NCBI GenBank assembly: GCA_023262335.1
Contig: JALRBE010000002.1
Span: 296 to 45,100 of the forward strand
Source of the DNA: Candidatus Saccharimonadia bacterium
GTDB taxonomy: Bacteria; Patescibacteriota; Saccharimonadia; Saccharimonadales; Saccharimonadaceae
DNA: 44,805 nt
Direction of reading: 5' to 3'
Shown here: positions 1 to 44,805 of the stretch, piece by piece
Layout of the letters: every line of letters begins with the position of its first letter
Position numbering within the stretch: the first letter of the stretch is position 1
Program-made: the position numbers and the translations under genes
The notes under the pieces: model-generated
Told to the model about the DNA's origin: nothing
What the model saw: only the letters and a program-made list of their open reading frames with translations
The model's database searches: none

Positions 1-236
1 CCGCGTGCCTCCCATAGCTTAGGGTTCTGTATGATTGCACCGTCAATACCAAAGATATTACGGTGTTCATACACCATAGCCCGCCACCACTGCTTTTTTA
101 GATTGTTTGCAAGTTCAACACCGTATGGACCGTAGTCCCAGAACCCTGCAAGACCACCGTATATTTCAGAGGCTTGGAATATGAAGCCTCGTCTTTTTGC
201 TAAGTTTGCGATTGTATCAAGAGAAATATCACTCAT
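1..236 (-). CDS. glyS: Glycyl-tRNA synthetase, N-terminal 78 residues (cut by window edge)
   Basis: Reading the minus strand from the ATG at 236 gives a protein starting [20 protein letters not shown] and continuing with the class II GlyRS signature around residues 22-42 ([18 protein letters not shown]) and [18 protein letters not shown]. This is the single-chain alpha2 (eukaryote/archaeal-like) glycyl-tRNA synthetase, which charges tRNA-Gly with glycine in the cytoplasm. The gene runs off the left edge, so motifs 2 and 3 are not visible. The start is supported by GAAAGG about 10 nt upstream and a TATAAT box further up. Base composition is visibly more AT-rich than most of the window. Identity is secure; the rest of the gene is unseen. 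Confidence 0.93.
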
Positions 237-258
237 TGTTTGATTACCTTTCAGAAGT

Positions 259-264
259 ATTATA
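259..264 (-). promoter_or_regulatory. -10 box (TATAAT) for glyS
   Basis: On the minus strand TATAAT lies 22 nt before the glyS ATG, leaving a short leader of about 15 nt that contains the GAAAGG ribosome binding site. No clear -35 was identified. Confidence 0.55.
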
Positions 265-411
265 ATTGGAATGGTTAAAAAGGGGTTACTGTAGGCTTAC
301 GCCAGTACCGCGAGTAGAACCAAGACCAGTCAATACTTTGAATGAGTGCATTGTAAGCTAATTTTACCACAACTTTACAGGTACGGCTAGGCGTTATGTG
401 GCTCGATATTG

Positions 412-417
412 TATAAT
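412..417 (+). promoter_or_regulatory. Candidate -10 box for a small RNA
   Basis: TATAAT on the plus strand; transcription would begin near 424. No ORF with a plausible start follows before 751, so if it is used it would drive a non-coding transcript. The upstream -35 is not obvious. Confidence 0.4.
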
Positions 418-423
418 ATAGTT

Positions 424-690
424 ATAGGTACTGGACAACTTGTCCCAGCCACTAGCTCTACTTAATACAAGATATATAAGCCCGAAAATAAGACTAGATA
501 CGCTATAGGTGCTAGACTACGCAGGGAGAGGTAATGACCACTGTCCACCCTTGAGTATCTCTACCCAGCGTAGTATTTCATTACAGATAAGGTTCCAGTT
601 CGCCTCTATCAGGGTCACCAAGATAGAACTACAGATATAGAAAAGTGCCTTGAAGCCATATAGAGCTTTGAGGCATTTTCTATATCTGTT
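424..690 (+). ncRNA. Candidate structured non-coding RNA of about 265 nt
   Basis: Seen: a TATAAT at the right distance upstream, a small hairpin with GGACAA/TTGTCC arms near 431-443, a long stem in which CTACGC (517-522), GGG (524-526) and AGAG (527-530) pair with CTCT (559-562), CCC (564-566) and GCGTAG (568-573), a third hairpin GATA-AGG (586-592) with CCT-C-TATC (603-610), and a strong end hairpin at 631-689. There is no credible protein-coding ORF in the span. I do not recognise the family; conserved sequences of RNase P, tmRNA, SRP and 6S RNA are not apparent. Inference only: a small RNA transcribed toward the HD-domain gene. Confidence 0.35.
631..689 (+). terminator. Long hairpin, probable transcription terminator
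   Basis: The left arm at 631-650 (ACAGATATAGAAAAGTGCCT) is complementary to 671-689 with a single bulge, around a 20-nt loop. The arms carry an A-run on the left and a T-run on the right, like a bidirectional intrinsic terminator whose U-tract lies within the stem. The same ATAGAAAA...TTTTCTAT design recurs at 1445-1485. Confidence 0.6.
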
Positions 691-737
691 AAATCATTCG
701 ATTCTTCTTTGCTGTCAGGCTTAAAAAGGTTATTTGT

Positions 738-743
738 TACAAT
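738..743 (+). promoter_or_regulatory. -10 box (TACAAT), leaderless promoter of HD-domain gene
   Basis: TACAAT ends 7 nt before the ATG at 751, so transcription should start at or next to the start codon. Confidence 0.6.
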
Positions 744-750
744 ATAGGAT

Positions 751-1359
751 ATGAACAAACTCCATCTCGATGTCGTAAATCACTTTAATAATCGCCAGCA
801 TATCGCACACGGTATGGACCACGCAGAGCGTGTCGCTGCGCTGGCGCGACATATTGCACTCAAGGAGAATTACGACCCCGATGAGGCAGAGATTGCTGGT
901 ATATTGCATGATATTGGGCGAACAGTGCAAGAAGAGGAAAAAGGTCATGGCCCAGCCGGTGTTCCGCTCGCCTCTGAATTGCTTGACAAGCATATGGACT
1001 ATGATAGTGGCACAAAAGAACGTATCCTCAACGCCGTTCGTGACCATAGTGACCTTCATACGGAGGGTCACTTAACTCACATCTTACAAGATGCCGATAT
1101 GCTCGACGGATTAGGCGCAATTGGAATAATGCGAGCGTACACGTCAAAAGCACATCTGCCATGCTATGACCCTGCAAATATCGCACCCACTGTAGGCCAA
1201 CGAAATACAAATATCCATGACCAAATAGCTTTTCAGATGGAATGGCTAGACATGATGCACACCAAAACAGGAAAAGAAATTGCCGAGCGGCGGCACGCCC
1301 TGATGGCAAAATTCTTAGATAATTTCAGGTTGGAGGTTCTAGGCGAGGATTATCAATAG
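751..1359 (+). CDS. HD-domain metal-dependent phosphohydrolase
   Basis: 202 aa. The HD superfamily pattern is clear: His in HGMDHAERV (residues 20-28), the His-Asp pair in ILHDIGR (around 51-57), a further His in RDHSDLH and an Asp in DADMLDGLG (around 113-121), which together form the divalent-metal site. Members of this family hydrolyse phosphate esters or nucleotides; the substrate cannot be told from sequence. The start is fixed by a TACAAT box 7 nt upstream with no room for a Shine-Dalgarno. The gene stands alone, is more AT-rich than the block to its right, and is followed by a strong bidirectional hairpin terminator. Confidence 0.85.
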   Translation: MNKLHLDVVNHFNNRQHIAHGMDHAERVAALARHIALKENYDPDEAEIAGILHDIGRTVQEEEKGHGPAGVPLASELLDKHMDYDSGTKERILNAVRDHSDLHTEGHLTHILQDADMLDGLGAIGIMRAYTSKAHLPCYDPANIAPTVGQRNTNIHDQIAFQMEWLDMMHTKTGKEIAERRHALMAKFLDNFRLEVLGEDYQ

Positions 1360-1444
1360 CCGTATTGCTATATTCGTTAATAGCTCGTTCCACTTCATAA
1401 TTTCAGCCACAACTTCCTTATAAATCGAAGGCTCAAGGGTCACC

Positions 1445-1485
1445 ATAGAAAATAGCTCATGCTCTCGGTATGAGCTATTTTCTAT
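1445..1485 (+). terminator. Bidirectional intrinsic terminator hairpin
   Basis: A perfect 16-bp stem: 1445-1460 (ATAGAAAATAGCTCAT) pairs with 1470-1485, around a 9-nt loop. The A-rich left and T-rich right arms suit termination in either direction. It sits 85 nt after the HD-domain gene. Confidence 0.75.
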
Positions 1486-1583
1486 CGCGCGGTTCTGCGC
1501 TGAGGGTTCGACCGCTGTCATGATCGACTGATTTAACAGGCTAGCCAACGTTCGCCGCTAGAACAGCGAAGCGTGGGCTCGTA

Positions 1584-1589
1584 TATACT
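1584..1589 (+). promoter_or_regulatory. -10 box (TATACT), leaderless promoter of methyltransferase
   Basis: TATACT ends 7 nt before the ATG at 1597. An in-frame GTG at 1573 lies upstream of this box and would not be transcribed from it, so 1597 is preferred as the start. Confidence 0.55.
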
Positions 1590-1596
1590 TTATGTA

Positions 1597-2184
1597 ATGG
1601 ACTTTTCTTTTTTCATGCAATACCTTCGGAACGTACGCAGCGTCGGGGCGGTCGCGCCGAGTTCGCGTTTTTTGGCCCGCAAAATGGTCGAGACGATTGA
1701 CTTCGAACGCGCGGGTACGATCGTTGAGTACGGCCCGGGGACCGGTGTTTTTACCAAGGAAATCCTTGCCAGAATGCGGCCCGGCACGAAGGTGCTCCTT
1801 ATAGAATCGAACGACGATTTTTACGAAAAGCTACGCACCGAATACGAAGATAGGAGCGACGTGCATGTGGCGCATGATTCGGCGGAACATGTGGCGGAGC
1901 TGCTTGCGGAACGGGGGCTTGGTCGGCCGGATTACGTTGTTTCCGGGCTGCCGTTCGCGGCGCTTCCGGCTGCCGTGTCCGAACGGATTCTGACTGAGAC
2001 GGCCCGACTGCTCAGCGACGGTGGTGAGTTCGTGACGTTCCAATACACTCTGCTTAAGAAGGGTGTGATAGGCTGTCATTTTGGCACCGTGCGCGTGACC
2101 CGCGAACTTCGCAACCTGCCGCCGGCGTACGTTTTGCGCTGCCGAAACCAAAACGGTCCGCGGCGTTCCCACAAACAAGCATAA
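1597..2184 (+). CDS. SAM-dependent methyltransferase, PmtA/rRNA-adenine-methyltransferase-like
   Basis: 195 aa, a class I Rossmann methyltransferase. Motif I is EYGPGTGVFT (around residues 47-56), binding S-adenosylmethionine; the acidic motif II residue is the Glu of LLIESNDDF. The preceding GAVAPSSRFLARKMV segment is typical of small phospholipid N-methyltransferase (PmtA)-type enzymes and their relatives. The real substrate (phosphatidylethanolamine or something else) is not shown by the sequence. It is monocistronic by spacing: a 37-nt gap and a separate signal precede pgk. The start was chosen from the leaderless promoter rule; an upstream GTG at 1573 would add eight residues. Confidence 0.8.
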   Translation: MDFSFFMQYLRNVRSVGAVAPSSRFLARKMVETIDFERAGTIVEYGPGTGVFTKEILARMRPGTKVLLIESNDDFYEKLRTEYEDRSDVHVAHDSAEHVAELLAERGLGRPDYVVSGLPFAALPAAVSERILTETARLLSDGGEFVTFQYTLLKKGVIGCHFGTVRVTRELRNLPPAYVLRCRNQNGPRRSHKQA

Positions 2185-2188
2185 GTGG

Positions 2189-2194
2189 TATCAT
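2189..2194 (+). promoter_or_regulatory. Possible -10 box (TATCAT) for pgk
   Basis: TATCAT lies 27 nt before the pgk start and leaves a short leader containing GGGGTGA as a possible ribosome binding site. A weak match, and pgk could also be read through from the methyltransferase. Confidence 0.35.
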
Positions 2195-2221
2195 GGTGAC
2201 ATCATTAATGGGGTGACTTAG

Positions 2222-3442
2222 GTGGGCTTTACGAAAAAAACGATCCGCGACGTTCCGCTTAGCGGACAAACAGTGCTGGTGAGGGTTGATTACAACGTAC
2301 CGTTGGCAGATGACGGCACGATACACGACGACTTGCGCATTCGCGCGAGTTTGCCGACGCTGCAGTTCCTGTTGGCGCGCGGCTGCAAGCTCGTGCTTAT
2401 AAGCCATATGGGCCGGCCCGAAGGTCACGACCCTAAGTTAAGCCTGGAGCAAGTCGCGAACAGGCTTGGCGAGCTGCTCGAAAAGCCAGTGGTGTTCGTT
2501 GACGACGTAACTGGCGAGGACGCGTACCAAGCGGTCAGGAAAGCACCGAAGAACGGCGTGGTCATGCTGCAAAACCTCAGGTACTACCCCGAAGAAGAGG
2601 CGGATGATCTTGAATTCGCCAAAGCGATCGCCCACGCGTCGCAGGCGGCGTTCTTCGTGCAAGACGGCTTTGGCGTGGTACATAGGGCGCACGCCAGCAC
2701 GCACGCCATAACGTTGCAGTTGCCAAGCGTGGCAGGGTTGCTGCTCGAACGCGAAGTGGCGACGATCACCGACGTGATGGAGAACCCGAAGCGACCGCTG
2801 GTGGCCGTGCTCGGCGGCGCGAAGGTGAGCGACAAAATAGGCCTGGTCGAACGGTTCGTGCACGTCGCCGACAAAATCCTGATCGGCGGTGCCATGGCGA
2901 ATACGTTTTTGCGCTACAAAGGCATCGACGTGGGCGCGAGCAAGGTAGAGACCGACCAAGACGAGACGTTAAACAAAATATACGCCGCGGCCAGGGAAAA
3001 GGTCGGCGAGAACGTCGAGGATTTCATCGTGCTTCCGAGTGATGTCGCCGTCGCGAAAACCGTCGGTGCCGACGAACCTCGGGTGGAACGGGGACTGTCG
3101 GGCATCGCCAAGAGCGAAATGGCGCTCGATATCGGCGCGGGCAGCATCGAGCGGTACTGCGATATCGTCGGCTCGGCGGGATCGGTCATTTGGAACGGCA
3201 CCATGGGCATGGCAGAACATGCGAATTTCGCGCACGGTTCCGCCCGGATCGCCCTCACGCTCGCGACCCACCCGGAAGTGACGTCGATCGTTGGCGGTGG
3301 CGACACCGCGGACTTCATACTCAAATGGGACGGCAAGAAGGGCGGCAGCTTTTCGCACGTATCGACCGGAGGCGGCGCAGGGCTGGACCTCATGGCAGGC
3401 GAGAAGCTGCCCGGAGTCGAGAGCCTGCTCGACGCCGCATGA
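2222..3442 (+). CDS. pgk: Phosphoglycerate kinase
   Basis: 406 aa, full family length. It transfers the acyl phosphate of 1,3-bisphosphoglycerate to ADP in lower glycolysis, in the cytoplasm. Motifs in order: RVDYNVPL (substrate site), SHMGRPEG, HRAHAST (His/Arg substrate contacts), GGAKVSDKI in the interdomain region, WNGTMGMAE, GGGDT and STGGGA of the nucleotide-binding C-terminal domain. The start is GTG, preceded by GGGGTGA. Followed after 39 nt by tpiA, so two consecutive glycolytic steps are co-located, which is a common arrangement. Confidence 0.97.
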   Translation: MGFTKKTIRDVPLSGQTVLVRVDYNVPLADDGTIHDDLRIRASLPTLQFLLARGCKLVLISHMGRPEGHDPKLSLEQVANRLGELLEKPVVFVDDVTGEDAYQAVRKAPKNGVVMLQNLRYYPEEEADDLEFAKAIAHASQAAFFVQDGFGVVHRAHASTHAITLQLPSVAGLLLEREVATITDVMENPKRPLVAVLGGAKVSDKIGLVERFVHVADKILIGGAMANTFLRYKGIDVGASKVETDQDETLNKIYAAAREKVGENVEDFIVLPSDVAVAKTVGADEPRVERGLSGIAKSEMALDIGAGSIERYCDIVGSAGSVIWNGTMGMAEHANFAHGSARIALTLATHPEVTSIVGGGDTADFILKWDGKKGGSFSHVSTGGGAGLDLMAGEKLPGVESLLDAA

Positions 3443-3451
3443 AAAATAGGC

Positions 3452-3457
3452 TACACT
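3452..3457 (+). promoter_or_regulatory. Possible -10 box (TACACT) between pgk and tpiA
   Basis: TACACT lies 24 nt upstream of the tpiA ATG, in the short pgk-tpiA gap. It may give tpiA its own transcript, but the two genes can also be one operon. Confidence 0.3.
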
Positions 3458-3481
3458 AAAGCACAAGAAAGCATAACCGTT

Positions 3482-4270
3482 ATGTCATCCACCAAGAAAC
3501 TCATCGTCGGCAACTGGAAGATGAATCTGACCGTTCACGAGGCCAGTATCCTCGTGCATGACCTTGAAAAAGCTATTGCCGTCCACCGCGACGTCGAGGT
3601 TGTCGTGGCGCCGACGCTGCTTGCGTTGCAGTCCGTCAGCTTGCAAATCGACCGGCGCGTCTTGAAGCTCGCGGCACAGAACTTTTACTGGCAAGACCAC
3701 GGCGCGTACACGGGCGAGGTGTCGGCAACGCAACTTCGCGGCCTGGTCGACTATGCCATCGTTGGCCATAGCGAACGGCGGCACGTATTCCATGAACATG
3801 CCAAAGATCTGCGCAACAAAGTGCAAGCGGCGCTGCGCAACGGTATCAGCCCGATATTGTGCATCGGCGAAACGGCGCACGAGCAGGCGCTTGGCGAAAC
3901 GCTGGATGTCATTCATGACCAACTGCTCGGCGGGCTCGCGAACGTGACAAGCGAAGAAATCAAACGGGTGGTCGTTGCCTACGAGCCCGTATGGGCGCTG
4001 AGCAACGGCAAGGACTTCGGCAAGCACAAGGTTCCGACTCCTTATGACGTCGAAAAGGCGGCAAGGGCGGTTCGCAGCCAAATAAAACACTTGTACGGCG
4101 AAGAGGCGAGCAGGCAGATCCGAGTCCTGTACGGCGGCAGTACGAGTCCTGACAACGCGAAAGGCTTTTTGGCAGTGCCAGGAGTCGACGGCCTGCTTGT
4201 AGGGGGCGCCAGTTTGTCGGCGCACACGTTCGTGCCTATCGTCGCTGCCGCTCATTCGGAGCGCGCCTGA
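3482..4270 (+). CDS. tpiA: Triosephosphate isomerase
   Basis: 262 aa, full length. Interconverts dihydroxyacetone phosphate and glyceraldehyde-3-phosphate. Catalytic residues are visible: Lys13 in GNWKMN, His96 in VGHSERR, Glu168 in AYEPVWA, followed by the flexible phosphate-gripping loop region, then the phosphate-binding YGGS and GLLVGGASL segments. Its TGA stop overlaps the ATG of the next gene (TGATG at 4268-4272), indicating translational coupling with the tail-anchored protein. Confidence 0.97.
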   Translation: MSSTKKLIVGNWKMNLTVHEASILVHDLEKAIAVHRDVEVVVAPTLLALQSVSLQIDRRVLKLAAQNFYWQDHGAYTGEVSATQLRGLVDYAIVGHSERRHVFHEHAKDLRNKVQAALRNGISPILCIGETAHEQALGETLDVIHDQLLGGLANVTSEEIKRVVVAYEPVWALSNGKDFGKHKVPTPYDVEKAARAVRSQIKHLYGEEASRQIRVLYGGSTSPDNAKGFLAVPGVDGLLVGGASLSAHTFVPIVAAAHSERA

Positions 4271-5322
4271 TGGCCGGCGAGATAGATTTTGACGAACTGG
4301 ACAAAGCGGTCGCTTCGCTTATGGGGGGCGCGACTCCTCAGCGGCAAGACGAAGGACCGAAACAGAAAACATTGACTATTTCCAGCACGCTCAAGCCTGG
4401 CGAAGACCCGGCGTACGCCAAACTGGACGAAGTCGCCAAAGCGATCGGCGACGAAATCCTGACGACAGACGGCGAAAGGACGGTCGACGTCGACGAGGCG
4501 GCATCGTCGCAAGCGCCAAGCGAGCCTGTCGCGGTACGGACCGAGTCGCCGGCGGTAGCGTCGCAGCCGATTGTTCCTCCGGCGCCGCAAGCTCCCGCGC
4601 CAACGGCACCCGCGGCACCAGCTGCCGTCCAGGCGCCCCGTCCGACGACGGGACGGTTCATGGACGTCGTGCATCCGTCATCGGTCATGAAGAGTCCTGC
4701 CGCGCTTGACGCCACGCCGCCTATCCGCGCGAATACCGGAGCCCAGCCGGTATCTGCGGCAAGTCCTGAAGCAAACGTGCCGCTGACACCGTTCATTCCT
4801 GACGCCAAAGTCGAAAAACGGCCGCTTGGCGGGTCGGGTGCCATCCCGTCGCCTTTCGAGGACGACAAGCCGGTGGCAGCCGTGACCACGGAGTCGCAGC
4901 CCGCCGAGACGGCAGCGGAACCTGTCGTGCAGGAAACCGTGACGATCAACTCGGAGCCTGCGGAAGGTGCGAAGCCGATTGACGCCCAGCCGGTACTTGA
5001 CGCGAGTACGTTCGAAAATACGACGCCCGCCGAATCCCCTGAGATAGCGGCGATCGAATCGACCGAAGTGTCCGCGGACGCGCCGAAAACCGAGGACAAC
5101 ATAGCCGCGGTTGAATCGGGCGATACGGAAATCTTGAAAACCACTCCGGCCCCGCCGAACAAAGAGGGGACGATTTATGACGTTTCGAACCAGGCACAGC
5201 CGCTCGCGCACGCGAAAAAGCAGAAGTCGGGTTGGGGAACGGTCGTTGTCATCGTGGTCGTGATCGCGGTGGCCGCAGCGCTGGCCGTCGCCGCTTCCTT
5301 CATTCTCGGCGTCGGCGTCTGA
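4270..5322 (+). CDS. Pro/Ala-rich protein with C-terminal membrane anchor, unknown function
   Basis: 350 aa with no domain I recognise. The first 70 residues are acidic and probably folded or helical (starting MAGEIDFDELDKAVASLMGG); residues roughly 75-320 are low-complexity, rich in Pro, Ala, Glu, Thr and Ser; the last about 30 residues form one strongly hydrophobic helix (GWGTVVVIVVVIAVAAALAV and onward) after a basic KKQK stretch. There is no N-terminal signal, so the topology suggests a cytoplasmic protein anchored by its tail. The start is coupled to the tpiA stop. The link to glycolysis genes may be only positional. Function unknown. Confidence 0.8.
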   Translation: MAGEIDFDELDKAVASLMGGATPQRQDEGPKQKTLTISSTLKPGEDPAYAKLDEVAKAIGDEILTTDGERTVDVDEAASSQAPSEPVAVRTESPAVASQPIVPPAPQAPAPTAPAAPAAVQAPRPTTGRFMDVVHPSSVMKSPAALDATPPIRANTGAQPVSAASPEANVPLTPFIPDAKVEKRPLGGSGAIPSPFEDDKPVAAVTTESQPAETAAEPVVQETVTINSEPAEGAKPIDAQPVLDASTFENTTPAESPEIAAIESTEVSADAPKTEDNIAAVESGDTEILKTTPAPPNKEGTIYDVSNQAQPLAHAKKQKSGWGTVVVIVVVIAVAAALAVAASFILGVGV

Positions 5323-5328
5323 GTCTTG

Positions 5329-5334
5329 TATACT
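5329..5334 (+). promoter_or_regulatory. -10 box (TATACT), leaderless promoter of helicase gene
   Basis: TATACT ends 7 nt before the ATG at 5342. Confidence 0.6.
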
Positions 5335-5341
5335 GGATATA

Positions 5342-7459
5342 ATGAATAGTCTTGAGGGCCTTAATGACGCGCAGCTTGCCGCGGTACAACAAACGAGCGG
5401 TCCGCTTTTGATTCTTGCGGGCGCGGGGAGCGGAAAAACCAAGACGGTCGCGCACAGGATAGCGTACCTCGTGCAGCATGAGGGCGTTTGGCCCACGGAA
5501 ATCCTCGCCGTGACGTTCACGAACAAAGCCGCGCGCGAGCTTCGTGAGCGCGTATGGAAACTGACTGACGATCGCGGCGACGAGGTGCCGCGCTCCTACA
5601 TGCCATGGATGGGAACGTTCCATGGCATTTGCGTGCGCATGTTACGGCAAGATGGTCACGTGATAGCGATCGCGCCGAACTACGTGATCTACGACGAGGA
5701 TGATCGGCAGGGTTTGGTCAAGCAAGCCATGAAAGAACTGTCGATCGATAGCCAGCAAATAAAGCCGCGGGCGATCAGTAGCGTCATAAGCAACGCCAAG
5801 AACGAACTGAAGACCCCCGCGGATTTTGAGGCGTCTGCCACGTATCCGCAACAGCAGGCCATCGCGAAGGTCTACGCGCGCTACGAGTCGCTGCGCAAAA
5901 AAGCGGGCGCCCTTGATTTTGACGACCTGCTTATCGAAACCGTTCGGCTGCTACGCGATCATCCGGAAGTCCGGGAGCGGTGGCGCCAGCACTTCAAGCA
6001 CGTGTTCATCGACGAGTACCAAGACACGAACGCGGCTCAATACGCCATCGTCAAATATTTAGTGAACGATGAGCAGAACGTCTGCGTGGTCGGTGACGAC
6101 TGGCAGTCCATTTACAGTTGGCGCGGCGCTGATTTCACGAACATCCTGAACTTCGAGCGCGACTACCCGAACGCGACCATAATCAAACTCGAGCAGAACT
6201 ACCGGTCGACGAACGCGATCCTGACCGTCGCGCAATCAGTCATCAGCAAGAACAAGGTACGTACGGACAAAAAGCTGTGGACCGACCTTGGCGAAGGCAG
6301 CCCGGTCGAGGTGCATCAGGCGTATGACGAGGCCGAGGAGGCGAGCTTGGTGGCTGGCCGAGTCGGTACTCACGTCAGCATAGGGGCGAGGTCATACAGC
6401 GACTTTGCCGTGCTGTACCGCATGAACGCGCAGTCCGCGCCGCTCGAACGCGCGTTCAGGTTGGCGCGCATTCCCTACCAGCTTGTCGGTGGCGTCAGGT
6501 TCTACGACCGCAAGGAAATCCGCGATATCATTGCGTACCTGCGACTTATTTATCAGCCGAACGATCGGTTAAGCTTCAGTCGTATTGCTAACGTCCCGAC
6601 CAGAGGCATCGGCGCGACCAGCTTGGAGCGGTTTTTGCAGTGGCAGGGCGAACAAGGGAGCGACATTCTGACCGCGCTCGAGACCGTGCACGAAGCGAAC
6701 GTGCTGACGCCGAAGGCGAAGAAGGCGCTTGGCGGATTGGGCGTACACCTGCGAGAACTGAAAACCATGCTGGACGAACACAGCGCGCCGGCGGACATCA
6801 TTGAGCGGCTGCTGCAAGTAACCGCGTACCGCCAATTTTTGCGCGACGGCACGCCGCAGGCGGAAGAGCGCGAAGAAAACGTTGGCCAGCTGCTCTCGGA
6901 CGTGAAAATATTCGCCGATTTGCCAGAGTTCCTCGAAGAAACGGCACTTATCGCGAGCAGCGACACCGCGGCAGGCGACGAGAAGGTCACGTTGATGACC
7001 CTGCATGCGGCCAAGGGCCTGGAATTTCCGGTGGTATTCATGGTCGGCATGGAAGAAGGCGTGTTCCCTCACGGCAGGGTGTACGAGTCGGGGCCGGCCG
7101 AACTCGAAGAGGAGCGGCGACTGTGCTATGTGGGCATGACGCGCGCCAGGCAGGAGCTTCACCTTACGTATGCCCGTTCACGCTTGCAATTCGGCCAAAG
7201 GGCGTACAACCAAGTGTCACGGTTCATCGGCGACATGGGCAACCAGATCGCCATGGTCGACGAACCGTCGTACGTCCCGGATTACGATGACAGATTCGTG
7301 AGCGACGAGTTGCCGTTCGGCGTCGGCGACAGGGTCCGTTCGGCCGCGTTCGGCACCGGAGAAATCCTTGACGTCGACGGGTTGGCGGTCACGATCAGGT
7401 TCGACAAGGGCACGACGCGCAAGTTGAACGCGGAGTACGCGCGTCTCGAGAAATTATGA
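5342..7459 (+). CDS. pcrA: UvrD/PcrA-type superfamily 1 DNA helicase
   Basis: 705 aa. ATP-dependent 3'-5' helicase of DNA repair and replication-conflict resolution. Motifs in order: Walker A AGAGSGKT (26-33), TFTNKAARELRERV (Ia), IDEYQDTN (II), GDDWQSIYSWRGAD (III), QNYRST (IV), TLMTLHAAKGLEFPVVF (V) and RRLCYVGMTRARQELHL (VI). The C-terminus (VGDRVRSAAFGTGEILDVDG and onward) is the Tudor-like tail found in PcrA/UvrD, which in other bacteria contacts RNA polymerase. The TGA stop overlaps the next ATG (ATGA), so the NUDIX gene is in the same operon. Confidence 0.95.
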   Translation: MNSLEGLNDAQLAAVQQTSGPLLILAGAGSGKTKTVAHRIAYLVQHEGVWPTEILAVTFTNKAARELRERVWKLTDDRGDEVPRSYMPWMGTFHGICVRMLRQDGHVIAIAPNYVIYDEDDRQGLVKQAMKELSIDSQQIKPRAISSVISNAKNELKTPADFEASATYPQQQAIAKVYARYESLRKKAGALDFDDLLIETVRLLRDHPEVRERWRQHFKHVFIDEYQDTNAAQYAIVKYLVNDEQNVCVVGDDWQSIYSWRGADFTNILNFERDYPNATIIKLEQNYRSTNAILTVAQSVISKNKVRTDKKLWTDLGEGSPVEVHQAYDEAEEASLVAGRVGTHVSIGARSYSDFAVLYRMNAQSAPLERAFRLARIPYQLVGGVRFYDRKEIRDIIAYLRLIYQPNDRLSFSRIANVPTRGIGATSLERFLQWQGEQGSDILTALETVHEANVLTPKAKKALGGLGVHLRELKTMLDEHSAPADIIERLLQVTAYRQFLRDGTPQAEEREENVGQLLSDVKIFADLPEFLEETALIASSDTAAGDEKVTLMTLHAAKGLEFPVVFMVGMEEGVFPHGRVYESGPAELEEERRLCYVGMTRARQELHLTYARSRLQFGQRAYNQVSRFIGDMGNQIAMVDEPSYVPDYDDRFVSDELPFGVGDRVRSAAFGTGEILDVDGLAVTIRFDKGTTRKLNAEYARLEKL

Positions 7460-7932
7460 GAAAGGCGTATCTTCGGTTCGCGAAGGTCATCAGTCCGCTC
7501 ATGATCGCCGGGCTGCGTGCGTACAGCCTCGTGACCCGTCGGCCACGGGCACGGGTCGTGCTCATGAACGAACGGGCGGAGGTCCTGCTCATGAAGGGCG
7601 TGATCGCGCATAACGACCACTGGACATTGCCGGGAGGCGGCGTCGGGTTTCGGGAATCGTCGCTGCATGCGGCGCTACGCGAAGTTCACGAGGAGACGGG
7701 CATACGCCTGGCGACTGGAGACCTGACGTTCGTGCGGCGCGTCGAAAAGCCGGAATTCGGCCTGCCGTTCGCGGCCGACGTTTTTACGGGACGCTGCGCG
7801 GCGGGCGCGTTGCCGGACACTATTCATAATCCGTACGAAGTCGCGGCGATCGAGTGGTTCCCCGTGGCGTCCTTGCCGCCTGACACGGGGCGGCTCGCAA
7901 GGAAATTGGTGCGGGAAGTGAGCGCCGACTAG
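7456..7932 (+). CDS. NUDIX hydrolase
   Basis: 158 aa. The NUDIX box is intact: GGGVGFRESSLHAALREVHEETGI, with the REVHEE metal-binding glutamates, around residues 61-83. Such enzymes cleave nucleoside diphosphates linked to a variable moiety; the preceding PRARVVLMNERAEVLLMKG and HWTLPGGG are usual for the fold. The N-terminal 25 residues are hydrophobic/basic and could be a weak membrane-associating helix. Translationally coupled to the helicase gene by a 4-nt overlap. Substrate unknown. Confidence 0.88.
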   Translation: MRKAYLRFAKVISPLMIAGLRAYSLVTRRPRARVVLMNERAEVLLMKGVIAHNDHWTLPGGGVGFRESSLHAALREVHEETGIRLATGDLTFVRRVEKPEFGLPFAADVFTGRCAAGALPDTIHNPYEVAAIEWFPVASLPPDTGRLARKLVREVSAD

Positions 7933-7944
7933 CTGCCCGAGCGG

Positions 7945-7974
7945 TTTGCAGCGGGCGGCCACATTCGGTACAAT
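7945..7974 (+). promoter_or_regulatory. Promoter of the Rpf-like gene (TTTGCA ... TACAAT)
   Basis: TACAAT at 7969-7974, with TTTGCA 18 nt upstream. Transcription would start near 7981, so the ATG at 7978 is too early and the ATG at 8002 is favoured. The sequence GCGGTTTGC at 7941-7949 recurs at 9152-9160, 20 nt before the TACAAT of the paralogous gene, suggesting that the promoter was duplicated together with the gene. Confidence 0.55.
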
Positions 7975-8001
7975 CATATGAGGCCACAAGGCTTGTTATC
8001 A

Positions 8002-9150
8002 ATGAGCATTCTTGAACACGTACGACAATCCAGAGGGTACCAGCTGCTTGCTATGGCGGCATTCTTTACGCTGACCCTTTTTGTACTTATCGCGTCCGCC
8101 GGAGCGTCGAACGACGACCAGGCCAAGGGCGGCAGGCTCGTCACGTTCCATGACCGAGGGCAAGAGAAGGTCATCCTGACGCATGCGCGTACCGTCCGTG
8201 ACGCGCTTGGTGACGCCGGCATACGCGTCGCTCCGAAGGATCAAGTCGAACCAGGAATCGACGAAGAACTGATCGCGGCCGATTGTACCGTCAACGTTTA
8301 CAGGGCCCGCCCGGTGATCGTGGTTGACGGATCGGTACGCCAAAAGATCATGACCGCGGCGCAGACCGCCCGAAGCATGGCTGCCGATGCCGGGTTGCAG
8401 CTGCAAGACGAGGACACGACGAAGATAGCGCGTACCGATGACGTGCTTGCCGACGGGGCGAGTACCATGCTGACTATCGACCGCGCGACGCCGTTCACGT
8501 TGAACCTGTACGGCACGCAGGCGCCAGCATACAGTCAGGCGGCAACGGTCGGCGACATGCTCCGCGCGAAGAATATCGCTCTTGGGCCGGACGACAGCGT
8601 GTCGGTTGACGAATCGTCGCCCTTGGTGCGTGGCATGACCGTCGCGGTATGGCGCAACGGGATCCAAACTGCGACGGTGGAAGAAAAGATCCCGTTCGCA
8701 GTAAGGCAAATCCAGGACGCTGACCAAGCGGCAGGATACAAGAAGGTCCAGACGCCGGGGACTGATGGCCGCAAAAACGTCACGTACGAAATCGTCATGC
8801 GTAACGGCAAGGAGGTCTCGCGCAAAACGATCCAGAGTGTGACGCTTGAGCAGCCGAAGGAGCAAGTAGAGGTCGTCGGCGCCAAGCCATCGTTCAGCGG
8901 TGATTTCGCGGCGGCTCTGGCAAAACTCCGGGCCTGTGAATCCGGTGGCAACTACGCCAACAAGAAGAATCCGAAGTACAGGGGCGCGTACCAGTTCGGC
9001 TACGGCACGTGGGCCAACAAGTATGGCATATACGATCCGGCCGATGCGACGCCGGCGCAGCAGGACCAAGCGGCGCGCGAGTTGTACGTTCGGCGCGGTT
9101 GGCAGCCATGGCCGCATTGCGGTGCCAATCTCCCTGACAGCTATCGGTAG
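8002..9150 (+). CDS. Resuscitation-promoting-factor-like wall hydrolase (DUF348-G5-Rpf)
   Basis: 382 aa from this start (390 if the ATG at 7978 is used). A hydrophobic segment at residues 14-35 is a signal peptide or N-terminal anchor. DUF348-type repeats occupy roughly 45-210 (for example RLVTFHDRGQEKVILTHART), a G5 domain about 224-293, and an Rpf transglycosylase-like domain 301-382. The catalytic Glu is Glu313 in RACESGGNY, followed by GAYQFGYGTWANKYG and a C-terminal WQPWPHCG. Actinobacterial RpfB has the same order and cleaves peptidoglycan. Downstream lie a paralog and rsmA, as in the rpfB-rsmA pair of Actinobacteria. Whether it acts on its own wall or that of a host cannot be told from sequence. 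Confidence 0.9.
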   Translation: MSILEHVRQSRGYQLLAMAAFFTLTLFVLIASAGASNDDQAKGGRLVTFHDRGQEKVILTHARTVRDALGDAGIRVAPKDQVEPGIDEELIAADCTVNVYRARPVIVVDGSVRQKIMTAAQTARSMAADAGLQLQDEDTTKIARTDDVLADGASTMLTIDRATPFTLNLYGTQAPAYSQAATVGDMLRAKNIALGPDDSVSVDESSPLVRGMTVAVWRNGIQTATVEEKIPFAVRQIQDADQAAGYKKVQTPGTDGRKNVTYEIVMRNGKEVSRKTIQSVTLEQPKEQVEVVGAKPSFSGDFAAALAKLRACESGGNYANKKNPKYRGAYQFGYGTWANKYGIYDPADATPAQQDQAARELYVRRGWQPWPHCGANLPDSYR

Positions 9151-9180
9151 CGCGGTTTGCCGCCTCCAGTCATGCTTTGC

Positions 9181-9186
9181 TACAAT
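9181..9186 (+). promoter_or_regulatory. -10 box (TACAAT) of the second G5-domain gene
   Basis: TACAAT 28 nt before the ATG at 9215, with GCGGTTTGC 20 nt upstream as at the paralog. The leader carries GTGAGGACG as a ribosome binding site. Confidence 0.5.
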
Positions 9187-9214
9187 GAAACGAGTCCCGT
9201 GAGGACGCTCACAC

Positions 9215-10426
9215 ATGCAGAATTCATTCATTCAACTCTTTTCATGGCGACGCGCGCTTCTTTGCCTTGCCGGACTGCTCGCGGCCCTGGGGTTGTTCGT
9301 CGCCACCGCGCGAGCTGCCTCGGCTGATTCGACAGAGGCAGGGAAACTGGTGACCGTGTATGACCGCGGCGAAAAGCGCGTGGTTCTGACCCAGGCCGCT
9401 ACCGTAAAGAACGCGCTGGCGTCGGCAGGGATTGCCGTCTCCGCGAACGATGCCGTCGAGCCGCGCAGGGAAACCGAACTGACGGCGGCAAATTACGTCA
9501 TTAACGTTTACAGGGCTCGGCCGGTTACCGTCGTTGATGGTGCCATCCGCCAAAAGGTGATGACATCCGCGCAGTCGGCGAAAGAAATCGTCGCGGCGGC
9601 AGGCAGCGAACTGCGTGAAGAGGACGACGCCGTCATGACGGCCAGCCGCGACATCACGGCAGACGGCATGGGCGTGGTGCTGACGATAGACCGCGCGACG
9701 CCGTTCAAGCTGACGCTGTACGGCAAACCGATCGTCGCCTATACGCAGGAGGCGACAGTGGCTGACATGTTGCGGGCGAAGGGCGTGAAGCTTGCACCGA
9801 ACGATAGCGTTTCCGTGCCAATGGACGCTTCCATCGCAGAAAACATGGCCATAGAGGTATGGCGCGAGGGCGTACAGACGGCGACGGTCGAAGAAGACGT
9901 GGCGTTTCCTGTCCGTATCGTTCAGGATGCCGACCGTCCGGTCGGATACGCCGCCGTAAAGACCCCAGGTATCAAAGGCAAGAAGGACGTCGTGTACGAG
10001 ATTACCGCCAAAGGTGGCAAAGAGGTAGCGCGCAGCGCCATCCAAAGCGTCGTTACCAAGCACCCCGTCGAAGAAGTGCGAATAATCGGCACGAAGCCAG
10101 GACCAAAAAGCTTGACCAAGTCGAAGGGCGCGCAGTATTTCGTTGACAGCAAAGGCGTGTCGCACCGTGAAACCTACTACGACTTGCCAATGAACGTCGT
10201 GATTGGCGCATGCGGCGGCGGCGGGTACACTGTGCGGGTCGACGGCGCGAAAGTAGACAAAGACGGCTACATACTGGTGGCGGCGAACTACGGCAATTAT
10301 CCGAAGTGCTCCGTGGTAGAAACCAGCATGGGGCTCGGCAAAGTGTATGACACTGGTGGGTTTGCCGCCAAGCATCCGCACGGGTTCGACTTGGCGACCG
10401 ACTGGACGAAAGGCGACGGTCGGTAA
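9215..10426 (+). CDS. G5/3D-domain cell-wall protein (YabE-like), paralog of the preceding gene
   Basis: 403 aa. N-terminal signal/anchor (residues 12-35), DUF348-type repeats (about 45-215, closely parallel to the preceding gene, e.g. NVYRARPVTVVDGAIRQKVM), a G5 domain (about 230-300), then a C-terminal 3D-type double-psi beta-barrel region. The latter has Cys pairs and the segment GKVYDTGGFAAKHPHGFDLA with the Asp residues that name the 3D family, related to lytic transglycosylases such as MltA. The two genes share everything except the catalytic module, so they arose by tandem duplication and module exchange. The stop is 2 nt before the rsmA ATG, so the two form one operon. Confidence 0.88.
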   Translation: MQNSFIQLFSWRRALLCLAGLLAALGLFVATARAASADSTEAGKLVTVYDRGEKRVVLTQAATVKNALASAGIAVSANDAVEPRRETELTAANYVINVYRARPVTVVDGAIRQKVMTSAQSAKEIVAAAGSELREEDDAVMTASRDITADGMGVVLTIDRATPFKLTLYGKPIVAYTQEATVADMLRAKGVKLAPNDSVSVPMDASIAENMAIEVWREGVQTATVEEDVAFPVRIVQDADRPVGYAAVKTPGIKGKKDVVYEITAKGGKEVARSAIQSVVTKHPVEEVRIIGTKPGPKSLTKSKGAQYFVDSKGVSHRETYYDLPMNVVIGACGGGGYTVRVDGAKVDKDGYILVAANYGNYPKCSVVETSMGLGKVYDTGGFAAKHPHGFDLATDWTKGDGR

Positions 10427-10428
10427 TA

Positions 10429-11190
10429 ATGGTGGCGCCGAACAAATCGCTGGGGCAACATTGGCTACGGGACCGGTTCGTTTTGGAACACATCGCGGAT
10501 TGCGCGGATATCGACGCGAGCGACACCGTGCTCGAGATCGGACCTGGGCTCGGGACGCTGACATCCGAATTGTTGCGACGGTCCGAGCGGGTCATCGCGG
10601 TAGAGTTCGATGCCGAGCTCGCGAAAAAACTGCCAGGGCAGTTCCCGGGCAAGGCGCTCGAAGTCAAGAACGAAGACATCTTGCTGTTCGATCTCGACTC
10701 GCTGCCCGCTGGTTACAAAGTGGTCGCGAACGTCCCCTATTACATTACGAGCAAAATAGTCCAAAAACTTATGACAGCCGCGAACAAACCGTCGGCAGCG
10801 GTACTGCTGGTGCAAAAAGAGGTTGCCGAACGGATCGCGGCGGAACCGGGCGACATGAGCATTCTTGCCATAAGCGCGCAGGTATACGCCGAGGCATCGC
10901 TCGGCGACGTGGTGCCGGCCGAACTGTTCACGCCGCCGCCAAAAGTCGACAGCCAAGTGGTCATCCTTAAAACCCGCGAAGCCCCGCTCGTCGCTCCCGA
11001 AGACGAAAAGGCGTTCTTCCGAGTGGTCAAGGCAGGATTCTCGGCCAAACGCAAAAAACTCCGCTCGTCATTGGCGGGCGGTTTGGGCATCTCGAAGCAG
11101 GAAGCCGAAACGATGCTGGCGAAAGCCGCTATTTCGCCCGACGCGCGCGCCGAAGACCTGGCGATCGCCGACTGGTTGCGACTCGTTTAG
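10429..11190 (+). CDS. rsmA: 16S rRNA dimethyladenosine transferase
   Basis: 253 aa. Dimethylates two adjacent adenines near the 3' end of 16S rRNA during small-subunit maturation. Motifs: KSLGQHWLRD at the N-terminus, VLEIGPGLGTLT (SAM binding), AVEFDAEL, NEDIL, and the catalytic NVPYYITSKI around residue 103. The C-terminal domain contains FTPPPKVDSQVV. In operon with the 3D-domain gene. Its TAG stop overlaps by 3 nt the stop of the convergent gene on the minus strand (11187-11189). Confidence 0.96.
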   Translation: MVAPNKSLGQHWLRDRFVLEHIADCADIDASDTVLEIGPGLGTLTSELLRRSERVIAVEFDAELAKKLPGQFPGKALEVKNEDILLFDLDSLPAGYKVVANVPYYITSKIVQKLMTAANKPSAAVLLVQKEVAERIAAEPGDMSILAISAQVYAEASLGDVVPAELFTPPPKVDSQVVILKTREAPLVAPEDEKAFFRVVKAGFSAKRKKLRSSLAGGLGISKQEAETMLAKAAISPDARAEDLAIADWLRLV

Positions 11191-11846
11191 GCAGGCTGAT
11201 GGCAGTCGCACGGCGCGGCAGCGGCTTGTGACAAAACGGTAAACAACGCGATACGGTCGTGCTCGTCCGCGAGCGTGAGGGGAGCGGACTGCAATTCTAC
11301 CGTCGTGATGTTCATGGCCATTTCCGCGGCCTCGACCGGGTCCATGGAAGGGTCGAGCCGTTGCGCCGCGATCGCTCCCATGCGGAGGTCTTCTTCGTCG
11401 GCAGGGTAGGCGGTCTCCGTGTACCCGACTGTCTCTTCCCTGATGATAACCGCGCGACCTTCGGCCGTTCGGAATATTTGGTAATAAACCTGGCCATTCA
11501 TGACGGAGCCGACTTCGTAAAGCAGGGTGTTCTCAAACAGTTCCTGGGGTAGCTGCGACACGTCTTTGTCGCTATAGGCGTCACGGTCGAGCACGAAAAG
11601 GTCGCTGCCGTCTTTCGGCGAAAAATCCTCGGTGACGGAGCAGGACTGCCCCTCTAAGGCGACCTGGCAGTGGCGAACGCCTCCGTCGTACAGCAGTTCG
11701 TCGTGCCAGTTATGGGGGCCGGAGGGCTTGTTCGCGAAGAAGGCGTGCATGCCGCCAAACAGCGCTGCCGACTCATTGGTATCCGGCAACAACTCGGCAA
11801 GGGATTGCCGAGGGAAGTTGCCGAATTGTTCGTGAGTAGCACTCAT
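11187..11846 (-). CDS. Hypothetical protein, 219 aa
   Basis: No domain recognised. The protein is acidic and apparently cytoplasmic: no signal peptide or membrane helix. It contains a short alternating hydrophobic region (around ENTLLYEVGSVMNGQVYYQI) and EGRAVIIREE, suggestive of a beta-rich fold, and ends with CDCHQPA, a closely spaced Cys-x-Cys-His. The start is strongly supported by TATAAT 6 nt before the ATG on the minus strand. Separate from the NUDIX gene upstream (37-nt gap with this promoter) and tail-to-tail overlapping with rsmA. Confidence 0.75.
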   Translation of the reverse strand: MSATHEQFGNFPRQSLAELLPDTNESAALFGGMHAFFANKPSGPHNWHDELLYDGGVRHCQVALEGQSCSVTEDFSPKDGSDLFVLDRDAYSDKDVSQLPQELFENTLLYEVGSVMNGQVYYQIFRTAEGRAVIIREETVGYTETAYPADEEDLRMGAIAAQRLDPSMDPVEAAEMAMNITTVELQSAPLTLADEHDRIALFTVLSQAAAAPCDCHQPA

Positions 11847-11852
11847 ACTATA

Positions 11853-11858
11853 ATTATA
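11853..11858 (-). promoter_or_regulatory. -10 box (TATAAT), leaderless promoter of 219-aa hypothetical
   Basis: TATAAT on the minus strand ends 6 nt before the ATG at 11846. Confidence 0.65.
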
Positions 11859-11883
11859 GCATAAGAATTAAGAATAGTCAATA

Positions 11884-12354
11884 TCAAGCGATCGGATTCG
11901 TCAGGTTGTTGACGATCGTGACGGGGAGGTCGCCGCTAATATGGGCTTCTATATCGATGGTCTGCAGGAACTCGGGCAGGATACGCTCCCTGCGCGGGTC
12001 GATGAACTCGCAGCGGTCCAGCTCGATGGCGCCATGGCTCGATTGCGTCAAGTCGATTGACGCGTACGCCTCGGGGTTGGTGACATGATAAAAGAACTCG
12101 AGCTCTTCGTCGTAGCGGGAGCGTCCTGAAAGCAGTTGTTGGCCGAACAATAGCTTGCCTATCTTCGGGGCGATGCCGGTTTCTTCCAGTAGTTCGCGTT
12201 TTACTCCGTCCTCGAGCGATTCGAGCGGGTCGAGGCCGCCGCCCGGCAGTGCCCAGTAATCCGCCTCCTGGCCGCTTTTCGTTTTGTGTTTGACGGCGAG
12301 CAGTTTGCTTCCGTCCCAAATGATCGCCCGCACGTTAACGCGTCGTTTGTCCAT
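11884..12354 (-). CDS. NUDIX hydrolase
   Basis: 156 aa. Complete NUDIX box GGGLDPLESLEDGVKRELLEETGI (around residues 38-61) after YWALPGGG. The N-terminal VNVRAIIWDGSKLLAVKHK is the usual first strands. Substrate unknown; it is not closely similar to the NUDIX protein at 7456. Unlike many genes here, it has a canonical Shine-Dalgarno, AAGGAG at 12360-12365, 5 nt before the ATG, and a leader of about 100 nt containing a small GATTC-TTCG-GAATC hairpin. Confidence 0.9.
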   Translation of the reverse strand: MDKRRVNVRAIIWDGSKLLAVKHKTKSGQEADYWALPGGGLDPLESLEDGVKRELLEETGIAPKIGKLLFGQQLLSGRSRYDEELEFFYHVTNPEAYASIDLTQSSHGAIELDRCEFIDPRRERILPEFLQTIDIEAHISGDLPVTIVNNLTNPIA

Positions 12355-12457
12355 GAAATCTCCTTGTTGTTAGTAGTGATGAATTGGTTGAGGCGCTAGC
12401 GGTTCGGCCCGTCCGAACGTGCGCGCGTAGAGGATTCCGAAGAATCATAGTGCTTTT

Positions 12458-12463
12458 AGTATA
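12458..12463 (-). promoter_or_regulatory. -10 box (TATACT) for the minus-strand NUDIX gene
   Basis: TATACT on the minus strand about 104 nt before the NUDIX ATG; divergent from the metG promoter 34 nt away. Confidence 0.4.
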
Positions 12464-12496
12464 GACCACGGCGAACCGGCTGGCAATCCAATCTGT

Positions 12497-12502
12497 TATA
12501 AT
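12497..12502 (+). promoter_or_regulatory. -10 box (TATAAT), leaderless promoter of metG
   Basis: TATAAT ends 8 nt before the ATG at 12511. Confidence 0.65.
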
Positions 12503-12510
12503 AAGCCTCA

Positions 12511-14040
12511 ATGGGAAAGAATCTCTATGTCACAACCGCTATTCCGTACGTCAACGGCGCGCCGCACATCGGCCACGCACTGGATTATTTGCTTGCGGAC
12601 GTTTGGGCGCGGTACCAAAAGCAAAACGGCAAAACCGTGAGGTTCCAGGTGGGCACCGACGAGCATGGCAACAAAATCGCCGCCAAAGCAGCCGAAGCGA
12701 ACATGGCACCGAAGCAGTATACCGACCAAATGGCGACCGTGTTCGAGAGTTTCATCAAGAAGGTCGGCGCTGAGTATACTGATTTCGTTCGGACGACCGA
12801 CCCGCACCACGAAGCGGCGGTACAGTGGATTTGGCAAAAATTGCAGCCGTACATTTACAAGGGCTCCTACGAAGGCTGGTACTGCACCGGGCACGAGGCG
12901 TTTTTTACTGACAAAGAGGTCGAAGCGACGGGTGGCGTTTGCCCGGACCATCAGAAGCCATACGAACGTATCAGTGAAGAGAACTACTACCTCAAGGCGA
13001 GCGCGTTTACCGACCAAGTCCGCGAGGCGATCGAAAAGAACAAGATGCGCATCGTTCCCGAGTTCCGCAAGAAGGAATTCCTGGAGCTCATGAAGGACGG
13101 CCTGAAGGACGTCAGTATCAGCCGGCCGCGCAAGACCTTGACATGGGGCGTGCCCGTGCCGGGCGATCCGGAGCAGGTCATGTACGTTTGGCTTGATGCG
13201 TTGGCGAACTACATAACCGTGCTTGGATACCCCGACAAAGAAGGGTGGCAAGAGTATTGGCCGGCCGACGTGCAAGTGATCGGCAAGGACATTTTGCGTT
13301 TTCACGCGGGTATTTGGCCTCCGATGCTGCTTGGTCTGGGCATATCGTTGCCCAAAACGCTCTTGACGCATGGCCACGTGAACGTCGGCGGCGCTAAGAT
13401 GAGCAAATCCGTCGGTAACGTCGTGGACCCGAACGGGATCATGGACACCTACGGCGTCGACGCGTTCCGTTACTTCTTTGCCAGGCACATACCGACGCAG
13501 GATGACGGCGATTTTACCTGGGAGAAGTTCGAGACGTCGTACAACACGGAGCTTGGCAACGATCTTGGCAACGTGGTGCAACGCGTCGCGAGCATGCTCG
13601 TCCGCTACCAGGCAGGCGTCATAGGTGAGGCGCCTCAGTCGGAGCACGACATGCGCCCGTACCGCGAGGCAATGGAGAATCTGCAGTTCAACGTGGCGCT
13701 CGACCAAGTTTGGCTGATGGTCCGGAGCTTGAACCAATACATCGACACGGTAAAGCCGTGGGAAATCGCGAAAACCAAGGACACCGACCAAGATGCCGCG
13801 GAACATTTGGCGGAAGTGCTTGCGACCAGCGTTGGCAATTTGTTGCAAATCGCCGACTTGCTCGTGCCATTCATGCCGAGTACCGCTAAAATCATTCACG
13901 ATACGTTCGGCACGGGTGTCGTTACCGCCGTGCCTGCCGTCATGTTCCCGAAGCTCTACGTCCATACGCCCGACCCGCGAGGCGGTTCGCAGCCAGCCGC
14001 TCCTACGGTAGCGAATGAACAACCTGCTGATCATGCGTGA
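12511..14040 (+). CDS. metG: Methionyl-tRNA synthetase
   Basis: 509 aa. Class I synthetase that charges tRNA-Met. The HIGH motif appears as APHIGHALDY (residues 13-22) and the KMSKS loop as GGAKMSKSVGN (around 296-306). The protein ends shortly after the anticodon-binding helical domain with a disordered tail (PDPRGGSQPAAPT), so the C-terminal dimerisation/tRNA-binding domain of longer MetRS is absent. Its end overlaps the start of tatD, which is in the same operon. Confidence 0.97.
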   Translation: MGKNLYVTTAIPYVNGAPHIGHALDYLLADVWARYQKQNGKTVRFQVGTDEHGNKIAAKAAEANMAPKQYTDQMATVFESFIKKVGAEYTDFVRTTDPHHEAAVQWIWQKLQPYIYKGSYEGWYCTGHEAFFTDKEVEATGGVCPDHQKPYERISEENYYLKASAFTDQVREAIEKNKMRIVPEFRKKEFLELMKDGLKDVSISRPRKTLTWGVPVPGDPEQVMYVWLDALANYITVLGYPDKEGWQEYWPADVQVIGKDILRFHAGIWPPMLLGLGISLPKTLLTHGHVNVGGAKMSKSVGNVVDPNGIMDTYGVDAFRYFFARHIPTQDDGDFTWEKFETSYNTELGNDLGNVVQRVASMLVRYQAGVIGEAPQSEHDMRPYREAMENLQFNVALDQVWLMVRSLNQYIDTVKPWEIAKTKDTDQDAAEHLAEVLATSVGNLLQIADLLVPFMPSTAKIIHDTFGTGVVTAVPAVMFPKLYVHTPDPRGGSQPAAPTVANEQPADHA

Positions 14041-14806
14041 CGTGCCACCGGCACTGATCGACACGCATTGCCACGTGCATGAGGCGGAGTATCCGCTTGA
14101 CAGCGTGGAAACCATGCGACGTGCCGAGGCTGCTGGCGTGTCGACCGTTTTGTGCGTGGGGACGAGCGAACGGAGTTCGGAGGAAGCGATTGCATTTGCC
14201 GAGGAACATGACGCGGCATTTGCCGTGGTGGGCGTTCATCCTCACGATACCAAGGATGGGTACGGCGCGATTGTCGGACTCGCCCGGAAAAAAAGCCCGA
14301 AGCTTGTCGCGATCGGAGAAATCGGGCTGGATTACTACTATGGCCACAGCCCTCGGGACGTTCAGATACGAGCGCTCGAGTCGCAGATCCAAACGGCGCT
14401 TGATAACGACTTGCCGATCGTGTTCCATGTTCGGGAGGCCTTCGAAGATTTTTGGCCGGTGTTCGACAATTTTCATGGAATAAGAGGTGAGTTGCACAGT
14501 TTTACTGATACGCAGGTGAACCTCGACAAAGGCTTTGAGCGCGGATTGTACGTCGGGGTGAACGGAATCAGCACGTTTACGAAGGACCCGGCACAGCAGC
14601 AATTGTTCGCGAACATTCCTCTGGACCGTTTGCTGCTCGAAACCGACGCCCCCTTCTTGACGCCAACCCCTTATCGTGGTACTATAAATGAGCCAGCATA
14701 TGTTAGTGAGGTAGCACGACATCATGCATCGCTTCGGGGTATATCACTGCAAACGGTCGCACAAGCGACCACCGACAACGCGACGTCTTTGTTTCGCTTG
14801 AAATAA
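14033..14806 (+). CDS. tatD: TatD-family metal-dependent deoxyribonuclease
   Basis: 257 aa from this start. Metal ligands are visible: DTHCHVHE (HxH) at the N-terminus, GEIGLDYYY (Glu), a His in FHVREA, a His in LHSFT, and an Asp in LLETDAPFL. TatD enzymes are 3'-5' exonucleases/AP-type DNases on single-stranded DNA. I chose ATG 14033 (MRDVPPALIDTHCH) because TatD proteins start very near the HxH motif and this overlaps the metG stop by 8 nt; ATG 14015 would add six residues. metG-tatD adjacency is widespread; in many Gram-positives it continues into rpf/yabE and rsmA, which here lie 1.3 kb upstream. Confidence 0.92.
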   Translation: MRDVPPALIDTHCHVHEAEYPLDSVETMRRAEAAGVSTVLCVGTSERSSEEAIAFAEEHDAAFAVVGVHPHDTKDGYGAIVGLARKKSPKLVAIGEIGLDYYYGHSPRDVQIRALESQIQTALDNDLPIVFHVREAFEDFWPVFDNFHGIRGELHSFTDTQVNLDKGFERGLYVGVNGISTFTKDPAQQQLFANIPLDRLLLETDAPFLTPTPYRGTINEPAYVSEVARHHASLRGISLQTVAQATTDNATSLFRLK

Positions 14807-14828
14807 CGGACCGCGTGTCACTTGAACG

Positions 14829-14834
14829 TATAAC
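14829..14834 (+). promoter_or_regulatory. Possible -10 box (TATAAC) for 14859 gene
   Basis: TATAAC 24 nt before the ATG at 14859, with AAAGG between them. Confidence 0.35.
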
Positions 14835-14858
14835 ACGCCGAAAGGCTACTTACTACCC

Positions 14859-15233
14859 ATGTCACCAGTCAATTCAACATTACAATACAGCGAAACCGCG
14901 CTCGTACAGCGCGGAACCGCTGACATAAACGCTGCCGCGGCGATACCGGCGAGCAAACTTGCCACGCGCGAAAGCAAGGACACGTACCGGTTTCCCGGTG
15001 CTACGCCTGAACGGCAGCGGGTGCGCCGGACTGTCTCGAACGTCACGGGCGCAGCCAATGCCGACACGATCCGCCAGCAGCAGATAGCGAGCGCCAAAGA
15101 AAACGCGTACAGCCAGTTCAAGCGGCGCGATCTCGAGCTGACACCACAAGAAGTCAGCGCGTATGCCCAGTGGATATTGCAGGCCGACACGGTCATCGAG
15201 TCGATGCGTCTTGCCGCCGAAAGGGGCGAATAA
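14859..15233 (+). CDS. Hypothetical protein, 124 aa
   Basis: No recognised domain. Hydrophilic, Ala/Arg/Gln-rich, predicted mostly helical and without signal or membrane segment. Residues 60-124 (starting about VSNVTGAANADTIRQQQIAS) could form a long helix. One base separates its stop from the ATG of the next gene, so the two are co-translated and probably function together. It may be lineage-specific. Confidence 0.7.
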   Translation: MSPVNSTLQYSETALVQRGTADINAAAAIPASKLATRESKDTYRFPGATPERQRVRRTVSNVTGAANADTIRQQQIASAKENAYSQFKRRDLELTPQEVSAYAQWILQADTVIESMRLAAERGE

Positions 15234-15234
15234 G

Positions 15235-15621
15235 ATGGGTCTGTTCGGCAAAGCGGCCAAACTGCTCACGGGTTCTTCGCGGCCAACCAGGAGGCAGCTG
15301 ATCCAGCGCGAGAGCGAAATCGGCGGCCAGTTGTTCGGAGAAGTGCCACAGGGTCACCATCGCCAGTTCTTCAATTTGGACAAGACGACGTGGATTTGGT
15401 ACGAGGAGTGGACCGACGAATCAGGTAAGCCGCATTCGAAGACGACGCGATACGAAATTCATGACAACGGGGTTTTGAAGGTGCAAGACAACGCGCCGTA
15501 CTATTTCATCGAAGGCCAAGAGCTGATCAATCTCATGGCGGCTATCCGGTCGTATTACGAGCGGGTGAGTCGCGAAATTTATCATCGCGATCCGGCGACT
15601 GCCAAGCCGCTTGCGGCATAA
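15235..15621 (+). CDS. Hypothetical protein, 128 aa (DUF4178-like appearance, uncertain)
   Basis: The start is the ATG at 15235, directly after the TAA of the preceding gene; an upstream in-frame ATG at 15163 lies deep in that gene and is rejected. The N-terminus MGLFGKAAKLLTG is a short amphipathic helix; the middle (HRQFFNLDKTTWIWYEEWTD and TTRYEIHDNGVLKVQD) alternates aromatic and charged residues as in a small beta-barrel; the end is helical (LINLMAAIRSYYERVSREIY). No function can be assigned. It ends 17 nt before the cysteine desulfurase start. Confidence 0.75.
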   Translation: MGLFGKAAKLLTGSSRPTRRQLIQRESEIGGQLFGEVPQGHHRQFFNLDKTTWIWYEEWTDESGKPHSKTTRYEIHDNGVLKVQDNAPYYFIEGQELINLMAAIRSYYERVSREIYHRDPATAKPLAA

Positions 15622-15625
15622 TTGG

Positions 15626-15631
15626 TATAAT
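15626..15631 (+). promoter_or_regulatory. -10 box (TATAAT), leaderless promoter of cysteine desulfurase operon
   Basis: TATAAT ends 7 nt before the ATG at 15639. Confidence 0.65.
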
Positions 15632-15638
15632 AGGGAAA

Positions 15639-16784
15639 ATGACGGTATATCTCGATCATGCGGCGGCGACGCCGATGGACCCGGAAGTGACCAAGGCGAT
15701 GCTGCCGTACTTTTCGGACGCATTTTTTAACCCTTCCAGTCCGTATGCTCCCGCAGTGACGGTCCGTCGTGACTACGATGCCGCGAAAGTGCGGATAGCC
15801 GCGATCCTCGGCGCTCAGGCGGGCGAGCTGACGATGACCGCTGGCGCGACAGAGTCTGTCAACCTGGCCTTCGCAGCCGGCAGCGGGCACGTGGTGACAA
15901 CGGTCATTGAACATCAGGCGGTGCTTGCTGCTGCGGACAGGTCCGACAACACGAAGGTCGCGGTCGACGCTCATGGACGGGTCGACCCCGAGGTCATACG
16001 AAACGCTTTGCAGCCTGACACGTGGCTCGTGAGCGTCGGTCTGGCGAACAACGAAATAGGGACCGTTCAGCCGCTCGCAAAGATCGCGGAAGTTATTCGC
16101 CAAGAGCGGGCGAAGCGGCGAGACGAAGGTAACGGCCAGCCGATCTACTTGCATACCGACGCGTCACAAGGCGTCGGTCAAATCGACATCAATGTCGCTC
16201 GGCTCGGTGTTGACCTGCTGACGATGAACGCGGCAAAGATTTACGGTCCGAAACAGGTCGGTCTTTTGTACGCCGAACGCGGCGTAAACCTGACGCCGCA
16301 AATCGTCGGTGGCGGTCAAGAGCAGGGCAGGCGCAGCGGCACAGAGAACGTCGCCGGCGTGATCGGCATGGCGGAGGCACTTGCGCGTGCCGACGCGGCG
16401 AGGAAAACCGAAACGCGCAGATTGTTTGATTTGAGGAATTCGTTGCTCAGCACGCTCGAGGCCGCGTTCCCGGAAATGGTCGTGTCGGGTCACCCTAAGC
16501 ATCGGCTATCTGGTCACTTGCACGTGTCGTTTCCGGGCATTGATGCCGAACGGCTGGTATTCGGGCTCGAGACAAAGGGCGTCTTAGTAGCAACGGGTAG
16601 CGCCTGCGCCGCGAACAAAGGAACCCGTTCGCACGTGCTGACCGCGATCGGCCTTGCACCCGACGTCGCTGACGGCAGTTTGCGATTGTCGCTCGGCAAG
16701 TCGACGAACGCCGATTCCATCGCGTACGCGGCAGACGCTATCATCGAAGTGGTTGGCAAAGAAATGCGGAGAGTGAACCGATGA
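15639..16784 (+). CDS. iscS: Cysteine desulfurase (NifS/IscS family)
   Basis: 381 aa. PLP enzyme that removes sulfur from cysteine as a persulfide. Visible: YLDHAAATPM at the start, His92 in EHQAVL, Asp174 and Gln177 in TDASQGVG, the PLP lysine Lys200 in NAAKIYGPK, RSGTEN, and the persulfide Cys323 in TGSACAANKG. An oddity: the residue before the PLP lysine is Ala instead of the usual His (SxHK), and GPKG is GPKQ. With mnmA two genes downstream and no Fe-S scaffold gene here, the most likely role is supplying sulfur for 2-thiouridine in tRNA. Overlaps the next gene by 4 nt (ATGA). Confidence 0.93.
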   Translation: MTVYLDHAAATPMDPEVTKAMLPYFSDAFFNPSSPYAPAVTVRRDYDAAKVRIAAILGAQAGELTMTAGATESVNLAFAAGSGHVVTTVIEHQAVLAAADRSDNTKVAVDAHGRVDPEVIRNALQPDTWLVSVGLANNEIGTVQPLAKIAEVIRQERAKRRDEGNGQPIYLHTDASQGVGQIDINVARLGVDLLTMNAAKIYGPKQVGLLYAERGVNLTPQIVGGGQEQGRRSGTENVAGVIGMAEALARADAARKTETRRLFDLRNSLLSTLEAAFPEMVVSGHPKHRLSGHLHVSFPGIDAERLVFGLETKGVLVATGSACAANKGTRSHVLTAIGLAPDVADGSLRLSLGKSTNADSIAYAADAIIEVVGKEMRRVNR

Positions 16785-17392
16785 GAATCATTGCCAGTCT
16801 GGCAGGCCTTGTCGTCATTGTCGGCCTTGCCGTTTCCGGAATTAGCGCGTACTTAGCACCAGACGGCTTGAGTCACTGCGACCAAACGCCGTCTGCAAAG
16901 CAGGATTGCGGCAAGGTTGACGCCATCGTGGCGATAAGCGGCGGCGACACGTCGGCGCGCACCGGTCAGGCTATCGAGCTGTATAAAAACGGTTGGGCTG
17001 ACACGTTGATATTCTCGGGCGCTGCCCAAGACAAATCCGGCCCAAGCAATGCCGAGGCCATGAAGCGCCAGGCGGTTTTGGCAGGGGTGCCGCTCGCGAA
17101 CATTCTTATAGACGAAACGAGCGAAACGACGAAACAGAACGCCGCCAACGCGACGGGGCTCTTGCAAAGCAATGATATCCATTCCGTTATTCTCGTGACA
17201 TCGGCCTACCATCAGCGCCGTGCCGGTCTTGAATTCGGCCAGCGCGCGGGAAGCGCCATTCGTATCGTCAATCATCCGGTCGCGGCAGACAACCAATGGT
17301 CTCCGTGGTGGTGGACGACCCCAACGGGATGGTGGCTGGCCCTCAGCGAGCTTTTCAAGGTGACCGTGTTTTATGCCGGGGGCACGCGATGA
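16781..17392 (+). CDS. DUF218 (YdcF/SanA-like) membrane-anchored protein
   Basis: 203 aa. One N-terminal membrane helix (residues 3-25) followed by a DUF218 domain: DAIVAISGGDTSARTGQAIE, DTLIFSGAA, ILIDETSETTKQNAANA and VILVTSAYHQRRA are the family's conserved blocks, with the catalytic-looking ETSETT and YH motifs. Members such as SanA and ElyC affect envelope integrity; biochemical function is not settled. It is embedded between the cysteine desulfurase and mnmA with 4-nt overlaps on both sides, although no functional link to tRNA thiolation is known. Confidence 0.88.
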   Translation: MRIIASLAGLVVIVGLAVSGISAYLAPDGLSHCDQTPSAKQDCGKVDAIVAISGGDTSARTGQAIELYKNGWADTLIFSGAAQDKSGPSNAEAMKRQAVLAGVPLANILIDETSETTKQNAANATGLLQSNDIHSVILVTSAYHQRRAGLEFGQRAGSAIRIVNHPVAADNQWSPWWWTTPTGWWLALSELFKVTVFYAGGTR

Positions 17393-18429
17393 CGAAAGTG
17401 TATGTTGGCATGAGCGGTGGCGTCGACTCGAGCTTGACGGCCGCGTTGCTTGTTGAGCAGGGGTACGAGGTAACCGGCGTCTACATGAAGAACTGGACCC
17501 AGGATCTTCCGGGCCTCAAGTGCCCATGGGCGGACGATTTGGCGGACGCGAAACGGGTGGCGGTGCAGCTCGGCATCGACTTCGAGGTGTTCGACTTCGA
17601 AAACGAGTACAAGCAAAAAGTCGTCGAGTACATGATAGACGAATACAAACTCGGCCGAACGCCGAATCCGGACATCATGTGCAATCAAGAAGTAAAGTTC
17701 CGTTTGTTCCTTGACGCGGCGCTTGCCCATGGAGCGGATATGATCGCGACGGGGCATTATGCCCGGGTTCAGGATGGAATACTGCAGTTGGCGAGCGACG
17801 CCAATAAGGATCAGACGTACTTCTTGTACCGCGTTACCAAGGAAGCGCTCGACAAGACGCTGTTTCCGCTTGGGGAATACTCGAAGCCGGAGGTGCGAAA
17901 AATGGCGGAAGAACGAAACTTGTACACGGCAGCAAAGAAAGACAGCCAGGGTATTTGCTTCGTCGGGCAGATCGGCATACGTGATTTCTTGCGACAGTAC
18001 GTTGACCCTGAACCGGGTGATATCATCGACAAACAAACGGGCAAAAAATTGGGGCGTCATGACGGAGCGATATTTTACACGCTCGGTCAGCGTCACGGCT
18101 TGGACATCGGCGGCGGGTTGCCGTACTACGTGGTCGGCAAAGACATGGCTTCGGGCGAGGTATACGTCACCCGTGATTTGAACGATGACAGTCTTTGGAG
18201 AAAAACCATCGAACTATCGTCGGTGCATTGGATCGGCCGCGAAGCGCCTGACGGCAGGTATCAGGTACGTATCCGGCATCGGGCACCACTCGTAGGTGCC
18301 GAACTGAAGGCCGGGACGCTTGTTCTGGACGAGCCGCAGCGTGCGGTGACCGCGGGGCAATCCATCGTCGTGTACGACGGCGAAGAATGCCTCGGTGGCG
18401 GTATCGTTGGGTTCGCGCCTAGCCGGTAA
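17389..18429 (+). CDS. mnmA: tRNA-specific 2-thiouridylase
   Basis: 346 aa from ATG 17389; an in-frame ATG at 17296 inside the previous gene is not used. ATP-dependent 2-thiolation of U34 in tRNA-Lys/Glu/Gln. PP-loop SGGVDSS at residues 9-15, catalytic Cys98 in NPDIMCNQEVKF, second catalytic Cys190 in DSQGICFVG, and the C-terminal beta-barrel domain. It is coupled to DUF218 by an ATGA overlap and forms an operon with the cysteine desulfurase, its presumptive sulfur donor. No TusBCDE relay genes are seen, which fits direct persulfide transfer. The stop overlaps the convergent permease gene by 11 nt. Confidence 0.96.
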   Translation: MTKVYVGMSGGVDSSLTAALLVEQGYEVTGVYMKNWTQDLPGLKCPWADDLADAKRVAVQLGIDFEVFDFENEYKQKVVEYMIDEYKLGRTPNPDIMCNQEVKFRLFLDAALAHGADMIATGHYARVQDGILQLASDANKDQTYFLYRVTKEALDKTLFPLGEYSKPEVRKMAEERNLYTAAKKDSQGICFVGQIGIRDFLRQYVDPEPGDIIDKQTGKKLGRHDGAIFYTLGQRHGLDIGGGLPYYVVGKDMASGEVYVTRDLNDDSLWRKTIELSSVHWIGREAPDGRYQVRIRHRAPLVGAELKAGTLVLDEPQRAVTAGQSIVVYDGEECLGGGIVGFAPSR

Positions 18430-19741
18430 TTTTCTTTGCTGCCACGCGTGCCGGATAAAACGCGGCAGTCACGGCAATAAGGACCGACAGCGCCATGCAA
18501 GCCGCAAGAACGGCGAGCGATGGGGGCGGTAATTGCAATGATTCAAGACCCTGCGACGAGAGTACCGTCTCGATGCGCGCGTTGATGAGCCGGCAGGCGA
18601 AATAGCCGATAAGACCGCCCGCTACGGCACCAACGACGCCTATGATGAACGCTTGAATGAAATAAAGGCGCGAGATCATGCGTTTGCTGGCGCCGCAAGC
18701 CCGCCATATTTGAATGACTTGTTTTTGCTCGGATACCGACATAAGTAGCGTGTTCACGATGCCGAGTGACGCGCTGATAAGGCTGATAAGGGCGACCGAG
18801 CCGAGAATGATCCAGACGACCGTCGACAGTTGGTTGATTTGGTCGATTTGCTTTTGATACGTAATGGCGCCAAGACCGAGACCTTCGATATCCTTCGCGA
18901 TGCCGGGCACCGCGTCCTGCGACGCGGCGGTGACCAATACGTTGGAGTAGCCGTTCTTCGCGATGGAATCGGTCATGGTTTCGCCGGTCGGCGTCGAAAC
19001 GCGCGGTGACTGGACGGCGCGGCCCCATTCGAGCGGCACGTAAACCTGATTGTCGTTTGCCGACGGTCGCGTGACGCCGACTATCGTTGCCGCGATGGTC
19101 GTGCGGGACCGGTCGAAGGTCGCCTTTGCCTGGCTGGATGCGTTCCAAGCGGGTATTTGCGCGGTGGTGCCACGATACCCCTGCACGCTCGTGAACGCGA
19201 CCGTACGTCCGACCGCGGACTGCGCGTCCTTGATGCCGAGCGCCTTCAGGTATCCGTTCCCAAGCACGATGTTCGGTGTTTTGTCCGCGTTATCGAACCA
19301 CGTGCCAGCAGCAAGCGGTTTTGCCGTGCCGGCATTAGACGTTGCTATGGTGTTGGAGACGTAAGACGTCGGATTGCCGTCGAACGCAAAGCTTCGGAGT
19401 TCCCATATGGATACCTGCGGCGTGGCCGACGTGACACCGCGCAGCTTTTCGAGCCGCGAAACCGTTTCGTCCGTCAGTTTTTCCGCGCTGGTATCGGTCG
19501 CTTGTATGGAGCTGCCGAAGAAACCTCCTCCGACCGAACTGTTGGCGCTGACCATGATCGTTGACAGAGTGTCTCCTTGTTCGAAGTGCCCTACGACGGC
19601 CTCGCGCGTAGTGATGCCTATGGAAACGAGCGTGACCAAAAGCGCGCTGCTCAGCGTAATGGCGGCAACGGTCAGTACGCAGCGAACTGGCTGCGTGATG
19701 ATGTCGCGGAATGCTGTGCGGACGTAATCAAGCGGCCGCAT
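18419..19741 (-). CDS. ABC transporter permease, MacB/FtsX family
   Basis: 440 aa. One membrane helix near residues 18-42, a large extracytoplasmic MacB-PCD-like domain (about 45-300, rich in Ser/Thr/Ala), then three C-terminal helices (roughly 310-335, 358-388, 403-430) forming the FtsX fold. It contains the typical EQKQVIQIWRACGASKRMI coupling segment that contacts the ATPase. Such transporters move lipoproteins, peptides or drugs or act as mechanotransmitters; the substrate is unknown. The ATPase gene is immediately upstream with a 1-nt gap. Confidence 0.92.
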   Translation of the reverse strand: MRPLDYVRTAFRDIITQPVRCVLTVAAITLSSALLVTLVSIGITTREAVVGHFEQGDTLSTIMVSANSSVGGGFFGSSIQATDTSAEKLTDETVSRLEKLRGVTSATPQVSIWELRSFAFDGNPTSYVSNTIATSNAGTAKPLAAGTWFDNADKTPNIVLGNGYLKALGIKDAQSAVGRTVAFTSVQGYRGTTAQIPAWNASSQAKATFDRSRTTIAATIVGVTRPSANDNQVYVPLEWGRAVQSPRVSTPTGETMTDSIAKNGYSNVLVTAASQDAVPGIAKDIEGLGLGAITYQKQIDQINQLSTVVWIILGSVALISLISASLGIVNTLLMSVSEQKQVIQIWRACGASKRMISRLYFIQAFIIGVVGAVAGGLIGYFACRLINARIETVLSSQGLESLQLPPPSLAVLAACMALSVLIAVTAAFYPARVAAKKITG

Positions 19742-19742
19742 G

Positions 19743-20411
19743 CTATCCTATCAGCCTTCCGTCTTGCATGCGGATTATCCTGTCGGCCCGTTTCGCGACC
19801 GTTTCGCTATGGGTAACGACAATGAGCGTCGTGCCGAGCGATTTGTGGATCGTCGTCAAGATTTTCAAGATTTTCTCGCCGGTTTCGGAGTCAAGGTTGC
19901 CCGTCGGCTCGTCGGCGATCAGTAGCTTCGGCTGCATGGCGATCGCACGGGCGATGCCTGCCCGTTGTTGCTGGCCACCGGACAAATCGCTCGCTTTCCG
20001 TTCGAGGACATCACCTAGTCCGACAAGCTTCAAAAGCTCACTTGCCCGTTTTTTGCGCTTTCGAGGGCTGATGCCATTGATCTTCAAAGGAACGCACACG
20101 TTTTCGAGCACGCTGTAGTGCGGAACGAGTCTGTAGTCTTGGAAAACGAAGCCGATCGCTTCGTTCCGTAGCCGCGAAAGCGCGCGGTCTCCTTTGGGCA
20201 AGCCAGTCCCAAAGAGCTCGAGGGTGCCTCCCGACGGTTGGTCTAAGAGGCCTAGTATACGTACGAGCGTTGATTTGCCAGACCCTGACGGGCCTGTGAT
20301 GGCGACGAACTCGCCAGTCTGCACGGTCATGTCTGCGCCGTGAAGCACGGCATTGCCTTTTCCGTACGACTTCACTATGTTTTTTGTACTTACCACCGCT
20401 TGAGTACCCAT
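19743..20411 (-). CDS. ABC transporter ATP-binding protein (MacB/LolD/FtsE type)
   Basis: 222 aa from ATG 20411. Walker A GPSGSGKS, Q-loop FQDYRLVPHYSVLENV, signature LSGGQQQR, Walker B LLIADEPTGNLD, and H-loop VTHSE, all as in the LolD/MacB/FtsE clade. It powers the permease encoded next. The leaderless TATACT box 6 nt upstream sets the start; the longer reading frame beginning at 20426 runs through that promoter box and is rejected. Its promoter is back to back with that of the pyruvyl transferase gene. Confidence 0.94.
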   Translation of the reverse strand: MGTQAVVSTKNIVKSYGKGNAVLHGADMTVQTGEFVAITGPSGSGKSTLVRILGLLDQPSGGTLELFGTGLPKGDRALSRLRNEAIGFVFQDYRLVPHYSVLENVCVPLKINGISPRKRKKRASELLKLVGLGDVLERKASDLSGGQQQRAGIARAIAMQPKLLIADEPTGNLDSETGEKILKILTTIHKSLGTTLIVVTHSETVAKRADRIIRMQDGRLIG

Positions 20412-20417
20412 ATATCT

Positions 20418-20423
20418 AGTATA
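20418..20423 (-). promoter_or_regulatory. -10 box (TATACT), leaderless promoter of ABC ATPase
   Basis: On the minus strand, 6 nt before ATG 20411. The divergent TATAAT at 20440 lies only 16 nt away, so the two promoters' -35 regions must overlap each other's -10 region. Confidence 0.6.
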
Positions 20424-20439
20424 CAAGAACCAGCCGACG

Positions 20440-20445
20440 TATAAT
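20440..20445 (+). promoter_or_regulatory. -10 box (TATAAT), leaderless promoter of pyruvyl transferase gene
   Basis: TATAAT ends 7 nt before GTG 20453. The ATG at 20444 is inside the promoter box and cannot be in the transcript. Confidence 0.6.
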
Positions 20446-20452
20446 GGAAAGG

Positions 20453-21601
20453 GTGGAGAAGATACGCCCCCTCAAAATCGTTCACTTTCATCATAACGAC
20501 AAGAACAACCTGAACATTGGCGACCAGGCGCATGTGCTGGCGATACAAGAGGCTTTGACGCCCCGTTCAAAACGCCCCGTTCAATTCATCGAAAAATCAA
20601 TCCAGTTGCTGGGCCGCCAAGTCATTCCGAACAAGTTTTATTATCCGAAATCAAAATATTATCCAACGGTTTTTCATAACGTCTACCGCATGTTGATTGG
20701 TGACGGTTTTTACAAAGTGCTTCAAGAATGCAACGATGCCGATTTGGTGATTATTGGCGGCGGCGGCGTTTATATGGGATACTTGTTCCCGTTGAACAAT
20801 TCGTTCATCCGAAAAATTACCACCCCTATAAGTATCGTCGGCGTCGGCTACAATCACAATCTTGGTTCGCCTGATTTCTCAGAACGTCAGCTGGAAAGCG
20901 TCAGGACGATTTCGTCACAAGCGACGCTGCAGTCCGTGCGTGATTCACGGACCGTCGATTTTTTGAAAGAGCAAGGCATAGAGGCGGAACTGATGTGCGA
21001 TCCAGCGATCTTTTTAAGCGAGCGCGACACGGGCCTGGTCACGCGACGAGAGGGTACCGTAAACGTGGGTGTGAACATTGCCAGGCACGGCTGGAATAAC
21101 CAGGACAAACTGAAGGACGCGCTCGTTGACGCCTACTACGAGGCGATCAGGCGCATAGGGTCCGCGCAAAAAGCACGGTTTTATTATATGATGCACCAGC
21201 CGAACGAGCGGTATTACGTCGATGCCCTGCGACAACGAGGGGTCGAATTCGCGGGCGTCATCAACGTGTCTGACGCCCGTGAATTGAAGGGTGCATATGC
21301 GAACTTGGATTTTACCATTTCGATGATGTTGCATTCGACCATTTTGGCGTTCGGGGCGGGCGTGCCGTCAATCAACGTCGGCTACGACGACAAGAACATC
21401 GCTTTCATGCGGATGACCGGCCAGGCGCACCGCTACGTCGGGGTCGATGCGTTGTCGTCGCGAAAGCTTAATAAAATCATAGACGATACTTTGGCGAGAT
21501 TGCCGGCAGAAAAGAAAAACCTTGAAAAATACAAAATGGAGTTTTCGGGCAGATTCGATGATTATATGCAACGGACGCTTGCGCTGGTTACCGATCGATG
21601 A
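20453..21601 (+). CDS. Polysaccharide pyruvyl transferase family protein
   Basis: 382 aa with GTG start. N-terminal HHNDKNNLNIGDQAHVLAI contains the family's GD(Q/E) motif; ADLVIIGGGGVYMGYL is the glycine-rich block; QSVRDSRTVDFLKEQGIE and CDPAIFL are the central block; SMMLHSTILAFGAGVPSINV with its His is the conserved C-terminal block. Family members (CsaB, WcaK and others) add pyruvate ketals to surface glycans or cell-wall polymers. It converges on the large glycan operon and overlaps its last gene by 14 nt, consistent with a role in glycan modification, though the substrate is unproven. Confidence 0.87.
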   Translation: MEKIRPLKIVHFHHNDKNNLNIGDQAHVLAIQEALTPRSKRPVQFIEKSIQLLGRQVIPNKFYYPKSKYYPTVFHNVYRMLIGDGFYKVLQECNDADLVIIGGGGVYMGYLFPLNNSFIRKITTPISIVGVGYNHNLGSPDFSERQLESVRTISSQATLQSVRDSRTVDFLKEQGIEAELMCDPAIFLSERDTGLVTRREGTVNVGVNIARHGWNNQDKLKDALVDAYYEAIRRIGSAQKARFYYMMHQPNERYYVDALRQRGVEFAGVINVSDARELKGAYANLDFTISMMLHSTILAFGAGVPSINVGYDDKNIAFMRMTGQAHRYVGVDALSSRKLNKIIDDTLARLPAEKKNLEKYKMEFSGRFDDYMQRTLALVTDR

Positions 21602-22763
21602 TCGTTTTGAAGTAATCTTCGTGCATCCGCGCGTACTGTTCAAGCGTGAATTCACGGGCCGTTTTCGCGGCATTCACGCCGAGCTCCGCAAGCTTTTTGG
21701 GATCGTTCAATAGCGATACGATTTTTTTCGCGTATCCTTCGGGGTTGCCCATCGGGATGAAATAGCCGTTCTGGCCGTCGCGTAACCAGTCGCCGATTCC
21801 GCCGATGTCGGGCGCGAGCACGGGTGTTCCGGTACTCATGGCTTCGACGCCGACTTTGCCAAAGGTTTCGGCGGGGCTGGATGCCATGAGGAACAAATCG
21901 ATGGTCGCGTAGAACGTTTTTATGGCATCGCGGGACAAGTGACCTGCAAACGTCACGACTCCCTCCAGTCCGAGTCTGGCGACCTGGTCAACCAAAGTGG
22001 CCTTGTAGCTGCCTTCGCCTGCAATCACGAACCGGATATCGGGATCGTGTTTTACGGCGATGGCAACAGCATCGATCATGTAGTCGACGCCCTTGTGTTT
22101 TTCCAGTCGTCCGGCAAAACCAAGCGTTTTTGATGGCGCTGTCTTTTTCGGCTTGACCGGCAGCGGAGAAACTCCCTCTGGAATGTAAATGCTGTCAATG
22201 CCTTCGCGCCGCATCATCGCCTGCGTGTAGTGGCTGTACGAGATAACATGAGGTATTTTTTTGATTCTTCGCATGTAGAGCGGTCGGATGAGATACCGAA
22301 AATAAACGAAGTGCAGTCTGCCGATAGCAGAAAGATCGTTCAGGTCGTAGGGTCGTGATTTGTAATCGGCCAGGGTCAGGCCCCATGGGAGAAGCCATTT
22401 CGTATAGCCCTCCGGACCGTGCACGCAGACGACCAAACGGTAGCCTTTGAGCGCGTACAGCACGGAAGCGCTTGGCTGGTGAAGCGTATGGAGCGTGACG
22501 ATATCGGGTTGGAACGACCGGGCAACTTTTTTGGCTAGCTTGTACGCATCCATGTTAAACGTCGTTCGCAGCAGCTTGCTGAGGCCGCTATCGGGTAGCT
22601 GCTTGAATTCGTGGTCGCTATAATGCGGCAAATCAGGCCGTGCATCGCTGGATATCGTTAGCACCTCGTGACCGCGTGATCGCAATATGTCGTTCGTTAT
22701 GACCAAAGCGTTTTCAACTCCGCCTTGCTCGTACCCTGAACTCACGATTCTTAGTATTTTCAT
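21588..22763 (-). CDS. GT4-family glycosyltransferase
   Basis: 391 aa from ATG 22763 (MKILRIVSSGYEQGGVENAL); the open frame extends further upstream only as a shadow of the flippase gene. GT-B fold: N-terminal GGVENA donor-side loop, TLGFAGRLEKHKGVDYMIDA at the start of the second domain, and the E-x7-E motif in ETFGKVGVEAMSTGTP. Retaining enzyme using a nucleotide sugar. Overlaps the flippase stop (ATGA), the last gene of the operon, and converges with the pyruvyl transferase gene. Confidence 0.92.
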   Translation of the reverse strand: MKILRIVSSGYEQGGVENALVITNDILRSRGHEVLTISSDARPDLPHYSDHEFKQLPDSGLSKLLRTTFNMDAYKLAKKVARSFQPDIVTLHTLHQPSASVLYALKGYRLVVCVHGPEGYTKWLLPWGLTLADYKSRPYDLNDLSAIGRLHFVYFRYLIRPLYMRRIKKIPHVISYSHYTQAMMRREGIDSIYIPEGVSPLPVKPKKTAPSKTLGFAGRLEKHKGVDYMIDAVAIAVKHDPDIRFVIAGEGSYKATLVDQVARLGLEGVVTFAGHLSRDAIKTFYATIDLFLMASSPAETFGKVGVEAMSTGTPVLAPDIGGIGDWLRDGQNGYFIPMGNPEGYAKKIVSLLNDPKKLAELGVNAAKTAREFTLEQYARMHEDYFKTIIDR

Positions 22764-24043
22764 GATGCCTGCCTTTCTTTTCGTGCTACGTGGCTCCTGT
22801 GTATGACGACCATGATGCCGCCGGCAAACACGGCGAGGAAGCTTCCGATGAGCCAGCCCCAGCCTACGCCCAGTAGTCCGTACGGCTTGGCAAGCAGCCA
22901 GCATAAAACAATGACGCCAATGGCGTTAACGATAGGGGCGACCAAAAGGAAGAAGAGGTTTTTCGTCAATTTGAAGTATGCACCGATCGCGGCGTACAGC
23001 GATACGGCAATGCCGCTGACGCTAAGAAGGCATACGAGAAGATACGAGCCGTCACGGTACCCGGGCCCGAACGCGCTCAGCACGAACGGTGCGACGATGA
23101 TGATCGCGAAGATTGCCGGTATCGTGATTGCCATGACGATCTTGATGCCACGCTTCAAATGCAGCATCATGTTTTCTTCGTCATGAGTCGCTTCGGCCAT
23201 GATCGCTTGGACCGTCGAAAACGCGATGGTATAGAGCAGGCTGGCTATGGTGAACGCTATGTAGAAATACGCGGCAGCGCTCGGTCCGATTTCGTTGACG
23301 ACGATTAACGGCAACAGCGAATCAGGCGCGAGGTTAAGCAGACTGGCAACATATGTCGCGAATCCGTAGCGGTAGGTTTGCTTCAGTACGTTGCCTGAAA
23401 CTTTGAAAGAAGGCCTATATCCTGTCTTCGCGATGATTACCCACATGCTGAGCACGACGTTGATGACCTGCGCGATACCGACGATGATGAATATGACCAT
23501 GGGGTCGTCACCGCCAATGACGAACGGTAGTACTAACTTGGCAAGACTGAATACGATATTGATTATCAGTACGGGTCGGCTGTTATGGTTGGCAACGAGT
23601 ATCGCGGTCGTCAACGTGTTCCATGCGGTGAATATGGTGAACACGGCAAACGCCGCGATCGTCAGCGGCGATTCGGCAACGAACGCGATAGACGGCGATA
23701 TGAACGGAACGATCATGCAAAATGCCACGGATAGCAGGCCTGTGATGATCGCGTTGACTAACAGTCCTGTATTGATAAGCTCGTTTCGATTGTCGGCGCG
23801 AGCGAAGAACCGCGCGAATATCGTATCGAATCCTATCAGCCCGAACAACGATACGAACATCGACATGGACAGCAGGGTCGTCGCCAAGCCGACTGTCTCG
23901 GTATCGAACATCCGCGCGACGATGATCCAGAATACGAATCCAGCCAACGAAACCGCCGCCATGGACAGCATGAGGTAGAGGGAACTTGACAACAGGCGGT
24001 CTTGTCGCAGTGCCTTTAGTCGGTGAATGCTTTGTCGTATCAT
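22760..24043 (-). CDS. Polysaccharide flippase (Wzx/MATE-like, oligosaccharide flippase)
   Basis: 427 aa with about 12-14 hydrophobic helices spread over the whole length, in the pattern of the polysaccharide biosynthesis protein family. N-terminal helix-rich MLSMAAVSLAGFVFWIIVAR with FDTETVGLATTLLS after it is typical. It should move lipid-linked glycan units across the membrane. ATG 24043 gives an ATGA overlap with the preceding gene and is preferred to ATG 24058. Confidence 0.9.
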   Translation of the reverse strand: MIRQSIHRLKALRQDRLLSSSLYLMLSMAAVSLAGFVFWIIVARMFDTETVGLATTLLSMSMFVSLFGLIGFDTIFARFFARADNRNELINTGLLVNAIITGLLSVAFCMIVPFISPSIAFVAESPLTIAAFAVFTIFTAWNTLTTAILVANHNSRPVLIINIVFSLAKLVLPFVIGGDDPMVIFIIVGIAQVINVVLSMWVIIAKTGYRPSFKVSGNVLKQTYRYGFATYVASLLNLAPDSLLPLIVVNEIGPSAAAYFYIAFTIASLLYTIAFSTVQAIMAEATHDEENMMLHLKRGIKIVMAITIPAIFAIIIVAPFVLSAFGPGYRDGSYLLVCLLSVSGIAVSLYAAIGAYFKLTKNLFFLLVAPIVNAIGVIVLCWLLAKPYGLLGVGWGWLIGSFLAVFAGGIMVVIHRSHVARKERQAS

Positions 24044-26259
24044 TTCTGGATTACCCATGCCGTACTCGTACCGTTTGAGTATATTTGGTTTATCTCCTGT
24101 TCTGGTCGAGTCACTTTGTAATAGTAGAGGTTACTGTTTAGGTTGATCATATACGCATTTTTAGCTACATTGATGCCATCATTAAAAACGTAAAGTCCAT
24201 CAGTGTTAACCATCGGGCTTGCAATTATCAACTTTTTTTCGCAGTTATTAAGGAATCGCGAGATCGCGTATTTGTCTGCAGCAACAGAGCGTTCATTGTC
24301 GCGGTTGTCACACAGCCATTTACCTGCCTTCTTTTCTGCATCTGTAGAATAGTAAGCGTCATATTGAAATCCGTTATTATTTAAAGCTAGTTGGGGTGCC
24401 GCTCCACCAGTTATCTGCGGGATAAAACCACTCAAATGTAAGAACATAAGTGACATAAACCCGGCTGCAGCTATGTATGTTTTATGATTGTGGCGGATGA
24501 ATCTTGATAGGATCCATAAAATTGCTCCAAGAATTAAAATTGCAAGCATAGTAAGTAATTGTTGAAACATTCGTAAAAGACCGTACTCTACCGACAATTG
24601 GGGCAAGACTGTTATAAGTATGAGTAGTGCCACGCCGGATCCGCAAACAGAGAGGATGAAAAGACTGTAGCGGCTTGATGGTCTGCGTAATAAATCATAA
24701 GAAAGTACTACGAATCCTATAACTAAAAGTATTTGAAACAGCCTCGATATTCCATTTCTAATGTTTGTGTTGAGACTTTCTATAGATACTATGTCGTCAA
24801 GAGGTTTCAACGTATCTGACACCGGTAATTTCTGTTCATTGATTGCTTCGACTTTAATCCCTCCTTTTAAGTATGGCTCAGCATAACTTTGGAGTACGTT
24901 CTGAATATCAAACGATTTTCCTGATAGAATATACTGAACTTCAGATGCCTGGCTCCATTGTCCTGATACAAGACTTGTGAACGTCTTTGTAACTGTATTC
25001 CCTAAGCCGCTCGTGGTTTTGGTGATAACGCCATTCCAAAGTAGCACAAAGACACAAGCAATAATTATCAGAGGAAGGTTTAGAATGGGCAGGGTACGCA
25101 ATTGGCCCTTTCTATCTTCTTTTTTCATCATACGAATGAGAATTTTACTTAGGAGCCAAGCAATGATTAGCAAGCCTAGAGTTACGTATGTAGTTGAATA
25201 GTGGGAAAGAGTCAGGCCAAGGAATACGAAGCCTGTCAAAATGAATAGTTGTTTTCTATCCACATTTAACATCATGAGAAGAAGGAGCATTCCAAAAAAT
25301 AGAAATGCTATTTCTTGTCTGTTAAGCATCGGCATGTCATTTAGGAAAGTGGGAAATGATATAAAAAGAAAACCTGCGAGTAGGGCAAAAGTAGCTCCCC
25401 CGAAACGCTTGGCGATTGAGTAGACAGGAATTACAGATACGGCAAAAATGAGCTGAAATACTACCTTATATATGTATGGATCATAAATGCCAGTTATCTT
25501 TGCCAGAATTGTTGGAAGGATCGTAATACTAAGACAGGCGTTATACGTGTCTCTCAAGCTTCCGATATTCCAAAAGCTATTTTGCATGGTCATTTGAAAG
25601 ACATTGAATTCATGTTGAATGTCATGTCCTGTGATGCCCCACCCTCTCAGTGATATTGAGAACAAAATTGACAACGCGAACATTACAAGGGCATAGGGAT
25701 AATAATTCGAAAGATTCTTTTTTATTATTAAAATAATAAAGATAATGGCAATCGACGCGAACATGATTAAAGTCAAGATATTTGATGCGCCGTTGTTGAG
25801 TCGCATAGCACCTAAGACGCCAAGAAGAGGTAATAGACTCAAAAGTAAAATGATCAAAGCTTGTTTGCCAAAACCACCGTTCCTTTTTAGAGTAGTCGGT
25901 AGGTTGATGTCATATTTTCTTATGCCGAAACAGAGCATTGCGATAACTAGCGAAAGGCTAATAAAGATAGGAAGTGTATCGAGTGGTCGTTGTAGGCCGA
26001 TATAATAAAGTGAGTTTAATATCAGGCCTGTTAGCATTAGGATAAGAATGCTAAAGCCAAGCGAGAAGGAGAATGTCTCCCATTTTCGCCAGTGTGTTCT
26101 ATTGAAATGTAATACGAAAAGCCATCCAGGTACAAAAAGAAAGAAACCAAGAATTATAGTCCAGCTGATCATGTTCTGCAGAGGAAATGAAAGCACTGAT
26201 ACTAGCAAGCCGATCGCGACCAGTTTCCAAGCCCTAATTTTATTATCACGCAGTATCAT
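24040..26259 (-). CDS. Large polytopic membrane protein, DUF2206-like; possible glycan polymerase or GT-C enzyme
   Basis: 739 aa. About 14-18 membrane helices occupy residues 10-580, with a conserved-looking loop GWGITGHDIQHEF (around 208-220) after helix 7, resembling DUF2206 / GT-C-like proteins where acidic residues in the first large loop are catalytic. The last about 140 residues are soluble and presumably outside. Its base composition is clearly more AT-rich than the flanking glycosyltransferase genes, and its codons favour A/T-ending forms, so it was probably acquired separately. It has a strong Shine-Dalgarno (AGGAGG, 5-6 nt before ATG) within the overlapping previous gene. Function inferred from the operon only. 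Confidence 0.8.
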   Translation of the reverse strand: MILRDNKIRAWKLVAIGLLVSVLSFPLQNMISWTIILGFFLFVPGWLFVLHFNRTHWRKWETFSFSLGFSILILMLTGLILNSLYYIGLQRPLDTLPIFISLSLVIAMLCFGIRKYDINLPTTLKRNGGFGKQALIILLLSLLPLLGVLGAMRLNNGASNILTLIMFASIAIIFIILIIKKNLSNYYPYALVMFALSILFSISLRGWGITGHDIQHEFNVFQMTMQNSFWNIGSLRDTYNACLSITILPTILAKITGIYDPYIYKVVFQLIFAVSVIPVYSIAKRFGGATFALLAGFLFISFPTFLNDMPMLNRQEIAFLFFGMLLLLMMLNVDRKQLFILTGFVFLGLTLSHYSTTYVTLGLLIIAWLLSKILIRMMKKEDRKGQLRTLPILNLPLIIIACVFVLLWNGVITKTTSGLGNTVTKTFTSLVSGQWSQASEVQYILSGKSFDIQNVLQSYAEPYLKGGIKVEAINEQKLPVSDTLKPLDDIVSIESLNTNIRNGISRLFQILLVIGFVVLSYDLLRRPSSRYSLFILSVCGSGVALLILITVLPQLSVEYGLLRMFQQLLTMLAILILGAILWILSRFIRHNHKTYIAAAGFMSLMFLHLSGFIPQITGGAAPQLALNNNGFQYDAYYSTDAEKKAGKWLCDNRDNERSVAADKYAISRFLNNCEKKLIIASPMVNTDGLYVFNDGINVAKNAYMINLNSNLYYYKVTRPEQEINQIYSNGTSTAWVIQK

Positions 26260-27352
26260 AAACGCCTCCTACTTGTATGGCGACTTTTCCCCAACTATAC
26301 TCATCGGCAAGGCTCCTGGCTGAACGGCTCATTGATTGGTATGTGTCGGGATCGTGAACAAGCGTGTCCACGGCTTTGGCGAAGGCGTGCGCATCGTTCA
26401 GGCCAACAAGCAGTCCTGTCTTTGATTGCTTGACGACGTCTCGCGTGCCTTCGACGTTCGTCGCGACGATGGGCAGCCCCATCGCCATCGCTTCGAGCAG
26501 TACTAACGGCATACCTTCGCGGTCTGACGTCAGGACGAATATATCGGCGTTTTTGTAGAGCGATAAAAGTTCGGGGCCGTTTTTGCGCCCGACAAAATGA
26601 ACGTTAGTAAACTGCGACGTTTTGACTTTTGCAGATAGCTCCGCTTGTTTGTCGCCGCTTCCCACGAGCGTCGCGGTGACGCCGGACGTGACATGTGACA
26701 AGCTGTCGATGAGCATGCCGACGTTCTTTTGCGCTTCTAATCTTCCCACGAACAGCAGCCGGGCAGGCTCGTGAATCGTTCGAGGACTGTCGTAAAAGAA
26801 CTCGGGCGCCACGCCATTCGGCACGACATGGACGTTCTTTTTTGCAACTCCGTATTTGTTCATGACAAGCGACGCGTGAGCGTCGGAAAAAACGATGATG
26901 GCATTGGCTCTGCGCAAAGTGAGAGGGAACAACAACTTTTTATACAGCGAAAACAAAAAACCGAAAGGCCCTGACGCTGCGGCATCGACATGAAAATGAA
27001 TGATGAATTTCGAACGCCGCAAGCGCGCGGCGATAAGCGCGATTTCGGGAACGAATGCCTGCGCGACATGACAGTGAAGTACCGATGCGACCGGTTGCGC
27101 GAGCAAACGGAAAAGGAGGCCAGGTATGATCGGCACGTTCGCGATCTTTGCTCCGGCTAGACGAGATACCTTGTAGCCATTTACTTTTTTGTCGGAATAG
27201 GTAGCGTCGTACCCGACGTTCGACGTCACGACTTCGACCGAATGACCTGTCCGCGCTTGTTCGACGGCCAGATACTCAACGACCTTCTCCAAGCCCCCGA
27301 GCGATGGCGGATAGTACGCGCTCACGTGGATTATCTTCGGCTTGCTCGTCAC
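26246..27352 (-). CDS. GT4-family glycosyltransferase
   Basis: 368 aa from GTG 27352, which forms a GTGA overlap with the upstream stop; the open frame extends further only as a shadow. GT-B features: IIHVSAYYPPSLGGLEKVVE near the N-terminus, HVVPNGV, RLLFVGRLEAQKNVGMLI, and E-x7-E in EGMPLVLLEAMAMGLP. Sugar donor and acceptor unknown. Its end overlaps the start of the large membrane protein by 14 nt. Confidence 0.92.
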   Translation of the reverse strand: MTSKPKIIHVSAYYPPSLGGLEKVVEYLAVEQARTGHSVEVVTSNVGYDATYSDKKVNGYKVSRLAGAKIANVPIIPGLLFRLLAQPVASVLHCHVAQAFVPEIALIAARLRRSKFIIHFHVDAAASGPFGFLFSLYKKLLFPLTLRRANAIIVFSDAHASLVMNKYGVAKKNVHVVPNGVAPEFFYDSPRTIHEPARLLFVGRLEAQKNVGMLIDSLSHVTSGVTATLVGSGDKQAELSAKVKTSQFTNVHFVGRKNGPELLSLYKNADIFVLTSDREGMPLVLLEAMAMGLPIVATNVEGTRDVVKQSKTGLLVGLNDAHAFAKAVDTLVHDPDTYQSMSRSARSLADEYSWGKVAIQVGGVYDTA

Positions 27353-28305
27353 GACGCAAGCTCCGCTCTGAGCGTTTGCCTGAACGACGGCCTGCTCGCA
27401 AGCTTCGCCAGGCCTATGCATATGCCGATGCTCCAATACGTGTTTTTGATGCACCAAGCCAGAAATGACAAATGCCAGAGTCGCAGGGATAGGCGCTGCG
27501 TAACGATCGTTACGCCGGTCTGTGCGATTGGCAGCAAGAAAATCATCACGATAGCTGGCGGATACAAACACGCGAGCGCAATGCTGAAAAGACCGTACGC
27601 CAAAGGGACCGCGTCGACAGGCCGGAACGCACGGGTCGCGTAGGAGAAATAGAGCTTCCATGTGCCATACAAATACGTCTGCTTGCCGTAGCCTGGAATC
27701 GTGTCCCGCGTCGAATGGAACACTTCGAGGTTCTCGATGAATTCCCACGCGTGGGTCCGCTCCACCCGAGCAGCGAACTCGATGTCTTCGCCATTGACGA
27801 ACGCCTCGTTGAAATACGTGTCGGTCAGGACGTCACGATTGATCGCGCTGTTGCAGGTGCAAAATTGTAAGATGCCTCCGCCAAAAAGCGAGCGCATCGT
27901 ATCGTCGTTAGCTGCGATGGCTTGGGCGAATTTTGTGCGGTAGGACGTCGTTTGTTTGCCAGAAATCATCGCCAAATCCGGCTGTGTCGCGAACGTATGG
28001 CGTATCGTCGCGACCCAGTCGGTACTGACGGTGTCATCGGAATCGACGAACGCGCAGATTCCTTTCTTGACCTTTTCAAGCGCGATGTTGCGTCCATGGG
28101 GTATGTTGTGCGTACCGTTTTTGTACACCGTAATGGCTAGTGACGCGCGATAGTCGCGGACTATCTTTAGCGTGTCATCGGTCGATGCGTCGTCGATGAT
28201 ATGAACGGAAAAGCCAGGGTCGGTTTGGGTGACCAGCGAATCCAAGCAGGCGCGGATGGTCTTGCTGCTATTGTACGTAAGGATAGAGACGGTAATCGAT
28301 TTCAT
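27349..28305 (-). CDS. GT2-family glycosyltransferase with C-terminal membrane helices
   Basis: 318 aa. GT-A fold: SILTYNSSKTIRACLDSL, IIDDASTDDT and the DxD-type metal site in FVDSDDTV; NGEDIEF carries the likely catalytic Glu/Asp. The C-terminal third (from about residue 225) has two hydrophobic helices that tether it to the membrane. Inverting transferase by family. Overlaps both neighbours by 4 nt (ATGA upstream, GTGA downstream). Confidence 0.9.
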   Translation of the reverse strand: MKSITVSILTYNSSKTIRACLDSLVTQTDPGFSVHIIDDASTDDTLKIVRDYRASLAITVYKNGTHNIPHGRNIALEKVKKGICAFVDSDDTVSTDWVATIRHTFATQPDLAMISGKQTTSYRTKFAQAIAANDDTMRSLFGGGILQFCTCNSAINRDVLTDTYFNEAFVNGEDIEFAARVERTHAWEFIENLEVFHSTRDTIPGYGKQTYLYGTWKLYFSYATRAFRPVDAVPLAYGLFSIALACLYPPAIVMIFLLPIAQTGVTIVTQRLSLRLWHLSFLAWCIKNTYWSIGICIGLAKLASRPSFRQTLRAELAS

Positions 28306-29414
28306 CGTCGTACCTCTTCGTATAACGCGGCCAATCGTTTGGCATGGACATCGAGGCTGAAATGCTTTACGGCATACGACCGAGCATGGCTGCCTATTTT
28401 CGCCAAGCCGTCGTTTTCGAGTACTGACTGCAGCGTCGATACCGTCGGTTCAATGAGGGTAATCTCGCGCTCAGACAAACGGTAGAGGTCGTACGCAGGG
28501 TCGTTCGTCGTGACGACGGACAATCCGCTTGCCATGGCTTCTTGGATTGTCATTGGAAACCCTTCGCCTTCGGAGGGAAGGATGAACCTGTCGACGGCTC
28601 GGTAGAGGAGCGGCATTTCGTCGTGATCAACTTTGCCAAGGTACATGTGATTCGCCCTTGCCGTTCCGGCAGGCGCGTCGCCGCCGGCAAAGGCGAGCAC
28701 CGAGCCGGGTTTGACAGAAAGTTTTTGGAGCTTCGTAAATCCTTTTTTGGGAACGAACCTACCGACGAAAAGCGTGACGGTTTTATTGAGCGGCAACCGG
28801 AATTTTTTCCGTAGTTCAGTCACTTCTCGTTCGTTTTCGGCAGGCCTGTACAAGGCGGTGTCTATGCCGTTGGGTAAGAACGTTATTTTCGCCTCTGGAA
28901 CGTTTTTACTTCGTAAGAAATCATGGACGCGTGAATTAAGCACGACGATCCGCTTGCTCGTGGCGAATATGAATCGCCCCGTCGTCGCGTAAACGGCCTT
29001 TTGGACGAACATGACAAGCGACGAAGGGTGTGGCACAAGGTCGACATGTTGAGTCATGACCATGGGTGTTCGCAGAACTCGGCACCAAAACGCGGCAACG
29101 AGCGAGGTCAGGTAAAAGCCGTCATGCACATGTACGATGTCGGACTCTTTGACGACGCGATAGGACGCGGTAATGAGCGACGGCGCGAACAGCGGGAACA
29201 CTGCCCCCATTTTTTCTTCGAACCAATTCCAGACCGGAATACGCGAAATAACAACATGCGGGTCCTGCTGGCTTTCGCTTGGCGTGCCGTACGCGCTGGT
29301 AACGACGCGCACGGAATGGCCCTCCGCTGCAAGCGCGCGGATCTGGTTTTCGGCGACCGTTTCGATGCCGCCGATATGCGGGGGGAGGAAAGTGACGAAT
29401 ATTCCGATTTTCAT
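28302..29414 (-). CDS. GT4-family glycosyltransferase
   Basis: 370 aa. N-terminal KIGIFVTFLPPHIGGIETVA, HVHDGFYL, FLPNGIDTALY, TLFVGRFVPKKGF and E-x7-E motif in EGFPMTIQEAMASGLS identify a retaining GT-B enzyme of family 4. Coupled to the following GT2 by an ATGA overlap and separated from the preceding GT2 by 42 nt, the only real gap within the operon. Confidence 0.92.
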   Translation of the reverse strand: MKIGIFVTFLPPHIGGIETVAENQIRALAAEGHSVRVVTSAYGTPSESQQDPHVVISRIPVWNWFEEKMGAVFPLFAPSLITASYRVVKESDIVHVHDGFYLTSLVAAFWCRVLRTPMVMTQHVDLVPHPSSLVMFVQKAVYATTGRFIFATSKRIVVLNSRVHDFLRSKNVPEAKITFLPNGIDTALYRPAENEREVTELRKKFRLPLNKTVTLFVGRFVPKKGFTKLQKLSVKPGSVLAFAGGDAPAGTARANHMYLGKVDHDEMPLLYRAVDRFILPSEGEGFPMTIQEAMASGLSVVTTNDPAYDLYRLSEREITLIEPTVSTLQSVLENDGLAKIGSHARSYAVKHFSLDVHAKRLAALYEEVRR

Positions 29415-29456
29415 GCGGGAGCAGGGACTTTCTGCCGTTCGGGCGGTTAGGTAGTA

Positions 29457-30245
29457 TTACGCTTGTTCAGCGTTCCGTGATTCGGACCTCGCTTGCTGCC
29501 TGCCGGACGGCCGCCACTGCAAGGTGCTAGCGAACATGCGCAGGATCCTCGCGCCGTCACTTATTGGGTTGAGGTTGGATTCGCCTGCCCGGGGCGTGTA
29601 GCTGATAGGCACCGAATAAATGTCGTACTTCATGCGTGCCATTTTGGTGATCATTTCCATTTCGATCGCGAACCCGTCCGAGCGCAAATGCGGACGCAGT
29701 TCGTCGAGTGCTTGCTTGGTCCAGGCAAAATAGCCGGTCAGCACGTCGGTCACGGGCACCTTGTGCGTGACGCGGACGATGTTCGTGAAGAACCAGTTGC
29801 CGACGAAACTCGTGAAGCTCATCGAGTCTGCGGTGCGTTTGCCGCCCATGCGCGAACCGATGACGACGCTGCAGAACTCGTTGTACAGCGGCTCGATCAT
29901 TCGGAGTACTTCGCCTGAATCATACGTGTCGTCCCCATCGAGCATGACCACGAAGTCCGTGGTTTCGGGCAAACTGGCAAAGCCGGTCCGCAGCGCGTTG
30001 CCCTTGCCTTTCTTTGGCTCGTGGATGACCGTCGCGCCGGCTTGCCGGGCGACTTCGGACGTGTTGTCGCTCGAGTTGTTGTCGATGACATATACATGGA
30101 GATTCCAGTGATTGCGCTTCGCCCGCTTGTAGGGCATTTTCTTTATGACGTCAGCGATGCCTTTGGCTTCGTTGTAACAAGGAATGATGACCGCTACTTC
30201 GTACATTTTTTGGTCGTTTCGTTTTATGCGTGCGATTCTAGCCAC
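29457..30245 (-). CDS. GT2-family glycosyltransferase, dolichyl-phosphate-mannose-synthase-like
   Basis: 262 aa from GTG. VAVIIPCYNEAKGIADVIKK, VIDNNSSDNTSEVA, the DxD site in VMLDGDDTYDSGE and LTGYFAWTK are typical of the DPM1/GtrB-like clade that loads a sugar onto a polyprenyl phosphate. There are no C-terminal membrane helices. The GTG start is supported by AAGGAGGTGA at 30250-30259, 7 nt from core to start, and overlaps the upstream TAG by one base (TAGTG). An internal ATG 13 codons in is less likely. Confidence 0.92.
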   Translation of the reverse strand: MARIARIKRNDQKMYEVAVIIPCYNEAKGIADVIKKMPYKRAKRNHWNLHVYVIDNNSSDNTSEVARQAGATVIHEPKKGKGNALRTGFASLPETTDFVVMLDGDDTYDSGEVLRMIEPLYNEFCSVVIGSRMGGKRTADSMSFTSFVGNWFFTNIVRVTHKVPVTDVLTGYFAWTKQALDELRPHLRSDGFAIEMEMITKMARMKYDIYSVPISYTPRAGESNLNPISDGARILRMFASTLQWRPSGRQQARSESRNAEQA

Positions 30246-30742
30246 TAGTTCACCTCCTTCGTATTATTTAACCAATATGAAATTTCAAGGTTTCTGTCTT
30301 TGTTCGGGTCGTTGGTCGGAGCGCTAACGATAACCCTGAGGCGGGTCGGCGTGCCCATGTCCTGCGGTATGACGGCCGGGCTGTTCGTTCGTCGCTCGGA
30401 CGTATCCAGCTGAAGGTCTCCGGTAAGAAGCCGTACGGTCTTTTTTGCTTCCGGGTCGGTTTGCTCGATGACATACGTGTACCGTGCGGGCGCCGACTCA
30501 CGGTTGCGCAGCGTGAAGTTAACGGTCATTGCCGTCCCGGGAGTGTAGGTGCTTGGGATGGCTGTCGGATCGGTAAAATAGAGCTCGCTGACGTTCTCTT
30601 GTTCCGGCCACGCGCCAATCGCGCTCAACGCGGATTGCGTCACGCCGCCAGCGTTCATGACCGCTGCTATCACGATGCATGGAATAATGACACCTGCCCC
30701 AATAGAAACGGCTCTCGCCGGAAGTTCCTGCTTCCGTTTAAT
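30245..30742 (-). CDS. Membrane-anchored DUF1616-like protein with probable ATT start
   Basis: 165 aa if translation starts at ATT 30742. From there the protein begins with a basic stretch (KRKQ) and one membrane helix (about residues 11-29), followed by an extracytoplasmic beta-sandwich-like domain (ELYFTDPTAIPSTYTPGTAM, VNFTLRNRESAPARYTYVIE, EISYWL) resembling DUF1616 proteins of exopolysaccharide loci. No ATG, GTG, TTG or CTG exists between the in-frame stop upstream and GTG 30673, and starting at that GTG would cut through the membrane helix and leave it without a Shine-Dalgarno. GGAGGAGGGAG lies 5-6 nt before the ATT. First gene of the glycan operon. Confidence 0.72.
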   Translation of the reverse strand: MKRKQELPARAVSIGAGVIIPCIVIAAVMNAGGVTQSALSAIGAWPEQENVSELYFTDPTAIPSTYTPGTAMTVNFTLRNRESAPARYTYVIEQTDPEAKKTVRLLTGDLQLDTSERRTNSPAVIPQDMGTPTRLRVIVSAPTNDPNKDRNLEISYWLNNTKEVN

Positions 30743-31063
30743 TTCTCCCTCCTCCGTTTTTAAGTGGTGTTGTCGCGGTGGGGAGCTGCTGCTCCGTAGC
30801 TACACCCCAAGTCTACCTGTAACGCCGAGCGCGTAATATGAAATAAATCACACTATTCAGGTATGGCGTGATCCGGCAGAGCATGGTATCGCGCATGCGT
30901 ATAGGTTAGTTGCGAACGTTCCAACGCAACCGACCGTGCTCACGGTTGCATCCGATGGGTGCCGCTTGTGGTAAAATAAGACGCACAATCAGTGACGAGG
31001 GAATGAAAGAACTACTACCGGGACGGCATCATAGGAGCACTCGTTTTGACTACGGAGGTTTTC
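30743..31063. other. Divergent intergenic region between glycan operon and fibre genes
   Basis: 321 nt without a convincing gene. It contains the ribosome binding site of the ATT-start gene, GGGG/CCCC and AGCT hairpin arms around 30780-30810, two mutually exclusive hairpins at 30909-30949 (GTTGCG with CGCAAC, or GCAACCG with CGGTTGC), the plus-strand TAAAAT at 30972-30977, and a possible 22-codon leader ORF at 31003-31071. I did not find a clear minus-strand promoter. Confidence 0.6.
30972..30977 (+). promoter_or_regulatory. -10 box (TAAAAT) for the fibre-SGNH operon
   Basis: TAAAAT would start transcription near 30984 and leave an 80-nt leader before GTG 31064. No strong -35. Confidence 0.4.
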
Positions 31064-32953
31064 GTGGCTAGATTACCGATGCCTGGCAGCGATAACGGCA
31101 CTTGGGGTGACATTCTTAACGAGTATTTGTCGCAAACGCTGAAGTCGGATGGCACGATCAAAGACAATGCCGTGACGACGGCGGCGATCGCTCCGAATGC
31201 CGTGACCGCGACTGAGATCGCGCCGAACTCCGTGACCGCAACGGAAATCGCCGCGGACGCGGTGAGCGCGACGCAGATACAAGACGGCTCGATTACCGAA
31301 GCGCAATTGGCAGCGGCGGTACAAACCAAACTTAATTCGGTCGCAGGCACGTCGGAATGGGGCGATATAGGCGGTACGCTTGGCGACCAGGCCGATCTGG
31401 CTTCGGCGCTCACTGCCAAGGCGCCCGTGGCCAACCCTTCGTTCACCGGTACCGTGACGACGCCGTCCCTTACGCTGACGGGTGGTACTCCGGGTAGTGG
31501 CAAAGTGCTGACGAGTGACGGCAGCGGCAACGCTACGTGGCAGACGCCGTCCGCGAGCGGAGCGGTGACATCGGTGGCAGGCAAGACCGGGGCTGTCGTG
31601 TTGGCGCAGTCGGACATCACGAATTTGGCGACCGATCTGGCAGGCAAAACGAGCGCCGCGATGCTGACGAACAAAGGCGACATGTACGCAGCGACCGCGA
31701 CCGCGACGCCTGCTCGCGTGGGCGTGGGATCAGACGGCCAAGTACTGACTGCCGACAGCACGCAGGCAGCCGGAGTCAAATGGTCAACGCCCGCGAGCGG
31801 CAGCGGTGCCGGGTATGCCGCGAACGTCGGCAACGGTACTTCCGGACCTTATACAATCACGCATAATCTTGGCACGAGAGACGTTTCGGTGCAGGTATAC
31901 AAGAACAACGGCACATACGAACAAATAATGGTGCGTACTGACCGCGTGACACCAAACACCGTGGTGCTGAGGCCGGATGAAACATGGACGACGAACCAGT
32001 ACCGGGTTTTGGTGACGTTCGTCGCCCAGTCCGACGTGACCGCTCCAACCGCGCCGACGCTTGCCATGACCGGATCGACGATCTCGTCCGTGTCGGTCAT
32101 CGCGTCGGGCGCCTCGGACGCGAGCGGCATTGCCGGGTACAACTGGTTCGTCGGCGCTTCGTTCGTGGCGACCACGACCGGGACTTCGTATACATACACC
32201 GGTTTGAACGCGGCGACGTCATACGACTTCACCGCGACGGCCATCGATCATGTCGGCAACGAGTCCGTCCCGTCGGCAACGCTCACGCAGGCGACCGAAT
32301 CGCCGTCGAACGTGGTCTTCGATGCCAAAGGCGCGGGCGGGACGTCCACCTCGACTGCCGCGGCAAGCAAAACGACCAACTGGACCCACGTGGTCAGTGA
32401 CGGCGCGAACAGGTATCTTGTCGTCGGAGTCGTCGTGAGCCACTCGAATTCAATCGATCCGGCAGCATATAGCACGATGACTGTCACGTCGAACCAAGGC
32501 GGCACGTTCACGCGCCTGGGGTATAGGGTGATCGGATCGAACCAGGGCAGTGTGAACCTGTTCGGCTTGGCGAATCCGACGGTCGCGACGCATACGTTGA
32601 CGGCAACGGTCAGCAATACGCAGTGGAGCGACAGGATAATGGGCAATTCGCTGTCGTATTTCTTCGTTGGCAGCGTGGGTACGCCGGTAACGGCGGGCGC
32701 GACGAACGCAGCCATGAACCTGAGCGTTTCGAGCGCCACGGGCAACATGGCCGTCGGCCTCGGCGGTTTCAGCGCGAGTCCTACCGGGTTCAACCAGACT
32801 TTGCAGCATAGCGCGGGCAGTTCGGTGAACGGCATGGGTGACTACATGATTCTGGGCCATGCCGCTGGCGCGTCAACGGTCGCGTTCACTACGAGCAGTG
32901 CCGCGCATACGTACGGCGCTATCGGCATCAACCTCATAAAGGCAGGGGTATAA
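31064..32953 (+). CDS. Tail-fibre-like surface protein with decapeptide repeats and a fibronectin-III-like domain
   Basis: 629 aa from GTG 31064, which has GGAGG 5 nt upstream; TTG 31046 is an alternative. The N-terminus ARLPMPGSDNGTWGDILNEY is followed by five 10-residue repeats of the form NAVTATEIAP (residues 35-84), then phage-tail-fibre-like segments (NPSFTGTVTTPSLTL, VAGKTGAVVLAQSDI, ITHNLGTRDVSVQVYKNNG), an Ig/FN3-like domain (about 330-410) and a Ser/Thr-rich C-terminal jelly-roll-like domain. Such repeats usually build trimeric fibres. No signal peptide or membrane helix is present, so export is unexplained. Two bases separate it from the SGNH hydrolase gene, indicating joint function. 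Adhesion or receptor binding is inferred. Confidence 0.8.
   Translation: MARLPMPGSDNGTWGDILNEYLSQTLKSDGTIKDNAVTTAAIAPNAVTATEIAPNSVTATEIAADAVSATQIQDGSITEAQLAAAVQTKLNSVAGTSEWGDIGGTLGDQADLASALTAKAPVANPSFTGTVTTPSLTLTGGTPGSGKVLTSDGSGNATWQTPSASGAVTSVAGKTGAVVLAQSDITNLATDLAGKTSAAMLTNKGDMYAATATATPARVGVGSDGQVLTADSTQAAGVKWSTPASGSGAGYAANVGNGTSGPYTITHNLGTRDVSVQVYKNNGTYEQIMVRTDRVTPNTVVLRPDETWTTNQYRVLVTFVAQSDVTAPTAPTLAMTGSTISSVSVIASGASDASGIAGYNWFVGASFVATTTGTSYTYTGLNAATSYDFTATAIDHVGNESVPSATLTQATESPSNVVFDAKGAGGTSTSTAAASKTTNWTHVVSDGANRYLVVGVVVSHSNSIDPAAYSTMTVTSNQGGTFTRLGYRVIGSNQGSVNLFGLANPTVATHTLTATVSNTQWSDRIMGNSLSYFFVGSVGTPVTAGATNAAMNLSVSSATGNMAVGLGGFSASPTGFNQTLQHSAGSSVNGMGDYMILGHAAGASTVAFTTSSAAHTYGAIGINLIKAGV
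31166..31315 (+). repeat. Five 30-nt coding repeats (decapeptide fibre repeats)
   Basis: Units encode NAVTTAAIAP, NAVTATEIAP, NSVTATEIAA, DAVSATQIQD and GSITEAQLAA. The hydrophobic positions recur every ten residues, as in trimeric beta-structured fibres of phage tails. Confidence 0.8.
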
Positions 32954-32954
32954 C

Positions 32955-34340
32955 ATGGCATCAATCCATTCCGCGTCGAATATCTCCTCGCCGTCCGGCA
33001 CACTGCTGACTGCCGCTACCATACCGAAGCAGCGCATCGCGCTCGGGTCGCTCATGCGTCCGATGAAGGGCGTTTGGCCAGCTCCGGACAACACGAACGG
33101 ACCGCTGACGGGAGACACGGGCATCGCGTCCGGCACGCCGACGACGACCGGCATGACGTTGTACGGTTGGGATTCGGGAGCGTTCAATACGCAGTCGCAG
33201 CATTGGGTCGTGACACCCACGGGTACCGGTCAGAACACGTCAGGATATTCCGCGTGCATCAATGCCAGCACGCCGCGATTCTACACGTACGGCTACATGC
33301 AAAACCAGCCTCAGGAATCGAACATCGATTTCAGTTTCGTGACCGATTCGACGAAGGTGACGATCATGTATTACCGCAACAACTCGTATCAGAACTTCAA
33401 TTATCCGAACCACCAAGACATGCAGGTGTACGCCGAATATCAGGGCGAGATGCGCAAGCTGAATCAATTGCCGATCACGTACTCTGGCGGCAGTGGCATT
33501 TATTACCGGACGCTGACCATGCTCGAAGCACGTACGTTGGAATACCGCGTGATGCTGCCTATGGACTGTTGGCTGATTGGCGTATACATAAATACCACCG
33601 CGTCGATCCGCAAAGCGCCGAACAAGCCGTTCATCATTACGAACGGCGACTCGTGGAACGAGCCGAGCGGCAACGCCATCAAGGACCCGGTTGGCGGGGC
33701 GTACCCCACGGGAACGTACAGGGTTGCCGGCCTTTCGCAGATGATCGCCGAAGCGACGGGGTTCGCGGTAGCGCTCTGCGCCCAAGGTGGATCCGGCGAA
33801 TTCAACGTGAACGACGGCGTGTCGCATGACCAGACGTACGTGTCATCGACGGGCATGAGTACCTTTCATGGCCAAAGCCGTATCGACGACATGAGCGCGA
33901 AGTTCTTCGCGCGGAGTCCTATAGTATGGACCATTGGCGGGTGGAACGACGATACGCTTGCCGGCGTACCGTACCGGACGAATTACCGTGACCGCGTCGT
34001 TGCTGGCATTGACCGTATGGTTGCCGCCAAGTCTGACATTCAGCTCATGTACAGCAGCGTGCAACCGGTCAGCATAACGCCGGGCGACGCGCACGAGCTC
34101 GGCGCGCTCGGTCAGGCGGACGCGTGCGCATTGCGTCCGAACAATGTCATCGGGTTCATCAACCAAATGCCAATGTGGCCGAACACGACCATGAGCGGCC
34201 AGCGCGGAGCCAATGTCAATTCCACCGACACGATCCACTTGCATATCAAGGGATCCGAAATGGTGGCTAACTGGAACCTGGCTGAGGCTGCCAAGTTCAC
34301 GATTCCGCTCGACTATTACAATGCCATGCTCGCCGCCTGA
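32955..34340 (+). CDS. SGNH/GDSL-family hydrolase with N-terminal beta domain
   Basis: 461 aa. Residues 1-220 look like a beta-rich carbohydrate-binding or fibre-tip domain; the SGNH domain follows: catalytic Ser233 in TNGDSWNEP (block I), QGGSG (block II Gly), GGWND (block III Asn, around 328-332) and DTIHLHIKG (block V Asp/His, around 427-435). Family members are esterases that often remove acetyl or acyl groups from glycans. No signal peptide. It is encoded 2 nt after the fibre gene, like the esterase/fibre pairs of phage tails that strip host surface sugars. Role as deacetylase is inferred; substrate unknown. Confidence 0.82.
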   Translation: MASIHSASNISSPSGTLLTAATIPKQRIALGSLMRPMKGVWPAPDNTNGPLTGDTGIASGTPTTTGMTLYGWDSGAFNTQSQHWVVTPTGTGQNTSGYSACINASTPRFYTYGYMQNQPQESNIDFSFVTDSTKVTIMYYRNNSYQNFNYPNHQDMQVYAEYQGEMRKLNQLPITYSGGSGIYYRTLTMLEARTLEYRVMLPMDCWLIGVYINTTASIRKAPNKPFIITNGDSWNEPSGNAIKDPVGGAYPTGTYRVAGLSQMIAEATGFAVALCAQGGSGEFNVNDGVSHDQTYVSSTGMSTFHGQSRIDDMSAKFFARSPIVWTIGGWNDDTLAGVPYRTNYRDRVVAGIDRMVAAKSDIQLMYSSVQPVSITPGDAHELGALGQADACALRPNNVIGFINQMPMWPNTTMSGQRGANVNSTDTIHLHIKGSEMVANWNLAEAAKFTIPLDYYNAMLAA

Positions 34341-34366
34341 CGGTTGGATTGATTCTTTACCTCTGT

Positions 34367-34372
34367 TACAAT
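34367..34372 (+). promoter_or_regulatory. -10 box (TACAAT), leaderless promoter of alaS
   Basis: TACAAT ends 7 nt before ATG 34380. The earlier in-frame ATG at 34371 lies inside the box and is rejected. Confidence 0.6.
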
Positions 34373-34379
34373 GGACGTA

Positions 34380-36329
34380 ATGAATACCGAAACCATCCGC
34401 AACGAATACCTGAAGTTTTTTGAAGAGCGCGGCCATGCCGTGATCAAGCGTGCGCCGCTGGTGCTGCACGACGACCCGACGACGCTGTTCACTGGCAGCG
34501 GCATGCAGCCGATCATTCCTTATCTACTGGGCGAGCCGCACGCCGAAGGCAAGCGCTTGGTCGACAGCCAAACGTGTCTGCGCGCGCAGGACATCGACGA
34601 CATCGGCGACAACCGCCATACGACGTTTTTCGAAATGCTCGGCAACTGGAGCATGGGCGATTACTTCAAAAAACAACAGATCGAATGGATGTTCGAGTTC
34701 CATAAGGACGTCGTTGGGCTGGACCTGAGCAAGCTGTACGTGACCTGCTATATCGGCGACGACCGTTACGATATTCCAAAGGACACCGAAGCGGCGGACG
34801 TGTGGGCAAAGCTGTTCGCGGACGCAGGCCTGAGCAACGGCGTGCAGGATATCGGCAGCGAAGACGACGGCTATGCCAAGGGCATGGAAGACGGCGCCCG
34901 CATATTCTTTTACGACGGCAGCAAGAACTGGTGGTCGCGGAACGGCGCGCCCGAAAGCACGCCGATCGGCGATCCATGCGGCCCCGACAGCGAAATGTTT
35001 TATTTGTTCGACCAAGTCGAGCACGACCCGTCGTTCGGCGAGCACTGCCACCCGAACTGTGACTGCGGCCGGTTCATGGAAATCGGCAACAACGTCTTCA
35101 TGGCGTACAAAAAGGTCGCCGACGGCAAGTTCGAGGCGCTCGAGCACCCGAACGTCGACCACGGCAGTGGCCTGGAGCGCATCGCTGCTGCCAAGCTGAA
35201 TGACCCTGACGTGTATAAAATCAGCCTGCTATGGCCGATCATCGAAAAACTGCAAACGATCAGCGGCAAAAAATACGAAGATAACCTGGAGTCGATGCGC
35301 GTGATTGCCGACCACCTGCGAGCTGCGACGTTCCTGGCCGTTGACGGCTGCGTGCCGAGCAACAAGCAACAAGGGTACGTGATGCGCCGCCTCGTTCGCC
35401 GTGCCATGGTAAAGGCATTCGACCTTGGTGTTGAGCAGAACTTCATGGAGCAGATCGTGCCGGTCATTGCCGACCTTTACGTGAATGATTACCCGGAAGT
35501 CGCGGCAAAGCGTGAGGAAATTATTGCAGTGCTGATTAAGGAGGAGAAGGCATTTCGCCAGACGCTTCGCAAGGGCTTGAAAGAGCTTGAAAAAGTTGCG
35601 AACAACAAGACTTTCAAAGACGACTCTCCGCACGAGACGGTTCCAACTGAAAGTTGGGTGAACGGCGACATACTGTTTACACTGTATGACACGTACGGAT
35701 TCCCGCTTGAACTGAGCGTTGAGGAAGTCGCCAAGCAAGGAATTACTTTGTCTGAGGATTGGCAGCAAGAATTCGACGCCAAAATGGCCGAACAACGTGC
35801 TCGTAGCCAGACCGCGGCCAAAGGTACCTTCAAGGGTGGCCTTGGCGGGCAGACGCTCCAGCACAAGAAATATCACACGGCCACGCACCTTATGTATCAA
35901 GCCCTTCGCGACGTTTTGGGTGACCACGTGGTGCAGCGCGGCAGTAACATTACCGAAGAGCGTCTGCGTTTTGACTTCAGTCATGATCAAAAAGTGACGC
36001 CTGAGCAAATCGCTCAGGTAGAAGAAATCGTCACCCGCGAGATTCAAAAGGATCTGCAGATCAGTTGTGCTGAATACCCAACCGAAGAAGCAACCGGCCC
36101 GCTCGGCGCGCTTGGCCAGTTCGGTGACCGCTACGGCGACACGGTAAAGGTATATAGCATGAAGGACCCGAACGCGGACTCTGCGGACCGGCCGTTCAGT
36201 TTTGAGATTTGCGGCGGCCCTCATGTAGATCATACGCACGAGCTGATCGAAGACGGCAAGAAGTTCGTGATTCTCAAAGAAGAAGCTTCGAGCGCAGGTA
36301 TTCGCCGTATCAAAGCGGTACTTCGTTAA
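34380..36329 (+). CDS. alaS: Alanyl-tRNA synthetase, short form lacking the C-Ala domain
   Basis: 649 aa. Class II catalytic core (RNEYLKFFEERGHAVIKRAP, FTGSGMQPIIPYL, FFEMLGNWSMGDYFKKQQIE, HGSGLERIAA) followed by the tRNA-recognition domain and the editing domain, whose zinc ligands are His499 and His503 (HTATH), Cys611 and His615 (CGGPH). Usual bacterial AlaRS is about 870 residues; here the protein stops directly after the editing domain, without the DHHA1/C-Ala domain. The stop is followed by normal intergenic sequence and a new promoter, so this looks like the native length. The last third uses somewhat more A/T-ending codons than the first. Confidence 0.96.
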   Translation: MNTETIRNEYLKFFEERGHAVIKRAPLVLHDDPTTLFTGSGMQPIIPYLLGEPHAEGKRLVDSQTCLRAQDIDDIGDNRHTTFFEMLGNWSMGDYFKKQQIEWMFEFHKDVVGLDLSKLYVTCYIGDDRYDIPKDTEAADVWAKLFADAGLSNGVQDIGSEDDGYAKGMEDGARIFFYDGSKNWWSRNGAPESTPIGDPCGPDSEMFYLFDQVEHDPSFGEHCHPNCDCGRFMEIGNNVFMAYKKVADGKFEALEHPNVDHGSGLERIAAAKLNDPDVYKISLLWPIIEKLQTISGKKYEDNLESMRVIADHLRAATFLAVDGCVPSNKQQGYVMRRLVRRAMVKAFDLGVEQNFMEQIVPVIADLYVNDYPEVAAKREEIIAVLIKEEKAFRQTLRKGLKELEKVANNKTFKDDSPHETVPTESWVNGDILFTLYDTYGFPLELSVEEVAKQGITLSEDWQQEFDAKMAEQRARSQTAAKGTFKGGLGGQTLQHKKYHTATHLMYQALRDVLGDHVVQRGSNITEERLRFDFSHDQKVTPEQIAQVEEIVTREIQKDLQISCAEYPTEEATGPLGALGQFGDRYGDTVKVYSMKDPNADSADRPFSFEICGGPHVDHTHELIEDGKKFVILKEEASSAGIRRIKAVLR

Positions 36330-36360
36330 TCAGTCTTCTTCACAGCATAAGCTTCTCTGG

Positions 36361-36366
36361 TATAAT
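36361..36366 (+). promoter_or_regulatory. -10 box (TATAAT) for the PilM-like operon
   Basis: TATAAT lies 12 nt before ATG 36379, leaving a leader of only about 5 nt. Confidence 0.55.
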
Positions 36367-36378
36367 GGATGACAACCT

Positions 36379-37641
36379 ATGGTATTCGAAAAACTCCGGG
36401 CCGTGGCCAAACGCGATGCTGACGACGATTATATCGTCGGTCTCGATATAGGTACCGAGTTCGTCAAGGCGTTGATTGCCAAAGTGAACGGCGAAACGCT
36501 TGAGATCGTCGGGGTCGGTCGTGCCAGGCAAGACGTCAGCGACATGCACAGCGGCGCGATTGCCGACATTGCCGGTGTTGTCCGCAATTGCGAGGAAGCG
36601 CTTGCCGAAGCGGAAGACCAAGCTGGCCTTCAGGCGAAAAAGGCCGTCATCGGCATAGCAGGCGAACTGGTCAAGGGCATGACGAGCACCATAAAATATC
36701 GCCGCCCGCAGCCCGACAAAGCGCTCGACGTCGCCGAAATGGAACTGATCATCGAAAAGGTACAAGAGAAGGCCCAAGGCAAAGCCCAGCAGCAGATCGC
36801 CCTTGAGACCGGGAACGAAGACGTTGAAGTCAAATTGGTCAACAGCGCGCTGGTCAGCATACATATAGACGGTTATAAGATAAGCAATCCGATCGGGTTT
36901 CAAGGTCGGGATGTCGCGGTCCAGATTTACACTGCTTTTGCCCCGATGGTGCACATCGGCGCGCTCGAACACGTGGCTGAGGATTTGGCGCTTGAGCTGG
37001 TCGCCGTCGCGGCCGAGCCGTTCGCCGTGAGCCGCAGCGTGCTCGGTACCGATGCCAGCAGCAGCTTCACGGCTATTCTTGCAGACGTCGGCGGCGGTAC
37101 GACCGACATCGCCGTGGTCAACGACGGCGGCGTCGAAGGTACGCGCATGTTCGGTATCGGTGGCCGGAGTTTTACCCGTACGATCATGGCAGACATGGAC
37201 CTGACGTACTCGGATGCCGAGAAGCTGAAGGTTAATTTGACGCATGACAAAATAAAAGCCAGCGTTAAAAAACAGGCAGAAGATGCGATCGACAAAACGC
37301 TGGAAGTCTGGCTGGCAGGGGTCGAGCTGGCGCTTAGCGAATTCGATTCCGTTGATCACCTGCCGAATCGCATACTGCTTTGTGGCGGCGGCTCAAGCCT
37401 TGACCAGCTGGTCGAAGCGCTTGGCAGCAGGGACTGGTACAAAGAATTGCCGTTCACGAAGAAGCCGACCGTGCATCATATCCAGCCGTCGGAAGTCGTT
37501 GGCATACGCGACGAAACGGGGTCGGTACAGGACCATACGTTCATTACGGCCATGGGTCTGCTCAGAGTCGGCTATGATACAATCAGTGGTAACGAAGGCG
37601 ATACGATCAAAGACAAAGTAAACCGCCTGTTGAGAATATAA
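36379..37641 (+). CDS. pilM: FtsA/PilM-like actin-fold ATPase
   Basis: 420 aa. Actin/FtsA fold: phosphate-1 loop IVGLDIGTEFVKALIAKV (residues 18-35), an SHS2-like insertion, phosphate-2 loop ILADVGGGTTDIAVV and adenosine motif ILLCGGGSSLDQLVEAL. Closest in layout to FtsA and to the pilus assembly protein PilM. No FtsZ gene follows; instead a single-pass membrane protein with a small cytoplasmic N-terminal domain is encoded 5 nt downstream, the same topology as PilM followed by PilN. This makes a PilM-type role in a surface machine more attractive than cell division, but FtsA-like function is not excluded. Confidence 0.8.
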   Translation: MVFEKLRAVAKRDADDDYIVGLDIGTEFVKALIAKVNGETLEIVGVGRARQDVSDMHSGAIADIAGVVRNCEEALAEAEDQAGLQAKKAVIGIAGELVKGMTSTIKYRRPQPDKALDVAEMELIIEKVQEKAQGKAQQQIALETGNEDVEVKLVNSALVSIHIDGYKISNPIGFQGRDVAVQIYTAFAPMVHIGALEHVAEDLALELVAVAAEPFAVSRSVLGTDASSSFTAILADVGGGTTDIAVVNDGGVEGTRMFGIGGRSFTRTIMADMDLTYSDAEKLKVNLTHDKIKASVKKQAEDAIDKTLEVWLAGVELALSEFDSVDHLPNRILLCGGGSSLDQLVEALGSRDWYKELPFTKKPTVHHIQPSEVVGIRDETGSVQDHTFITAMGLLRVGYDTISGNEGDTIKDKVNRLLRI

Positions 37642-37646
37642 AAACC

Positions 37647-39299
37647 ATGCAAAAAGACGTAATATACATCGATGTCGAAGACGACATCACCGCCATCATC
37701 AGCAAGGTCAAGGCCTCGAAAGAGAAAATCGTCGCCCTGGTGCCACCAAAGCGCATCGGCGTCTTGCAGTCGGCAGTCAACTTGCGCTTGCTCGCGCGGA
37801 CCGCGGACGGCGCGAACAAGCGCTTGGTGCTGATAACGGGCAATGCCGCACTCGGGAGTCTTGCTGCCAGCGCGAAAATACCCGTTGCCAAGAATTTGCA
37901 GTCGAAACCGGAAATCATCGCGGCTCCGGCCGCAAAAGCCATTGGTGATGACGATGTGATTGACGGGGAAGATGTGCCTGCGAGCAGCGGCGCGGACGAC
38001 GACGATGTCATCGTCGGTGCAGTGCCTCCGAGCAAGATCGAAGGTCTCGACATTGACGGCGAGAAGGACGCGCCAGCCAAACCCGCGAGCGCGCGCAAAA
38101 CGCCGGCCAAAAAAGGTATCAAGGTACCGGATTTCGGCACGTTCCGCAAAAAGGCGTTTTTGCTCGCCGGTCTCGGTATTTTTCTCATAGCGTTCCTTGT
38201 ATGGGCCATATGGTTCGCGCCTCACGCGACTGTCGTTATCAGTGCCAAAACGACCGATAGGGAGCTGAGCGTACCAGTGACGGTCGGTGCTTCCGTGACG
38301 ACCGACGTCGACCAGCAGCATCTGCAGTCGATCGAAAAGCAGAGCAAGGCGACGCAAACGATCGAGTTCGAAGCGACGGGCAAAAAGAACGTCGGCGAGA
38401 AGGCGACGGGCACGGTGAAGTTTTCTCAGCAGTCGTTGTCGCCCGCTACGGTCGCTGCCGGCACCCAACTGACCGCGACCGACGGCCACGTGTACGTGAC
38501 GAACGGCAGCGCTTCGATTCCTGCGAGCACTTTTGGCCCAGGTTGTTTCCCTGTGGCATGCCCTGGTACGGCGAGCGTCGGCATTACGGCTACTAACGGC
38601 GGTGCGGAGTACAACGGCGCAAGCGGTACCGTCACGGGTACGCCGTCTGGGGTGACCGCGCAAATCACCGGCTCGACGTCTGGCGGCACGGACAAAATGG
38701 CGGTCGTCGTGCTGCAGGCAGACGTCGAAAAAGCGAAGGCGCAACTTGCCGAACAGAACGCCGATGCCGAAAAGACGAAACTGAAAGACCAATTCGACGA
38801 CAAAGCCGTCGTCATCGATAGTAGTTTCAAAGTCACAGGCGGCGATCCACAATCATCGCCTGCCATAGGCCAGGAAGTCGCGTCGGGCAAGGCGAAGCTG
38901 ACCCAAGAAACGACATATACGATGGTTGGTATCGACGAGGCTCAACTGAAGGCATATCTTGATGAGGCACTGAAGAGCACGCTGACCGACGATAACGAGC
39001 AGAAAGTGTACGACAACGGCCTTTCTACGGTGAAGTTTTCGGAATTCGCGCAGAATGACGGCAGCCAAGCAGGCACGGTCAATCTTGAGGCGACGGCGCA
39101 GATCGGACCAAAAATCGACGACAGCGCAGTCAAGGAGATGGTCAAGGGAAAGCGCTATGGCGAAATCGAAGGCGACCTGAAGGCGATTGACGGCGTCAGC
39201 GGGGTTGAGGTCAAGCTATCGCCATTCTGGGTGCAAGCCGTGCCGGACGATATCAAAAAAATAACCGTTGATTTCAAGCTTTTGAAGAACGATGGCTAA
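37647..39299 (+). CDS. Single-pass membrane protein with baseplate-J-like extracytoplasmic domain
   Basis: 550 aa. Residues 1-90 form a small alpha/beta cytoplasmic domain (YIDVEDDITAIISKVKASKE, RLVLITGNAALGSLA); 95-165 is an acidic then basic linker; one helix at 169-190 crosses the membrane; the rest is outside. The part from about 240 (GEKATGTVKFSQQSLSPATV, AAGTQLTATDGHVYVTNGSA) resembles the baseplate J/gp47 fold seen in contractile tail baseplates and in many CPR membrane proteins. It is co-transcribed with the PilM-like ATPase 5 nt upstream and overlaps ruvX by 8 nt. Function unknown. Confidence 0.78.
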   Translation: MQKDVIYIDVEDDITAIISKVKASKEKIVALVPPKRIGVLQSAVNLRLLARTADGANKRLVLITGNAALGSLAASAKIPVAKNLQSKPEIIAAPAAKAIGDDDVIDGEDVPASSGADDDDVIVGAVPPSKIEGLDIDGEKDAPAKPASARKTPAKKGIKVPDFGTFRKKAFLLAGLGIFLIAFLVWAIWFAPHATVVISAKTTDRELSVPVTVGASVTTDVDQQHLQSIEKQSKATQTIEFEATGKKNVGEKATGTVKFSQQSLSPATVAAGTQLTATDGHVYVTNGSASIPASTFGPGCFPVACPGTASVGITATNGGAEYNGASGTVTGTPSGVTAQITGSTSGGTDKMAVVVLQADVEKAKAQLAEQNADAEKTKLKDQFDDKAVVIDSSFKVTGGDPQSSPAIGQEVASGKAKLTQETTYTMVGIDEAQLKAYLDEALKSTLTDDNEQKVYDNGLSTVKFSEFAQNDGSQAGTVNLEATAQIGPKIDDSAVKEMVKGKRYGEIEGDLKAIDGVSGVEVKLSPFWVQAVPDDIKKITVDFKLLKNDG

Positions 39300-39693
39300 C
39301 CTTATAGCGCTTGATGTCGGTACGAAACGGATCGGCGTTGCCAGCGCGTCGACCGCTATCAGGATTGCCATACCGTTCACGACGATTAGCGTGGATGGAG
39401 AAGAGATTAGCGTGATACGCAAGCTCGTGAAGGACGAATCCGTCGAAACGATCGTCGTCGGGTACCCACGCAACCAGGCGGGCGAGGCGACGGATCAGAC
39501 CGGATACGCCGAGGCGTTCGCCGCGCGGCTGCAAGACGTCGCTCCGGTCAGGTTCCAGGACGAATCCTTGACGAGCGTCATGGCCGAAGAGCGACTGAAG
39601 GCCAGCGGCAAGCCGTACGACAAGGGCGATATCGACTCGTATGCCGCGGCTATCATCTTACAAGATTATTTGGAGCAGAATTATGAATCCTGA
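39292..39693 (+). CDS. ruvX: YqgF/RuvX Holliday-junction-resolvase-like nuclease
   Basis: 133 aa. RNase H-like fold: ALDVGTKRIGVASAS at the N-terminus with the first catalytic Asp, IVVGYPRNQAGEATDQ, the second acidic residue in QDESLTS, and the third in DKGDIDSYAA. Implicated in 16S rRNA 5'-end processing and proposed as a resolvase. Overlaps the previous gene by 8 nt and mltG by 11 nt, matching the common ruvX-mltG pair. Confidence 0.93.
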   Translation: MANLIALDVGTKRIGVASASTAIRIAIPFTTISVDGEEISVIRKLVKDESVETIVVGYPRNQAGEATDQTGYAEAFAARLQDVAPVRFQDESLTSVMAEERLKASGKPYDKGDIDSYAAAIILQDYLEQNYES

Positions 39694-40930
39694 CGGCATG
39701 CCTTCACGGCCGAACCCGACCCAAGACGACACCGTGCCGGCGAAACGATCACCCGAGCTGCGATACGATCATGAGCTTCCGGCACCCGAACCGGTCGAGA
39801 AGATACCAGCAAAAGCTTCGCCGGTTTCGGCCGCCATGGCACCGAAGCCGATTCACGAGCCAGGTTCGTTCGCTCCGGCGCCTTCGGGCCGGTCGTTCGG
39901 CAAGAAAATCATGATCGCCCTGTTCGTGCTTTTGATCGTGGCGGCTGCTACGCTGGCCGGCGCCTACGCATGGTACCAGCAGGAGCTCACGCCGGTTTCA
40001 GGCAGTGATGACGAGCGTGTCCGCGTGGAAATCGAATCCGGTTCGACGCCCGCTCGCATAGCCGAACAGCTGAAGATACGAGGCGTCATACGGAGCGAGC
40101 TTGCATTCATGGTATATACCAAGATAACCGGCACTCAGGACATTCTGAAAGCAGGCGTGTACAACTTGCAACCAAGCGAGTCGACGCCGGCCATAGTCGA
40201 GCATTTGGTCAGCGGCAAGCAGGACACCTTCCGTGCCACGTTCCTCCCGGGCGACACCTTGGCCAACACCCGTAAAAAGATCATCAGTCTCGGGTTTTCT
40301 GAGGGCGAGGTCGACGCGGCGCTCGGCAAGTCCTATAACAGGCTGCTCTTTACGGACAAGCCGCAAGATGCCGACCTGGAAGGGTACATATACGGGGAGA
40401 CGTACGAGTTCGATTCGTCGGTGACGGTCGAAGGTATCCTGAGCAAGACGTTCGACGAATACGAGAAGGTCATCCGCGAAAACGATCTTATCGCTGCGTA
40501 CAAGAAGCGGGGCTTGAACTTGTATCAGGGTATCACGCTCGCATCGATCGTCATGCGGGAAGTGACAAACAAAACGCCGAACGTGCCGAACGATGACCAA
40601 AGGCAGGTGGCCAAGGTTTTTTACAACCGCATGGCGGCCGGCATGACGCTTGGATCTGACGTAACGTACCAGTACATAGCCGACAAAACAGGCGTCGAAC
40701 GTACGCCGACCCTCGATTCGCCGTACAATACGCGCCGGTATCCAGGCTTGCCACCCGGTCCGATCGCGACGCCGGGCGCCGGAGCGCTCATCGCCGTGGC
40801 TACTCCTGCGAGCAACGATTATCTGTTCTTCTTGAGCGGAGACGACGACGTGACGTATTTTGGCAAGACCGACGCCGAGCACCAGCGCAACATCGTCAAT
40901 CACTGCGCAAAGAAGTGCCTCATTAACTGA
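39683..40930 (+). CDS. mltG: Endolytic murein transglycosylase MltG (YceG family)
   Basis: 415 aa from ATG 39683; the ATG at 39641 lies deep in ruvX and is rejected. A disordered Pro-rich cytoplasmic region of about 70 residues, one membrane helix (75-97), a LysM-like subdomain (SGSTPARIAEQLKIRGVI, LPGDTLANTRKKI), then the YceG catalytic domain with EGYIYGETYEF, catalytic Glu293 in LASIVMREVTN, VAKVFYNRMAAGM and SPYNTRRYPGLPPGPIATPG. It cuts nascent glycan strands and sets their length during wall synthesis. Confidence 0.95.
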   Translation: MNPDGMPSRPNPTQDDTVPAKRSPELRYDHELPAPEPVEKIPAKASPVSAAMAPKPIHEPGSFAPAPSGRSFGKKIMIALFVLLIVAAATLAGAYAWYQQELTPVSGSDDERVRVEIESGSTPARIAEQLKIRGVIRSELAFMVYTKITGTQDILKAGVYNLQPSESTPAIVEHLVSGKQDTFRATFLPGDTLANTRKKIISLGFSEGEVDAALGKSYNRLLFTDKPQDADLEGYIYGETYEFDSSVTVEGILSKTFDEYEKVIRENDLIAAYKKRGLNLYQGITLASIVMREVTNKTPNVPNDDQRQVAKVFYNRMAAGMTLGSDVTYQYIADKTGVERTPTLDSPYNTRRYPGLPPGPIATPGAGALIAVATPASNDYLFFLSGDDDVTYFGKTDAEHQRNIVNHCAKKCLIN

Positions 40931-40980
40931 CCCTGTTGGGCGTTGCTGGATTTGACAAAAACGTATTGTTAAAAAATATA

Positions 40981-41009
40981 TTGACATAATTAGCAATAGC
41001 GCGTAAACT
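40981..41009 (+). promoter_or_regulatory. Consensus promoter TTGACA-17-TAAACT
   Basis: TTGACA at 40981-40986, a 17-nt spacer and TAAACT at 41004-41009. It is the best -35/-10 pair in the window, in contrast to the many genes here that show only a -10 box. Transcription would start near 41017. Confidence 0.75.
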
Positions 41010-41016
41010 GAAAGGT

Positions 41017-41254
41017 AGCACATTTGTGATTTCATCTACTACGTACGCCGGGAGCAACTCTTGAGCGTATGCGCGAGTGGGAGCAGTGAATCGCAGATGA
41101 GCCTGCCGACAAATGTCGCACGGGTACGAAAATGAACATTTTCAAATCTAAATACCAATTAATATGAAATCGGTCGATCCGTACCCCGTTCCCTCTGTCT
41201 ATTTGCGAGATAGCGAGAAGTAAGACAAAGTAAGGTAGACGCCCTCGTAGCAAT
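41017..41254 (+). promoter_or_regulatory. Structured 5' leader of LysM-CHAP gene, candidate riboregulator
   Basis: Pairings seen: TACGC (41044-41048) with GCGTA (41065-41069) enclosing GAG/CTC; CGACA (41107-41111) with TGTCG (41114-41118); ACGGGTACG (41120-41128) with 41180-41189, one bulge, enclosing GAAAAT-GAAC-ATTTTC; and CTAT/ATAG arms in the sequence after 41190. Leaders of wall hydrolases in other bacteria often carry c-di-AMP (ydaO) riboswitches, but I could not confirm that consensus. Confidence 0.4.
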
Positions 41255-42460
41255 ATGAGCGGCAGGAGAAAGATTATTCGTAATCAACCACTTTCGGTCG
41301 ACGATTCGTCGTCAAACGCCGAGCTGAAGCAGCAAGTGCTCGGCAAGGTCAAGCGCCGAAAAACAAACAAGATGCCAAAAATGACTGTCTTCGCAGCCTA
41401 TTTCGGCGTCTTCATCTTCCTTGTTTCGGTCATCGCCGTTGGGTATCAGACCCCGCAGCCTGCTGGAACGACTCCTGTCGCGAACGTCACGCAGTCACCA
41501 TCTGCTACTCCTGTCAGTTCCAACTCGCCATCGGTCGACGAGCTCGTCGCGAACGATGTCGCTTCGAACCTTGCCGAACAGGTGAATATGCCTGTGGCAC
41601 GTAACGTCGCCAACCTTTCGGTGTCACTGGCTGCCAAGACCGAGCTCGCGCAGACTGACGATTCTGCCATCGTAAAGCCGCAAATCGTACAGCCGACCGT
41701 CTCGAGCCGCGAAATCACGCAGTACGTCGCCAAGGCGGGCGACACGGTTTCTTCGATCGCCGCTAATTACGGCCTTACTGCCGATACCGTCCGATGGGCG
41801 AACAATATCGTCGCCGAGAGCGTTCCGGCTGGCAAGTCGCTGACTATTCCTCCTGTTGACGGCGTGGTGTACACGGTCAAGGCCGGCGACACGCCGGACA
41901 GCGTCGCGGGTACGTACGCCGCAAGCAAAGAACGTATCATCTCGTTCAACGACCTCGAAATCAGCGGCCTGACCGCTGGCAGCAAGATCGTCATTCCAAG
42001 CGGTACTCTTCCTGAGGACCAACGTCCTGGCTACCAAGCGCCGGTCAACCGGGCAACGTCAAGCTACGGTGGAACATCAGGCTATCGTGTCAGCTCAAGC
42101 ATCGCGGGCATGCGATCGGGCAGCGTTGGCAACAAGTACGCATGGGGCTACTGCACCTGGTACGCGTACGAGCGCCGCGCGCAAATGGGTCTTTCTACCG
42201 GCAGTTATTGGGGTAATGCCCGCACATGGGCAATCTACGCCCGCGCAGACGGCTATCCTGTCAGCCGCACGCCGACCGTCGGGGCTATCCTCGTCGACCA
42301 AAGCGGCTATTATGGGCACGTCGCCGTCGTCGAAAGCGTCGGTCCTAACGGTGACATAGTCGTCAGCGAAATGAATAATGCTGCCTACGGTGGGTTCGGC
42401 GTCGTCAGCCGACGGACGATCACGGCTGGCCAAGCTGGCGTTTACCAGTACATCAAGTAA
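41255..42460 (+). CDS. Membrane-anchored LysM-CHAP peptidoglycan hydrolase
   Basis: 401 aa. Basic cytoplasmic N-terminus (1-42), one membrane helix (44-63), a Ser/Thr/Pro/Val linker, two LysM domains that bind peptidoglycan (about 155-199, QYVAKAGDTVSSIAANYGLT; about 204-248, VYTVKAGDTPDSVAGTYAAS), and a C-terminal CHAP domain with catalytic Cys300 (WGYCTWYAYERR) and His355 (GYYGHVAVVE), followed by VVSEMN. CHAP enzymes are amidases or endopeptidases that cut the stem peptide. It could act in division or on a host's wall. Preceded by an unusually long leader. Confidence 0.93.
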   Translation: MSGRRKIIRNQPLSVDDSSSNAELKQQVLGKVKRRKTNKMPKMTVFAAYFGVFIFLVSVIAVGYQTPQPAGTTPVANVTQSPSATPVSSNSPSVDELVANDVASNLAEQVNMPVARNVANLSVSLAAKTELAQTDDSAIVKPQIVQPTVSSREITQYVAKAGDTVSSIAANYGLTADTVRWANNIVAESVPAGKSLTIPPVDGVVYTVKAGDTPDSVAGTYAASKERIISFNDLEISGLTAGSKIVIPSGTLPEDQRPGYQAPVNRATSSYGGTSGYRVSSSIAGMRSGSVGNKYAWGYCTWYAYERRAQMGLSTGSYWGNARTWAIYARADGYPVSRTPTVGAILVDQSGYYGHVAVVESVGPNGDIVVSEMNNAAYGGFGVVSRRTITAGQAGVYQYIK

Positions 42461-42532
42461 TCGTTTTTATCTCAGGTAGCATTCGGTACGTCCTGCACGC
42501 GGCCTCACTATTCTTCACCGTCGTTCATGTGT

Positions 42533-42560
42533 CTTGCCTCTGGAGCGAAAGCTCCGCAAG
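42533..42560 (+). other. GNRA-capped hairpin upstream of obg
   Basis: CTTGC (42533-42537) pairs with GCAAG (42556-42560) and GGAGC (42542-42546) with GCTCC (42551-42555), around a GAAA tetraloop, with a 4-nt bulge. No U-tract follows, so it is not a standard terminator; it may mark the 3' end of the LysM-CHAP transcript. Confidence 0.45.
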
Positions 42561-42610
42561 AGTCGGTGAGATCATGTGAGCAAAGTATTTTAAAAATAAT
42601 AAAAATATGG

Positions 42611-42616
42611 TATAAT
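42611..42616 (+). promoter_or_regulatory. -10 box (TATAAT), leaderless promoter of obg
   Basis: TATAAT ends 8 nt before ATG 42625, in a very AT-rich stretch. Confidence 0.65.
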
Positions 42617-42624
42617 TAAAAGAT

Positions 42625-43914
42625 ATGTTCGTAGATACGGCGACGGTTTTCATTCAGGCAGGCAAGGGCGGCGACGGCGCGGTCAGTTTTCGGCATGAGA
42701 TTTACGTCGACAAGGGCGGACCCGACGGAGGTGACGGAGGCAGGGGCGGCGACGTGGTGTTCCGTGCGAGCGAGAACGTCAACACGCTGCTCGACTTCCG
42801 GTATCAGCCGGAACTCAAGGCGAAACCTGGCGGCAACGGCAGCAAGGCAAAACGGCACGGCAAATCCGGTGATCGCCTTGTCGTCAAGGTACCCGTAGGA
42901 ACGCTGATCAAACGTGACGGCGTTGCTATCGCCGATCTCGCGGCAGACGGTCAAGAAGTCGTCATTGCAAGCGGCGGCGACGGTGGGTTCGGCAACGCGC
43001 ACTTCAAGTCGTCCGTACGCCAAGCGCCACGAATGGCAGAGAAGGGTGAGCCTGGCGACACGTTCACTGCCGAGCTTGAATTGAAGCTGCTTGCTGACGT
43101 CGGGCTCGTCGGGCTGCCGAACGCCGGCAAGTCGACGTTTCTCTCCGTCGTGACGAACGCCCGTCCTGAAATCGCCGACTACGCGTTCACGACGCTGACG
43201 CCGAATCTCGGTGTCGCTGACATCGACGACGGCAGCTTGCTCATCGCGGACATACCCGGGTTGATCGAGGGCGCCGCTGAGGGCAAAGGTCTTGGCGATC
43301 AATTTTTGCGCCATGTCGAACGCACCGCCGTGCTGCTGCACCTTATCGATGCGTACGGCAACGATATCGCGGCGGACTACAAAGTGATTCGTGAAGAGCT
43401 TCGCCAGTACAGTGAAGAGCTGATCGGCCGCCCAGAAGTAGTCGTTCTGACGAAAATCGACGGCTTGGACGACGATATCATCGCGATGCAGAAGGATACC
43501 CTGCGGGAAGCGGCTGGGAAAGATGCTCAGATTTTGACCATGTCGTCTACGGCTCACAAGGGGCTGCAAGAGGTTCTCCGCGCTCTTAGGGCAAAGGTTG
43601 TCCAAGCACGCGCATTCGAGGCGGAACGAGACGCCGAAGAAGACGACGGACTGCCAGTCATATCGCTCAGCAGCGAAGCCTTGACGAAAGCATGGACGGT
43701 AGAGCGTGACGGTGACGAGTTCGTCGTGACGGGCGATAAAATCGAAAAATTCGCTCGTAGGACCAATCTCGATCAATTCGAAGGTGTGAACCGCCTGCGT
43801 GACATCATGAAGAAAATGGGAATCACCCATGAGCTCGTGCGCAAGGGCGCGGTCAGCGAAAGCGTTATTCGCATCGGAGACAGCGAATTTACTTTGGTCG
43901 AACAGCGCGATTAG
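42625..43914 (+). CDS. obg: Obg-family GTPase
   Basis: 429 aa, full length. The N-terminal Gly-rich Obg domain (GKGGDGAVSFRHEIYVDKGG, GGDGGRGGDVVFRA) is followed by the GTPase domain: G1 GLPNAGKST (163-171), G3 DIPGLIEGA, G4 TKID; then a C-terminal OCT domain (SLSSEALTKAWTVERDGDEF). It acts in 50S ribosome maturation and stress signalling. Monocistronic by its own leaderless promoter. Confidence 0.97.
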   Translation: MFVDTATVFIQAGKGGDGAVSFRHEIYVDKGGPDGGDGGRGGDVVFRASENVNTLLDFRYQPELKAKPGGNGSKAKRHGKSGDRLVVKVPVGTLIKRDGVAIADLAADGQEVVIASGGDGGFGNAHFKSSVRQAPRMAEKGEPGDTFTAELELKLLADVGLVGLPNAGKSTFLSVVTNARPEIADYAFTTLTPNLGVADIDDGSLLIADIPGLIEGAAEGKGLGDQFLRHVERTAVLLHLIDAYGNDIAADYKVIREELRQYSEELIGRPEVVVLTKIDGLDDDIIAMQKDTLREAAGKDAQILTMSSTAHKGLQEVLRALRAKVVQARAFEAERDAEEDDGLPVISLSSEALTKAWTVERDGDEFVVTGDKIEKFARRTNLDQFEGVNRLRDIMKKMGITHELVRKGAVSESVIRIGDSEFTLVEQRD

Positions 43915-44074
43915 CGGTGTACACATGGCACGATACACAAGTCTTGGACTTATTTTAAGCAAAAAGCTGGACAATAACCCGTAGGCATGGTAAAGTATTA
44001 CTAACGATCGGGCGGGACACTAATCAGGTCGGCATTTTAACACTTCTGGCAAGAATGAATACGAGGCATGGCTT

Positions 44075-44128
44075 CGTTTTGTTTCCGATAAGTACGGGAA
44101 GATTCCTGTGTTTTTCGGAAGCAAAACG
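44075..44128 (+). other. Hairpin in the region between obg and the foreign gene
   Basis: CGTTTTG (44075-44081) pairs with CAAAACG (44122-44128) and TTCCGA (44083-44088) with TCGGAA (44115-44120), with one T-G position between, enclosing a smaller ACGGGAA/TTCCTGT pairing. It may terminate obg transcripts or mark the edge of the acquired segment. The surrounding 43915-44210 holds no convincing gene. Confidence 0.45.
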
Positions 44129-44210
44129 CGGCCCCATTCCTCACAGCGCCGTAACGCGTCTTTGCGACTCGGGCCAAAAGGTCCGTCCCTCTAAGTAGAA
44201 AGGAGTGGCA

Positions 44211-44651
44211 GTGTCCACTCTCCGTAATTCCCGTGCGTTCATGCTGTTCGTCGGTTTGTTCGCTGCTCTCGCGATGTTCGCCGGCATCGGTGCCACCAGT
44301 GGTGCCGTCGCGACGTCGTTCGCCGCCACCGGCGAGGAGACCTCGCTCACGGCCGCCGAGTGCGACGCCAAGGCGGAAGACACCGGCGGTCGCGCCTACC
44401 CCTCCAGCAAGGGCGGCTGCAACTTCTTCGCCACCATCAAGGGCCCCATCAGTTTCGACGCGGGTCCCGGTGAGGTGGCGTCGGGCATCGCGGCCGACAT
44501 CGTGTCGCAGGGCGTCGGCGAGGCCCGCGGTTCCCGCGGATCGGTGATCTTCAAGCCGGGCACCTGCTCGCAGAAGGTCTGGGAGTCGTCGAGCACCGAC
44601 GGCAACACCTCCGCCGGCGGCGTGGACCGCGCGAAGTCGCCCTGCGACTGA
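44211..44651 (+). CDS. Secreted Cys-containing protein of actinobacterial character, unknown function
   Basis: 146 aa from GTG 44211, with AAGGAG 6 nt upstream; the GTG at 44205 overlaps that site and is less likely. A basic n-region (STLRNSR), a hydrophobic core (AFMLFVGLFAALAMFAGIGA) and a small-residue cleavage region form a signal peptide; the mature part of about 110 residues has four Cys (AAEC, GGCNFF, GTCSQK, SPCD), suggesting two disulfides. No domain recognised. Third codon positions are almost all G or C, with Ala, Gly and Thr mostly GCC, GGC and ACC, unlike neighbours, and the gene has a classical Shine-Dalgarno and its own terminator. Acquisition from an actinobacterium is inferred. 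Confidence 0.8.
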   Translation: MSTLRNSRAFMLFVGLFAALAMFAGIGATSGAVATSFAATGEETSLTAAECDAKAEDTGGRAYPSSKGGCNFFATIKGPISFDAGPGEVASGIAADIVSQGVGEARGSRGSVIFKPGTCSQKVWESSSTDGNTSAGGVDRAKSPCD

Positions 44652-44668
44652 CTCTTGCCAGGTACGAC

Positions 44669-44704
44669 CCCCAAGCGACATGCGCGCTTGGGGTTTTTAT
44701 TTTT
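44669..44704 (+). terminator. Rho-independent terminator
   Basis: CCCCAAGCG (44669-44677) pairs perfectly with CGCTTGGGG (44685-44693) around a 7-nt loop, followed by TTTTTATTTTT. It lies 18 nt after the secreted-protein gene and is the only classic terminator with a trailing T-tract in the window. Confidence 0.92.
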
Positions 44705-44718
44705 CCAACTTTTCACCG

Positions 44719-44724
44719 TATACT
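44719..44724 (+). promoter_or_regulatory. -10 box (TATACT), leaderless promoter of exonuclease gene
   Basis: TATACT ends 6 nt before ATG 44731. Confidence 0.6.
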
Positions 44725-44730
44725 GGAACC

Positions 44731-44805
44731 ATGCCGCAAACATTCTTTTTTTACGATCTCGAAACTTCAGGCCTGAACGGCAGGGAGGACCGGATCATGC
44801 AATTC
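44731..44805 (+). CDS. sbcB: Exodeoxyribonuclease I-like DEDD exonuclease, first 25 residues (cut by window edge)
   Basis: The visible N-terminus reads FFFYDLETSGLNGREDRIMQ after MPQT. The DLET motif carries the first two acidic residues of a DEDD 3'-5' exonuclease, and the following spacing to DRIMQF matches exonuclease I (SbcB) instead of the DnaQ epsilon subunit. It degrades single-stranded DNA from the 3' end. The gene runs off the right edge, so the remaining motifs are not seen. Confidence 0.75.
   Translation, partial: MPQTFFFYDLETSGLNGREDRIMQF

Follow-up and report, generated by a model that had tools for sequence, protein, structure and literature searches.

A tandem of RpfB-type and Sps/3D-like genes with a shared scaffold in the rpfB-ksgA region of a Saccharibacterium

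The window, i.e., the whole stretch of 44,805 nucleotides analysed here, belongs to a 1.13 Mb draft genome of a Candidatus Saccharimonadia bacterium, which is based on MAG data and is 89% complete. Its locus of interest has the order uvrD, nudix, A, B, ksgA, two small genes, metG, tatD, where A and B are neighbouring genes with unlike ends on a shared scaffold, as the first-pass annotation had already described them (Table 1). The A/B pair directly precedes ksgA, which is the classical rpfB/yabE locus. Set against the tatD-rpfB-ksgA order, ksgA is located downstream as for RpfB, B is placed in between, and metG-tatD are found downstream as well. In nearly all related loci ksgA has been found as the downstream neighbour, and B and ksgA, which are 2 nt apart, are probably co-transcribed. 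Further along the window, a surface polysaccharide cluster (20444-30673) encodes a pyruvyl transferase, several glycosyltransferases, a flippase-like protein, and large membrane proteins. Long open frames at 4270-5322 (+), 11187-11846 (-), 31046-32953 (+), and 37647-39299 (+) have given no Pfam match, the second of them sitting between ksgA and metG.

Table 1. Positions of the genes, domains, residues, and promoter-like sites in the window
Feature	Position	Strand	Remarks
UvrD/PcrA helicase	5342-7459	+	Conserved upstream neighbour in Saccharibacteria and other Patescibacteria
Promoter-like site of A	7945-7974	+	TTTGCA-18-TACAAT; includes the end of the 9-mer GCGGTTTGC (7941-7949)
Gene A	7978-9150	+	390 aa; predicted secreted RpfB-type protein, DUF348x3-G5-Rpf
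Scaffold of A	8125-8889	+	Three DUF348 (ubiquitin-like) and one G5 (8668-8886)
Rpf catalytic module of A	8902-9147	+	Catalytic Glu321 (codon at 8938), motif CESGGN
Promoter-like site of B	9157-9186	+	TTGCCG-18-TACAAT; 9-mer GCGGTTTGC at 9152-9160
Gene B	9215-10426	+	403 aa; paralogue of A, DUF348x3-G5 with Sps/3D-like C-terminus
Scaffold of B	9335-10099	+	Three DUF348 and one G5 (9875-10096)
Sps/3D-like (MltA-like barrel) module of B	10103-10423	+	Invariant residues; YuiC matches
Key residues in the module of B	10172, 10349, 10388, 10286		Thr320, Asp379, Asp392, and Asn358 (YuiC Asp129 position), respectively
ksgA/rsmA	10429-11190	+	TIGR00755, E 2.7e-70, above cut-off; 2 nt past the end of B
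metG	12511-14040	+	Classical rpfB-neighbourhood member, downstream here
tatD	14015-14806	+	Classical rpfB-neighbourhood member, downstream here
YceG/MltG-like lytic transglycosylase	39641-40930		Near an FtsA-like gene (36379-37641)
LysM-CHAP protein	41255-42460		Predicted wall amidase or endopeptidase

Upstream of both genes, the first-pass annotation had proposed a duplicated promoter, based on the 9-mer GCGGTTTGC at 19-20 nt ahead of TACAAT. The 9-mer has indeed been found at 7941 and 9152, respectively 19 and 20 nt before the box, and the combined pattern, which had been picked after the fact, is found at these two sites and nowhere else in the 1.13 Mb assembly, vs 0 for the reversed control. 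Among the corresponding promoters of same-genus relatives (L005/L121, L117-L120), the 9-mer is absent and the -10-like box is conserved. Since the 9-mer is private to the window's genome and only the -10 box recurs, the duplicated promoter has been rejected as a regulatory or conserved element. Like the corresponding genes of many relatives, A and B probably each possess a separate -10 element.

The product of gene A combines DUF348 repeats (E 7.2e-23), a G5 domain (E 6e-19), and a C-terminal Rpf domain (PF06737 Transglycosylas, E 6.8e-13), the architecture by which the RpfB family is recognised, and the Rpf transglycosylase-like end assigned earlier to one of the two genes has been confirmed. 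Translation more likely begins at the ATG at 8002, because of the -10 box at 7969-7974. A phmmer comparison with the M. tuberculosis RpfB structure (5e27) has resulted in an E-value of 3.6e-24, and the segment CESGGN...WPHC aligns with the RpfC and RpfB structures, so that the catalytic Glu and the conserved cysteines of the Rpf fold are present. This Glu and the Cys preceding it have been kept in 49/49 scaffold-type Rpf domains. The Rpf domain of A is of this diverged kind, with 37-39% identity to M. tuberculosis RpfB/RpfC (38-39% for the scaffold type). Many Saccharibacteria also possess separate short Rpf proteins of about 190-290 aa (L087-L116), whose identity to M. tuberculosis RpfB/RpfC amounts to 48-70% (mean 60%) and which have possibly been acquired from actinobacterial hosts. 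In the window's genome no such short protein has been found.

Gene B carries the same scaffold, with Pfam matches for DUF348 (E 1.5e-19) and G5 (E 1.8e-15) that place it within the DUF348-G5 definition of the YabE/SpsB family, and its AlphaFold model has a mean pLDDT of 90. A protein comparison has identified the two scaffolds as homologous, with 52% identity over 268 aa (BLASTP, E 1e-97). Domain by domain, the identity is 52, 52, 53, and 54%, and after G5 it drops to the background level of 25%. The shared parts had been described as signal, DUF348, and G5. For the latter two this holds, whereas the signal segments, present in both genes, are dissimilar in sequence (28% identity). At identical residues, 48% of the codons are the same, compared to 40% expected from codon usage, i.e., silent sites are near saturation, so that there has been no recent gene conversion.

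The nature of the second catalytic end has been less easily assigned. For the last 107 residues of B no Pfam model matches, PF06725 ("3D") included, and neither B nor any of 29 relatives reaches the PF06725 cut-off, nor does any protein of the window's genome. A profile of the 29 relatives has matched the lytic transglycosylase YuiC (E 0.0011), and the AlphaFold model of the isolated domain (pLDDT 89, pTM 0.82) has retrieved YuiC chains as the top four PDB matches in Foldseek, with probabilities of 0.96-0.99, modest E-values of 0.01-0.05, and no competing fold. With the NCBIfam model SpsC, 16/29 members of the family have given matches, the best at E 3e-4, but the copy in the window has not. 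Single-sequence hhalign comparisons with two Saccharibacterial 3D proteins have been weak (probability 0.3 and 8%) and were dropped as support. By profile and fold comparison, the C-terminus of B belongs with the Sps/3D enzyme YuiC. The 3D double-psi barrel named in the first-pass annotation is thus borne out in its fold, and lacks the Pfam 3D match and the first aspartate.

In YuiC, Asp162 is catalytic and is oriented by Thr91, Asp129 and Asp151 complete the "3D", and the first Asp of YuiC and MltA is not the catalytic one (PMC4499186). Among 82 homologues of B's module, the Thr of the motif ETYYD, which we infer to be the equivalent of Thr91, and the second and third Asp, corresponding to D151 and the catalytic D162, are invariant (82/82). 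The first-Asp position is occupied by N in 56, by H in 13, and by D in 10 homologues, so that B, with Asn like most of its relatives, departs from the three-aspartate rule of 3D/Sps proteins. We have termed the module Sps/3D-like and placed it outside strict 3D membership. As one of three aspartates is missing and a Pfam 3D match is absent, catalysis by B is not certain, and one may suppose that the module is no longer an enzyme and now binds glycan or acts as a regulator, assisting A or a partner hydrolase. The Asn in 56/82 members would suit such a role, as would the related B. subtilis proteins YabE, YocH, and YdjM, which support the activity of the NlpC/P60 enzyme LytE (PMC10653849). We regard this loss of activity as quite unlikely, given that neither the catalytic nor the second Asp varies, nor the Thr assigned to orientation, and that the position affected is non-catalytic in YuiC and MltA. 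In addition, the Saccharibacterial protein L177 exceeds the Pfam 3D cut-off and also carries Asn at the first position (AVNP), and the Asp to Asn change is therefore tolerated in bona fide 3D domains.

How the two modules are distributed has been surveyed in 393 genomes of the class. The Rpf domain occurs in 126/393 and is spread through the class, the Sps-like module in 96/393, all of them in the window's family f1, and both together in 20/393. A tandem of an Rpf-type gene followed by an Sps-like gene has been read in ten of the 393 genomes (G000, i.e., the window, G651/L121, G200/L123, G427/L182, G461/L185, G530/L135, G433/L129, G474/L134, G642/L145, and G409/L184) and is immediately followed by ksgA in nine of them, and after about 2 kb in G433. 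The G461 tandem (L185:2809-3907, same contig as L008) has a frameshift inside the Rpf domain next to an intact Sps-like copy; either decay or an assembly error may account for it, and intact relatives exist. Other arrangements comprise a single Rpf gene ahead of ksgA, as in L117-L120, which are four species of the same genus, and in many others, an SLT-type gene followed by an Sps-like gene in three further genomes (L190-L192), the order Rpf gene, ksgA, Sps-like gene in L140, and an Sps-like gene alone between uvrD and ksgA in L197. In many genomes the Sps-like gene is the only one of the two before ksgA, and an Sps-like gene before ksgA is also found in the large genus g3 and in MAGs derived from the gut.

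Across Patescibacteria, five modules have been observed on the DUF348-G5 scaffold, namely Rpf, Sps-like, SLT (PF01464, in relatives), a phage tail lysozyme end before ksgA (PF18013, E 1.7e-24, L171:5202-6476), and an RlpA-like double-psi barrel (DPBB_1) in L081, L083, and L084 from other Patescibacteria. The window's genome encodes a third paralogue on contig C17 (L004:3755-4633), in which DUF348x2 is joined directly to the Sps-like module without G5. Short distal DUF348 plus Sps-like copies of this kind are widespread in the window's family (e.g., L047, L052, L055). The module also occurs without any scaffold (L073:5629-6336, L072:4155-4979), in one case in an Erysipelotrichaceae MAG, which suggests a possible source or recipient of it. 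The canonical 3D domain has been rejected as module source, as PF06725 is found in 5/393 class genomes and the scaffold model is blank at those loci.

The history of the scaffolds has been followed with a maximum-likelihood tree of 68 rows and a second tree with more taxa, firmicute YabE being left out. In both, the A and B scaffolds of the window's genus form one clade with a support of 100/99. Within this clade, the first tree joins the Sps-like scaffolds of the window, L005, L006, and L010 with 97/96. The L010 contig is labelled Chloroflexi, and its scaffold gene is nested in the window's genus; it has probably been mis-binned and is of Saccharibacterial origin. The Sps-like copies of several genera are grouped with the Rpf- or SLT-type copy of the same genome, a pattern that recurs in genus g7, L145/L184, L069/L020, L140/L022, and the SLT clade, and the Sps-like scaffolds of g7 form their own clade (100/97). 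AU tests have rejected both a single origin of all Sps-like scaffolds (p 1e-157) and a joining of those of the window's genus with g7 (p 0.0009). As A and B share one genus clade, we conclude on duplication and module exchange and not on two unrelated imports, which, together with the break of identity after G5, upholds the tandem duplication with exchange of the catalytic module that had been proposed initially. Rpf or SLT is to be considered the older module, because Rpf is class-wide and the Sps-like module is confined to one family.

One may ask if the same trees could result from an ancient Rpf/Sps-like pair, inherited vertically, the scaffolds of which have been homogenised repeatedly by gene conversion within each lineage while the catalytic ends were kept apart. 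Tandem copies are prone to conversion, homogenisation would yield the clustering of A and B by genus that is seen in several clades, and conservation is far higher in the module, with 57-89% identity among Saccharibacteria, than in the scaffold. However, the separate clades of Sps-like scaffolds in the window's genus and in g7, the codon use near the chance level, which indicates no ongoing conversion, and the absence of the Sps-like module outside one family, which ill suits an ancient class-wide pair, speak against such a history, and we consider it unlikely. According to the duplication and exchange that we prefer, the Rpf module of A would be ancestral and retained, the scaffold gene would have been duplicated beside A within this lineage to give B, and the end of B after G5 would have been replaced by the Sps/3D-like module. 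A possible donor would be a distal paralogue of the C17 kind; the tree of the module alone, at 107 columns, resolves too little to single it out. Related genera have apparently proceeded to the loss of the Rpf copy, and the tandem would represent an intermediate of "non-orthologous domain displacement". More broadly, the rpfB locus of Saccharibacteria may be a recurrent site of module exchange, at which several genera have independently captured an Sps-like module on an Rpf or SLT scaffold via tandem duplication, possibly followed by loss of the older copy. With the SLT, tail-lysozyme, and RlpA modules of other Patescibacteria, the scaffold would serve as a generic carrier of peptidoglycan-cleaving domains. 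This wider proposal could, in our judgement, turn out either way.

With respect to function, the first-pass annotation had suggested two complementary peptidoglycan-cutting activities. Two modules on one scaffold are present, but the activities would not be complementary in kind, since Rpf and MltA/3D modules are both expected, from their family assignment, to be lytic transglycosylases for the same MurNAc-GlcNAc bond. For this cleavage, which would be non-hydrolytic, the Rpf module is expected to use Glu321, and the Sps-like module Asp392 with Thr320 as the orienting residue. The pair may hence provide two folds for one chemistry, perhaps with different preferences for the glycan end or site. 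The window's genome has genes for two penicillin-binding proteins of class A besides those for the MltG-like, FtsA-like, and LysM-CHAP proteins, and therefore the cell makes and divides its own wall. A search of the accessible literature for Rpf in Saccharibacteria or Patescibacteria has found nothing relevant, "RpfB" in PMC7567580 being an unrelated Xanthomonas DSF protein, and wall hydrolases are not discussed in a Tn-seq paper on a Saccharibacterium.

A more far-reaching suggestion is that the pair acts on an actinobacterial host, with the Rpf copy waking dormant cells or feeding from them and B helping to breach the host wall. A and B are exported by prediction, as judged from their signal-like N-termini, cultivated Saccharibacteria are described as living on Actinobacteria in PMC10633639, and the classical Rpf factors are actinobacterial (PMC1084345). 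Nevertheless, the pair occupies a housekeeping locus that is common to Patescibacteria with SLT, tail-lysozyme, or RlpA modules on the scaffold, the short separate Rpf proteins of other Saccharibacteria are better candidates than the scaffold type for a host-directed role, and the window's genome makes a wall of its own; action on the host is thus very unlikely in our view. The diverged scaffold-type Rpf, the housekeeping locus, and the two class A penicillin-binding proteins make the cell's own wall the simpler substrate, and own-wall remodelling is a likelier role than host waking. A and B would mainly loosen this wall as the cell grows, and ksgA would keep them in step with ribosome maturation. 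By analogy with mycobacterial RpfB, which works with RipA (PMC10653849), a partner endopeptidase may perhaps take part. Taken as a whole, we think it rather likely that A and B are two exported lytic transglycosylases that share a wall-binding scaffold and have arisen at the rpfB-ksgA locus by duplication and module swap.

In Actinobacteria and Firmicutes, rpfB and yabE, respectively, have the scaffold and the tatD-ksgA neighbourhood in common and differ in their catalytic end (Ravagnani et al., 2005, PMC1084345). This replacement has been named non-orthologous domain displacement, and RpfB/YabE has become the standard example of a domain displaced by an unrelated one with equal function. The argument for equal function was based partly on the observation that Rpf and Sps never occurred together on this scaffold in one organism, among the genomes then known (PMC1084345); here they are neighbours in one genome. 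The related loci, leading from Rpf-only via the tandem to Sps-like-only, make it possible to test how the displacement proceeds (duplicate, swap, lose), and if the recurrent exchange is true, its whole path is visible in living lineages. Moreover, the known module repertoire of the scaffold is widened, and the findings suggest that obligate epibionts, whose wall biology has been little studied, possess a diverged branch of Sps/3D lytic transglycosylases that escapes Pfam.

The tandem can be read as a variant of the RpfB/YabE kind and as a natural intermediate of domain displacement. It shares with the case of Ravagnani et al. (PMC1084345) the scaffold, the locus, and the two module classes, and differs in that Rpf and Sps-like modules reside in adjacent genes and that intermediate and end states are found within one family. 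The counterpart of A is actinobacterial RpfB (M. tuberculosis Rv1009), with DUF348x3-G5-Rpf, the catalytic Glu, the Cys pair, and ksgA downstream, whereas A belongs to a Patescibacterium, its Rpf domain is 37% identical, tatD and metG are located downstream instead of upstream, and a second scaffold gene separates A from ksgA. In its plan, B corresponds to B. subtilis YabE (SpsB family), with a DUF348-G5 scaffold, an Sps/3D-type end, and a place next to ksgA; unlike YabE, its module stays under every Pfam 3D threshold and is without the first aspartate, no rnmV separates B from ksgA, and its scaffold groups with the adjacent Rpf gene, YabE being outside the tree. The module itself resembles B. 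subtilis YuiC (SpsC) and E. coli MltA in its fold and in the Asp pair D151/D162 of YuiC, whereas YuiC is scaffold-free, forms a domain-swapped dimer, and has D129 at the position of Asn in B.
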